From Heterodera schachtii (Eukaryota > Nematoda > Chromadorea > Rhabditida > Heteroderidae): a DNA stretch of 64,000 nucleotides. The translations under genes and the position numbers were made by a program. The number at the start of each line of letters is the position of its first letter. Positions within the stretch are counted from its first letter, which is position 1. Of the stretch, positions 1-64,000 are shown piece by piece. The stretch is from positions 2,231,102 through 2,295,101 of the forward strand of contig SIJG01000006.1 in the NCBI GenBank assembly GCA_023374025.1, read 5' to 3'. The notes below the pieces were generated by a model, which had not been told where the DNA came from, searched no databases, and was given only the letters and a program-made list of their open reading frames with translations.

Positions 1-290
1 TTTGCTTCATTTTTTATTTTACACTACCTAAGGCTGAAATTATGCCAATATTTGACATTATTTTTGTCATTTTAAACCCCAAAAGGTTGAAATTATACCA
101 ATATTCGTACCATTACGAAAATTTTTTTTCTATATGTCTTTTAACACGCCCTAAACGTTGAAATTATGCCAATATTCGTCATCATTTTGAACTTTTTGTT
201 AATATTTGTTCTTTTGAACCCCCTAAAGCCTGATTGTCTTTTTATTTTTAATCCATATTTTAGACATTTCTTTTGCATCAAATCTAAAAG
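1..290 (+). repeat. A/T-rich tandem repeat array in the upstream intron of the first SSB gene
   Basis: Degenerate units of roughly 55-75 bp, each with a core like 'gctgaaattatgccaatat' followed by 'tttgtc...ttttacaccccaaaa'. The same units fill 15,540-16,560, where leader exons place them in a long 5' intron of the second SSB copy. By analogy this stretch is the 3' part of the same intron for the first copy, and its leader exons lie left of the window. The splice acceptor of copy 2 ('ttttgcag') reads 'ttttgcat' here, so copy 1 would need another acceptor, possibly 'attttag' near 262. Confidence 0.7.
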
Positions 291-291
291 C

Positions 292-1004
292 ATGAGCGGA
301 CTGAAACGCTTCCAACTCACATCTTCATCCAACAAACGACCCGCAGACGAATTTCCATCCCATCCAAAACAGCTGAGCGAAGTGGCGAAGTTCAATGCGC
401 CGGGAATATTTTTTGTACGTGCAAAGGTGGCAGACCTGCAGTTTTCGTTGTATAAGGTTATTAATTTTGAAAATTTTTAATAATTTTTCTTTATTTGCAG
501 GCCTGCCCGCTTAAATCCTCCGGCAGTGTGCCATGTAAGAAAAAGCTCGACGATGAGATGTTCTGCCGCGGATGTGACCATCGTGCCAACAGCCCACTCC
601 AATGTCTCTTCTTGAGACTCGACCTTCAAGACTGCGAAGACCTTGAAATCAGCCAAAAAGTGACCGTCTTCTCCAACGTTGCAGAGGACTACCTGGCCAT
701 GAGGGTCAATCAGTTTGCCGACATGGTCGAAAAGTGCTCCGAAAAATTGGAAGCTTTGCTTCAGTCAAAGTTGGGACAGACTTTGACCTTCAAACTCAAT
801 CTGAAGGTTAGGAAATTTGTTTGTTTTTTTTGTTGACTCTGAGCCAGTTAAAATCATTAATTTAAGGCAAAGGGCGGCGGCGAGTTCACCACAATGGATT
901 GGATTGCTGCGGCGATACTTGTGGACAAAAAGAATGAAGCGGACAACGAAGATGGAGAAATCATCGAACTTGACATTGGGAAGAAGCGTGCCAAAAAGAA
1001 CTGA
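292..1004 (+). CDS. Maverick-encoded RPA70-like single-stranded-DNA-binding protein
   Basis: Three exons (292-456, 501-806, 867-1004) with GT/AG introns and consistent phase give about 202 aa. Exon 2 resembles the C-terminal DNA-binding domain of replication factor A1: a four-cysteine ribbon (C-x9-C-x9-C-x2-C, from 'ACPLKSSG' to 'FCRGCDHR') followed by 'VTVFSNVAEDYLAM', like the OB-fold strand and 'FxExAExxL' region of RPA70. The tail is acidic, then ends in 'GKKRAKKN', a possible nuclear signal. It probably coats ssDNA during protein-primed replication. It lies 160 bp upstream of the polymerase on the same strand. The RPA assignment rests on the ribbon spacing and these short matches. Confidence 0.72.
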
Positions 1005-1166
1005 TTTCGGCCGTTATTGGGCCGAAGCCAATGTTGATTAACTGTTGCATAGGAATAAAATTTGAAGAAAAATTTTTTTTAATTTGATCAAACTGTTTCG
1101 CCAAACAATTATTTTTGCATTTAATCACTCTTTTCATTGAAAAAGAACACCCCAACAGCCTCAACA

Positions 1167-4100
1167 ATGAAACGAACGGGAGACGAACCATCAACCTCAT
1201 CATCAGCTACCCTTGAGGACTACACCACAGCGGCGGCGGCGGCCTCTTCCTCGCCTACAATCCCCATTTCTGATGGAGTTGCGAAACGACAACGCCGCCA
1301 AAGTTGGGATTTTAAAAGCATGGCCCATTTTGAGGACCATCATCTGCGTCAACAGCAGCAGAAGCAGGAGTCTCAGGCCATTCCAATGGTTGGACAAGGA
1401 CGCGCTCATCAGCAGGTGGAGGATGGCGTGGAAAGCGATGAAGAAGCTGACAATGCCGAAGATCACAAGGAGCTGACGAGAACCCTTTGTTTGAACAGCT
1501 ACAGTACTATGTGCACCGGGTGGAGCGCTTTGCGCTTCATCGACATGTGACCGAATTTGTACTCAACGGACAACATGACGAGCCGGAGGAGGCACTTCTC
1601 AGTGCATTCGAGCATATAATAGGACAAGCGATACGTAACGCAGAGGCGGGTTCAGAGCAGGATCGAGGTAGCACAGCTGGTCCTCGGCGACGCGTACTTA
1701 AACTAGGCGTTATGCTAAATGGAAAAGGTATTTTCTAAATGGATTTGTAAACTGATTTAGTCCGTATGTATAGGACTGAGCGACCCAATTGTTTTGCCGG
1801 TTCGTCCACCTGAGCAAAACACTGCTGAGGTGCTGATGGCCGAACTTGACAAGTTGGGACAATCAGACGGTGACGAGGATGTGCATGGCGGTGGGATGAG
1901 CAAACGCTCGCTCTTGCTCAGTGAGCCAATAGAAATTGTTGTCACATGCATTGCGCCTCCTGTTGGCGCAGCACCAGCGCTTCCACCCATACCAACATTG
2001 GGGTTACGACGAGCGGAACATGATTCGAATTTCCAACACGGGCGACAATTTTTGCCTATTCTATGCGTTGGTTGCGACACGTGCCTATACCGATGCTGAG
2101 TTGTCGAACTTCACTATGCGTCGACAAGCAACAGAATTGGAACAAAGTTCAAACAGCAACATTATACCGTCAGATATTGTACAACGTGTGATGAGACGAA
2201 CAGATTTCTGCTCTGACTACAAGGCGTTTAACCGGCTCGTAGGCCAATCGGGAACGGATGAAAACAATGGTAAAGGATCTGATGCGCGCAGCAGAAATTG
2301 CAACAGACCATGAGGCATATGGAATGGAGCACCTCGTCAAAATACAACAACATTGGGTATGAGTGATAATAATTGTTTTTAAATTTAAATTCAAATAAAA
2401 GGACCGTATCTATACCGGAATGTACCGGATTGTACTGTTCACGGACCAGCCTGAGGAGCTGCCACGGCCAATATGGAAAGGACCGATGGGCCGCCGCTTC
2501 TGTGTGTCACTGTTTCTATCGGATGGACACTACCACGGGATCAAAAAAATACACTGCTTCTTCAAACTTGGGAGGAAATATTGTGTTGATTGCGAATGCT
2601 TCTATGCTCACGACGCTAAACACACAATGTCCTGCAAAAGTCGTTGTCACCAATGTGGAAAAGGTTATTGATTATGTCCTTATATTATTATAATTTAGTT
2701 GTTTTTAGTTGGACCTCAATACCCTTGCGTAAGAGAGCAAGGTGTCTGCATACGCTGTCAGCAATGCAACAGGTTCTTCTTCTCCCAAAGCTGCTTTAGC
2801 GGTCACCGCGCACAGATGTGCAATTTGATTAAACGCTGCGATGAATGCAACCGAACTTTCCAAATGGATAGAAAAAATCCACACAAATGCTATAGCAACT
2901 ATTGTACACGATGCAAGGTTTTTATTTGAAATTTATCCTATACGTATTTAACATCCCAAAAAAAAACCAGGTATACCATGAGAAGGAAGGCGCGTGCTTC
3001 ATCAAACCTATTCTGGTGCCCGACGAAAAACCAAAATACCGAATGGTCTGCTGGGACACAGAGACGCGGTTGGAAAAGTTGCAACAGGCGGGACAACAAC
3101 GACACAAAGTCAACTACCTGTCAGCACGTGTTACCTGCACAGAGTGCTGTGATTCTGAAAATGGTCTGAGATGCAACTGTCAAATTTGTATGACAACATA
3201 CGGGGCGATTGAAAGAATGAAGGATTGGAGCGAAGCGGAAGGGCATGAACCAATTGCGGCATTTGTCGAGTGGATTTTGAAGGCATGGGACAAAAAGTAC
3301 CAAACATTTATTTGGGTGAGTTAGTGATCATTTCAACATCATTGTGATGCAAAAATATTATAGGCACACAATGCTTCGAGATTTGACGGACATTTTGTGC
3401 TAAAATACCTCGGCGAGACCAAACGACGACCTGAAGTCATCATGAATGGGCTCAAAATTTTTGAGTTTCGTCTACAACATTCTCGACGCCACTCAAAGCT
3501 CACATGGCGAGACTCATGCCTACTGATGCCAATTCGTCTGGAAGAAATGCCGAAAACCTTCAGTCTCAACTGTGCCGATAAACCATTCTTCCCCTACGCT
3601 TTCAACCGAAGGTTTGTATGTCCAAATGAGTGTAATTTAAATGATTATATTTCTCAGAGAAAATTACAACGTGCATCTTCAACATTTACCGGACAAGGAG
3701 GATTACTGCCCTGGGTCAATGAAGCGGGACAAATATGAAAAATTCATAAAATGGTGTTCATACGATTTGGTATTTTTATTGTTATAGTTTTTTTAGGTAT
3801 GACGAGAACAAAAATACACCGTTTTATTTGCCGGACGAACTAAAGACGTATTGTCGGAACGATACGGAGATTCTTCTCGCTGCTGTCGTCCAATTTCGCC
3901 AGATTCTGATGCGGGAGATCACTGATGGCTTTGATGTGCTTCCGCTCAGTGCTACTATTGCAAGGTCTATTATGCCAATAGGTTTTCTAATTTAATTTCT
4001 CTATTCAGCGTTTGCATGACCATCTTCAAAGGGAAATTCCTTAACGAAAAAGAGCTTGCCATCGTGCCTGAAGGCGGTTACGAGCGGAACGACAGGGCTA

Positions 4101-6194
4101 GCGTCTTCGCCATCAAATATTTGGACTGGCGCTCCAAGCGAGACGGTGTTCGCATACAGCACGCTGGAAATGGTCTCGAAAAGAGATGGCGGCAGTTCAA
4201 ACTTGATGGGTGGATTGCGGAGCAGAACAAGTGCATAGAAGTTCTCGGCTGCTACTGGCACGGATGTGAGAGCTGCTTCAAACCTGACGACGAACTGGTT
4301 GACGGAAAAACATGCCGAGAACTCAACGATGCTACCAAACTGCGTTTGCTAAAACTACAGGAGCCTGTTCCAGCTGAGGATGCTTACGGTGGAGAAGATG
4401 AACAAGGCCTTGACGTGGAAGAGATTTGGGAGTGTCAGATCCGAGAACAGCTCAAAAGAGATGATGAAATGCGAGATTTTTTCGACGACTTGGGGACCGA
4501 CCGGGGGCCCATCGACCCACGTCAAACATTCTACGGAGGCAGAACTGGGCCGCTTCAGCTGATTGCAGAGCCAAAGGAGGATGAGAAGATTTCTGTCTTC
4601 GATATCGTCAGCCTCTACCCGTGGGTCAACTATGCCACCGACTACCCGACCGGAATACCCGCTGTCATCCACCCCACCGTTGAGGAGATGATCGTCGACT
4701 GGACTCGACCGGAGCATTTACAATACCAAGGAATTTATCGTGTGCGGGTTATTCCTCCAAAAGGGCTCAGAATTCCGGTTCTTCCACTAAAAATCGACGA
4801 ACGCCTCCTGTTCTGCTGCTGCCATCGTTGTGCTGCCAAATTTCGGAAGTTGAACACACGACGAGTGCACAAGTGCACACACACGGATGAGCAGCGGGCT
4901 TTTACAGGAAACTTCACGCATATTGAGCTGGCAAGAGCCTTGGAAACTGGCTACCGAGTGGACAGATTCTGGAGAGCTTGGCACTACGATGAATGGTATG
5001 AGTTTGTTAAGGAATCTTAATATTTTTTAAATTTAGGAGTGATGGAATATTCAAGGACTATGTACGTCTGTTGATCAAATTAAAGGTCTGAATAATTTTT
5101 TTTTAAAAGTTAAATAATGTCCAAATTGCAGGTGGAGGCCAGCGGTTTTCCTGATGGTGCCAACACTGTGGAACAACAGCAACAGTTCGCGGACGAGTAC
5201 AGAAGAATCTACAGTGTAAATTTGGACCTGGAAAATGTGCGGAGAAATCCTGGATTGCGCTTCATCTCTAAGCTGATGCTCAACAGTCTTTGGTTGGTAC
5301 CAAGAATTTTAGTCAAAATAAATAACACATTTAGGGGAAAATTCGGCATGCGAAATGAATTAGGCGCGAACAAAGTGCTAACAAGGCCACAGGAATTTTT
5401 CAGCCTCATCATGGATCATAAAATTGTAAGCCAAATGTGTAAATGAATTTTCAATTTTGTACATTGTTTAGGAAGTGTCGGCTGTCATCCCTTTGTCAGA
5501 CACCGCTGTCCGTGTCATGTACAAGAGCAAAAAGAATTTCGTCAGCGAACACACATCCAGCAACATTGTGATAAGTCTATGGACGACCAGCCGTGCTCGC
5601 CTCAAGCTGCTCGATTTTATGACACAAATCGATCGAACAGAGGGAGCCAAACTGTTATATACGGTAAAATGCTCTAATATTGTCAAATACATTTGCCCCA
5701 ACCTTTAGGACACCGACAGCGTTGCTGTGCTCCATAAACGTGACATCGTGCCCATCCAGACAGGAGAATACTTGGGGCAGATGAGCGAGGAGTATCTCGA
5801 CTACGAGATCAAAACTTTTGTCTGCGGAGGTAAAAAAAATTTTCAATTTTTTAATTTTTATTCTAAAATTTCAGGCGCAAAACAATACGGCTTTCGAATG
5901 CTGAACAAAAGGACAGGAGAAGTGGAATACGTACAAAAGATCCGTGGCATTACATTCGACGTGAACAACAGTAAGGCGCTGCAGTTTGAACACTTCCTGC
6001 AAAAGGTGAAAAATTACGGACGGAACACTGGTGACGACAACGATGATGCTCCTGCCGTGTTTTCCTACGACAAAATAATGCCAACACGAGACAGCCGAGT
6101 CATCACACGTGAGCTACGCAAAAAATACATGCCAATATGTCAAAAAGGAATAATCAACGAGCAATACGAAGTCTACCCATTTGGATATGAATAA
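1167..6194 (+). CDS. Maverick/Polinton family-B (protein-primed type) DNA polymerase, about 15 exons, with frame breaks
   Basis: Exons: 1167-1727, 1774-2356, 2402-2663, 2709-2917, 2971-3315, 3364-3611, 3658-3753, 3797-3964, 4009-4995, 5037-5085, 5132-5292, 5335-5425, 5472-5663, 5709-5829, 5875-6194. The N-terminal third is Cys/His rich ('CVDCECFYAHDAKH', 'CIRCQQCNRFF'). Exonuclease motifs follow: 'CWDTET' (about 3050), 'HNASRFDGHF' (about 3370), 'YCRNDTEIL' (about 3850). Polymerase motif A is 'DIVSLYP' (4601), motif B 'NSLW/GKFG' is split by an intron at 5293-5334, and motif C 'YT/DTDSV' is split by the intron at 5664-5708. 'KIRG' lies near 5938. Every catalytic motif is present. Three single-base frame breaks lie in exons 1 and 2 (near 1479, 1940-1985 and 2255), so this copy is either decaying or carries assembly errors. 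The first ATG (MKRTGDEP) is chosen because it follows the SSB stop closely and opens a long frame. Confidence 0.9.
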
Positions 6195-6312
6195 TGAATT
6201 TTAAAATCATATTGTATTATTAATCAAAAACAAGTCTTATTAACACATATTTATCGTCATGAGAATGTAGCAATACAACAATTGTTTCAGTGAAAAATGA
6301 AAATGCTTCCGT

Positions 6313-7157
6313 TTAAAGGGTTTCTGTTTTGGAGACACGTAACAATTCAATGGGAAAAATATCGCGGTGGTGACCACCACCAAACTGAACAACACATGGA
6401 AGGGTTGGGTACTTTAACATGACACGATGGCGAGTGTAAAGGTGTTGCTGAACCGTGATTCCTAGGAATCCCCGGTATGCAAACACCTGATTTGCACCGA
6501 TGGGGCACAAAGCATCGGGAATAATCTTAATATTTTTTCTAAGATGGACAGTCTCAATGTCCAATTGGCTCAGATAGGCAAGGTTCTCAGTCCGTCGTTT
6601 CTGTAGTTGCTTCGTCAGTCGGTATGGGCCACAGTTGTTGAACCGGCACAGCACTCTCACCAGGTTGTAGTCTCGTTTTCGCGTTCGTCGTCGCTCCAAT
6701 AGTTGATCAGATCCAGTTCGTCCACGATCAGGTTCATGCTGCTGCTGTTCGGTTGTTCGCAATGGCGTGACAGACACAGCGGCGAGTCTCCCGGGCAAAT
6801 CTTCAAGTCCTTCAGTTCCACATACAGAGGTTCGCTCCTTAAAAAAAACAAAATGAAAAAAAATTAATGTTTATTCAGAATAACTTACCACACTATTCCC
6901 TCGTACTTCTTCTTCGGATAACATGTTGAGTACAGTTCAACGTCAGCAATCAATTCGAGCGACCCGTCGATATGCACAGGTTGGTTCGGATGGTCAGCGT
7001 TTGAAATGTGTACACAGTCGACAGCACAAAGTGGGTTGGGATAGAGACAATTCCCACCTTCAGGCCCACTTTTAATTTCGTCTTTCAAACAGGTGTACAG
7101 GTCGTCTACACTGCTCAACCCGTAACTGTCGATCAGATAGCGGATTGCCCTTTGCAT
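6313..7157 (-). CDS. Argonaute-like protein ending in a PAZ domain, with no MID or PIWI; one frame break
   Basis: The last 120 or so residues resemble an Argonaute PAZ domain: 'ITVQQHLYTRHRVMLKYPTL', 'PCVVQF' and 'IFPIELLRV' match the family pattern 'TVaqYFk.rh.l.LkYPhLPC..vg' and 'yyPlEvc.i'. The frame stops ten codons later at 6313, and the polymerase of the opposite strand begins its 3' end at 6194, so no MID or PIWI domain can follow. Upstream, an exon at 7157-6889 is joined by a clean intron (6888-6838, GTAAGT...TTTTAAG) to a frame reaching about 6657. Moving from that frame to the PAZ frame requires a shift between about 6800 and 6660, where no AT-rich intron is visible. The N-terminal half is not recognisable to me. 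Open sequence continues upstream of 7157, so the true start is uncertain. It lies in the late, leftward gene block. Confidence 0.68.
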
Positions 7158-7265
7158 GCAATAAGCAGGTCAATATGGTGCGGCAGTTTTGGCAAATGAC
7201 AGTAGCCTTTCTTAAATTTAGGAAAGAAATGGACCAACTGAATGCAAACAACAAAAAAGCATTCT

Positions 7266-8300
7266 TTAAATACTCCGACTATAGGCTCCACCCCTTTGAT
7301 CACTCGCTGTTGCAGTTTCATACGGTATATTCAGCAATTGTTGATGTTGGGACGAATAGGCGTCGTCAATGAACGGGTTGCTGTAATAACCGGTGCTACC
7401 AGACCCATTAAGTGGATTCTTTCGGTTCACTCGCCGTAGCTGTTTAAGTATGTATGTGCAAAGTACAATTAGAAACAGATTGAACAGATACGAGATCGGC
7501 ATCCAAGCGTCCGACATGCGTAGATGAGCAAAAACGCCGCGGTTAATGTTTTCGTCTTTGGGTTTATAAATTAGATAATTAAATCGGACGTCACTTGAAT
7601 TGGTTACAAAAGTTAGCGCACGATTCCCTTTTGCATAGTCGGAAATGTGAAATTTATAGATGCGCTGGTCTCTGATCACAAACACATGGTTGTCCACCAA
7701 AGTAAAGTCGCTTTTATCTGGTGGAAGAAAAGCGACAAAGTTGCTCTTCAAAATCGTATGGGCGGAAGATTGGTTTTTTCGAAGCCACCAATGCTCCAGG
7801 TATTCAAGCTCTATTTCACTGATTCGCCTCTGATGTTTATCGATCAGAAACAATCGACCCGATAGGTGATCAAACACAACCCGTCCATGTTTGGACAGTC
7901 GTTGCACAATCTTCTGCTGGTGACCACGGAAGATAGCCGTCTCACCAGATTCTCTGTCTTCAAAAAAGGTAAAACTATACCCATTGTATTCAAAACAGGC
8001 CAATGGTGACATTTTCACCAATGATTTCATTTTTAAAAACACACTCTGATAGCTGTGCAAAGTGTACACATTTTGAAGTGAAACGGCCCATTCGTTGTCA
8101 CGCTCACACTTCTCTATTCGGCATGCTGTATTCCAACTATAACCAAAGTGTTGTGCTGTCGCATCCTTTGAAAAGGTACGATATTTGCCGCTGTCGAAAT
8201 AGTTTTGATTGTCAACCGTCAAATCCACATTTATCAGCTCCGAGTGCAACAGTAACGGCACACAGCTGAGGAAAACCAGACCCACGTAAAAAGCATTCAT
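7266..8300 (-). CDS. Maverick single-pass membrane glycoprotein (candidate surface or attachment protein)
   Basis: The frame is open from 8324 (352 aa). I prefer the Met at 8300 (residue 9) because a TATA box at 8352-8341 would start transcription near 8315, and 'MNAFYVGLVFLSCVPLLLHS' is a better signal peptide. The ectodomain has N-x-S/T sites (residues 184 and 242 of the longer form) and several cysteines. A hydrophobic span, 'PISYLFNLFLIVLCTYIL' (about 276-294), is followed by a basic stop-transfer 'RRVNRKN' and a 55-residue tail. Repeated strand-like stretches such as 'GRLFLIDKHQRRISEIEL' and 'HVFVIRDQRIYKFHI' suggest beta-propeller blades, but this is inference. No similarity to a known fusogen is visible. 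Its position beside capsid and protease genes suggests a virion envelope role. Confidence 0.65.
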   Translation of the reverse strand: MNAFYVGLVFLSCVPLLLHSELINVDLTVDNQNYFDSGKYRTFSKDATAQHFGYSWNTACRIEKCERDNEWAVSLQNVYTLHSYQSVFLKMKSLVKMSPLACFEYNGYSFTFFEDRESGETAIFRGHQQKIVQRLSKHGRVVFDHLSGRLFLIDKHQRRISEIELEYLEHWWLRKNQSSAHTILKSNFVAFLPPDKSDFTLVDNHVFVIRDQRIYKFHISDYAKGNRALTFVTNSSDVRFNYLIYKPKDENINRGVFAHLRMSDAWMPISYLFNLFLIVLCTYILKQLRRVNRKNPLNGSGSTGYYSNPFIDDAYSSQHQQLLNIPYETATASDQRGGAYSRSI

Positions 8301-8340
8301 AAAATGAACCGTCATTTTTCTCACTGTTCAAAAAACGTGA

Positions 8341-8352
8341 GCTTTTATAGAC
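8341..8352 (-). promoter_or_regulatory. TATA box of the glycoprotein gene
   Basis: On the minus strand GTCTATAAAAGC, the same core as the boxes before the integrase and the major capsid gene. Confidence 0.55.
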
Positions 8353-8797
8353 CGTTGACCAAATTTCTGACAAACCATTTCACCAGGTAATCTGCCATGC
8401 TTCGAGTCTTGCGCAATGTGTCAATCACATGACAGTAAGGCACGCCAGAACATCGGCTTGTCAAAAAATATATACAAAAATGACCACACGTATCGGATGT
8501 GGGAAGTTGAATTTGATCTTTAGTGACCAGTACCTCTTTAAAAGTGTTGAGGTAGGATGCTAAATCGGGGTTTGGGTGCTCACCAAGACTGTCAAAATAT
8601 TCCACCCTTCGATGGCTTGAAGCATAGCAAGCCACCCAGTGCTCACCTCGTGTCCCTTCTTTGCCCGTATTCACGACCATACAATGAGGAAATTTTGAAA
8701 CACGCTTCGGAATTCGATCAGATGGGAAAACGCCAATGAATTTATTTTTGGTGGGGCGCAGCTTTTTCAGAATTATTTCCAACTGAGCTGAATTCAT
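8345..8797 (-). CDS. Adenain-like cysteine protease (Maverick PRO)
   Basis: 150 aa, the usual length for Polinton proteases, which mature capsid proteins. Catalytic residues are visible with adenovirus-protease spacing: His53 in 'GEHWVACY', Asp69 in 'VEYFDSLG', Gln97 in 'QIQLP', and Cys104 in 'DTCGHFC', seven residues after the Gln as in adenain. The reading frame is intact. It sits between the major capsid gene (30 bp upstream) and the glycoprotein, whose TATA box overlaps this gene's last codons. A TATA-like CCTATAAAAG lies about 125 bp upstream, inside the capsid gene. Confidence 0.9.
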   Translation of the reverse strand: MNSAQLEIILKKLRPTKNKFIGVFPSDRIPKRVSKFPHCMVVNTGKEGTRGEHWVACYASSHRRVEYFDSLGEHPNPDLASYLNTFKEVLVTKDQIQLPTSDTCGHFCIYFLTSRCSGVPYCHVIDTLRKTRSMADYLVKWFVRNLVNGL

Positions 8798-8826
8798 TAA
8801 TGCTTTTCAGTGTCAGTCAATTGGAA

Positions 8827-10194
8827 TTACACACTTCCGTCTGTACTCAGAACACGGTCTGCGTTAATGGACAACACAGAATCGAATTCACCAAGGACAA
8901 GCATCTCATATCCATCCGCTTTTATAGGCTGCTCAAATTGCACCTTTATCGTGCACGTGCCTTGTCTGATCAACTCAAAACCAGGTGTGTCCTCCAGAGT
9001 GGAGGTCAGCGGAATTACGAAAAAGGCCCAACCGTTAAGAAAACGCTGCATCCCAATCGAGACCGTTTTGGTGTCTGAGTCATCCAAACCCAGGCCTGCG
9101 TACATATCTACAAATGCACGAACAAAACGGGGCTGTGCACCATCGAAGGACAGCAAATACGGGGTGCTGGGAAAGGTCTGTCCGTTTGCCTCGACACTAA
9201 TAGAACGTACATTGGCGTGCTCAAATTTGTAGGGTGACATTTTTCGGTTACCGGAATATGCGTCGGTTGAAACGAAAGTGCAAATTAGGCGACGAGGCAA
9301 CGTTGAGGTGAACACGTTGTGTGCCAGCTCGGTCCGGCCTGTGCCAAGAAAAATGGACCGCATCTCAATTTTACGCAAGGGATATTTTGCTGAAGTGGAC
9401 TCCAATTGTCGGCTAATGGCAAGGTTAAGGCTCGGTGTGACGTCCACAGTGCGCACATAGAGACGCATGTCATGCACACGGATACGGTACTCTTTCTTAT
9501 TTTCCTGTAGTGTACCATCTGGTTTTTTGTATGGGGGCGTAAGCAGGAGGAATGAATCATTGTTGCGGTGGATGGTGAATATTACATCCTGATTGTTCAA
9601 CATCAATGCATTTTGACGTGCCAAATCAAAATTAAGTTTTACCATCGTCTCACACTGTTTACTGCCTGAAAACCGTGCCGCACGTGCAGTAAAACCTGGG
9701 TTTGTTGCGCTGTTCTGGTCATCATCGTCGGGATAGTAGCACGATGCCTCGTGGAAAGCCTTACGAATTTCCTGTGAATAGCCCAACTCCTTCATTATGT
9801 AGTCACGGTAGTGATAATAAATTGAACTGTCAAACACCTCAATGCCTGAAATATTGACCTTCAGCGAACGGACAAAGCTGCTACCAAAGTTTTGGATGAC
9901 CCCAACATGTTTATCGTTTGGGTCCGTGTCACTGAGTGCTACCCATTCTCCCGCATCATTCTTCCGTTCAATTGAGCTGAGCAGATACATGTAGGTTTTG
10001 CTCAAGTCACAATATTGACTGTCCGAGAACAGGCGAAACAAATATGGACCTGTCTGATTAAGAGCAGACAGGGGCAGCAATTCACGAACGTTTGTCTTGT
10101 TTATGGCCACATTTGTTGGCGGCAGAGAAAACAATGACAGACTTCCTTCCAGACCCTCAACACTGTCTTTGTCAATCTTCTTAATTACGCTCAT
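8827..10194 (-). CDS. Maverick major capsid protein (double jelly-roll type)
   Basis: 455 aa, one open frame. Its length, its position between core protein and protease, and the start 'PLSALNQTGPYLFRLFSDSQ' with 'YCDLSKTYMYL' match the pattern of Polinton hexon-like major capsid proteins, which begin with a short arm and then 'yiDLskTyl'. The C-terminal half ('GWAFFVIPLTST...GFELIRQGTCTIKVQF') fits the second jelly roll. It should form the pseudo-hexagonal capsomers of the virion. A TATA box with possible 5'-UTR intron (GTAAGA at about 10,284 to TTAAAG near 10,225) lies upstream. The family call is from pattern memory, not a search. Confidence 0.85.
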   Translation of the reverse strand: MSVIKKIDKDSVEGLEGSLSLFSLPPTNVAINKTNVRELLPLSALNQTGPYLFRLFSDSQYCDLSKTYMYLLSSIERKNDAGEWVALSDTDPNDKHVGVIQNFGSSFVRSLKVNISGIEVFDSSIYYHYRDYIMKELGYSQEIRKAFHEASCYYPDDDDQNSATNPGFTARAARFSGSKQCETMVKLNFDLARQNALMLNNQDVIFTIHRNNDSFLLLTPPYKKPDGTLQENKKEYRIRVHDMRLYVRTVDVTPSLNLAISRQLESTSAKYPLRKIEMRSIFLGTGRTELAHNVFTSTLPRRLICTFVSTDAYSGNRKMSPYKFEHANVRSISVEANGQTFPSTPYLLSFDGAQPRFVRAFVDMYAGLGLDDSDTKTVSIGMQRFLNGWAFFVIPLTSTLEDTPGFELIRQGTCTIKVQFEQPIKADGYEMLVLGEFDSVLSINADRVLSTDGSV

Positions 10195-10290
10195 TTTCTA
10201 ATGAGTTTTTTGTTATGTTTCTCTTTAAAAAAATTGAATTTATGGTGGTGAGAATGTAGTTAATAGTGAAAAACACAAATTATCTTACCT

Positions 10291-10300
10291 ATTTATAGAC
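10291..10300 (-). promoter_or_regulatory. TATA box of the major capsid gene
   Basis: Minus strand GTCTATAAAT, about 97 bp before the capsid ATG; a potential splice donor follows at once, which would account for the distance. Confidence 0.5.
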
Positions 10301-10321
10301 TTCGGAGGCGGTGCTAACATG

Positions 10322-10747
10322 TTAATGTGCAAAAGTAAGCTGATCGATGATCTGTCGTTTCCCTCTCAATGTGCCAGTTTTGTTATTTTTTCTATGAGTG
10401 ATTGCCTTGTGCCGTTGCCGCCCACCCTTCCCGCACTGGTTGAGTTTTTCGGCCAGATTCTCAAAACCTTGCATAGCCTGAGTTTTGAGAGACTCTTTAA
10501 ACGCCTTTCCCTGTGCGAGATCGTCAAGCATTCGTGTCCCTGCGGAAATGCCCTCCTTTGAGGCAGACTTTAGCAGGTTTGTGGCTACGGGCATCAGAAA
10601 CCGTGAAATATTTTGTAATAGACCGCCACCACGCTGAAATTTATTGCCTACAAAATACTGCAGCTCACCACTTCCCTCCTGCTGCTGCTGTAACGCAAGA
10701 AACGCGGACCAATTGACATTGTCCGGGTTAAAAACAACGTGCGTCAT
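10322..10747 (-). CDS. Small basic virion core protein, adenovirus pX/pVI-like
   Basis: 141 aa. After a Q-rich start it reads 'YFVGNKFQRGGGLLQNISRF' then an amphipathic helix region 'LMPVATNLLKSASKEGISAG', followed by a basic tail ('GGRQRHK', 'HRKNNK', 'RGKRQII'). This layout (glycine-rich processing-like site, 'G..l.....P....l......g...', basic end) recurs in small Polinton and adintovirus proteins related to adenovirus pX/mu and pVI. A likely role is genome condensation or membrane disruption after cleavage by the protease. It lies between the two capsid genes, the usual site. No separate promoter is evident. Confidence 0.6.
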   Translation of the reverse strand: MTHVVFNPDNVNWSAFLALQQQQEGSGELQYFVGNKFQRGGGLLQNISRFLMPVATNLLKSASKEGISAGTRMLDDLAQGKAFKESLKTQAMQGFENLAEKLNQCGKGGRQRHKAITHRKNNKTGTLRGKRQIIDQLTFAH

Positions 10748-10767
10748 AACTGTTTTTTGCTTTTTTA

Positions 10768-13005
10768 CTAAAATAGTTTTTGTCTAAAATGTAATGTGAT
10801 TACGGTAGTTCCCCAACCAAATTTTACGTAACGTCCAAATGCTGTCTGAATTTCAATGTTAATTTCAGAAATGCGTTTATTTTGGAGAGAATGAAAAATT
10901 TCATTGGTATATATAACCTCTGGCATGTCCAACCCCGGTGTTCCTGACACGTTGACAACTCGCAGCAGCGGTGCCATGCGGTCACCTATGATGGAGTCCT
11001 CCACCAGTTTAGGCGCGTAAACGTACAGCTGACGGACACCACCAGACAGATCAGGTGGATATTTTGCCGACTGATTTTTGTAAATGCGTGTTTTGTGATC
11101 AAAACCCAACACATAGGACAGCTGTTTGCTCAAATCAACGTGCATTACTCCTGGGCCCATTCGAATGCCGAATCGCTGAGTTATTTCATTGTAAGCAAAT
11201 TCAGCGGCCATTTTGGATTCACGTTGTTGTGCCATTAATTGTCCATGCTCTCCATGAAGCACTTCTTCGATGAGTTTATATGTTGAAATGCGGTGTTGAT
11301 TCTCGCTGTCTTTACCTTCTTCCTGTAGCATCTTCTGCTGTGCATGTGTTCCATCAACCATTCTGTCCACTTGTTCGTCGATCAGCTTTTCAATTATTTT
11401 CTCCTTCCTTCTCTCTGTCGCTACCGTTGATTGCTTAGCAACAATTTTTGGGTTATTGGAGGTCAACGCGGCTGCTTCAGGTAAATTTCCACCGTCTTCA
11501 ACTCGAGTCGCTGATGTAGCAGCATCATCGGACTGTTCTAATCCACTTGATGCCGGCGTACCTGCGTCACCTTTATCAGCAATACTATTATCTTTAACTG
11601 CTAAATTTTGTTCAGCTGGCTTCTCGGATGTAGCGGTGGCAGTAGTGGTGGTGTTTTGTTGGTCGTCTGGATTTGCGGGCTCATCTGGTGAAAAGGAGTC
11701 TGTTGGGGTGGTATTAGTCCTACTGGAGCCCTCAGCGACAGCATTGAGGCCTGAGTTATCTTTCCCTGTCTGCGCATCTCTTTTTTTAGCCTCGTACTCT
11801 AAAGCGGCAAACCGTTTACGCCTGTAGTCAATCAGCCGTTGAATGCTCTCTATTTGTCGCTGTAGCGACTCCCTTTCCGTTGCGTCAGTTTCAAATTCAA
11901 ACTTTTCCCTCAATTCCCTCTTCTTAGTGTACTCAAGTTGAAGCGCTTCATAATTTTTCTGGATTGCTTGCCAATAATTCATTGGATTGGCTTGGAAGAA
12001 TTCTTGGACGAAGGACAGGTTTTGTTCATGGCTTAACCGTTCAAACTCCTCTTGAGACCTTTTCTGGTCACGTTGTAATGCTGCGTTGTTTAAGATTTCC
12101 ATCTTTCTTCCAAAAACGTGTAGGGAATTTCTCATTCGTTCTGTTTGTGAATTGAGCTCTTCAAGCCTTTTCAAATCTTTAACTCCTTCATACTCTCCCA
12201 TCTTTGTTTGTAGATCTAACACATCTCGGAGATAACTTGACCTCCACTCGTCCAACTGCTCTCTATAATTGTCGGGGTATCGGGCAAAGAAACGGTCAAT
12301 GAGTCTTTGTTCATTGGCTTCTTGCTGCTCACCGTCCCTTCTCTTCGCCTCTTCTTCAATCAAATGCAAATGTTCTTTCAGAAAAGTTTCTCGCCCCTGA
12401 AAGACCCCGAGCTCCGTCGAAAGAAATGTTTTTCTTTCTTCATCCTTTGTTGAATTGTACTCCTTTGTCATTTTTTCAACCCTTTCTCTGAGTTGATAAT
12501 GTTTTTTTCTCAATTCTCCAATCTGTTGCCAATAGTCAAATGGATTTCGAGTGAAGAAATTCTCTACTTCGATAACTCCAGCGCCTGTTTCTGACAATTC
12601 GGTTTGTCGTTTGGCTCTTTTGTTGGGTGTACCATCATTTAATGATGAGCCGCCAAACTTTGTATCGTAAGCATTCTGGGTTATTTGATTCAGTGTTTTT
12701 TGTAAACTTTGTACACTTAGGAATTGTACATTTGGAATCTTCACTGACAAATTGATAAACTTTTGCGATTCCTCATCAGAGTTCCCGGCATCTTCTCTGT
12801 AGTTAGGATTAACCAGTTTGACAGAGATAGAGTCATCCTCGTCCACACTGATCGACGGGAAAGAATACGGATAGATTATTGCTGATAATGCGACGGACCA
12901 TTTGGAGTCAAGCTCTAAAGTGTGCGGAAGTCTAACCGTAAAATTTGAAGCCGTATTTCCTGGACCAGGTGTGTTTGAAGGAAGCACAATGTAAAAATCT
13001 TCCAT
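10768..13005 (-). CDS. Maverick minor capsid (penton-like) protein with a large coiled-coil insertion
   Basis: 745 aa. Residues 1-120 ('MEDFYIVLPSNTPG', 'WSVALSAIIYPYSF') and 600-745 (ending 'WGTTVITLHFRQKLF') are the start and end of the Polinton minor capsid protein, a single jelly roll that caps the vertices. Between them are about 460 extra residues. There are three repeats, starting with FF at 150, 239 and 336, each 'FFxxxPxxY[WR]' followed by about 75 residues of charged coiled coil ending in 'KRDxx'. Next comes a T/S/P/E-rich low-complexity stretch (415-525) and a further helix (530-600). The frame is intact and 3 bp separate it from the integrase stop, so the two may share a transcript. 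Confidence 0.82.
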   Translation of the reverse strand: MEDFYIVLPSNTPGPGNTASNFTVRLPHTLELDSKWSVALSAIIYPYSFPSISVDEDDSISVKLVNPNYREDAGNSDEESQKFINLSVKIPNVQFLSVQSLQKTLNQITQNAYDTKFGGSSLNDGTPNKRAKRQTELSETGAGVIEVENFFTRNPFDYWQQIGELRKKHYQLRERVEKMTKEYNSTKDEERKTFLSTELGVFQGRETFLKEHLHLIEEEAKRRDGEQQEANEQRLIDRFFARYPDNYREQLDEWRSSYLRDVLDLQTKMGEYEGVKDLKRLEELNSQTERMRNSLHVFGRKMEILNNAALQRDQKRSQEEFERLSHEQNLSFVQEFFQANPMNYWQAIQKNYEALQLEYTKKRELREKFEFETDATERESLQRQIESIQRLIDYRRKRFAALEYEAKKRDAQTGKDNSGLNAVAEGSSRTNTTPTDSFSPDEPANPDDQQNTTTTATATSEKPAEQNLAVKDNSIADKGDAGTPASSGLEQSDDAATSATRVEDGGNLPEAAALTSNNPKIVAKQSTVATERRKEKIIEKLIDEQVDRMVDGTHAQQKMLQEEGKDSENQHRISTYKLIEEVLHGEHGQLMAQQRESKMAAEFAYNEITQRFGIRMGPGVMHVDLSKQLSYVLGFDHKTRIYKNQSAKYPPDLSGGVRQLYVYAPKLVEDSIIGDRMAPLLRVVNVSGTPGLDMPEVIYTNEIFHSLQNKRISEINIEIQTAFGRYVKFGWGTTVITLHFRQKLF

Positions 13006-13008
13006 TAT

Positions 13009-14130
13009 TTATTCAAATGATCTCCGTTTCACTAGGTCTGAGTCACGGACCCAGCTGTTGTATTTGTCAGACAAGCCAACCCAACGGACGAAATGTTCTT
13101 TGACTCCGTTTCGTGTACGCGATTTTAGCACTTCTGCGCGGTAGGTACCCTTTTTCGTTGTCTTTACAAGTTCTTGGTCGTAGAAGATTCCCTTTATGTC
13201 TTCTCCGTTCAAATCACGTATTCTATACGAGTGCGGGTCTGTGTTGTTTACACGTTGGACCCTAAAAAGTTCGTCAGTAAAATTGGGATAGTAACCTTTT
13301 GAAAAATGACCTTTCTCTTTGCTAATTCTTACAATATCGCCAAATTTGAATTTTGCGTTTACTTTGATTTCCTTGTCACCGGTGTGTTCTTTATATAGAC
13401 GTTTTCTTAACTCCGCAGCATTCTTAAAGGTTACAGAAGCTGGACTTGTACCAATGGTACGGTTTGTTGTCCTATTCAAATTATCTGCAATTTTATCTAT
13501 CACCCCTAACCACCTTAGAGTGTTATTTTCGCTAAAATATTTGTATAAGCGCTCCTTGAGTGTTCGATTCGCCCTTTCAACCACACCCGCATGTAGGCTA
13601 GGACTGTACATTATGTGTTTGATTATGTCCTTATGCTTCCAGTATTCAATCATCCGTTTTGCTTGGAACTCCAAACCTGCATCACTGTACAGTTTGTTAG
13701 GCAGCACACCGGCTTTTTTGAACACCTTTTCAAATGCTTCAATCATGTGTTCGCTTTTCTTCGACTCCGACTCTGCGGTAAAAATTTTTCTACTAAGCAC
13801 ATCGATACAAACCAAAATGTAGCGGTATCCATCGTTATGGGCCTTTATCGTATCCATAATACACAGGTCACATTGCCAGTCTGTATGCAGACCACTCGGC
13901 ACCGTTTTGAGCCTAGGAAACTTGTTTCTCCGTGGCTTAAACAATGTGTAAGTGCGTTGGCGATGAAGAAAATCATAGACATTGTGTAAGGAAATTTGTG
14001 CATTTCTTCTCTTGGCCTCCTCCCAAACTTTTAGCATACCAGCATAGCTGGCCGGTGAACGTAAATCATAATAAATTTGCTCCAATAATTTATCCACAGT
14101 CGGCTGCTGTGCAATTATAGTCTTGCCCAT
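13009..14130 (-). CDS. Maverick retrovirus-like integrase with chromodomain
   Basis: 373 aa, intact. The catalytic core shows the DD35E triad: Asp88 ('WQCDL'), Asp150 ('LYSDAGLEF') and Glu185 ('AGVVERANRTLKE'). Residues 255-325 are the SH3-like C-terminal part ('FKFGDIVRISKEKGHFSKGY'), and about 328-370 form a chromodomain ('YRAEVLKS...EHFVRWVGLSDKYNSWV') that would read histone marks and steer insertion. It cuts and joins the linear element into host DNA. TATA box at 14,190-14,181. Confidence 0.95.
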   Translation of the reverse strand: MGKTIIAQQPTVDKLLEQIYYDLRSPASYAGMLKVWEEAKRRNAQISLHNVYDFLHRQRTYTLFKPRRNKFPRLKTVPSGLHTDWQCDLCIMDTIKAHNDGYRYILVCIDVLSRKIFTAESESKKSEHMIEAFEKVFKKAGVLPNKLYSDAGLEFQAKRMIEYWKHKDIIKHIMYSPSLHAGVVERANRTLKERLYKYFSENNTLRWLGVIDKIADNLNRTTNRTIGTSPASVTFKNAAELRKRLYKEHTGDKEIKVNAKFKFGDIVRISKEKGHFSKGYYPNFTDELFRVQRVNNTDPHSYRIRDLNGEDIKGIFYDQELVKTTKKGTYRAEVLKSRTRNGVKEHFVRWVGLSDKYNSWVRDSDLVKRRSFE

Positions 14131-14180
14131 AATTCTGGTCTAAACTTGCGTTTTGGTTCCATTCTATGTAAACCTCGGGT

Positions 14181-14190
14181 TTTTATAGAC
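14181..14190 (-). promoter_or_regulatory. TATA box of the integrase gene
   Basis: Minus strand GTCTATAAAA, 51 bp before the integrase ATG. Confidence 0.55.
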
Positions 14191-14197
14191 GATGAAT

Positions 14198-14725
14198 TCA
14201 CATTGACAAGCACAATTTTTTTTCTTTTTCACTGTGCTGCGCCGCCGGACCTTCCCCCGTTTGTGGCATTTTTTGAAGCAGTTTCATCATTTCTGGGTCT
14301 TTGGAGATGCGTTGAATGAAGAAACGATGGCCTCTGGGCACATCATCGCGCTGACCTGTCAAATGTTTTAACGACTCGGTGAAATGAGAACCTGAAACGG
14401 GTTTATTGAAATTAGTCAAAATTTCTCCGCTGCTTGCATTGACACCGAATTTTTTGAGGTCCTTCCCGATAATGCCCATCATTTTTGGGAAATTTTTCGG
14501 GCTGGTCCTTAATGAAACGGTTGGCGTCTTTTGGTGCGGCGTTTTCCCCGACGAAGCAGCAGAAGAAGCAGCAGCAGGCTCAACCTGATCAGAAGCAGTT
14601 GAAAAATCCGTGTCCTCTTCTACATCAGTGTTGCTCTTACTTACGCCACCAAATGATTGAATTGAAGTCGAATTGCGGTGTGGTGCATTCACATTTGACG
14701 GTGTTTGTTGTTTTTGAATGCCCAT
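14198..14725 (-). CDS. Maverick protein of unknown function, 175 aa
   Basis: I do not recognise it. The N-terminal half is S/T/A-rich and low in complexity (residues 1-75). The C-terminal half is more ordered ('MMGIIGKDLKKFGVNASSGE', 'HRFFIQRISKDPEMMKLLQK') and ends in a charged tail. It is the most upstream gene of the leftward block. Its length, open frame and placement support a real gene. It carries no Walker A motif, so it is not the missing packaging ATPase. Confidence 0.6.
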   Translation of the reverse strand: MGIQKQQTPSNVNAPHRNSTSIQSFGGVSKSNTDVEEDTDFSTASDQVEPAAASSAASSGKTPHQKTPTVSLRTSPKNFPKMMGIIGKDLKKFGVNASSGEILTNFNKPVSGSHFTESLKHLTGQRDDVPRGHRFFIQRISKDPEMMKLLQKMPQTGEGPAAQHSEKEKKLCLSM

Positions 14726-14759
14726 ATACGGCGCAACGTTTGGTGCAGTAACTGCACTG

Positions 14760-15080
14760 TTTTAAAGCCAAAGTGTGACCGTTTAAATTGAATTAAAGGT
14801 TAGGCGGGGGGGGGGGGGATAAGCAGAAGGAGGCGAGAACAGCGGGAAAAAACTCTGAATGCCTGGGGGCATCTGCTCGCGCAAAAATCGGAGATTAAAA
14901 TCGGAGATAAGGATTTGTGTGAAGGAAGAGCGAAGGGATATACAAATATTCTGGTCCAAGTGACACCAGACAAAGGAAGGGCCAGCGTTCGATAGAAAAG
15001 CTTAAGGGGAGGGGGTTTTTGATTAATGAAAGCAAGTTCTAAGCTCTGTCTAGACAATATGCCCGGAGGCGTGAAATGTG
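14760..15080. other. Divergent intergenic region of the Maverick with a G13 tract
   Basis: Non-coding DNA between the leftward late genes and the rightward leader of the second SSB copy. It holds a run of 13 G (14,806-14,818) and a short direct repeat 'aaaatcggagat'. I see no terminal inverted repeat here. Confidence 0.5.
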
Positions 15081-15408
15081 GGGGTATTTAATGCGCGATT
15101 TGAACGCCAAAATTCACACTTGACAACGAATCTGCAGCCAATTGCCCAAGATCGACAACTGACAAAGCACTCCAACACATTGACAACAATCAAGAGCAGA
15201 ACATCAGGACAACAAACGACAATTCTTGGAGGACAAAAATCGGTGAGTAGGAAAAATTATTAATTTAAACATTTAAGTCTTGGACAAAATTTAAAAATAT
15301 TTTAACATTTTAGCCCGAGGACTCCAGACAACATTGACTACTAAATACAATCGTTCATCTGCTGTGGACAAGCGTGCCATATAAACGCCAACCACACAAC
15401 AGACAGCG
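15081..15408 (+). promoter_or_regulatory. Promoter and two 5'-leader exons for the second SSB copy
   Basis: A TATA-like 'GGGGTATTTAA' (15,081) is followed by a CAA/ACA-rich leader without ATG, ending at a strong donor (15,242, GTGAGT). A second leader exon runs 15,314-15,408 (acceptor TTTTAG, donor GTGAGG). The next good acceptor, TTTTGCAG at 16,584, sits 15 bp before the SSB ATG. The layout indicates a spliced 5' UTR whose third part is the SSB coding exon. Confidence 0.5.
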
Positions 15409-15539
15409 GTGAGGTAGATTTTACTGTACATAAAAACCCTACATCTAAAATGTTTTTTAATTTTTAAAATTTCTTTTAAATTTCATTTAAATATTTGAAT
15501 TTTTAAATTAATTTAAGTTCTTTTTCGGATTTTTTTCAC

Positions 15540-16560
15540 TTTTGGTCATTTTTAATTCCCAAAAGGCTGAAATTATGCCAATTATTTCCCCATAATTTCG
15601 AAATTTTTCTAATATTTGTCACTTTGACACCCAAAAGGCTGAAATTGCCAATTCGTCAATATTTGTTGTTTAGATCCCAAAAGTTGAAATTATGCCAATA
15701 GTTCCCCAAATTTCGAATTTTTTCTAATATTTGTCACTTGACACCCAAAAGCTGAAATTATGCCAATATTCGTCAATATTTGTCGTTTTACATCCCCAAA
15801 AGGCGAAATTGCCAATATTTTACCCATAATTTCGAATTTTTTCTAATATTTGTCACTTTGACACCCAAAGGCTGAAATTATGCCAATATTCGTCAATATT
15901 TTGTTGTTTTAGATCCCCAAAGGGTTGAAATTGCCAATAGTTCCCCATAATTTCGAAATTTTTCTAATATTTGTCACTTTGACACCCAAATGGCTGAAAT
16001 TATGCCAATATTTGATACTATTGGTCATTTTACACCCCCTAAAGGCTGAAATTATGCCAATATTTCACCATCGTTTCGGATTTTTTCCACTATTTGTCCT
16101 TTTACATCCCCTAAAGGTTGAAATTATGCCAATATTCGTCAATATTTTGTCGTTTTACATCCCCAAAAGGCTAAATTCACCATTATTTCGAGTAAGAGCA
16201 TACAATTTGTCCGGGTACGGTACTGATGTCACCCATGTCATAAGGTATTGGTTTGATCCTAAACCTATTGCAAGGGTGCAGGCCATCTGAGCGCCAGGCC
16301 AACGATTTTTTGCTTCATTTTTTATTTTACACTCCCTAAGGCTGAAATTATGCCAATATTTGACACTGTTTTGTCATTTAAACCCCAAAAGGCTGAAATT
16401 ATGCCAATATTCGTCACCATTTCGAACTTTTTTTTTCTATGTCTTTTTACATCCCCTAAACGTTGAAATTATACCAATATTCGTCACCATTTCGAACTTT
16501 TTTGTTAATATTTGTTATTTTAAACCCCCTAAAGCTTGATTGTCTTTTTTTTTTTAATCC
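15540..16560 (+). repeat. Degenerate tandem repeat array inside the SSB 5' intron
   Basis: About fifteen units of roughly 55-75 bp sharing 'ggctgaaattatgccaat', 'cgtcaatatttgtcgtttta' and 'cacccccaaaag'. Same family and orientation as 1-290. It lies wholly between leader exon 2 and the SSB coding exon. Confidence 0.75.
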
Positions 16561-16599
16561 ATATTTTAGACATTTCTTTTGCAGCAAAATTCAAAAAGC

Positions 16600-17238
16600 A
16601 TGAGCGGACTGAAACGCTTCCAACTCACATCTTCATCCAACAAACGACCCGCAGACGAATTTCCGTCCCATCCAAAACAGTTGGGCGAAGTGGCGAAGTT
16701 CAACGCGCCGGGAATATTTTTTGTGAGTGCAATGTGGCAGATCTGCAGTTTTCGTTGTATAAAGTTATTAATTTGAAAATTTTTAATAATTTTTTTGTTT
16801 ATGCAGGCCTGCCCGCTTAAATCCTCCGGAGGTGTGCCATGTAAGAAAAAGCTCGACGATGAGATGTACTGCCGCGGATGTGATCATCGTGCCAACAATC
16901 CTCTTCAATGTCTCTTCTTGAGACTGGACGTTATGGATTGCGAAGATCCCGAAGTCTGCCAAAAAGCGACCGTCTTTTCCAACGCTGCAGAGGAATACCT
17001 GGCCATGAGATCGAGCAGTTTGCCAACATGGTCGAAAAGTGCCCTGAAAATTGGAAGCTTTGCTTCAGTCTAAGTTGGGACAGACTGTGACCGTCAAACT
17101 CAATCTCAAGGTTAAACATTTTGATTTTTTTTTTTGTTGGCTCTGAGCCGGTTAAAATCATAATTTAAGGCAAAGGGCGGCGGCGAGTTCACCACAATGG
17201 ATTGGATTGTTGTGGCGATTCTTGAGGACAAAAAGAAT
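16600..17238 (+). pseudogene. Second, decayed copy of the RPA70-like SSB gene
   Basis: Close duplicate of 292-920 with the same three-exon layout. It has a one-base loss in exon 1 (near 16,727) and another in exon 2 (near 17,012), each breaking the frame. Similarity stops in exon 3 at 'gacaaaaagaatg' (about 17,238), where unrelated SINE-like DNA begins, so the gene lacks its 3' end and no polymerase follows. Confidence 0.85.
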
Positions 17239-17254
17239 GTAGTCACCGTTTTTC

Positions 17255-17480
17255 ATCATATAGCTGATAGATAATCTTTTTCGGATAACTGTACCGCTGA
17301 CCGAATGGTAGTGTTTTGATTTGACTCTCGGGTTCGGGTCCTGTTGCTTGTTGGTGAATTAATTTTAATTTAATCAATATAGATGACATTTATCCTTTTT
17401 CGGATAACTGTACCGCTGCCCGAATGGTAGTGCTTTGGATTCGACCTCTTGGGTTCGAATCCACCTGCCTGTGAGTGATT
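17255..17480 (+). repeat. tRNA-headed SINE-like repeats
   Basis: Two units with RNA polymerase III-type promoter elements: an A-box-like 'CCGAATGGTAGTGCTTTGGA' and a B box 'GGTTCGAATCC' (second unit, 17,415-17,462) or 'GGTTCGGGTCC' (first). Body lacks a foldable tRNA acceptor stem, so these are tRNA-derived repeats rather than tRNA genes. Confidence 0.6.
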
Positions 17481-17486
17481 AATTGA

Positions 17487-17850
17487 ATTAAATCCTCTCA
17501 TGGGTTTGGACCCCGGCCCCTGGGACTGAGTGATTTTAAATCACACATATAAGACATTTATCCTTTTTCTGACAACACTATCCTTGGCCCGTTGGTTGTG
17601 CTCTGGATTTGGCTCTTGGGTTCGGGTCCTCTTGCTTACGGGTAAATTAATTGAATTAAATCCTCTCATGGGTTTGGACCCCGGCCCCTGGGACTGAGTG
17701 ATTTTAAATCACACATATAAGACATTTATCCTTTTTCTGACAACACTATCCTTGGCCCGTTGGTTGTGCTCTGGATTTGGCTCTTGGGTTCGGGTCCTCT
17801 TGCTTACGGGTAAATTAATTGAATTAAATCCTCTCATAGGTATGGACCCC
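17487..17850 (+). repeat. 168-bp tandem duplication of a related tRNA-like unit
   Basis: Two nearly identical copies at exactly 168-bp spacing ('tgattttaaa' at 17,531 and 17,699), each with a 'GGTTCGGGTCC' B box and the tail 'ggaccccggcccctgggact'. Same repeat family as 17,255-17,480. Confidence 0.75.
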
Positions 17851-17963
17851 GCCCCTGGGATCACTCTGGGTGGTCTCGACACTTAAAACTCTGGGTGTAA
17901 AAATGGGTGATTTTTTGGGCGGGGGGAGGGGTCCAGACGTCTGTAAATTACACCTTATACTAC

Positions 17964-19357
17964 TTTGGCTCTATTCCAGTTTACGCGTCTAATTAATTAC
18001 CATCCTCAGTTTCTTTGGTCATGATTTTTTTTTCTTACTAGGTCACTACTCCTTACATTCATGGTATTAATCGAATGCCGAATAAGTTTTAGTGTAGCAA
18101 AATCCTGGGATAAATGCAATAACCCAAAAAATTGTTCTTGAATATACGAGAAAAATGATGAATTTCGGATTTCTCTTGCAATTTTTTCTTAATGCAAGTA
18201 TTTGTTCTTTTCTTGTAATTTTAAGTTTAAGCTTTCAATTGATACCAAGAGTTTATTGAAGTAATTAATCCAAAATTTTAAATAAATAAATTTAAATATA
18301 GAATAATATAAAAATCAATTGGAAATACCAAAAATAAATGTATTTAATTTCATTAAATGGATTTGTTCAAAAAAATAAAAAATTTCAAATCAATGTACTT
18401 GTATTATTGAACATTAATTAAATAAATAATTAAATTTGTAAATTTTATAATAATTCAAGTTTTATTATGAATTAAAAATATAAATATAAGTTTGAATTAA
18501 TACAAATTTAATATTTTCATATGCCACCAAATTGGGAAGCAAATGCTGAGAAGCCGATCAAAAGCGATCAACAAAGTGGCGGACATTGAAGCATAAATGC
18601 CAGTAATGAATGGTAGCAAAAGGTAAACACAGCACAGATCAATTGGCACAAATTGTTGGCCCACCAAAATTTGGTACATGCCAATCCATGAGCCAATTTC
18701 AAACCAGGCACAAGCAGCTGCATCAAAAGCGATCATAATGTTGCAGGGGCTATTCAATGATCTAAATGAATGATATGGTAATGTTTTTTGACATTTTATT
18801 AAAAAATTGAGAAATATTCGAGAATTCATATTTAAAACGTCAAATTTTTTATATTTTTAAATTGAATAATTTTTTATTATTTAGAAAATGTTAATATAAT
18901 TTAATTTAATTATTATTACTTGGTTTTGATGGTGACGTATACTAATGCTAAGTTACATATTATCCCAATTGTGGAGATAAATGTTCGTACCGCTGTTAAA
19001 GCGATAAGTACGCGTGGTAAGCCGTCTTCCGCATAAAGCTCAAAAAGCTAAAAACCAATTAATTTTTATTATTTTTATATTATATTATTTATTCGAAATA
19101 CCGTTTTATTTTGGTCCATTTAAATTGAGAAATAAAGCAGTAAATAAATAATTCTAAAACTTAAAGAATGTGAATTTAATTTTTTTTTTTAATTTTGATT
19201 AAATAATTGAGAAGCACCAAAAAAGTTTTAATTATATATATTTTGTATGATTTTAATAAATAAATTGACTTTGCCAAATCTCACATTAATATGAATTATT
19301 ATTAGTGATATTAGAAATCGCAAAATTTGAGACATTTGCGTCACCCATTTTCACACA
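17964..19357 (+). repeat. Left arm of a 1.4-kb inverted repeat
   Basis: Position x on this arm pairs with position 47,838-x on the right arm (28,481-29,874). I found one mismatch in the stretches compared and no indel, shown by the identical 110-residue translations at 18,497-18,829 (-) and 29,009-29,341 (+). Confidence 0.95.
18528..19047 (-). pseudogene. Truncated chemoreceptor gene: first two exons only (TM1 to TM3)
   Basis: Mirror copy of the first two exons of the right-arm receptor (18,920-19,047 and 18,528-18,761 on the minus strand), with splice signals kept. The arm ends at 17,964, before any TM4 exon, so the copy cannot encode a full receptor. Confidence 0.8.
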
Positions 19358-20024
19358 CTGAATGATATGGTAATGTTTTTTGACATTTTATTAAAAAATT
19401 GAGAAATATTCGAGATTTCATATTTAAAGCGTCAAATTTTTTATATTTTTCAGTAAATCAAAATTAAAATAGCGGATTTTTAAAAATTTTCGAATTAGAA
19501 AAGTTCTAAAATATGATAAATTAAAATTAAGTATACAAATTCATAAATTGAATAATTTTTTATTATTTAGAAAATGTTAATATAATTTAATTTAATTATT
19601 ATTACTTGGTTTTGATGGTGACGTATACTAATGCTAAGTTACATATTATCCCAATTGTGGAGATAAACGTTCGTACCGCTGTTAAAACGACAAGTACCCA
19701 TGGCAAGCCGTCATCCGCATAAAGCTCAAAAAGCTAAAAACCAATAATTTATTATTTATATAATCATTTTTTATTTACCGTTTTATTTTGGTCCATTTTA
19801 AATTGATATAATTATGCAAAGTAAGTAAGTAAAAGATTCTAAAATTTAATAATTTGAATTTCTGTAATTTTTATTAATATATAATTGAGAATTTTCAAAA
19901 TTTTCAAATAAATAACCTTAAAATTTTTGTGATTTTAATAAAATAGTTGACTTTGCCAAATTCCATCTAATAAATTTGAGAGCATTTGTGTTACACATTT
20001 TCACACACTTTGAAAAAACTTTTT
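19358..20024 (-). pseudogene. Second partial copy of the receptor's TM1 exon and flanks
   Basis: A diverged tandem copy of 18,760-19,340. The TM1 exon recurs at 19,606-19,733 (minus) with several substitutions, and a piece of the flanking intron recurs at 19,362-19,440. A matching diverged fragment lies beyond the right arm at 28,250-28,400, so the symmetry extends past the perfect arms. Confidence 0.7.
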
Positions 20025-23000
20025 CTGAAATTGAGCACCTAACAAATGCAATATAATTTGTTCGCATCATTCATGTTAATAACTCAATAAGATCTATTAT
20101 TTTTCTATTGACTAATTAAAATTTAATTTTTATTGGTCTTTCACAACGACTTTTTCTGAAATTGAGCACCTAACAAATGCAATATAATTTGTGCTCATCA
20201 TGTATGCTAATAGCTCAATAAGATCTATTATTTTTCTATTGATTAATTAAAATTTAATTTTTATTGGTCTTTCCCTACGACTTTTTCTGAAATTGAGCAC
20301 CTAACAAATGCAATATAATTTGTTCTCATCATGTATGCTAATAGCTCAATAAGATCTATTATTTTTCTATTGATTAATTAAAATTTAATTTTTATTGGTC
20401 TTTCCCTACGACTTTTTCTGAAATTGAGCACCTAACAAATGCAATATAATTTGTTCTCATCATGTATGCTAATAGCTCAATAAGATCTATTATTTTTCTA
20501 TTGACTAATTAAAATTTAATTTTTATTGGTCTTTCACAACGACTTTTTCTGAAATTGAGCACCTAACAAATGCAATATAATTTGTTCGCATCATTCATGT
20601 TAATAACTCAATAAGATCTATTATTTTTCTATTGACTAATTAAAATTTAATTTTTATTGGTCTTTCACAACGACTTTTTCTGAAATTGAGCACCTAACAA
20701 ATGCAATATAATTTGTGCTCATCATGTATGCTAATAGCTCAATAAGATCTATTATTTTTCTATTGATTAATTAAAATTTAATTTTTATTGGTCTTTCCCT
20801 ACGACTTTTTCTGAAATTGAGCACCTAACAAATGCAATATAATTTGTTCTCATCATGTATGCTAATAGCTCAATAAGATCTATTATTTTTCTATTGATTA
20901 ATTAAAATTTAATTTTTATTGGTCTTTCCCTACGACTTTTTCTGAAATTGAGCACCTAACAAATGCAATATAATTTGTTCTCATCATGTATGCTAATAGC
21001 TCAATAAGATCTATTATTTTTCTATTGACTAATTAAAATTTAATTTTTATTGGTCTTTCACTACGACTTTTTCTGAAATTGAGCACCTAACAAATGCAAT
21101 ATAATTTGTTCGCATCATTCATGTTAATAACTCAATAAGATCTATTATTTTTCTATTGACTAATTAAAATTTAATTTTTATTGGTCTTTCACTACGACTT
21201 TTTCTGAAATTGAGCACCTAACAAATGCAATATAATTTGTGCTCATCATGTATGCTAATAGCTCAATAAGATCTATTATTTTTCTATTGACTAATTAAAA
21301 TTTAATTTTTATTGGTCTTTCCCTACGACTTTTTCTGAAATTGAGCACCTAACAAATGCAATATAATTTGTTCTCATCATGTATGCTAATAGCTCAATAA
21401 GATCTATTATTTTTCTATTGATTAATTAAAATTTAATTTTTATTGGTCTTTCCCTACGACTTTTTCTGAAATTGAGCACCTAACAAATGCAATATAATTT
21501 GTTCTCATCATGTATGCTAATAGCTCAATAAGATCTATTATTTTTCTATTGACTAATTAAAATTTAATTTTTATTGGTCTTTCACTACGACTTTTTCTGA
21601 AATTGAGCACCTAACAAATGCAATATAATTTGTTCGCATCATTCATGTTAATAACTCAATAAGATCTATTATTTTTCTATTGATTAATTAAAATTTAATT
21701 TTTATTGGTCTTACCCTACGACTTTTTCTGAAATTGAGCACCTAACAAATGCAATATAATTTGTGCTCATCATGTATGCTAATAGCTCAATAAGATCTAT
21801 TATTTTTCTATTGATTAATTAAAGTTTAATTTTTATTGGCTTACCGTACGACTTTTTCTGAAATTGAGCACCTAACAAATGCAATATAATTTGTTCTCAT
21901 CATGTATGCTAATAGCTCAATAAGATCTATTATTTTTCTATTATTAATTAAAATTTAATTTTTATTGGTCTTTCCCTACGACTTTTTCTGAAATTGAGCA
22001 CCTAACAAATGCAATATAATTGGTGCTCATCATGTATGCTAATAGCTCAATAAGATCTATTATTTTTCTATTATTAATTAAAATTTAATTTTTATTGGTC
22101 TTTCCCTACGACTTTTTCTGAAATTGAGCACCTTAAAAAATGCAATATAATTTGTTCGCATCATTCATGTTAATAACTCAATAAGATCTATTATTTTTCT
22201 ATTGACTAATTAAAATTTAATTTTTAGTGGTCTTTCACTACGACTTTTCTGAAATTGAGCACCTAACAAATGAAATATAATTTGTTCTCATCATGTATGC
22301 TAATAGCTCAATAAGATCTATTATTTTTCTATTGATTAATTAAAATTTAATTTTTATTGGTCTTTCCCTACGACTTTTTCTGAAATTGAGCACCTAACAA
22401 ATGAAATATAATTTGTTCTCATCATGTATGCTAATAGCTCAATAAGATCTATTATTTTTCTATTGATTAATTAAAATTTAATTTTTATTGGTCTTTCCCT
22501 ACGACTTTTCTGAAATTGAGCACCTAACAAATGAAATATAATTTGTTCTCATCATGTATGCTAATAGCTCAATAAGATCTATTATTTTTCTATTATTAAT
22601 TAAAATTTAATTTTTATTGGTCTTTCCCTACGACTTTTTCTGAAATTGAGCACCTAACAAATGCAATATAATTGGTGCTCATCATGTATGCTAATAGCTC
22701 AATAAGATCTATTATTTTTCTATTATTAATTAAAATTTAATTTTTATTGGTCTTTCCCTACGACTTTTTCTGAAATTGAGCACCTAACAAATGCAATATA
22801 ATTGGTGCTCATCATGTATGCTAATAGCTCAATAAGATCTATTATTTTTCTATTATTAATTAAAATTTAATTTTTATTGGTCTTTCCCTACGACTTTTTC
22901 TGAAATTGAGCACCTTACAAATGCAATATAATTTGTTCGCATCATTCATGTTAATAACTCAATAAGATCTATTATTTTTCTATTGACTAATTAAAATTTA

Positions 23001-26000
23001 ATTTTTAGTGGTCTTTCACTACGACTTTTCTGAAATTGAGCACCTAACAAATGCAATATAATTTGTTCTCATCATGTATGCTAATAGCTCAATAAGATCT
23101 ATTATTTTTCTATTGACTAATTAAAATTTAATTTTTATTGGTCTTTCACAACGACTTTTTCTGAAATTGAGCATCTAACAAATGCAATATAATTTGTTCG
23201 CATCATTCATGTTAATAACTCAATAAGATCTATTATTTTTCTATTGATTAATTAAAATTTAATTTTATTGGTCTTACCCTACGACTTTTTCTGAAATTGA
23301 GCACCTAACAAATGCAATATAATTGGTGCTCATCATGTATGCTAATAGCTCAATAAGATCTATTATTTTTCTATTATTAATTAAAATTTAATTTTTATTG
23401 GTCTTTCCCTACGACTTTTTCTGAAATTGAGCACCTTACAAATGCAATATAATTTGTTCGCATCATTCATGTTAATAACTCAATAAGATCTATTATTTTT
23501 CTATTGACTAATTAAAATTTAATTTTTAGTGGTCTTTCACTACGACTTTTCTGAAATTGAGCACCTAACAAATGAAATATAATTTGTTCTCATCATGTAT
23601 GCTAATAGCTCAATAAGATCTATTATTTTTCTATTGATTAATTAAAATTTAATTTTTATTGGTCTTTCCCTACGACTTTTTCTGAAATTGAGCACCTAAC
23701 AAATGCAATATAATTTGTTCGCATCATTCATGTTAATAACTCAATAAGATCTATTATTTTTCTATTGATTAATTAAAGTTTAATTTTTATTGGCTTACCG
23801 TACGACTTTTTCTGAAATTGAGCACCTAACAAATGCAATATAATTTGTTCTCATCATGTATGCTAATAGCTCAATAAGATCTATTATTTTTCTATTGACT
23901 AATTAAAATTTAATTTTTATTGGTCTTTCACAACGACTTTTTCTGAAATTGAGCACCTAACAAATGCAATATAATTTGTTCGCATCATTCATGTTAATAA
24001 CTCAATAAGATCTATTATTTTTCTATTGATTAATTAAAATTTAATTTTTATTGGTCTTACCCTACGACTTTTTCTGAAATTGAGCACCTAACAAATGCAA
24101 TATAATTTGTGCTCATCATGTATGCTAATAGCTCAATAAGATCTATTATTTTTCTATTGATTAATTAAAGTTTAATTTTTATTGGCTTACCCTACGACTT
24201 TTTCTGAAATTGAGCACCTAACAAATGCAATATAATTTGTTCTCATCATGTATGCTAATAGCTCAATAAGATCTATTATTTTTCTATTGACTAATTAAAA
24301 TTTAATTTTTATTGGTCTTTCCCTACGACTTTTTCTGAAATTGAGCACCTAACAAATGAAATATAATTTGTTCTCATCATGTATGCTAATAGCTCAATAA
24401 GATCTATTATTTTTCTATTGATTAATTAAAATTTAATTTTTATTGGTCTTTCCCTACGACTTTTCTGAAATTGAGCACCTAACAAATGAAATATAATTTG
24501 TTCTCATCATGTATGCTAATAGCTCAATAAGATCTATTATTTTTCTATTATTAATTAAAATTTAATTTTTATTGGTCTTTCCCTACGACTTTTTCTGAAA
24601 TTGAGCACCTAACAAATGCAATATAATTGGTGCTCATCATGTATGCTAATAGCTCAATAAGATCTATTATTTTTCTATTATTAATTAAAATTTAATTTTT
24701 ATTGGTCTTTCCCTACGACTTTTTCTGAAATTGAGCACCTAACAAATGCAATATAATTGGTGCTCATCATGTATGCTAATAGCTCAATAAGATCTATTAT
24801 TTTTCTATTATTAATTAAAATTTAATTTTTATTGGTCTTTCCCTACGACTTTTTCTGAAATTGAGCACCTTACAAATGCAATATAATTTGTTCGCATCAT
24901 TCATGTTAATAACTCAATAAGATCTATTATTTTTCTATTGACTAATTAAAATTTAATTTTTAGTGGTCTTTCACTACGACTTTTCTGAAATTGAGCACCT
25001 AACAAATGCAATATAATTTGTTCTCATCATGTATGCTAATAGCTCAATAAGATCTATTATTTTTCTATTGACTAATTAAAATTTAATTTTTATTGGTCTT
25101 TCACAACGACTTTTTCTGAAATTGAGCACCTAACAAATGCAATATAATTGGTGCTCATCATGTATGCTAATAGCTCAATAAGATCTATTATTTTTCTATT
25201 GATTAATTAAAGTATAATTTTTATTGGCTTACCCGACGACTTTTTCTGAAATTGAGCACCTAACAAATGCAATATAATTTGTTCTCATCATGTATGCTAA
25301 TAGCTCAATAAGATCTATTATTTTTCTATTGACTAATTAAAATTTAATTTTTATTGGTCTTTCACAACGACTTTTTCTGAAATTGAGCACCTAACAAATG
25401 CAATATAATTTGTTCGCATCATTCATGTTAATAACTCAATAAGATCTATTATTTTTCTATTGATTAATTAAAGTTTAATTTTTATTGGCTTACCCTACGA
25501 CTTTTTCTGAAATTGAGCACCTAACAAATGCAATATAATTTGTTCTCATCATGTATGCTAATAGCTCAATAAGATCTATTATTTTTCTATTGACTAATTA
25601 AAATTTAATTTTTATTGGTTTTTCACAACGACTTTTTCTGAAATTGAGCACCTAACAAATGCAATATAATTTGTTCGCATCATTCATGTTAATAACTCAA
25701 TAAGATCTATTATTTTTCTATTGATTAATTAAAATTTAATTTTTATTGGTCTTACCCTACGACTTTTTCTGAAATTGAGCACCTAACAAATGCAATATAA
25801 TTTGTTCTCATCATGTATGCTAATAGCTCAATAAGATCTATTATTTTTCTATTGACTAATTAAAATTTAATTTTTATTGGTCTTTCACTACGACTTTTTC
25901 TGAAATTGAGCACCTAACAAATGCAATATAATTTGTTCGCATCATTCATGTTAATAACTCAATAAGATCTATTATTTTTCTATTGATTAATTAAAATTTA

Positions 26001-27432
26001 ATTTTTATTGGTCTTACCCTACGACTTTTTCTGAAATTGAGCACCTAACAAATGCAATATAATTTGTGCTCATCATGTATGCTAATAGCTCAATAAGATC
26101 TATTATTTTTCTATTGATTAATTAAAGTTTAATTTTTATTGGCTTACCGTACGACTTTTTCTGAAATTGAGCACCTAACAAATGCAATATAATTTGTTCT
26201 CATCATGTATGCTAATAGCTCAATAAGATCTATTATTTTTCTATTGACTAATTAAAATTTAATTTTTATTGGTCTTTCCCTACGACTTTTTCTGAAATTG
26301 AGCACCTTAACAAATGCAATATAATTTGTTCGCATCATTCATGTTAATAACTCAATAAGATCTATTATTTTTCTATTGACTAATTAAAATTTAATTTTTA
26401 TTGGTCTTTCCCTACGACTTTTTCTGAAATTGAGCACATAACAAATGCAATATAATTTGTGCTCATCATGTATGCTAATAGCTCAATAAGATCTATTATT
26501 TTTCTATTGACTAATTAAAATTTAATTTTTATTGGCTTACCGTACGACTTTTTCTGAAATTGAGCACCTAACAAATGCAATATAATTTGTTCTCATCATG
26601 TATGCTAATAGCTCAATAAGATCTATTATTTTTCTATTGACTAATTAAAATTTAATTTTTATTGGTCTTTCCCTACGACTTTTTCTGAAATTGAGCACCT
26701 TACAAATGCAATATAATTTGTTCGCATCATTCATGTTAATAACTCAATAAGATCTATTATTTTTCTATTGACTAATTAAAATTTAATTTTTATTGGTCTT
26801 TCCCTACGACTTTTTCTGAAATTGAGCACATAACAAATGCAATATAATTTGTGCTCATCATGTATGCTAATAGCTCAATAAGATCTATTATTTTTCTATT
26901 GACTAATTAAAATTTAATTTTTATTGGTCTTTCCCTACGACTTTTTCTGAAATTGAGCACCTAACAAATGCAATATAATTTGTTCTCATCATGTATACTA
27001 ATAGCTCAATAAGATCTATTATTTTTCTATTGACTAATTAAAATTTAATTTTTATTGGTCTTTCCCTACGACTTTTTCTGAAATTGAGCACCTAACAAAT
27101 GCAATATAATTTGTTCTCATCATGTATACTAATAGCTCAATAAGATCTATTATTTTTCTATTGAATAATTAAAATTTAATTTTTATTGGTCTTTCCCTAC
27201 GACTTTTTCTGAAATTGAGCACCTAACAAATGCAATATAATTTGTTCGCATCATTCATGTTAATAACTCAATAAGATCTATTATTTTTCTATTGAATAAT
27301 TAAAATTTAATTTTTATTGGTCTTTCCCTACGACTTTTTCTGAAATTGAGCACCTAACAAATGCAATATAATTTGTTCGCATCATTCATGTTAATAACTC
27401 AATAAGATCTATTATTTTTCTATTGATTAATT
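20025..27432. repeat. 131-bp satellite array, about 56 units, with higher-order structure
   Basis: Each unit carries 'ctgaaattgagcacctaac', 'aatataattt', 'caataagatctattattttt' and 'aattaaaatttaatttttat'. Unit length is 131 bp (20,148 to 20,279 to 20,410), with some of 130 or 132. Subtypes differ in the middle: A 'ttcgcatcattcatg', B 'tgctcatcatgtatg', C 'ttctcatcatgtatg'. The first 12 units run A-B-C-C three times (524-bp period); farther right the order is scrambled and a 'ttggtgctc' B variant appears. Each unit has a BglII site (AGATCT). No coding potential. Confidence 0.97.
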
Positions 27433-28480
27433 TGAAAAATGATCCTAATTTTGTTCATTATTTTCATGTAATTGTTCCAATTCATAACAATTACTGGACT
27501 TTTCTTCACTCTCCTCTTCTTTCACTTCCATAATTTCATCAACAATTTGATAAAATTGTTGGTTATTTCATTTGTAATAACAATAATATTAATAATAATA
27601 TTTGCATGCCTTTAAAAATTTAAATGAATAATTAAAAAAATAATGTTTTATAAATATTAATTGTTTTTTCATATAATTAAGAAAAATTATTTATTTCGTC
27701 TAATGGACCACACAATAAAAGAAAATTATTATTTATCATTTTCTATTAATTTGTATTATTGTTTTATTATTATGTATTTTGTAAATAATTCTCGGAAATA
27801 ATTTTGACATAAATTACATATTTGTTATTTGAAAATTCTAAAACTTTTTGTCTTATCAATATAATAACAATTAGCTAATAACAAAAATTCAGTATTATCT
27901 CAGAGATTGCCAATAATTTCTTGGTAATTTTTCATAAAAGCATTCAAAATTTCTTGATTCATCCTTGGTGTTAAAAATTCATTTATTTTCCCACTTAATT
28001 ATCAGCTTTAATATTTTCCAATTAATTGAAAAAATTGAAACAATTTTCCATCAGCGTCATAAATCTGACGTTGGCCAATTGAAAAAAATTAATTAATTTT
28101 TTGAACCATAAAAATCGGGCAAAATCACCTACTGCTGTTTCACACATATTAATGTCTTTCCAATTGTTAAGGTTTTTTAATTATAATTTTCTGGCGTGGA
28201 AATTTGAGGACAAATTCAAAATTTTCCTTTCATTCATTTTCTCACCAAAATTTTCTCAAATTGTGTGAAAATTTGTGACGCAAATGTCTCAAATTTTGCG
28301 GTTTCTTATATCACAAATAATAATTTTATTTTAAGGTGAGATTTGGCAAAGTCAATTAATTTATTAAAATCACACAAAATTAATGGATATTTAATTTTAA
28401 ATTTTGAAGTTCTCAATTATGTAAAACAAATTCAAGAACTTCCTCTACCTCACTCATTTTATAATAAAATTTTTTTAAAT
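27433..28480. other. AT-rich spacer with a remnant of the secreted HTH family
   Basis: On the minus strand at about 27,437-27,558, the translation 'VDEIMEVKEEESEEKSSNC' with flanking 'QQFYQ' and 'YELEQL' closely matches the acidic region of the secreted HTH proteins at 39 and 41 kb. The rest is AT-rich, including the diverged repeat-arm fragment at 28,250-28,400; I see no gene. Confidence 0.6.
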
Positions 28481-29874
28481 GTGTGTGAAAATGGGTGACG
28501 CAAATGTCTCAAATTTTGCGATTTCTAATATCACTAATAATAATTCATATTAATGTGAGATTTGGCAAAGTCAATTTATTTATTAAAATCATACAAAATA
28601 TATATAATTAAAACTTTTTTGGTGCTTCTCAATTATTTAATCAAAATTAAAAAAAAAATTAAATTCACATTCTTTAAGTTTTAGAATTATTTATTTACTG
28701 CTTTATTTCTCAATTTAAATGGACCAAAATAAAACGGTATTTCGAATAAATAATATAATATAAAAATAATAAAAATTAATTGGTTTTTAGCTTTTTGAGC
28801 TTTATGCGGAAGACGGCTTACCATGCGTACTTATCGCTTTAACAGCGGTACGAACATTTATCTCCACAATTGGGATAATATGTAACTTAGCATTAGTATA
28901 CGTCACCATCAAAACCAAGTAATAATAATTAAATTAAATTATATTAACATTTTCTAAATAATAAAAAATTATTCAATTTAAAAATATAAAAAATTTGACG
29001 TTTTAAATATGAATTCTCGAATATTTCTCAATTTTTTAATAAAATGTCAAAAAACATTACCATATCATTCATTTAGATCATTGAATAGCCCCTGCAACAT
29101 TATGATCGCTTTTGATGCAGCTGCTTGTGCCTGGTTTGAAATTGGCTCATGGATTGGCATGTACCAAATTTTGGTGGGCCAACAATTTGTGCCAATTGAT
29201 CTGTGCTGTGTTTACCTTTTGCTACCATTCATTACTGGCATTTATGCTTCAATGTCCGCCACTTTGTTGATCGCTTTTGATCGGCTTCTCAGCATTTGCT
29301 TCCCAATTTGGTGGCATATGAAAATATTAAATTTGTATTAATTCAAACTTATATTTATATTTTTAATTCATAATAAAACTTGAATTATTATAAAATTTAC
29401 AAATTTAATTATTTATTTAATTAATGTTCAATAATACAAGTACATTGATTTGAAATTTTTTATTTTTTTGAACAAATCCATTTAATGAAATTAAATACAT
29501 TTATTTTTGGTATTTCCAATTGATTTTTATATTATTCTATATTTAAATTTATTTATTTAAAATTTTGGATTAATTACTTCAATAAACTCTTGGTATCAAT
29601 TGAAAGCTTAAACTTAAAATTACAAGAAAAGAACAAATACTTGCATTAAGAAAAAATTGCAAGAGAAATCCGAAATTCATCATTTTTCTCGTATATTCAA
29701 GAACAATTTTTTGGGTTATTGCATTTATCCCAGGATTTTGCTACACTAAAACTTATTCGGCATTCGATTAATACCAAGAATGTAAGGAGTAGTGACCTAG
29801 TAAGAAAAAAAAATCATGACCAAAGAAACTGAGGATGGTAATTAATTAGACGCGTAAACTGGAATAGAGCCAAA
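28481..29874 (-). repeat. Right arm of the 1.4-kb inverted repeat
   Basis: Reverse complement of 17,964-19,357. The arms plus the enclosed satellite make an 11.9-kb near-palindrome. Confidence 0.95.
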
Positions 29875-32826
29875 TTTTGTATTTTAAATATTTATATAAA
29901 CGTACAATATTTTAATTATTGTTTAATTATGATAAAGAAAAATATTTTAATTTTGAAATTTTTAAACCATTTAATTAAAATTATATGAATTTAAAAACAA
30001 ATTTGAAGTGCAATGTATTTTTTGATTAATTGATGTATAATTTGAAAGGTATGCCATGCGTAAACCATCGCGTCTCTACTCGTTTTTCCTCATTTTGCTG
30101 AGTTCGTTGTTGTTTCCCGGTTTCATTGTTCAGGCAATTCTTCGTTTAGTGCTGAACATACCAGAACAAAAGTATATTCGTAGACCCTAAAACTATTAAT
30201 TTTCTTAAAAATCACAAACTTCGTCATTTTTTGGACAAAATTTCTTTATAATAAATCGCATTAAAAATTTTTCCTGGCGGCGCCTATCAGCACCGTCTAA
30301 CCTCTTCCGCATTTTCCCCAGAAATTTTTTGAAAAAGAGCGCTGCAAAAAATGCAATTGGGAAGAATTTCTATTTATAAAAGCATTTTTTTTTTAATTTG
30401 GTCTGTTCGTTTTTATTGCATTTTTGTTAAGAAATTTCTAAAAAGTCCAAATAGTGGCAAAAAATACTAATGAAATGCCAAAGAGTCGCATAATTAGTGG
30501 TGAAAAGTCCAAATAGTGTAATTCCCATATTGAGGGCTGGATAAGATTTAACTTCATTTTACAAAAGCATTTTTTTTACATTTGTTTTTGGGATAAATTT
30601 TTATGGTGTTTCTCCTGAATTTGAAAAAAAAACAAACTGTAATTATATGAATTTAAAATTAATTAATTATAAATTATTTTTTCATTTTAAGGTCTGTTAT
30701 GTGCGCTCCGCATGAGTGCATTTGGGATTGGGCAAGCAACCAGAATTATGCATTTAATACACTCATCACGGGCACCACCGTTGCCATATACATTGGCATA
30801 TGGATTATACTTTTACAACGGAATCAGAATGCCCAAAATACGAGTAATAATTATACAAAAAAAAAATTAATTAAATAATTATATAAACAAAAAATATAAT
30901 TTGTGTAAAAAATAAATTAATTTTTGCATATTCTTTTGGAAACTCTCTTAAAAATTTTCAAAGAGTAGCAAATGAACAGAATCAAAAATATTTTAGAACC
31001 TTTTTAATTAACAAATAAATTATGGTGCTTAAAATATATAAAAATAAAGGCATATTCCTTAAAATCCCCAGCACTTTTTGTTCATATTTCTTGAGAAAAA
31101 CAGAACTTTTGCAAATTTCACCCTCCATTATTTTTTATCGTGCTGACGCGTTTTATAAATCCGCCACCATGCGCACCCCTACCATGCGCGTTTTATAAAT
31201 CCGCCACCATGCGCACCCCTACCATGCGCGTTTTATAAATTCGCCAGCGCGTTTTATAAATCCGCCAACATAAATCAGCATACATTATACATATAAAATT
31301 TATTATTTTATTATTATTAAACTATCATAGTAGTAAAATAAAAAATATTTAGTGTTCTGAAATTTTGTATTTGAGTATTTCCATACCTATTTAGGCAATT
31401 TATTATTAATTAAAAAATATTTTTAATATATAGCCCGTAACAAAATTACTAAATATAAGGCAATGAGACAATAGAAAAATGGCCTTGATGAAATTTCGGC
31501 ATATTTTATAGCTTTTGGAAGATTAGAGAAATAGATTAACGCCAAAAAGCATTGAAATGTTTTTGATCTATAATTTTGCTCGCGAAACGGATAAAGAAAG
31601 AATTTTTGAGAAATTCACGTGTTTATTATGCAGTTTTGTTTCAATTTTTGGCAAATTTTTTTGGTATTTTTGGAGGGTTTTTAGCAAATATTTGGTGGAA
31701 TTTTTGGCAAATATATAGATATACATATTTGGAGTGCCCTAATTATCATTTTGTCGAATAATAATTAGCTTTAGACGCAAAATTATATTTTAACTTATAG
31801 TGGATTTTTAAAAGCATAGGCTGGCGGATTTATAAAATGCGCTGGCGGATTTATAAAACGCGCATGGCAATAAAATTAAAAAATGTGCATGGTGGCGGAT
31901 TTATAAAACGCGCTGGCGGATTTATAAAACGCGCATGGGTGGCGGAATTTATAAAACGCACTAGCACCATTTTTATCATATATAAATAATTAAATTTGAA
32001 AAATTTGCCAGACAATTCATCGGATGCTTGGACTCGTCGAATTCTGAAGGCATTGGCATTTTTGGTGGCACTTCAGCTTGCCGGGCACACATTGTCCAGC
32101 ATTGCCCGGCTGACCATTCCGCAACTCCAATTGTCTGTGACCAGTAAAGCTGTCACAACATTTTTACTCAGCTGCTTGACAAACATTGTGATGGCTGTGA
32201 ATGGGCCAGTGCTTTACAAAATGAAGTAAATTTGAGTGGAAAAATAATTTTTTATTTTATTTTACATTAATGTTACATTTATAGTTCGAGATTTGGAAAA
32301 AAACTTTCGTATCTGGGTTTCATATTTTACCTGGAACCGTATATTCAGACAAAAACCCTGAATAATCTTTAGAACAAGAAACAATCTTCGCTGGAAAATT
32401 TAGAAAATTATTTAAAATAAAATAATTAGAATTTTTTTCTCTTAAAAAATAGGCGTGAGAAATATAACCCTAGTGCAATGATAAGATTTTTTCATAACAT
32501 TTTTATAATTATAATTGTTTTTTTAATCTACTTTTATCGATGACTAAAAATAATAATAAACTCATTTTTTTTTATTAACCAAGATAAATTTTAATATTCA
32601 AATTAAAAAAAATTGTAATTTCGATAAATTGCAATGAACTCTTAAGTGCCTTATTAAGTATTACAGTATTACAAAATAAATTAACTCTTTTTTCAGCATG
32701 GAATATCGTAATGCATTTCAAAAAGTTTTCAAATTTCTTCAACCAACCAATTACAACACAACAATCATCGGAACACAACAACAACAATGGGCAATTCGCG
32801 TAGCAACAGAGAATGTACAGAATTGA
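28791..32826 (+). CDS. Srsx-like nematode chemoreceptor (7TM GPCR), six exons traced
   Basis: Exons 28,791-28,918 (TM1), 29,077-29,310 (TM2-3), 30,049-30,171 (TM4), 30,692-30,843 (TM5), 32,012-32,225 (TM6-7) and 32,697-32,826 (tail, stop TGA) join with GT/AG borders and consistent phase. Marks of the family: 'SPCNIMIAFDAAACAWFEIG' (TM2), 'LIAFDRLLSICFPIWY' with a DRL in place of DRY and the FPIWY rebuilt across an intron, 'NGPVLYKMNMEYRNAF' after TM7. Srsx receptors are nematode-specific sensory GPCRs. No start codon is visible in the TM1 exon, so a short first exon should lie upstream. The last two introns are long and repeat-filled. Confidence 0.82.
31148..31967. mobile_element. Foldback-type element with repetitive inverted ends, in a receptor intron
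   Basis: Left end (31,148-31,270) holds four copies of 'GCGTTTTATAAATCCGCC' separated by 'accatgcgcacccctaccat'. The right end (31,820-31,967) has five inverted copies ('GGCGGATTTATAAAACGC'). The 550-bp middle is AT-rich with no protein gene. Both outer flanks contain 'TTTTTATC', a possible target duplication. Confidence 0.65.
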
Positions 32827-32829
32827 ATT

Positions 32830-33106
32830 TTTACGATTAAAATTAATTTTACAAATTTCCAATTTAAAAATTGTTTTTCATTTTTATATTTTTGCCATTT
32901 TAACAAAAATTATGAAATAAATACAGAAACGAAGATAAAGAAGGGACAAATTAAATTAAAAGAAAATGAAGTAAATTCATTAATTAGTTTGATAGAAAAA
33001 TCATAAGAAATTGACCCAAAAAATTAAATAAGGAACATTATCAAAATTTGAGTTTTACTAAATAAATTATAAGATTGCCAATTTTTGTGCAAAAACTGTT
33101 TTAGAG
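32830..33106. other. AT-rich intergenic DNA
   Basis: Follows the receptor stop; no gene or repeat recognised. Confidence 0.5.
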
Positions 33107-33873
33107 CAGGGCTCCCAGATCAAAATTTTCAAAAGCCTCATTTCGCAAGCAAAAAAGCCTCATTTTGGGTCAAAAAGCCTCATTTTTTCAAAATTTATTC
33201 AAAACACGTTTAAAATGTTCAAATGTTATATTTTTGATTTTCCATGATCAATTTGAGCAATTTTTTGTTAAATGATTCTGAGCATGAAAAAACGGTTGAT
33301 TTTTTGCGGCGCTTTTTCCAAAAAACTTGGGGAATTGGGGGGCCGGGGTGCCGACAGGCGCCGCCGGGAAAAATTTTGTAATTTTTAATGCGATTTGTTA
33401 ACAGATTTGTCCACAAAAATGGCCAAGTTTTGTGATTTTGAGCAAATTTTTAAGAAAATAAAGGATCCTTTAGGGGCTGGCTGTGCCGATAGGCGCCGCC
33501 GTCGGGGGAAAAATTGAGAATTTTGACCATATTTTTAGCAGATTTTCATTTAAAAAAATTCATAATTTTGTGGATTTTCGAAAAAAAATTGTAATTTTCT
33601 GGCTAAATTTGCGTGAGATTTACGTTTGATACTCTATTAAAAACCAATTCAAATTAGATGATTGTCAAACATTATGCCAATTTATCAAAATTAATCATAA
33701 AATTTAACAGACTCTTACTATTTTTTTCCCCAAAAGTCTCAAAAAAACCTCAAACCACAAAAAGCCTCAAAATTTCTCAAAAACCCACAAAAAGCCTCAT
33801 TTTGAAAATTTAGCCTCATTGACCTAACAAAAAACAACAAAATGAGGCTAAAGCCTCAGATCTGGGAGCCCTG
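33107..33873. mobile_element. hAT-type MITE, 767 bp
   Basis: Terminal inverted repeats 'CAGGGCTCCCAGATC' and 'GATCTGGGAGCCCTG', the hAT-like end. Sub-terminal runs of 'aaaagcctcatttt' mirror each other. Flanks 'ttttagag' and 'atatagag' agree at 6 of 8 bases, consistent with an old 8-bp target duplication. No transposase frame. It carries two copies of the GC-rich 'gccgacaggcgccgccggg' motif. Confidence 0.75.
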
Positions 33874-33913
33874 CATATAGAGCAGAGCAGACAATCAATC
33901 AAGCATTTAAGCC

Positions 33914-34515
33914 TTATTCTTTATCATCGTAATCTTCTTCTTCACAAAGTTCTGGGTAAAATGATTCAACTTCTGCTTGAACATCATATTCATAATGCTT
34001 CCCTTAATCGGGCTCATTCAGCAGTTAGAGCTCAACTTGAAGAGGTACTCACTTGGCTTGCCCTCTCCGCCAGTGTTCGTGCCCATCTCGACCGGTTCCG
34101 TGTCACGCTTCTGCTTTTGATGGTACTCTTTTGGTGCGCGCTCTTCCACTTCGCGTTTTTCCGCGCTGTGCTGTCCAAGTTCAGCTGCTCGTCCAAATTC
34201 CGTCTGATTGAGGCCAGGAATTGATGAAGCAATCTCTGCAAAGGCAATGTTGATTTAATTAAATCTTAATAGGAAAAAATAACAAAATTATACAACGCTT
34301 TAACCAAATAGAAAATTCATTTTTAAATAAAAAATAAATAATTATTTTTTTTTTTTTGGTATTATATATAATCAATATTCCAAATTTATTTTAAATATAT
34401 ATTTTAATTACTATACCAGCCATCAACTGCTCCATCGTTGCTTTTTGCACAGGAGCGGTGCCGGCAATCACAATGAGTGCAACAGTCAAACAGCTAATGA
34501 AACGCGCATTTAGTT
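33914..34515 (-). CDS. Small secreted protein with dibasic sites and acidic C-terminus
   Basis: Three exons on the minus strand fit by phase: up to 34,417 (signal-like 'FISCLTVALIVIAGTAPVQK'), 34,235-34,053 and 34,012-33,914 (stop TAA). Exon 2 reads 'EIASSIPGLNQTEFGRAAEL' and has KR sites ('AEKREVEE', 'KQKRDTEP'). The end 'YPELCEEEDYDDKE' is strongly acidic. About 100 residues in all. The 5' border is unresolved: the signal-peptide frame has no ATG directly before it, so the first exon or a start lies farther upstream. I do not recognise the family; KR sites would allow prohormone-like cleavage, which is speculative. Confidence 0.45.
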
Positions 34516-35278
34516 TTTTAATAATTAAAAAAAATATTTTTTTAGTAAAATTCTCAAAATAATATTCATAAACCCAAAAAAAACGTATTTATTATAATAT
34601 TGTATAAAATAATGTTTTGTATTATCAGAAATATTCAAAAAAGAGAATTTTGAAAAAAATCAATTTCAGATAAACAAAAATATACTTTTTGGTTTACAGT
34701 TAAATAATCAAAATTCTTTATACTTTATCTTTATGTAAAACGAATTAACATACACGAGTGCCGTTATGTTGCACATTGTCAGTCAATTGTTGGTCTTGTC
34801 TGTTTGGCGAAAGTCCTTTAATTAAAAAAAAAACAAATTAAAAAAAAATTTTAGTAGGACCGATGAAGGAATGAATTAGTAGGATTTTCAGGGCCAAAAT
34901 TACTATTACACTTTTGCTTACTATTGGCCAGTTTTTGTGTGCAATTTAATGTTAATTATCTCATCATCAATATAATTAGCAGCATCAGCAGCAGTTGAGC
35001 TGTTTGTTGTCTGTGGTAATCAGTGAAGTGGTTAACTTTAATTGTTCACTGCTTGCTTCTCTACTGCTTACTCATCATTAGTTTTAAATTCATCTCGATC
35101 AACTGTTGGGAAAAAGGAAAAAAAATTAATAAATTAGCATTTTTTGCATTAGTCATCCATTAATAAAATTGGAAAAAAATCGAAAAAGCAAAAGATAATT
35201 TCATAGAATTTAAAAAAAATTATGAAAGAGGCAAAAGAAGAATTATTTTTGAAATAAATTGATAAATTAAAAAACTTA
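34516..35278. other. AT-rich intergenic DNA
   Basis: No gene recognised. A short open piece on the minus strand near 34,780 ('MCNITAL') could be the missing start of the small secreted protein, but its splice signals are weak. Confidence 0.4.
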
Positions 35279-36470
35279 TTTTTTGACGAGAAATGCACGA
35301 AAAACACATTTTTTGTTCGGAAATTCTTCGTTTTAACGCCCCTATGCGACCCTAGAAATCTCTATTTTGGATGTTCGCCCCTAAAAATCCCCATTTTGAG
35401 TGTTCGCCCCAAAAATAAGTTTTTCCCCTGTTTTGGCGTTTCGCCCTTATTTTCGCCCCTATTGCGATTTAAAAAAAATTGTTCATATAAAATTCACAAA
35501 TTCTTTAACAAAAATGCAATGAAAAAAAATTTTTTGTTTGACGCGATCATATTTTTTGGCGACTTGTTTAAAAAATTTCAAAATTTTCCACCAATTTTTT
35601 TTTCTTGACCAAAATTTTTGTAATTTATTTTCTTTCTTGTCAAAATTTTGATTTTTTGAAATTTTATTTATTTTGGAAAAAGGTTTTCAAAAATTTCGAA
35701 TAAAAATAATTATTTGTAATTGTAATCAATGAATAAAATTGTTTGCCTTAATTTAACTTATTTACGTACAAAAAAAAAAGTAATTTTAATTTGAAACTTT
35801 TTCGCCCCTATTTCAATGATTCCCTTAAATCCGTAATTATCTCGAACAATTACTCTCCGTTGAGATAAGTCGGACACCATTAATTTTAACCTTTATATTT
35901 GAGAATTCGTTGGGAAGAACAAAAAAAAAACATTAACAAGACCACTTAAATTGTTGAAACTTCGGCTGAACCCATCGAAAAAATGGATTTGCTTTGAAGA
36001 CGAAAGATGGCCAATAAAAAACCAAAATTTTGTCGAGATAAATTCAACAGGAAAATATAAATATTAAAAATTCACATTTTATTTTAGATGATTGATTTAA
36101 ATTAATTTGTCATACCTAGGGCTGCCAAAAATATGTACAAAAAGTGATCATAATATGTACATAAATATGTAAAAAAAAATCCCGAAATATGTAAGAAAAA
36201 CCCAAAATATGTACCATGAAAATGACCTAAATATGCCTAGAATCACATTTTAGTATTTTAAAAATTAGTTTGATAATTTTTATTTTTCACAAGAAGTTTT
36301 ATAAATTTTCAAAAATTCTCAAAATATGTAATAAAAATATGAAAATATATACGAAAAATTTGCCGAAATTTTGGATTTTTTTTTTTTTGAGAATTTCCGA
36401 AAATGTATGAAAAAATCCGAAAAAGTCCAAAAATATGTACCAAATATGTAACTCAAAAGATGTATAAAAA
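35279..36470 (+). repeat. Direct segmental duplication, copy 1
   Basis: About 1.2 kb, nearly identical to 37,486-38,665, beginning 'ttttgacgagaaat' and rich in 'cgcccctaaaa' units. It includes the left end and body of a TAGGGCTG-ended MITE from 36,117 but lacks that element's right end. Confidence 0.85.
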
Positions 36471-37485
36471 TTCAGGTAAATATGTAAATTCCAAATTTTT
36501 AACCCGGCGGCGCCTGTCGGATAGTTCAGCAGGCAGACCCTAAAAATTTTTAAAAATGTTGAAATTAATCAGTCAGCAGCAGGTGGAATGTGGGAATAAA
36601 GGCAATGAATTGCATAAAATCTGATCAAATTCATCTACAAAATTTTGTTGAATTTTATGATTAGATGACGTCAGACCATTTTTAAACAAATTAAATGATA
36701 GCGAATAATACATAATTAAAAGTAGAAGATTAATAATGAGAAAAAGATGACAGACGGAGTTGACAGGAGATAGAGAACCCAATTTAAAAAACTGGCAAGA
36801 AAATTTAAATATCAATCATAATTTGCAAAATAGCCCAAAAAATCATTTCTTTTGTTTAATCAATTAATCCGTCGGCACTTTTCCGACACGTTTTATTTAT
36901 TTATTTTTTGATATAATGTCGAATGTGGTTAAAAATTGATTGAAGAATTTTAGCCATGATGAAAAATGAATAATTAAATAATTCATAGCAATTTACAATT
37001 GGCATTAATCAAAATGTTTCAAAAGGTGAATAAATTTTAATTTATAAAAGAAAATATTCCATTTAAATATATTAAGAATAAATATTTCATTGTCGAATAA
37101 TTGCAATGAGAAATATATTATCAAAAATCAATGTTTATTTTTATGAATTTATATTTTAAATTTATTTACTCGAATTATAAATCTCAATTGAAAATTTTAA
37201 ATGTTAATGAGTATACTTACGAAAGAGAGAAGCATGCCAAAGTTTTTAAGGAATAAATAACCCCGATCAGATCAATGAAGATTAAATGAAAAATTAATAA
37301 CATAAATTTAGGAAAAAATAAATAATTTAAAAAATAAAAACCGTTTTTTGAAATTAAAATATTTTCTAATTTTTTAATTAGGATTTTCAAGGTCGCTGAT
37401 TACTATAATAACATTTATTTTGACATTTGACATATTTGATAGCTATATTAGATTTATATAATTTAATTATATTGATGCATCATAT
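36471..37485. other. AT-rich DNA with a decayed HTH-family upstream region
   Basis: Contains a GC-rich core 'ccggcggcgcctgtcgg' (36,505) and, near 36,930, 'attgattgaagaattttagc', the promoter-side block also found before the intact secreted HTH gene (38,960) and at 42,440. No coding frame remains. Confidence 0.45.
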
Positions 37486-38665
37486 TTTTGACGAGAAATA
37501 CACGAAAAACACATTTTTGTTCGGAAATTCTTCGTTTTAACGCCCCTATGCGACCCTAGAAATCTCTATTTTGGATGTTCGCCCCTAAAAATCCCCCATT
37601 TTGAGTGTTCGCCCCTAAAATAAGTTTTTCCCCTGTTTTGGCGTTTCGCCCTTATTTTCGCCCCTATTGCGATTTTAAAAAAATTGTTTATATAAAATTC
37701 ACAAATTCTTTAACAAAAATGCAATGAAAAAAAATTTTTTTGTTTTGACGCGATCATATTTTTTGGCGACTTGTTTAAAAAATTTCAAAATTTTCCACCA
37801 ATTTTTTTTTTCTTGACCAAAATTTTTGTAATTTATTTTCTTTCTTGTCAAAATTTTGATTTTTTTGAAATTTTATTTATTTTGGAAAAAGGTTTTCAAA
37901 AATTTCGAATAAAAATAATTATTTGTAATTGTAATCAATGAATAAAATTGTTTGCCTTAATTTAACTTATTTACGTACAAAAAAAAAGTTATTTTAATTT
38001 GAAACTTTTTCGCCCCTATTTCAATGATTCCCTTAAATCCGTAATTATCTCGAACAATTACTCTCCGTTGAGATAAGTCGGACACCATTAATTTTAACCT
38101 TTATATTTGAGAATTCGTTGGGAAGAACAAAAAAAAAACATTAACAAGACCACTTAAATTGTTGAAACTTCGGCTGAATCCATCGAAAAAATGGATTTGC
38201 TTTGAAGACGAAAGATGGCCAATAAAAAACCAAAATTTTGTCGAGATAAATTCAACAGGAAAATATAAATATTAAAAATTCACATTTTATTTTAGATGAT
38301 TGATTTAAATTAATTTGTCATACCTAGGGCTGTCAAAAATATGTACAAAAAGTGGTCATAATATGTACATAAATATGTAAAAAAATCCCGAAATATGTAA
38401 GAAAAACCCAAAATATGTACCATGAAAATGACCTAAATATGCCTAGAATCACATTTTAGTATTTTAAAAATTAGTTTGATAATTTTTATTTTTCACAAGA
38501 AGTTTTATAAATTTTCAAAAATTCTCAAAATATGTAATAAAAATATGAAAATATGTACGAAAAATTTGCCGAAATTTTGGATTTTTTTTTTTGAGAATTT
38601 CCGAAAAGGTATGGTATGAAAAAATCCGAAAAAGTCCAAAATATGTACCAAATATGTATAAAACT
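37486..38665 (+). repeat. Direct segmental duplication, copy 2
   Basis: Same sequence as 35,279-36,470 about 2.2 kb downstream; it keeps the complete MITE described in the next entry. Confidence 0.85.
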
Positions 38666-38801
38666 CCAAAATATGTAAAAATATGTAAATAAAAGTCCCA
38701 ACTTTTGCTCGCAAACACAAAAAAGAAAGTGTTTTTCCTACTAATTAGAGCATGGAGAATCCAGGAAAGAAATATGTATTTACATAAAATTGTCAGCCCT
38801 A
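38325..38801. mobile_element. hAT-type MITE, 477 bp, with 8-bp target duplication
   Basis: Ends 'TAGGGCTGTCAA' and its near complement 'TTGTCAGCCCTA'. Flanked on both sides by GTCATACC (38,317-38,324 and 38,802-38,809). The body is built of 'aatatgta' units and has no transposase. Confidence 0.85.
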
Positions 38802-39059
38802 GTCATACCAAACGGGCAAAAGATCCCATTTTTAAATATTTTTGTATAATCGCGATCATTTATTAATTACTCCACTATTTGCTGAGAAAAGGATAATATA
38901 ATAAATTGAATTATTATTAAAATTTTGTATCTTATTGATCATAGAATGATTAAAATTGTTAAGAATTGATTGAATAATTTAGCCAGGCTATAAAATTAAT
39001 AATTACAAAATTAATTGCGAAAATTTTTTTTTATAATCATTATATTTTTCAAAAAAAAT

Positions 39060-40175
39060 ATGAAAATATTATTAATATTTTTATTATTCGAAAATTCAAT
39101 TAACAAAATTGAGGCTGGCAAAATAAAGGAAGCAAAAAGTTTTGATCAAATATTTGGCCAAAGATGGGACGAAAGAACAGAAGAAAATATCTGCCCAATT
39201 GATCAAATAAATCATGGAGAAACTGCCGAACAGAATCAAAATGACCATCAACAATCTGATCAATTTTTTGATGAAGATTTGGAAGTAAAAGAAGATGAAA
39301 GGGAAGAAATGTCCACAAATTGTGATCAAATGGAACAATTGCCAGAAAATGGTGGACAAATTTGTGATCAAATTCGAATTTTAAATGATAAACAGAAAAG
39401 AGAAATTGTGGAAAAATTCCATAAAATAAAAGAAAAAATTAAGCAAATGGGAAAGAAATATTCAACAAAAGAATGGATTAAAATTGAAAGAAAAATTGCA
39501 AAAAAATTGGGAACAAATCAAAAGAAAATTTACGAATGGAAAAGAGAATTTGGATTAAATAATTTAAATAAATTTTCGGATGAGGAAAAACTTAAAATAT
39601 TGAATCAATTTGATCAAATATATGGCAAATTAAAAAAGAAATTAAAAGAAAAATTGGAGGGAAATGGAGAAAAATGTAAAAAAATATTAGCAAAACATTT
39701 GGGCATAAGTATAAAAAGCATTTACCAATGGAAGAAACAATTTCAAAAAGGAAAGCCAATAAAAAATCAAAAAAATGATGATGAAAAAAGAGAAATTGTT
39801 GAAAAATATTTGAAAATAAAAAATGAATTTATGCAAAATAGAAAACATTCACGGAATGAATGGGAAGAATTTAAAGCAAAAATTAAACAAATGTTTGGCG
39901 TGGGTTATTCGACAATTAAAAGATGGGCCAAAAATTTAGGCATTGAACAGAATAATTCAAAAAGTAAATTAAACATTTTGTTTTATAGAATTTTTTTTTT
40001 AATTTTACCAGAGCGAAAACAGTTAACAATTGCTGAAAAAATGGAAATGATGAAGCAATTTTATAAAATAAAAATTGAAAATCCCAGCCTAAAAGATGCC
40101 GAAATTGCCGCAAAATTGGAAATGCCAACAAGCTCATTAAAGAAATACAAATGGGAATTTGAAAATGGAAAATAA
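39060..40175 (+). CDS. Secreted protein with four helix-turn-helix-like repeats
   Basis: Two exons (39,060-39,963 and 40,012-40,175) give about 355 aa; reading through would include an intron (GTAAAT...TTTTACCAG). The Met at 39,060 is chosen because it opens a signal peptide ('MKILLIFLLFENSINKIEAG'). An acidic Q/D-rich segment follows, then four units of 50-60 residues: '[KR]REIVEK[FY]xKIK...' ending in an HTH-like 'AKKLGTNQKKIYEWKREFGL', 'AKHLGISIKSIYQWKKQFQK', 'IKQMFGVGYSTIKRWAKNLG', 'AAKLEMPTSSLKKYKWEFEN'. The repeat resembles homeodomain-like transposase HTHs. A secreted protein with DNA-binding-like repeats could act outside the worm's own cells, but this is inference. Very A-rich codon use. 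Confidence 0.75.
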   Translation: MKILLIFLLFENSINKIEAGKIKEAKSFDQIFGQRWDERTEENICPIDQINHGETAEQNQNDHQQSDQFFDEDLEVKEDEREEMSTNCDQMEQLPENGGQICDQIRILNDKQKREIVEKFHKIKEKIKQMGKKYSTKEWIKIERKIAKKLGTNQKKIYEWKREFGLNNLNKFSDEEKLKILNQFDQIYGKLKKKLKEKLEGNGEKCKKILAKHLGISIKSIYQWKKQFQKGKPIKNQKNDDEKREIVEKYLKIKNEFMQNRKHSRNEWEEFKAKIKQMFGVGYSTIKRWAKNLGIEQNNSKSKLNILFYRIFFLILPERKQLTIAEKMEMMKQFYKIKIENPSLKDAEIAAKLEMPTSSLKKYKWEFENGK

Positions 40176-41190
40176 TTTTTATTAAAAGTTCATATACAAT
40201 TATTGCAGTGTAGAATTTCATATGAAAAAAATATAAAAAAAATTTTTTTTTTAATGTAACCCACCAAAAAATACCAAAAATTAATTTTTAAAGTACTAAA
40301 ATGTGATTCGAAGCATATGTATATAATTAGGGATACGATTTTAGGTTTTTATTTATTTTTTCCTGGGGCTCCCAGTGGAATGCCTTTTTTGGCATTTTGC
40401 CGTTTTGGTGATTTTTTGCGTTTTTCCGAAAAATTCCATTAAAAATGTAATAAAACCGCAAAATATACCCCTAAGAATAGAAAAAAATTTTCAAAAATTG
40501 ATTGCCAAAATTTCATTTTTTTTTTTCTTCTTCATATTAAGGTTTAAAAATTTTCCTTATTGAAAAACACTAAAATATTTATAATCATTTAAATTTAAAT
40601 GAACAAAATTAAGTTTTTGATTAAGTTTTACGTGTTTTGCTCCCTAAAAATCGTTAATAAAAAATTTAAAAATAAGTAAATATTACATAAAAATCGAATT
40701 TAAAATTGATAACAAATATTTTCTGGTGTTTATTATTTTAATTCCATTCAACAATTTCATTCAAAAAACAACTATTTTAATAAATGCAAAAAAGGTAAAA
40801 TAGAAATAAAAGGTTAAAACAGATATTTTTTAAAGAGTTATAAAAAAAACAAAATTTTATCGAGAAAAACGAAAAATAAAAAATTCTATTTTAATGGATG
40901 AAATTTTTGTTATGAAAATTCAATTTTTAGGAGGAAAAATGTCAATTTTTCGGTTTACAAAAATGATATTTGCAGCACCAAAGAAAAAAAAAAATTTTTT
41001 TTTTTGTTTTTACTAAGAAAAAATGTAATTGATATTTGTCCCCAAAAAAATTATGTAAAACAAATTTTACATTTTAATCATTTGTAGCACAAAAAATAAC
41101 ACTTTCCAATTTAAATGAACAATGCTAATTGCAAATTCATTTCAAAATTACCATAAAATGATTTGATTTTACCAAATTACGCGAATGCAT
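40176..41190. other. AT-rich intergenic DNA
   Basis: Contains 'tagggatacgattttaggt' (40,329), also found at 53,395, and a 'gggctcccagt' hAT-like end at 40,367. No gene seen. Confidence 0.5.
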
Positions 41191-41196
41191 TAATCA

Positions 41197-42271
41197 ATTG
41201 AAGCAGGCAAAATAAATCATGAAAAAAGTTTCGATGAAATATTTGGCCAACGATGGGATGAAGGAGCTGAAGAAAACATCTGTCAAATTGATCAAATAAT
41301 GCATAGAGAAATTGCTGATCATAACCAAAATGATCATCAACAAATTTATCAATTTTTTGATAAAAGTTTTGAAGTGAAAAAAGAGGAGAGTGAAGAAATG
41401 TCCATAAATGATTGTGATGAATTGGAACAAGAACCAACAAATAGTGAACGAATACAAATTTTTGATCATTTTTCAAATGGAATGATAAAAAGAAAAGAGA
41501 AATGGTGGAAAAATTTCATTTAATAAAAGAGAAAATTAAGCAAATGGGAAATAAATTTTCATCAAAAATTTGGGAGAAAATTGAAAGAAAAATTGCACAA
41601 AAATTGGGCACAAATCAAAAGAAAATTTATAAATGGAAAAGAGAATTTGGATTAAATAATTTAAATAAATTTTCGGATGAGGAAAAAAGAAAAATATTGA
41701 ATCAATTTGATCAAATATATGGCAAATTAAAAATGAAATTAAATGAAAAATTGGAGGGAAATGGAGAAAAATGTAAAAAAACAATAGCAAAACATTTGGG
41801 AATAAATATCAAAACGATTTATAAATGGAAGAACCAATTTAAAAATGGGAAATTTTTTGTAAACCAAAAAAATGATGAACAAAAAAGAGAAATTGTTGAA
41901 AAATATTTAAAAATAAAAAATGAATTTCTGCAATCGGGAAAACATTCACGAAAAGAATGGGAAGAGTTTAATGCAAAAATTAAACAACTAATTGGTCTGA
42001 ATTATAAACAATTGAAAGATGGGCAAAGAAATTAAAGATCAATCAAAACATTTCAAAAGGTTAATTAATATTTCTAATATAATTTAAATATTTAAATTTC
42101 AGAGCAAAAGTATCACACAAGTGTCGAAAAAATGAAAATGATGAAGCAATATTATCAGCTGAAAAGGGAAAATAAAAATTTCAGCGATCGGAAAATTGCC
42201 AAATTTTTCAAAATCTCAACAGCGTCAGTCAAAAAACAAAGAGGAAAAGAAAGTAGATCAATTAGATAAAT
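41197..42271 (+). pseudogene. Tandem paralogue of the secreted HTH-repeat gene, frame-broken
   Basis: Matches the 39-kb gene along its length from 'IEAGKI' onward ('SFDEIFGQRWDEGAEENICQ'), with the same three HTH units, an intron (about 42,059-42,102) and the fourth unit ending at TAG 42,271. The frame breaks near 41,497 and again near 42,000, and no signal-peptide exon is visible upstream. Either a pseudogene or a copy with two assembly errors. Confidence 0.75.
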
Positions 42272-42299
42272 CGGGAAATACAGTACACCCATATTAGTT

Positions 42300-42820
42300 G
42301 ATCAATGAAATTTTCTTTTTTAATAACATTTATTTTGACATTTGGCTTATTTGATAGCTTATTAGATTTAATATAATTTAATTATATTAATATAATTGAT
42401 GCATCATATTATGATAAATGACTAAATGTATGTAGTTAATAATTGATCGAATAATTTAGCCATTTGAAAAAATGAATAATTACAAAATTATTATCTTTTC
42501 ATTTTGCCTTAACAAAAAAAAAGCATCGAAATATTATTTTTCTTGTGACAACAATTCCAATTTGTTTTCTCGATTTCAATTTTCTTTTAAAAATTTAGAA
42601 AATTTTTTATCAGTTATTATATTTTACGATGTTTTTCTTTGCGCCAAAATTTACTTGATCACGTTTTTCGCTCTGTAAATTGAAAATTATATAAAAAAAT
42701 TATTAAATGCACCTTTTGAAATGTTTGATTGGTCTTTAATTTCACAGCCCACTTTTCAATTGTTGAATAATTCACACCAAAAGTTTGTTTTATTTTTGCA
42801 TAAGATTTTTGGAATTTTTC
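42300..42820. pseudogene. Remnants of a further HTH-family gene
   Basis: At 42,330-42,480 the upstream block of the family recurs, followed by ATG at 42,472 and a hydrophobic start ('MNNYKIIIFSFCLN'). On the opposite strand at about 42,715-42,800 is part of the third HTH unit ('FGVNYSTIEKWAVKLKTNQ'). The two pieces face each other, so the copy has been rearranged. Confidence 0.55.
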
Positions 42821-43925
42821 ACAAATTTTTTTATAATGCCTAATTTTGACTATTCAGGAGTTTTTGTGCTAAATGCCTAGGCGCCTATTTTTGTGCCAAT
42901 TTACCCCTTTTTGGCGCCTATTTTCAACATTTTTCAAAAAATTTTTAACAAAAAAGCAATAAAACGGAAAATACACCTCTAAGAATTGACGAAAAATCAA
43001 ATCATACACCACTTAGAATTAGAAAGGTTTCACAAAATTGACCCCCACAATTATATTTTTTCTTGGTAAATTTGGTTAAATTTGTTGTTATTCGAAAACA
43101 CTATGATATTTATTAAGAACTATAACCAAAATTAATTGTTTTAATTAAGTTTTTATATGTTTTTCTACCTAAAAAGCGCTAATAAATAATTAAGTTTTTA
43201 AATAAAAAAAATGAAGTTTTACTCTTATTTATTAATGAAATTTAAAAAAGAATTTTAAATATACCCCAAAAATATAGCTTTATAACCTGCAATTAACAAA
43301 CACGCTCTTTCGAAAAAATAAAAATATTTCCCAAAAACATAAAAATCACATTAAAGCACATTTTCACTAATCGTTATCACATAATTGCCCCCCCCCCACA
43401 TTCCGCCATCCGCCGCCCCCACCCCATCGCTCGCCCCCCCCCCACTCCTCTCTACAATTAGCCCACTTCTCGCCCGTCCTCGCCCCACTCCCCCTCCCCC
43501 CGTCCTGAGCTTACCGCCAGTGTCCATTTGACAAAATATTTTTTTACATCATCATTTACATATATTTATTTTCTCTAGCTCTTATTTAGCTCGCTCTCTT
43601 TTGCTAGCTGAAAATTTTTAATGCGTTTTTCGTCCCAACCTTTATGCAAAAAACAAATTAACTGTTTTTATTATGTTTTTAAGTGTCTTGCTACCAAAAA
43701 AGCGTTAATAAGAATTTTATTGTTTGTGTATTTTTGTGTTTAAGGCCTATACGATTTTTCTGCTTTTTAAATACCTTTTCGCGATTGTTTATGCCTAAAA
43801 TTCCCATCCATAATTATAATTAAAAGAAACACACGAGTTTCATTTTAAATTGAAAATATCGATTCGATTGTCTAATATTTAAACTCAGATTAAAGAATTA
43901 AATCAAAGAATATTTAGGAATGCAA
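42821..43925. other. Intergenic DNA with a C-rich tract
   Basis: Mostly AT-rich. At 43,388-43,502 is an abrupt C-rich stretch with runs of up to ten C and no matching G strand repeat nearby. No gene recognised. Confidence 0.55.
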
Positions 43926-44572
43926 CAAAATGAGCGAAAAGGAGAAGGTGATCTGCGCTTCTCAGCATGAGGTTGGTAACTGTGCCAGCTATCAACAAAC
44001 GATATGGGGTCACCTAGACAAAGGTACGCAGATTGTACAACCGACAGCAAATGTTGGCCAAGCTTGCAACGAAAGTTGTTAAGTAATGAATAGGGATGGG
44101 ATTTTTATGTGCTAAAAATCCTGAAATTTATTATAAAAGATATGCAAAAAATGTTTAAATATGTGCTAAAAGCGAAAAAAAGGCCAAAATATGTGCCAAA
44201 TATGAGCTATAAATTGAAAAATATAGGCTGTTTAAGCATAAAAATCCCGAAAAATCTTTTTTATCATTTTCGTCCGCACAATTGCAAATCAAATATTTTA
44301 GGTTCGGTGAACAGTTGGAACAAATAAATAATTTTTGAAAGTGCTGTAAGAAATGACAAGAAAAATAGATTTTTTATGGGTGTATTTCTCACTTTTCTTG
44401 TATTTTTCTTACGAAATTTTCTCAAAAATGCCAAAAAAAATTTTTTATGTGCCAGAGCCAATCAAATGTTTAGCCGGCCGTGTCGGAGAAAAAAAATTCT
44501 GGGCAAAAAAGGAAAGTGCTCATCGGCTGTTGATTACACCCAAGCCCGATATATCGCGCAATTGATAGTATG
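43926..44572 (+). pseudogene. Partial first copy of an M41-like peptidase gene
   Basis: Matches the gene just downstream: 'MSEKEKVICASQHE' (start 43,930), then a direct jump to 'tgtgccagctatcaacaaac' with the rest of exon 1 and the first intron deleted, then the exon at 44,465-44,568 ('AGRVGEK') with a frame break after 'GEK'. It cannot encode a working enzyme. Confidence 0.65.
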
Positions 44573-44660
44573 TTGCCTTCTGCCGATTCGTATTTTGGGC
44601 GCCTATTTTCAACATAAATTCTAAAAAATTTTAGGAATGCAAAATGAATAAGAAGACAAA

Positions 44661-45717
44661 GTGATCTGCGCTGCCAACCACGAAATGTCCCATGTGGGTG
44701 TCGCTTGGTACCATCCAAACGGAGAGGAAGTAATCAATGTAAGTTCAAGAATTGAAATCCTCGTGTTTTATCATTTCATAAACTTTCAGGTGTCTGTAAC
44801 TGTGCCAGCTATCAACAAACGAAATGGGGTCACTTACACGAAAACACGCAGATTGTACAATAGACGGCAAATGTTTGCCAAACTTGTAACGAAAGTTGGT
44901 AAGCAATGAATAGTGATGGGATTTTTATGTGATAAAATCGTGAAATTTGTAATAAAACATATGCTAAAAAATGTTAAATATGTGTTAAAAACGAAAAAAA
45001 AGCCAAAATATGTGCAAAATATATTTTTCTTACAAAATTTCTCAAAAATAGCAAACTATGTGCCAAAACCCGAAATATGTGCGATTTAGCAGGGCGTATC
45101 GGCGAAAGGCTTGCCAAGAAAGGAAAGTGCTCCTCGTCGGTTGATTACAGCCAAGCCAAATATATCGCACAACTTATCGTAAGTTACCTTCTTTAGGCGG
45201 TAATGCCAAAATTTTAAACCTAAATGTATTCTTTTAGGTAACGAAATACGACAACGCAACAAAAGAAATCCCTTACATCACGAAGCAAAAACTACCGATG
45301 GACCGCAATGTGAAACGACAAATGAACGCATTGATCGCCGATGCCGAACGGGTCGCTAGTCAAATATTGGACGAGCACAGTCAACAAATATTAGCGGTTT
45401 GGTTTTTTATGAAATTATTTTTAATGCTTATATTATATAAACTTTTCAAAAATTTTATAAAATAAATTTTTTATATATGAATAATTTTGAGGCAAATAAT
45501 TTTTTGTTTGATTTTTTAAATAACTTTCAAATTTTATCATTTAATTTTTAAATTAATTATTCAAGTCAACTTTTTTAGGGTGCCGCTGATCTCGCACAGA
45601 CGAGGTTTCTATCATTCAATGCAATTTACGTGTAAGTTTTCCAATTATTCTAAATTTAGTGAATATGACGAAATATTATTTTTCAGGCATTTGGGGCCAC
45701 CAGTGGAAGAAGACTAG
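44661..45717 (+). CDS. Stand-alone M41 (FtsH/YME1-like) zinc peptidase domain
   Basis: Six exons (44,661-44,738; 44,790-44,898; 45,090-45,178; 45,238-45,396; 45,579-45,631; 45,687-45,717) join in phase to about 170 aa ending TAG. The zinc site is visible: 'HEMSH' (HExxH) and a downstream Asp in 'CSSSVDYSQAKYIAQLIVTK', like FtsH 'TTGAxNDL...A..mVt.yG'. The end 'ALIADAERVASQILDEHSQQ' and 'GAADLAQTRFL' match the M41 helical tail. M41 peptidases are normally fused to an AAA ATPase in mitochondrial membranes; none is seen. In-frame upstream sequence has a TAA four codons before exon 1's Val, so the 5' end is lost, frame-shifted or on an unseen exon. Confidence 0.6.
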
Positions 45718-45839
45718 CAAGGATGAGCAATTTTTGATAAGGTTGGCCGTTTAAACCTGTCGAGTATAATATTCAAAAAGTCAGAATAAATTAAATAAAT
45801 TTAAAATGCATTTTTTAATTAATTAATTTATAAATACAA

Positions 45840-48200
45840 ATAATTTTCGTCACGTTTCATAACCATCGGCTGAAGAATCTTCGGATGTATGCGAATCGAT
45901 GCACGGATGTGCCGAATCTTTTGTCGTTGGCATTTTTCAATTTTTAATTTATAAATTTTCAAGTATAATTCAAAAAAATTTTTCACATTTTACAATTATA
46001 TTAATCTAAAAAATAATTTATTTCGTTTTTTCAACAAAATTAATTTCCTTACCCTTGAAACATTTCCTTTGATTAGTCTAGCAATTTCATCAACATTTAT
46101 ATGCTTTTTTGTCCGCTTTTGTCTACCAATTTTTCATGTCTTCAACTTCAATCGCATTTATTATTTTCTATGTATTCACAAAAATTTATTTTTATTCGTC
46201 TTAGCATTACTGCTTTTTATGAAAATATACATAATCATATGTATTTTACCGTTATTTTAATATTTTATGAATATTTATTCATTTTTCACTACTTAGTTTG
46301 AATAAACTTTTATTCGCTATAAATACACCGAACACACTCCCATAAGAAAATAAAATATGAGATTAAATTTTCTCTCGCAATGGTATCGGTTTTTCAGGAA
46401 TTAGTCTTAGAACCCAAACATTTACTTCCTGGAACATTGAGTTGGCGTCATTAAATTAAATTAAATACACCATCTTCCTAAAAATAAAATTAATGAAATT
46501 TATTTTTATAAATAAATAATTTATTAAATAAAATATTTCAAATAGAGAAACTCACAAAAATAATGTTTGATAACTTTGATGCAACATTTGGTGAATAAAC
46601 TTCTGGTGATAACACCATAAATGAGTATGATTCGTCCGAGAAGTAGCTTGGCGAACCAATTGCTTGTATTAAAAATAAACACTTAAATTTCATTTTTATT
46701 ATTTTTTAATTTTAAGTTTTATTAGATTTGATAAAATTGTATTTTTTATTATATTTTTTTACTCAATTTATTCATGGGCCTGGACTTAAGCCCCCTTAGA
46801 ATGCTCAAATAATTTTTCGTAAATTTGCCTAATTAAAATTAATTGGGCTAAAAAACTAAAACTCAAGATTAAAATATTATTTTTGGGCACTTATTTATTT
46901 TTAATGTTTATTATCATTTTTGAAATTTTGGTTTTATTTCTCAACATATAATGTCCCGATTATCCATGCTCTAAAAATTTTAATTATTTTGTTTATAAAA
47001 ATTAAACAATTCAATTTCATTTTTATTATTTTTAATTTTAAGTTTTATTAGATTTGATAAAATTGTATTTTTTTTTGTATTTTTTACTCAATTTATTCAT
47101 GGGCCTGGACTTAAGCCCCCTTAGAATGCTCAAATAATTTTTCGTAAATTTGCCTAATTAAAATTAATCGGGCTAAAAAACTAAAAACTCAAGATTAAAA
47201 TATTATTTTTGGGCACTTATTTATTTTTGAAATTTTTATAAATTTAAATTATTTTTTTTCTCAACATATAATGTACAGATTAGCATGCTCTAACAATTAT
47301 TTTTTATAAAAAAATAAACAATTTTTGTAAGTTTGGCCATTTAAAAATAAAATTAATTATTTTTGAAAACTTTATTTAAATTGAAATTTCTAGTATCTTT
47401 TTGGTGATACATATTTGTTTTCATTTTTATAAATAATTGTTTTTATTAATTAAAATTCGAATTTAATAATTACGAGGACTAAGCACGCCGGCTGAGAATG
47501 ATTGAGGACTTAAAATCTTTGGTTGGATCAATTGAGGTGATAGCAGATCAGCAACAAGTGTTGTGGCGACAAAATAAGCAAATCGAGCATGTACGGAGTC
47601 AGCAAATTTGCTTGAAATGTAGCTGGGGATAATATCTCCAAATGATTGCCTAAAATTAAAAAAATTATTTTTTTATTTGCATTAAATATACTCAAAATTG
47701 TATAAAATAATTTTAGTTGAATACAATCTATTTGTAATGTTTAAATTTTTAAACAAATAAATTTGTAGTAGTTCTTTCTTATTAATGAAATCGATTAAGA
47801 AAATAGTGATAAATTCTAAAATTTTAGTTGAAAATTTATAATTCATGGGAATTTTATAAATATAATTAAAATTATGTAAATTATAAGTAATTTTAATTGA
47901 GTCTATTATTTGAAAATTTTAAGTAAATAATGTTAAATAAATAAATTTAAAATATTTTATTTATTAATCATCAATTAACCAGATTAAATTTTAGAATTTA
48001 TGTGTTTAATTTCATTAAATAATAATGACCTGTACGGAAAGTAAATTTGCTTCAAATGCTGTCGGAGAAATGCACATGCATGTGATAAATTGGGGTGAGA
48101 ACAAACTGGCAAGAAATGCCCATGGTGTCAACAATTGCATGTAAAAAGCTGCCGGATTTGAGTACGATGGGATGAATCTGAGAACATAAAGCTAAAAACC
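45840..48200 (-). pseudogene. Decayed tandem duplicate of the 3' end of the MLT-10-like gene
   Basis: Exon-like blocks at about 48,040-48,190, 47,480-47,640, 46,560-46,675 and 45,860-45,940 match exons 12 to 15 of the neighbouring gene in order and orientation. The first has lost the codons around 'LSPQA', the third has one extra base, and the last is cut short. The intergenic A/T-rich DNA between also contains two copies of a 350-bp stretch (46,690-47,030 and 47,000-47,300) with 'atgggcctggacttaagccc'. Confidence 0.75.
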
Positions 48201-48819
48201 AATAATTAAGAAGATCAAATTATTTTTTATTCACGACATTTTAGGGAATGTTTTAACAAACTAAAATTAAGATCGAAAAATCTTCGGCATAAATCCTTAT
48301 CAGGCTATATTTTTAAATTTAAATTGGTATTTTTATTAATAAATAAAAAAATATTAATTATATTTTTTAGTATAAAATAGTTTTTCATTTTTAAAATGGT
48401 GTTTTTTCGGTTTTAAATTTAAAATAGTCATTAAATTATTATTAATTTAAATTCCAGCACGTAAAACGTGAATAAATATTTGTTGTATATGATTTAAAAA
48501 AAAATTATCCATTAAAGTTTTAATGTAGCTTCGGCTCACCATTAATATAAAAATATATTTAATTATGTAGCGAAATTTAAATATATTATACAAATATTGC
48601 ACTTTTTCGTACTTCGCACACCTTACACTTTTCGTCTTAGCACACTTTGCACTTTTTCGTGCTTCGCCCAACCTTGCACTTTTCGTACTTCGTCTCAGCA
48701 CGATTTTTATCATTTTAACAATCAGAAAATATGTAAATTAATAGCTTACAACACTTGGAAAAAGCTCATTTATCACAATGGCACCCAAATTAAAAATTTC
48801 AAATCATTCTCGGCACTTT

Positions 48820-51800
48820 TCATGACCCATCGGGATGAAGAATGTTCGGGTGAATGTGCGCACTGGTGTCCGGATGTGCCGAATTTTCGCCAAGATATGC
48901 CTCCTCTTCAGGCTCGTCAGTTTTCGGCCAAATAAACACATTTTCACCCTCTGTCTCAAATTCACTTTCGTCGTGGCCACCGCCAATTTCGGGCGACAAA
49001 ATCTGAAATAAAAATTTTTTTAAAAAAGAAAATATGAAAATAATTTTAAAATCAAATTTTTTCTCGCAAACTCACAAAAATACTGTTTGATAACTTTGAT
49101 GCAACATTTGGTGAATAAACCTCAGGTGATAAAACCATAAATGAGTATGATTCGTCCGAGAAGTAGCTTGGCGAACCAATTGCTGTATTAAAAACAATCA
49201 ATTAAATTTCATTTTTTTAATTATAATTTAATTTTTTTTATTAGTTTTTATAATATCGTGATTTTTTATTATTTTTTACTCAATTTATTCTTGGGACCAG
49301 GCTTAAGCTTCCTTAGAATGCTTACAATTTGTTGGTAAATTGGACTAATTAAAATTAACGGGCTAAAAAAACTAAACTTAAGATTAAAATAATTATTTTG
49401 GGTATTTTTATTCGTCATTTGAATTTTTTAATTTTTTTTTCTCAACCTATAATATCCCGATTCTTTTTTTTTATAAAAATAAACTATTTTTATAAGTGGC
49501 CATTTAAAAATAAAAGTAATTATTTTTGAATAATTAATTTATTAAAATTTTTGCTATCATTTTGGAATTGAATTTTTTTTATTTTGTTTTTCTTTTTATA
49601 AATATTTTTTATTAATTAAAATTCTAATTTAATAATTACGAGGACTAAGTACGCCGGCTGAGAATGATTGAGGACTTAAAATCTTTGGTTGGATCAATTG
49701 TGGTGATAGCAGATCAGCAACAAGTGCTTGTGGCGACAAAATAAGCAAATCGAGCATGTACGGAGTCAGCAAATTTGCTTGAAATGTAGCTGGGGATAAT
49801 ATCTCCAAAAAGATTGCCTAAAATATAAAAAATATCATTTTTTTAATTTAAATTTATTATATATATTATAATTTTTAGATATTTATTAAGTTCTTACACT
49901 ATTCGTAAAAATATTATTAAAAATTTAAACAAATAATCAGTAATATTTAATTATTATACATAAAATAAATAAAGAAATTGGCAAAATTTTCAAAAAATTT
50001 GCCCTTTTTTGTTGAAAAATTTTAAATTATTTATTCAGGGAGGGGATTAATTAAATATTGTAAATTGTCGAGCATATTTTTTAAATATTTTTTAATTGAA
50101 TTCTTTTTGTAAATTAAAAAAATTAAAACAAATAAATTTTTAATATTTATTATTAAATTTATTTATTAAGCATTAATTTGTTAATCATATTTTAAATTCT
50201 TGGAATTAAATATTTAGGTTAATTTATTCTCAATTAATTTATTTTTTTTTGAATTTAATTAAACAATTCTAATTAATCAATTTTATTGCTTACCTGTGCA
50301 GAAAGTAAATTTGCTTCAAATGCTGTCGGAGAAATGCACATGCATGTGATAAATTGGGGTGAGAACAAACTGGCAAGAAATGCCCATGGTGTCAACAATT
50401 GCATGTAAAAAGCTGCCGGATTTAAGTACGATGGGATGAATGCTTGGGGACTGAGCACATAAAGCTAAAATGGAATTATTAAAAATTATGTAATTAAATT
50501 ATAGATTTAAATATATTTTTTTTTAAATACACGGTTTTGGAAATTTTTTTTCTTAAGAAATCCATTAAAGATAGAAAAATGTTTCATAATTGATGGAAGC
50601 CTTGAAACTTTCAATAATGGCATTTTACTGGATCGTTTTAAAGTTTTCGCATCCATCAATTTTTGAATATCAAATCTTGGGCTAACAAAAAATTGTTTTT
50701 GAATATACTCAAAAAGCTAAATTTATTGTTTGTTTTTTTTCATTGACATTTTTTTTATTAATGTCAATATTTCTAAAATGGAATACAACCATTTTTCTTG
50801 GTAAATATTCTTATTCAGTAAATCTTGGGCACATATTTTAAAATGCATTATTTGAAAAGTTTTTTTAAATCAAATCAACAAATTTTCAATATTAAAAAAT
50901 ATTATTTGCATTATTTGAAATGATGTTTTCTCAGGTTTTCAAATTAAAATATTAATTAAATTATTTTTATTTAAATTCAGTTATTTCATAAGCATAAATC
51001 TATTTAAAAATTCTCATTCTTTATTTTACCGCACTATAACATTTTCTTACCGTAAACAGTTGCCATGAGCCAACTTGTGGCACAAATGCAAACGGTGACA
51101 GAATGCCGACAACTGGGCCTTCAATTGGCAAATTATTACGTTTTTGTCGAAATTTTGGCACATTATCCGATCCATCAATTGTTGTCTCGGTTTTGAATGG
51201 CACACTTTAAAAAAAAAAAGAAATTTTATTTAAATTTAAATTTAATTTTACTTTTCATCTCCCATTGATGAAGCTGCTCGCTTATAAATGTATCGTTCAA
51301 TTTCATCTTCCATTTGTTCCGCATGTAACTTTGAATTTTGTGCCGCCCAATGTGCTCAAAACGTCTCTTCTGATGCCACGTGGAACTAAATTGAAATTAA
51401 AATATTTTTGTAATTGATATTTAAAATAAAGACAAGTTATACGGGACTGAAATGGCCGTTTAGGCTAAAGACTTTTTAATTTCCGGTAAAAAAGCAAAAA
51501 ATTTTCGAAAATTGCACCACGAAAAACGATTGTATGAAATGCCATAAGTGATTAAATATAATGTTTTTGTAATTGATATTTAAAACATTTAAGTGTAATG
51601 AAATTGTTAATTGATTTTATAAGAAAATTAAATTTTTTTTTTTTTTTTTTTTTGCAATTTTTGTTTTTATTCAAAATTTTTTAAACTAGAACATTTTTTT
51701 TCAAAAAAATGATATTTTGGGACAGAAAACGAGAACATTCCGGCCTTATCAATGAAGAATGTATACATATATTTGAATTACTTATTTTATGTACCTATTT

Positions 51801-54800
51801 ATAAAATTTATTGTCTAAAAATATAATCAAAATGTTTATTCTATAAATTATTAAAAATTGGATTTTTTTTAACTTTCGCCTAACTTTTCAGGAATTCTTT
51901 GCATTTTTTCGTGCTTTTATGGATTTTTTTTATGACTTTTTTAGTCGACTTTTTGGAGATTTTTCGTGACTTAAATTCCCAGCTCTACTCATAAACTCTG
52001 GTTGAACGCATGAAAATAAGCAATTTTTTAAATTATTTGGATCATTTATAATTCTGATTTAACATTGTTTTAAATTTGCATCGATAAATGAAATAAAAAA
52101 CAATTATTAAAATAAGAAATAAATTATTATTATAAATATGAATGTTAAATTCAAGTACGCACCTTTGCCTGTCCTTAAAATTTCCATCTGTTTTTCAGAG
52201 AGAAATGTGTAGCCATTGTCCAAATAATATTTGTGCTGATCCCGTGTCATACTGTCCTTCAATTGTACCAACACTTCCATCGATTCGCGCAATATTTTTG
52301 AAGTGTTAAACAGCCCCTAATTAAAATTAAATTTTAAAATAAATTTAAAATAATAATTAAATTGCCAACTTTGTCCAATGTGTCTGTTATTAATGTGATT
52401 GGTTCCAATATTTGGTCCAATACTTGGCCAACATTCAATGAGATCAAAATATTTTCAAGGAATTTGCGCCTTTTTGTTTTGTCCGGTGTTAGAAGCTGAA
52501 AAAATCTTAGAATTTTTTAAAATAATCAATTAAGTAAATTCAAAATTATAAATATTCTTAAAAAATGAATTAAAATTAAAATTAAAATGATGTAAATAAA
52601 TTTAATAATAAAATTTAAAATAGGAATAAGAAAGTTTAATAAGGAAGTTAATGTATAATGACTTTAGACTTTTTTAGTAAATAATAATTAATAGAAAGTA
52701 ATTTTTTTTATTAAATTGATTTTAAAGTGAAATCTTCCGAAATAGAAATTTTTCATTTGAAATTAATAACCTTATTATATATATTATAATATTAATATAC
52801 ATTAATTGTGTTAAATTCTTTAATTTAAAAATTTCAATTGAATTTAAATTAAAAAAAAATGTTTCTTCAATTGCCGAATTGAAAATTTAAAATATATTTA
52901 TAAAGTATTATTTAAATTTTTAAAATTATTTAAAATAATTTTTTAATTGTTAACCCACGCGCAACAAATTTGGCACCGATGACAACAGTTCTTGCACCGT
53001 TTGATTGTTTAAATTTATGCTGTTGAATGTGCCGTTGATTTTGTCCACAAATTTTTTGTCATCATCTTCATCTTCGTAGAGTCGGAGCAGTTCAGGTGAC
53101 ATAAATGAGATAGTGTCATTGGCATTTTGTGAATTCAGAATCTTTTTTGGCGTTGAGACAAACGAAAAGATTCGTGGCGAAAAAAAACTAAATTTGAATT
53201 AATATAAATATGCAAAAATGATTTATGAAATATTAAAAAAAAAAATCTCAACAAAAATTTTGCTTAATTCTTAAAATTATTTAAAAGTTAAATAAAAATT
53301 TTATTAAGCACTGATTTATAATTTGTTCTTTAATTAATATATATAATATAATACTTTTTTAATTTATTTTCAAAATTTGAGTATTATCATAGGGATACGA
53401 TTTTTAGGCTCTAAAAAAACCAAAATAGGCACTAAAACCTAAAATTTAGGGGGGTTGTAAAATGACAAAAGCTATTCAAAAAAGTTAACAAATTAAGCCA
53501 AATCTGAATTGAGATAATCAAACATTCAAACTTAGGTCGATTCTTAGGGTGGTATTTTCATTTTTATTGCATTTTTGTTAATAAATTTAGACAAAACGCC
53601 AAAATAGATCAAAAAAATTCGATGTTTTTAAAAGTTTAATTTGCATATAATTTATTATTCTAAAAATTTAAATATACGCTAAATTACTTTTTGATTTTCT
53701 TTTTTAACTAATAAATTTTAAAAATAATATTTCATTTTTTACGAAGTTAAATTCCCCCATACCTACCCTTGAAACATTTTTCGGCTGCTTTGTTTTTGTC
53801 AGTTTTGTATCTGGCAATTTTCTTCCATCATTTATGTGCTTTTTCGTCCGATTTTGCCTTCCAATTTTGGCAGTCTTCAACTGATATGTCTCCGTTATGC
53901 TTAAATTTCAAAAAATATTTATAATTTATTTATTTTAATTTTCACGATTTTGGGACAATTTTTTTATGAAAAATAGGATTTTTGGAGACAATCAGCGCCG
54001 ATATGCGCAGCCGGCAATTTTTTAGGGATTTTAATGAATTTTGTTTAATTTTCTTATATTTTAATCAAAAAAAAAAATTTTGATTTAAATAATATTATTA
54101 ATAATAAAAATAAATTTTCTTTAATTTTCCCACCTTTTACGCATTTCGTTGTATTTGGAAATATTTTCTGTGTAACGAACATATTTTTCTTGGAAATTCC
54201 GAATTCGATCAATTTTCTCCAAATTTGATAATGTTTTCTTTTGATGCTTTGCCTAAAATGGGAATAAATATTTTTAAATTTTGTATCCTAACCAAAAAAA
54301 AAAAAAAAGGAAAATCCAAAACTTTTGATTAATTTAAAATCTCGATAATTTTTTTATCATTTCGGTAAAATAACAAAAAGAAAAATTACGGATACATAAA
54401 ATTATTTTTTTTTGTAATTTAAGAATCGACTTAATTAATTTCTACAATAGTAGATTTTTATGCCTAATTTATTTCCAACCATTTGAACATATATTCATAA
54501 CACGGAAATTTGAAAAACTTATAACCGGGATTCGGGATTCAAATCCCGATTTTGCTTTTTTTCTGACTGATCCTGAGATTTTTTCAAAAAAAAAATATGT
54601 TAGAATGCGATCAAAATCCCAGTAAAACCTGATGGTATCCCGATTCTGCCCGGGTATAATTTTTGAATTTTTCAAGAATTTCAAAGTAATTTTACTTTAT
54701 TGTATACAAAATATATTTTTCGCATTTATTAATCCAATTTAAGGACATTATTTTATGGTCTGAAAATTTCCCGAACTGTCCTTATCTTTTTAATTTCCAG

Positions 54801-56245
54801 TAATTTCCTCACCAATTTTGCGTAATATGTTTTCCGTTTGACAATTTCGCGCCGTTTTCGTCGTACCATTTTGCGTTGAAACTGCCTGAAGGACAGCTCC
54901 AATTTCTTCAAATTGCGCTTTCTATGTTTTTCCTAAAATAAATTCAAAAAATTAGTTGAGAATATTTACTTGAAGCAAATTTTGTATAAAAAAAAAATGA
55001 GAATTTTTTTATCAAATTGGAGAGATCTTTTAATTATTTTTTAAAAATTTATTATTTTTGCAATTTTTAGAAATAAAATTAATTATCTTAATGAGAATGC
55101 CTATTTTAAATAAGTGACTTAAATAATTTTAAATTATTGAAAGAATTATTTTTAATTATTTTTCAATTTTTCTTATAATTTTTTTTTTAATAATTTGATT
55201 TTACCGTTTTTGCCTCTTTCGGTGCTTCAAAATTTGTTGAAATTGCTTTTTTCATGCTTGACAACGGATCTATGAACATTTGCTTCAGAAATTGAATGGT
55301 TGTTGGAACAATTCCTTGCTCAGTATTTTGAGATGTGTCGTCCTTATGCTGCACGTAATTTGGGTCATTTTTTCTCTAAAAAAGGCAAAATTATAAATAA
55401 CAAAAATATTTTTATTTATTTTATTTTTAAATATATTATATATTTTTTAATATTTCGATTGAACTCGCATCTATTCGTAAATTTATTAAATATTTTTTTA
55501 AGTTTTTTTGATAATTGTAGATATTTTTTTAAATTTATTAATTATAATAATATGGATTGGATTATTTAAGTAATTTTATATATCTTTTTATTTATTTAAT
55601 ATAATTTTTTAGGAAAATATTAATTTTTGTCCCCAAATCAAAAGCGCTCAAAAAGTTCGGAAAATACTTATTTTTTTAAATTATTGTAATTAATTTATAT
55701 AAAATCCTAATTACCCCCCCCCCCTTCACTTGTCTTTTTTATTTTCATTATGATAAATTTTAAATTTTTGTATGTTTCATCTAATGTTTCTATTAATTAA
55801 TTTTAATTAATCTTTACTAATTACCCTAATTATCCCCCGCTCACCCTAATTGCTCTGTCACGCGCTTCAAATAATTGGACAAGACATTTTGCCACACTTT
55901 GTGATGTGTTTCCGTTTCGTGCACATTGTAAAAATAATTTTTGTTCTGTTTCAGGCAACATTTTTAATGCTGATGATGCTTTTGCCTAAATTTTATTAAT
56001 TGAAATTGTTAATTTGGAAAAAATTTTAAATATTTTTTATAAATTTAACATTTTAAAATTAATTAGTAATTAAATTAAATATTTTTTTAATTTACCATTA
56101 ACATTTGAGCAAATCCCTTTTGCGTGACAATGTGTTGGATTGCAAATTGTTTTTTATCATTTTGATCAGTTGTATGAAAAATATGCGCTGCGATGGCATT
56201 AAAAAGCCAAATAAATAGTAACAATATTAAATGGACGACTTTCAT
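48820..56245 (-). CDS. MLT-10-like moulting-cycle protein, 15 exons
   Basis: Exons (minus): 56,245-56,096; 55,985-55,845; 55,375-55,205; 54,932-54,813; 54,252-54,134; 53,899-53,767; 53,187-52,955; 52,495-52,370; 52,316-52,163; 51,354-51,252; 51,204-51,051; 50,464-50,294; 49,817-49,640; 49,182-49,076; 49,002-48,820. It starts with a signal peptide ('MKVVHLILLLFIWLFNAIAA'). The middle has basic coiled-coil exons, then 'FFSPRIFSFVSTPKK', 'FMSPELLRLYEDED' and 'QHKYYLDNGYTFLSEKQMEI'. The C-terminal third repeats the 'xILSPxxFxPxxLxP' motif ('GILSPFAFVPQV', 'LSPQAFIPSYLNPAAF', 'DLLSPQLIQPKILSPQSF'). This is the layout of nematode MLT-10 family proteins (Pfam Moulting_cycle), secreted factors needed for cuticle shedding. 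All joins keep phase except exon 6 to 7, which lies at an A8 run. Confidence 0.85.
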
Positions 56246-56446
56246 CGAAAAATATTATTAAATAAACAATTTTGTAAAAATTAAATTAAAGAAAAATCTA
56301 AGAATGATCAACTTTAAAATTTCATAATTTTTGACATAAAAGCATATAGAAATTGAAAATTTTATTTATTCATTTGGCATTAGTTCAGTTTAGGTCCGAT
56401 TTTTTGGTCAAAATTCTTCATTTTTTGCACTTTTTATTGTCAAAAT

Positions 56447-56624
56447 TAGGGTAGGTCGGGACCGGGACCAAAACACGGACAACTGAGTACAACTGAGTAC
56501 CGAAGTCCCGGTTTTGACCGGGACCGGGAAATTCCCGGTTTTCCCAGCCAAAAAGTCCCGGTTTTTCAACCAGAAAAGTCCCGGTCCCGGTTTTGCCCAA
56601 AATTCCCGGTCCCGACCTACCCTA
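56447..56624. mobile_element. hAT-type MITE, 178 bp, with 8-bp target duplication
   Basis: Ends 'TAGGGTAGGTCGGGACCGG' and its complement. Flanked on both sides by GTCAAAAT (56,439-56,446 and 56,625-56,632). The interior is made of 'cccggtcccggtttt' units. It lies about 200 bp upstream of the MLT-10-like start codon. Confidence 0.9.
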
Positions 56625-56769
56625 GTCAAAATTGAGTTCAACTCAATGGGAACGGTTCGAAATTTAGTCTTAAATGAATTATTTAAATATAAACAAAACT
56701 CTTTGAAATTAATGAAATAAAATTTTAAATTAAAGACCTTTTTATGCCTCTCTCGAGATTAAAAGGCAG

Positions 56770-56840
56770 CCGCCGCTAATCACCCACAAATTAAAGCGAA
56801 CATGTCGCTAATCACCCACAAATTAAAGCGAACATGTGTC
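56770..56840 (+). repeat. Tandem duplication upstream of the MLT-10-like gene
   Basis: Two copies of 'cgctaatcacccacaaatta' with 'aagcgaacatgt', GC-richer than the surroundings. Confidence 0.8.
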
Positions 56841-57074
56841 ACCTAATTTTCCACATGAATTTGTTCCTTCCGCGTCGAATACGCCAAAAAAAAAAAATCG
56901 GGACAAAAAAAATTGGCGAACAATAAAATAATGGGGAATTGAATTGTTGCTTCTTTCGCTGTTGTGTGCTACAAATTAGTTGTTAATGCTAACCCGGATG
57001 GGTCGGAAATGATCAAAAAGAAAAAAAAAATGTGAGAAAAAAAAAGCAAAACGATTGATAATTAATTAATTTTT

Positions 57075-59690
57075 TTTATGGCGCCGCCACCATTTGCATT
57101 AATGATGAGATTGATGATTTATTACGGCACTTTTTATTGACCTAATTGACAGACGACTGCCAGCAAGCAGCACAACACACAAAAGCATCACATGGAGCAT
57201 TGATCAAATGAATTTTTTTTTGTTTTGTGAACATAATTAATGGAGGGGTGAAAACGATGCCCTTTTTTGTTAATTGCATTTTTAATTTTGTGATTCTGCA
57301 CTTTCAATATTTGGAGTCGCTAATTAATTATGGTTTAAATTGCATTTTTTTTAAATTTTATTTATTATTTTGTTAAACGATTATATCGTTAATTGGTTAA
57401 TTCTTTGGATGTATTTTTATTTTATTAAAATTTTTGCCGATAAAATCCTAAATTGAAGCAAGAAAGGTTGCTAAATTTTGTTCAAATTTTGTAGCCAATC
57501 AAGCTCACACATTTAAGGCTAAATTTAGTAGTTTTTATTTTATTTTATTTTTCTTGGACTTTTTTTTTACAAAAATTTAAAGGCAATGCGATTCCCTCCC
57601 TTTTTTGTTAATCGAATTTTTAATTGTGCTTTTGCACTTTCAGTCTTTGGTGTCTGAATTAATTATCGTGTAAATTGTGGAATTTAAAATTTTTAATTAT
57701 TATTAATATTATTATTTTGACAAAAGATTAGATTATATAGATAATTAATTTGAATGGAATTGAAAGGTTCATAATTTGAAGCAAGAAAATTGCTAAATTT
57801 TATTCAACTTTTGTAGGCAAGGTCATATATTTAAGGCTAAATTTAGTAGTTTTTTTTTCATTTTTCTTAGAATTTTTGACAAAAAAATTAAAAATATTGA
57901 CAATCGTGTTCATGGCGCGCCGCCATTTGCATTAATGATGAGATTGATGATTTATTACGGCACTTTTTATTGACCTAATTGACAGACGACTGCCAGCCGC
58001 ACAATACAAAGGCATCAAAAGAGCATTGATCAAATGAATTTTTGTTTTGTTTTGTGAACATAATTAATGGATTGGTGAAAACGATGCCCTTTTTTGTTAA
58101 TTGCATTTTTATTTTTGTAATTCTGCACTTTCAATATTTGGAGTCGCTAATTAATTATGGTTTAAATTGCATTTTTTTTTAATTTTATTTATTATTTTGT
58201 TAAACGATTATATGGTTAATTGGTTAATTCTTTGGATGTATTTTTATTTTATTAAAATTTTTGCCGATAAAATCCTAAATTGAAGCAAGAAAGGTTGCTA
58301 AATTTTGTTCAAATTTTGTAGGCAATCAAGCTCACACATTTAAGGCTAAATTTAGAAGTTTTTATTTTATTTTATTTTTCTTGGACTTTTTTTTTACAAA
58401 AATTTAAAGGCAATGCGATTCCCTCCCTTTTTTGTTAATCGAATTTTTAATTGTGCTTTTGCACTTTCAGTCTTTGGTGTCTGAATTAATTATCGTGTAA
58501 ATTGTGGAATTTAAAATTTTTAATTATTATTAATATTATTATTTTGACAAAAGATTAGATTATATAGATAATTAATTTGAATGGAATTGAAAGGTTCATA
58601 ATTTGAAGCAAGAAAATTGCTAAATTTTATTCAACTTTTGTAGGCAAGGTCATATATTTAAGGCTAAATTAGTAGTTTTTTTTTCATTTTTCTTAGAATT
58701 TTTGACAAAAAATTTAAAAATATTGACATTCGTGTTCATGGCGCGCCGCCATTTGCATTAATGATGAGATTGATGATTTATTACGGCACTTTTTATTGAC
58801 CTAATTGACAGACGACTGCCAGCCGCACAATACAAAGGCATCAAAAAGCATTGATCAAATGAATTTTTGTTTTGTTTTGTGAACATAATTAATGGATTGG
58901 TGAAAACGATGCCCTTTTTTGTTAATTGCATTTTAATTTTGTAATTCTGCACTTTCAATCTTTCGTGTATCCAATTATTTATCGTGTAAATTACCTTTTT
59001 GATTATTTTGTTAAAAAATTATATGGTTAATGCATTTACATGGAATTTAATTTAATTTAATTTTTCTTTATGATTTTTGCAGTAAAAAAAAATTATTCAT
59101 AATTTGATGCAAGAAAATTGTTAAATTTTGTTCAAATTTTATAGGCAATCAAGGTCACACATTTAAAGCAAATATTTAGTTTTTTTTTTTCATTTTTCTT
59201 GGAATTTTTAACAAAAAATTTAAAATAGCGCCAAACGATGCCCTTTTTTTATTGCATTTTTAATTTTGTGCTTTTGCGCTTTCAGTCTTTGGAGTATGAA
59301 TTAATTATTGTATGATCACGGGGAATTTAAAGATTTTTTAAATTATTATTAAAATTTATTTTATTATTTTGTTAAAAGGTTAAATTATATTGATATTTAA
59401 TTTGAATGGAATGGAATTTAATTTAATTTTTTTTTTTATTATTTTTGCAGTAAAAAAAATTATTCATAATTTGAAACAAGAAAAATTGCTTAATTTAGTT
59501 CAAATTTTGTAGGCAATCAGGGTCACATTTAAGGCTAAAATTTTGTGGTTTTTTTTCTTCATTTTTCTTAGAATTTTTGACAAAAAATTAAAATATGGAT
59601 AATCATGTTCATGGCGCCGCCGCCATTTGCATTAATGATGAGATTGATGATTTATTACGGCACTTTTTATTGACCTAATTGCAGACTCAT
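57075..59690 (+). repeat. Four tandem 0.83-0.88-kb repeats with a conserved block
   Basis: The block 'atttgcattaatgatgagat' plus 'tgatgatttattacggcact', 'ttttattgacctaattgaca' and 'gacgactgccag' starts near 57,093, 57,921, 58,749 and 59,632 (the last keeps only the first two thirds). The first three copies are nearly identical in full; the fourth is diverged outside the block. No coding frame. This is DNA upstream of the MLT-10-like gene and downstream of the nuclear receptor. Confidence 0.85.
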
Positions 59691-60422
59691 TCATGGCGCA
59701 TTGATTAAATGAAATTTTTTTTTGTTTTTGAAATAATTCATTGGGCGAAAATGATGCCCCCTTTTTTGTTAATCGAATTTTTAATTTTGTGTGATTATTA
59801 AAAAGATTATTTGAGTTAATTAATTTTAATGGAATGGAATGGAAACTAATTTTTTTATGATTTTTGCAGTAAAAAAAAAAAATTATTCATAATTTGATGC
59901 AAAAAAAATTGCTAAATTTTTCATAGTTTTTTTTTTTTTGGGCAATCAAGGTCACATTTAAGGCAAAATATTAAATTTTTTTTGAATTGTTGAATCAAAA
60001 AATTATAATATGGACACAAACACATGGTACATATTCAAATAAAATTTTTTGTCAAAATAACAATAAACAATATTTTGTTTGTGAACATAATTAATTCATT
60101 GCGCGGGAAAACGATGCCCATTTTCTGTTAATCGAATTTTTCTTTTGAACTTTTAGCAATTTTAATTATTTGTGTGTGTATCAATTAATTATTTTTTAAA
60201 TTGACAGGTATATAAAAATTTTAATTTTTTTTTTTGCCATTCCGATTTAAGGCTATGAAAGTTTAATGTTTTTTTTTCTTAGAATTAAAAAATAAATAAA
60301 TTCGTATTATTCAACTAAACATTTTTTACCAAAACAAAAAATATAACAATATACAATATAAATGAATACATTTTTATTAAAAGTTTAAATAAAATAAACA
60401 AAAATTTTCTTTCAATTCCATC

Positions 60423-63400
60423 TTATGCATTATTATTAAGCAAATTTCCGAACAAAATTGGGTTACCATTCTGTTGGAATCCGGCCAACAGTTGACTATA
60501 CAAAGCGCTTAGCTTTTGTTGTTGAGGAATGCTTAAAGAAAAAATAATTTTTATTAGAAAAGTTGAGATATTTTTTTTGTGTACGTCGAAAAATAAATTT
60601 GTAAAATGGGAAATTTTTCAAAAAATGAAAAAATTCAATATTGAAAAAAATGCTTAAAAATCATTTAAAAAATTAGAAATTTGGAATTTCTAAAACCAAA
60701 AAGAATTTTTTATATAAAAATTAAAGATAAATAAATAAATTTATTAAATTCTTAATGGCAAATAAATGTTTTTCATAAATAAAATCATTAAAAATCTTTA
60801 AAAATAAAAAAATTTTAAATTTCAGAATTTCAAAAAGAATTTTATACAATAAATAATAAAATTTAAAAAATGTTTAAAAATCTTTTAAAAATAAAATAAT
60901 AAATTAAAATATAAATTTTAAAAAATCGTTAAATTAAAAACCACGAATTAAAAATAAATTTATATAAAAATATTCACTCAAAATTACCTAATGCCTTGAA
61001 AAGCGGACAAATTGTTATTGTTGTTGTTGCTGCTGCTAAACACCGACTGCATGTTGTTGTTGCCACCACTGCAAGCGGTGGCCATCAGTGGTGTCAAAGT
61101 GCTGCTGCAAGACGCAAGCACATGTGCCGCAACAGGCTGCTGGTGTTGCAGCTGCGCTGCATGCGGTGCAGCGATGGCCTGCACATTGCATGCATTGGGC
61201 AGTATGTTGTTGCACAACGACGATGGTGTTGTCATCACTGATTGCGCGCAGCTTGCAGAAGTTGCACTAGCGGCCGAAATTGTTGCATGCTGGTGTTGTT
61301 GTTGCTGTACTGCAAGCAGCTGATTCAGAAACTGGGTTGTAATTGCACTCGATGAACTTGAAGCAGTAGTCGCGCTAATTGGCGGCGATGCCTACAATTA
61401 AAAAATGCCAAATTAATAATTTAATAAATAGTTATTGAAATTTTATAGAATTGCGAAATACAACAAATTGAATTCAAATTAATTTAATTTAATATTACTT
61501 ATTTTTTTAAATATATTAACGAATTTATTTAAAAAAATAAAATAAAAAATTTATTTTAAAATAATTTTTTTTATAAATTTTAAAGCAAATTTTTACATTA
61601 TTTGTTGGCGTCATATTTGCTTCCACTACAATAACTCCTGTACCATTTTGAGCAGTTTCATCAATTTTATTTTCTTTCACAACATTTGGCGCCTAAAAAA
61701 AATATTTTTTTTTTCAAAATTTTAATTTTTTTTCCGTTTTTACCGAATTTTTTGGCATTTCCATGCTCGCTGGCCTTGCTTCCGGTGATGAGTTTGAATT
61801 TGAAACATCCAAATTTGCGCCTTTTAGCTCAATGCCAAGCATTTCAGACATCCATTTATTTTGTGCGATTGCCTAAAAATTTTCGAATTTTTCTAAAAAA
61901 AATTTTAAAAATTTTTTAGGACCTGTCCAATTGTGAACAGTGCAGGCAGTAACAGAAGCATTCGGGCCAAACACACTGATGCATCAGTGGTGGAATTACC
62001 AGCGACCAAAATGGCATGCAAAAGGCCGTCACGGTTTTGAAGAATCCTAAAATTGTATAAAAAATCATTTTTTTTTTAAAATAAATAGTTTTTCATTTAA
62101 ATAAATTAAATGTGCGTCATCAAAGTGGGGAATTTAATAAAATTTAAATTTGAAGAAACTTTTTTAATAAAAAAATCATTAAAATGCCAAAAAAAAATTT
62201 TCCCGGCGGCACATATCGGCATCGCGGGCGCCGAAAAATCTTATTTATCTTTAAATGGCTTGAAATCGCAAAATTCCCAGACCCTTTCGCAAAAAAATTT
62301 CGGTTGAAACATATAATATATATATATATTCTTTTTTTTTAATTTTTAATAAAAAAAAAATTTCAAATTCTTATAAAAATAAGAGGGAAATTTATTTAGA
62401 AATGAAATTGTTTAAAATTTCATTGTTTTCTAAGTCTTACCAATTTTTTGCTTGATCACTCATTTCAGCAACATCCGGTTGCAGCAATAAAATCGCTTTA
62501 AGACAAGCAAAATCAATGTTTTGTGCATTCATTCGTCGAAGCGGATTAATCAATTCGTCCTTAAATATTTAAAATGTTTATTATAGTTAATTTAATTTAA
62601 AACTTTTTAAAATTTCGCTAAATTTAACAAAAACATAGCAAAATAATTTCCACCGGCGGCGCCCTCTCGGCACCGCCCGACCCTAATCTTATTTAAAAAA
62701 TTATAAAAACGGGCCCTAATTTTGGCAATTAGCACATAATAAACGGGCCCTAATTTTGGCAATTAGCACATAATAAACGGGCCCTAATTTTGGCAATTAT
62801 AGCACATGATAAACGGACCCTAATTTTGGCAATTAGCACATGATAAACGGACCCTAATTTTGGCAATTAGCACCCTTTAAACGGACTCTAATTGGCATTC
62901 AATTAGCATGATAAACGGACGCTAATTTTGGCAATTGGCACATGATAAACGAACCTTAATTATGCCAATTAGCATGATAAAGGCAATTAGCACATGATAA
63001 ACGGACCCTAATTATGCCAATTAGCATGATAAACGGACCCAAATTTGGCATTTAGCACATAATTAACGGACCCTAATTATGGCAATTAGCATAATAAACG
63101 TACCCTAATTTTGGCAATTAGCACATGAACACCATCATCAGTATCAACTGTTGTAGAAGCATCACCGTTTTGCGGGAGTGTGAAAAACGTGTCATTTGGG
63201 AGCACCAAAAATGGCTGTTGTAATGATGGCCCTGCAAATTGCTCGCTTTTCATGCCCATCACATTTACAGAGCGCTGCACGGAATGGAGAAGGGCAAATG
63301 GGGCGGCACAATGTTGCAACAAAATGAGCTAAAAATTTAATTATTTAAAATAAAAACGAAAATAAAATTTGCTAAAAATTATTTAAAAAATTATTTTAAC

Positions 63401-63933
63401 TGATTTTAAATATAAATACAATGGCGAATAAGAAAAAATATTTTGCCTAATAAGAATTTTTTTCAGAAAAAGATAAAAGATTTTCGTTTTTCATAAGAAT
63501 TACAAATGTAAAAAATATATTTTTTTTAAATAAATATTTATTATAATAGTTTTTAAATTATTTGAAATTAAAATAATCAATTTATTTATTTATTAATTTG
63601 ATAAAGAAATAATTTTAAAAAAAGTATAAATTTAAATGTTACCTACAAAATTTTTATATATTAATTATGTTATTTTTATATTATTAATAAATTGGGCAAA
63701 TAATTAAAATCATTTTTAATTGGACACAATTAATTATTTTAATAAATTCTCTTTTTAAATAAAATAATGTTTTTTTTTTATTATTTTATTAATTTTACTT
63801 TATCATTGAATTTCAACTCAGAAAATCCATGCAATGCGTTTGACCATTTGTTCAAATATTGGAAAGTTCGGTCTCGAATTGCTGTTGATGAATGCAAAAC
63901 GGGCTCAAATTGGACACCCGACTCAATTTCCAA
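60423..63933 (-). CDS. HNF4-like nuclear hormone receptor, ligand-binding domain and tail (5' part outside the window)
   Basis: Exons (minus): 63,933-63,799; 63,328-63,125; 62,559-62,441; 62,046-61,923; 61,872-61,744; 61,692-61,597; 61,391-60,988; 60,531-60,423. The ligand-binding domain is clear: 'LNKWSNALHGFSELKFNDK' (helix 3), 'HCAAPFALLHSVQRSV' (helix 5), 'NIDFACLKAILLLQPDVAEM' (helices 7-8, like HNF4 'eyayLKAIiFFdPDakgLS'), and 'ARMLLLLPALFTIGQ' (helices 10-11). 'MLGIEL' stands where HNF4 has 'LFGMAK'. A long tail rich in Q, N, S and A follows, including an N6 run. Nematodes hold hundreds of HNF4-derived receptors controlling metabolism and development. The zinc-finger DNA-binding domain would be encoded right of 64,000. 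Confidence 0.85.
62708..63122. repeat. Minisatellite in a receptor intron
   Basis: About twelve units of 28-37 bp like 'aaacggaccctaattttggc' + 'aattagcacatgat'. It occupies the intron between the exons at 63,125 and 62,559 and reaches to within 3 bp of the splice donor. Confidence 0.9.
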
Positions 63934-64000
63934 CTAAATTTTAATTAAATTAATTAATTAAAATTTATACATTTAATTAATTTATTTAAAAAAAATTTTT

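What the first reader, a model, noticed from the sequence alone, without database searches (positions are those of the whole stretch)
6313..7157. A Maverick carrying an Argonaute PAZ domain without MID or PIWI
The C-terminus matches Argonaute PAZ ('LKYPTLPCVV...DIFPIELLRV') and the gene stops at once, with the polymerase gene ending 119 bp away on the other strand. PAZ binds small-RNA 3' ends; without PIWI there is no slicing. Inference: a virus-like transposon may have captured part of a host Argonaute and used it as a small-RNA decoy against piRNA/22G silencing, the main nematode defence against such elements. One frame break in the gene leaves its present activity open.
Basis: partly seen in the sequence, partly recalled or inferred. 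Interest (0 to 1): 0.9.

Follow-up and report, generated by a model that had tools for sequence, protein, structure and literature searches.

The report
PAZ-only gene in nematode virus-like transposons
Virus-like transposons in a cyst nematode carry, as a conserved gene under purifying selection, only the small-RNA-end-holding piece (PAZ) of the host's Argonaute silencing proteins, and it may help them interfere with the worm's RNA-based defence.

The parts
6313..6837 (-). PAZ-only open frame (frame f0); well-modelled PAZ core about 6328-6669; basic R/Q-rich stretch before it
6657..6836 (-). overlapping frame f1 that the canonical splice enters; ends (W, stop) where PAZ begins; same layout in 8 of 8 group-A copies examined
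6838..6888 (-). short GT..AG intron, same place in 9 of 9 group-A copies (46-53 nt as counted in the call)
6889..7157 (-). upstream exon (about 90 aa), found by tblastn in the 8 fetched group-A loci (L009-L016) and not in the 6 group-B loci; no known domain
2902..6194 (+). type-B DNA polymerase in several open pieces, convergent with the PAZ gene
   Evidence: (DNA_pol_B_2 9.5e-14 on 4016-5017)
8345..8797 (-). adenovirus-type protease (Peptidase_C5)
   Evidence: 7.7e-6
8827..10194 (-). capsid-like ORF, best conserved between the element's relatives (name inferred from recall and place, no convincing Pfam hit)
13009..14130 (-). integrase with chromodomain
   Evidence: rve 3.5e-9, Chromo 1.2e-5

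Best explanation
A stand-alone PAZ domain of Argonaute type is a conserved accessory gene of Mavericks, and a module of Bel/Pao envelope-bearing retroelements, in this cyst nematode; similar short proteins exist in related plant-parasitic nematodes. Most likely it is a silencing-interference protein. It takes hold of small-RNA 3' ends, or of the PAZ-docking step, in the worm-specific Argonaute (WAGO) / 22-26G-RNA pathway. Lacking MID and PIWI, it cannot present a guide or slice, and so it lowers silencing of the element. Shown here: PAZ fold, no detected PIWI, recurring genomic place, several groups, two classes of element, purifying selection. Inferred: descent from WAGOs, RNA binding, target pathway, anti-silencing effect.
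For: PAZ fold by sequence profile and by model: Maverick; envelope-linked PAZ of L028. 0 of 117 places have a detected PIWI within 20 kb, whereas 14 of 89 Pfam-PAZ matches, taken to be the host's own Argonautes, have one within 5 kb. Present in six Maverick groups; the capsid-like protein, where it was in the fetched stretch, has fallen to 34% identity (L026). In L027, PAZ is in one open frame with Pao peptidase, integrase and phlebovirus-like envelope. dN/dS for PAZ: group A 0.23-0.34 in 5 of 10 pairs, the other 5 saturated; group B 0.03-0.15 in 14 of 15 pairs, no amino-acid change in one; group D 0.07-0.15 in 9 of 10, one saturated; L025-L027 PAZ 0.048 against 0.294 for the wider ORF. At the H316 position 26 of 26 element-type PAZs have H, and at R315 all 26 have R or K; R315/H316 are the residues changed in a deposited AGO2 mutant (11gj). 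The 'G(L/I)T..GAN' stretch is shared with host PAZs that I take for WAGO-like (L050-L054; label recalled), not with the ALG-like L049. PAZ identity lies below that of capsid-like, polymerase and protease genes and above the glycoprotein-like one (the degenerate copy L009 is an exception for the last). Globodera pallida has 22-26-nt 5'-triphosphate RNAs antisense to transposons (PMC4323106, passages).
Against: No expression, RNA-binding or suppression data. Y311 (recalled pocket residue) is H in 21 of 26 rows, and the H271-equivalent is Y in 8 of 17 A1 rows (groups D and E and L012), so affinity could be altered or lost. Small RNAs inside WAGOs leave few free 3' ends, so a decoy would have to act early or by docking. 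A conserved PAZ could serve another RNA. Descent from WAGOs is not proven: the 69-column tree has weak deep splits, and it puts the envelope-linked PAZs nearer to the host rows than to the Mavericks (54/65). How group A translates PAZ is not solved; in the overlap the PAZ frame itself shows dN/dS 0.50-1.13 in the diverged pairs. PIWI was sought with one Pfam model, exon by exon, so diverged PIWI exons could be missed.
Confidence: 0.5

Rival explanations
1. The PAZ protein works for the element itself: it binds the 3' end of an element or host RNA for packaging, RNA handling, or carrying small RNAs into particles.
For: It lies with the structural genes, next to the glycoprotein-like ORF or the protease, and behind the envelope in the L027 polyprotein; strong purifying selection in group B (dN/dS 0.03-0.08 in 12 of 15 pairs).
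Against: Mavericks are DNA elements with no obvious need for small-RNA 3'-end binding (general knowledge); the module's company changes (TBP beside it in L023, L024 and L026, an extra exon in group A).
Confidence: 0.2
2. Dominant-negative protein partner: the domain occupies factors that normally dock on Argonaute PAZ, N or linker regions, or on small-RNA makers, rather than RNA ends.
For: The fold is kept while one recalled pocket position is replaced in 21 of 26 rows; H against Y at 316 separates all 26 element-type rows from all 7 host-type rows.
Against: The R315/H316-equivalent pair is kept (R or K, then H) in 26 of 26; H is also what human AGO2 has at 316 (alignment).
Confidence: 0.15
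3. A PAZ fold re-used as a structural or DNA-binding part with no link to small RNAs.
For: PAZ resembles a small OB-like barrel (recalled); no function has been measured.
Against: Conservation falls on the Argonaute motif set (H316, P-C, P.E), and both element classes have it.
Confidence: 0.08
4. The element uses the PAZ protein to turn silencing on rivals or to damp itself (superinfection exclusion), so it is a pro-silencing adapter.
For: Many related elements share one genome (117 places).
Against: No MID/PIWI to carry a guide; nothing seen here speaks for it directly.
Confidence: 0.05
5. A passenger capture without function, or a false PAZ call.
For: The window's own Pfam hit is below the gathering score (17.4 of 28.8 bits); 15 of the 96 matches have stops inside the matched stretch, so some copies are decayed or intron-split.
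Against: Purifying selection, six Maverick groups, two element classes, relatives in other genera and confident fold matches.
Confidence: 0.02

Closest known systems
PAZ domain of animal Argonautes (human AGO2/AGO1, Drosophila Ago1/Ago2; Pfam PF02170)
   Different: About 17-19% identity to the human AGO2 PAZ structure 8thq; encoded without PIWI; Y311-equivalent mostly H.
Nematode worm-specific Argonautes (WAGO); host loci L050-L054 (label inferred, no call names them)
   Same: Shared G(L/I)T..GAN stretch and FPMEVL-type end.
   Different: Host-type rows have Y at 316, element-type rows H (7 of 7 against 26 of 26). L050, L051, L053 and L054 have PIWI within 2.5 kb; L052 has none listed near it.
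Maverick/Polinton elements of nematodes
   Same: PolB, integrase with chromodomain, C5 protease.
   Different: An extra PAZ gene, convergent with polB in 15 of the 15 loci where both are seen, but on the same strand in L060. Earlier nematode Polinton and Maverick papers (Jeong et al. 2023; Widen et al. 2023) are recalled only; the first was not held and neither was read.
Belpaoviridae-like endogenous elements with phlebovirus-like envelope (e.g. Atlas virus of hookworm, PMC9094657, passages)
   Same: Pao peptidase, integrase, DUF5641, Phlebovirus G1/G2 in L027.
   Different: PAZ follows the envelope here; the word PAZ occurs 0 times in that paper's main text.
Viral suppressors of RNA silencing that bind small RNA (recalled class)
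   Same: Would act on the same step, by inference.
   Different: Foldseek over BFVD gave no viral protein at E<=1e-3, best 0.03; suppression not shown.

Membership tests
Argonaute-type PAZ domain (PF02170) | Profile match | tested here: met
   17 of 17 A1 members at E<=0.1, best 3.5e-10; the window member alone is below the curated cut-off
Argonaute-type PAZ domain (PF02170) | PAZ fold | tested here: met
Argonaute-type PAZ domain (PF02170) | 3'-end pocket residues | tested here: inconclusive
   R/K315 and H316 in 26 of 26; Y311 replaced by H in 21 of 26; H271-equivalent H in 9 and Y in 8 of 17 (residue roles recalled)
Argonaute-type PAZ domain (PF02170) | binds small-RNA 3' ends | not testable with these tools
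   needs a binding assay
Argonaute protein | PIWI domain | tested here: not met
   0 of 117 places within 20 kb of any of the 31 detected PIWI matches
Argonaute protein | MID domain | not tested
   in the window there is no room between PAZ and polB (about 119 bp); not searched elsewhere
Dicer (PAZ-bearing) | closest PAZ is Dicer's | tested here: inconclusive
   the 50 rows shown are Argonaute/PIWI chains; lower rows were not shown
Maverick/Polinton | PolB, retroviral-type integrase, adenoviral-type protease | tested here: met
Maverick/Polinton | long terminal inverted repeats | tested here: inconclusive
   no inverted pair of 60+ nt in 1-19000; long direct repeats instead; the true ends were not mapped
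Bel/Pao with phlebovirus-like envelope (L027) | Peptidase_A17, H2C2, rve, DUF5641, Phlebovirus_G2 in one frame | tested here: met
   with PAZ at residues 1640-1688 of the same open piece
Bel/Pao with phlebovirus-like envelope (L028) | Pao polymerase region beside the envelope | tested here: inconclusive
   envelope and PAZ in one frame, but no match to L027's pol in the fetched stretch
RNA-silencing suppressor | lowers silencing | not testable with these tools
   bench test needed

The most novel reading that the evidence does not exclude
A PAZ-only protein, derived from the worms' own WAGO Argonautes, is a widely traded anti-silencing gene passed between two unrelated classes of virus-like element (Maverick DNA elements and Bel/Pao enveloped retroelements) in plant-parasitic nematodes. 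It would be the first virus-type 'Argonaute half' that jams the 22-26G-RNA pathway, with H at position 316 as the mark of the element lineage. (Probability lowered from 0.35 to 0.30 on re-checking, because the weak tree puts the envelope-linked PAZs nearer to host rows than to Mavericks and Bel/Pao is shown for two loci, not three.)
Probability: 0.3. Interest if true: 0.93.

Novelty: new variant of a known kind. Interest (0 to 1): 0.82.

Why it matters
Nematodes of this clade are reported to control transposons without classical piRNAs, by RdRP-made small RNAs (PMC4323106, passages). A PAZ-only gene conserved in the very kind of element those RNAs attack, and present in two unrelated element classes, would be a direct counter-measure and would make an arms race with the expanded WAGOs testable. 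It also gives a large natural set of PAZ variants, with and without particular pocket residues, for dissecting 3'-end recognition.

Tried and rejected
Damage or sequencing error at 6600-6800: rejected, since the intron and the frame change are shared by other copies. Full Argonaute hidden nearby: rejected by the PIWI distances. Chance PAZ likeness: rejected. Upstream exon as an Argonaute N-domain: no support (best hits 0.65 in PDB and 0.21 in Pfam). Viral databases: the IMG/VR scan used one pattern, gave 7 stretches and no relative; no BFVD match at 1e-3. The Foldseek and VIA rows shown were all Argonaute/PIWI chains. Database relatives of the envelope-linked PAZ: none in two searches (only proteins of 0.55-1.75 times the query length are candidates there, and likewise, so full Argonautes could not appear). 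Single or multiple capture: not resolved by a 69-column tree of 30 rows. Both frames used in the overlap: left open, since f1 shows dN/dS 0.43-0.66 but f0 0.50-1.13 in the diverged pairs.

Literature: the listings showed no paper on a PAZ-only gene in Mavericks or Bel/Pao as far as titles and abstract starts tell. These are open-licence papers only, and several listings were cut (15 of 566, 12 of 30, 15 of 1,216, 8 of 35, 12 of 51, 10 of 31). Passages read: PMC4901422, PMC10309623, PMC9094657, PMC4323106.

Not done: whole-genome co-location of the capsid gene and of Phlebovirus_G2, because the genome search answered 'busy'. NCBIfam on three proteins gave nothing.

Rows left out: A1 holds 17 of the PAZ copies fetched; the degenerate copy L009/L002, near-duplicates, group C (intron inside PAZ), L041 and the Bel/Pao-type copies were left out. 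The tree leaves out the 3 group-C rows of the 33 aligned. The wider loci were chosen by class from the match lists, not at random. The L028 model used an alignment that also holds Maverick rows.

Full report
What was checked. The finding claims an Argonaute PAZ domain, without MID or PIWI, in a Maverick at 6313-7157(-). The open frame 6313-6837(-) is there. Alone it hits Pfam PAZ weakly: E 0.0035 for the shorter piece and 0.0044 for the longer, both below the gathering score. I therefore looked for relatives before judging it.

A family, not a single relic. The window's own genome has 178 Mb in 356 contigs. Names of close database relatives point to Heterodera, most likely H. schachtii (P0022 at 95% over 55% of the query, P0004 at 89% over 98%). 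In it the frame gives 96 matches at E<=1e-3, 81 of them without a stop in the matched stretch. A second query from a distant group gives 94. Merged within 1 kb, the union is 117 places. The tool calls such counts lower bounds, and most of the places were not opened. An alignment of 17 open copies (A1) has 16 invariant columns, among them A-Y, V, H, Y, H-R, P-C and P.E. All 17 hit Pfam PAZ at E<=0.1, the best at 3.5e-10 and above the cut-off. The profile finds 27 Argonaute sequences in the PDB, the best human AGO2 PAZ at 5.9e-9; the other two of the 29 matches are weak (0.36 and 0.77).

No PIWI. The genome has 31 PIWI matches. None lies within 20 kb of any of the 117 places; for the 96 matches the nearest is 104,639 bp away. 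By contrast, 14 of the 89 Pfam-PAZ matches lie within 5 kb of PIWI, and I take these for the host's own Argonautes.

Other species. A1 finds 77 database proteins of 90-304 aa, 57 with a precomputed PAZ domain. Where a source names the organism it is Heterodera schachtii or trifolii, Globodera rostochiensis or pallida, or Meloidogyne enterolobii or incognita; others come from short environmental contigs. The search admits only lengths near the query's, so it could not show full Argonautes, and the genomic surroundings of these proteins could not be seen. For the envelope-linked PAZ two searches gave no database relative.

The frame break. Between the upstream exon and 6313-6837 there is a 46-53-nt stretch with GT..AG ends at the same place in 9 of 9 group-A copies. 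The canonical donor leads into frame f1 (SEPLYVEL.. in most copies), which stops exactly where PAZ begins in 8 of 8 copies examined, while PAZ is in f0. Two pairs among the eight are near-identical. In the shared stretch synonymous change is reduced: window against L010, pS 0.42 (f1) or 0.30 (f0), against 0.72 in the upstream exon and 0.84 in PAZ. But amino-acid constraint in the diverged pairs is clearer in f1 (dN/dS 0.43-0.66) than in f0 (0.50-1.13), so whether f0 is translated through the overlap is open. Two database models read the locus differently (P0004 and P0064). So the break is conserved architecture, and the means by which group A makes PAZ is not known. In groups B, D and E an ATG stands just before the PAZ domain.

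Selection. Nei-Gojobori dN/dS for PAZ: group A 0.23-0.34 in 5 of 10 pairs, the other 5 saturated; group B 0.03-0.15 in 14 of 15 pairs, no amino-acid change in one; group D 0.07-0.15 in 9 of 10, one saturated. The pair L025-L027 has 0.048 in PAZ against 0.294 in the wider ORF; all three group-E pairs are saturated. Against L010 the window PAZ protein is 59% identical, the capsid-like neighbour 80%, polymerase 70%, protease 62% and glycoprotein-like ORF 41%. PAZ is thus faster than the core genes but slower than the glycoprotein-like one. In L009, a degenerate copy, the glycoprotein-like pieces (81-90%) are as conserved as PAZ (81-84%) or more so.

Origin. Host-type PAZ pieces L050-L054, which I take for WAGO-like from recall, share a G(L/I)T..GAN stretch and an FPMEVL-type end with element PAZs; the ALG-like L049 does not. 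At the position aligned with AGO2 H316, 26 of 26 element-type rows have H and 7 of 7 host-type rows Y. At Y311, 21 of 26 have H (residue roles recalled, except that R315V/H316A is a deposited mutant). The 26 include four database proteins whose surroundings were not seen. L025/L027 and group A/B copies also share 'T.HL' and 'AN.L.AY.G'-like stretches. This fits one element lineage passed between Mavericks and Bel/Pao. Against it, the 69-column tree has weak deep splits (53-79 SH-aLRT, 65-75 UFBoot) and places the envelope-linked PAZs nearer to the WAGO-like rows than to the Mavericks. One capture or several is open.

Mechanism. The best reading is interference with the WAGO pathway by a PAZ that can hold a small-RNA end or dock in its place but has no MID/PIWI to use it (0.5). 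Against that, PMC9203780 (listing only) reports piRNA-like small RNAs in a clade IV nematode. Passages of PMC4901422 report WAGO enrichment in Meloidogyne and Globodera. Binding, expression and effect are not shown. The altered pocket position and the lack of any assay keep rivals alive: an RNA-handling role in the element's own cycle (0.2), a protein-docking dominant negative (0.15), fold re-use (0.08), a pro-silencing adapter (0.05).

Novelty. Host-gene capture by Mavericks and small-RNA-binding suppressors are known kinds (recalled). A PAZ-only gene shared by Mavericks and Bel/Pao was not seen in the open-licence searches named in Tried and rejected, and no viral relative was found. I rate it a new variant of a known kind, with a stronger reading left open.

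Noticed in passing
L023:4159-4689(-), L026:4109-4672(+), L024:5187-5723(+): Mavericks of groups C and D encode a TATA-binding protein next to the PAZ gene (Pfam TBP 7.1e-28 for L023 and 2.7e-47 for L026; L024 by tblastn): a second captured host gene-expression factor.
   Followed up: partly
L027:1-6132(+), L028:1824-6080(+), L063: Elements with a phlebovirus-like envelope carry the PAZ module behind the envelope; L027 and L063 have a Bel/Pao pol, none was seen for L028. Open frames of 3,240 and 3,380 aa are listed at such places.
   Followed up: partly
window 6657-6837(-): Two overlapping frames with reduced pS, f1 ending exactly where PAZ starts, in 8 of 8 group-A copies examined.
   Followed up: partly
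window 280-939 and 16588-17242: Long direct repeats (85-94% in pieces) about 16.3 kb apart flank the element; no inverted repeat of 60+ nt was found in 1-19000. Unusual for a Maverick, or two elements end to end.
   Followed up: no
L021 (G000:C169:47000-56900): Two Mavericks of group B lie next to each other, each with its own PAZ gene convergent with its polB.
   Followed up: no
P0042, P0068, P0077 (sequences): Database models of element PAZs are named 'Effector protein', 'SET domain-containing' and 'Ubiquitin-like protease family': possible annotation spill-over from unmasked elements into the gene sets of plant-parasitic nematodes.
   Followed up: no
window 1-18000 against 18000-64000: GC is 39-46% in the Maverick part and 22-33% in the rest of the window.
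   Followed up: no
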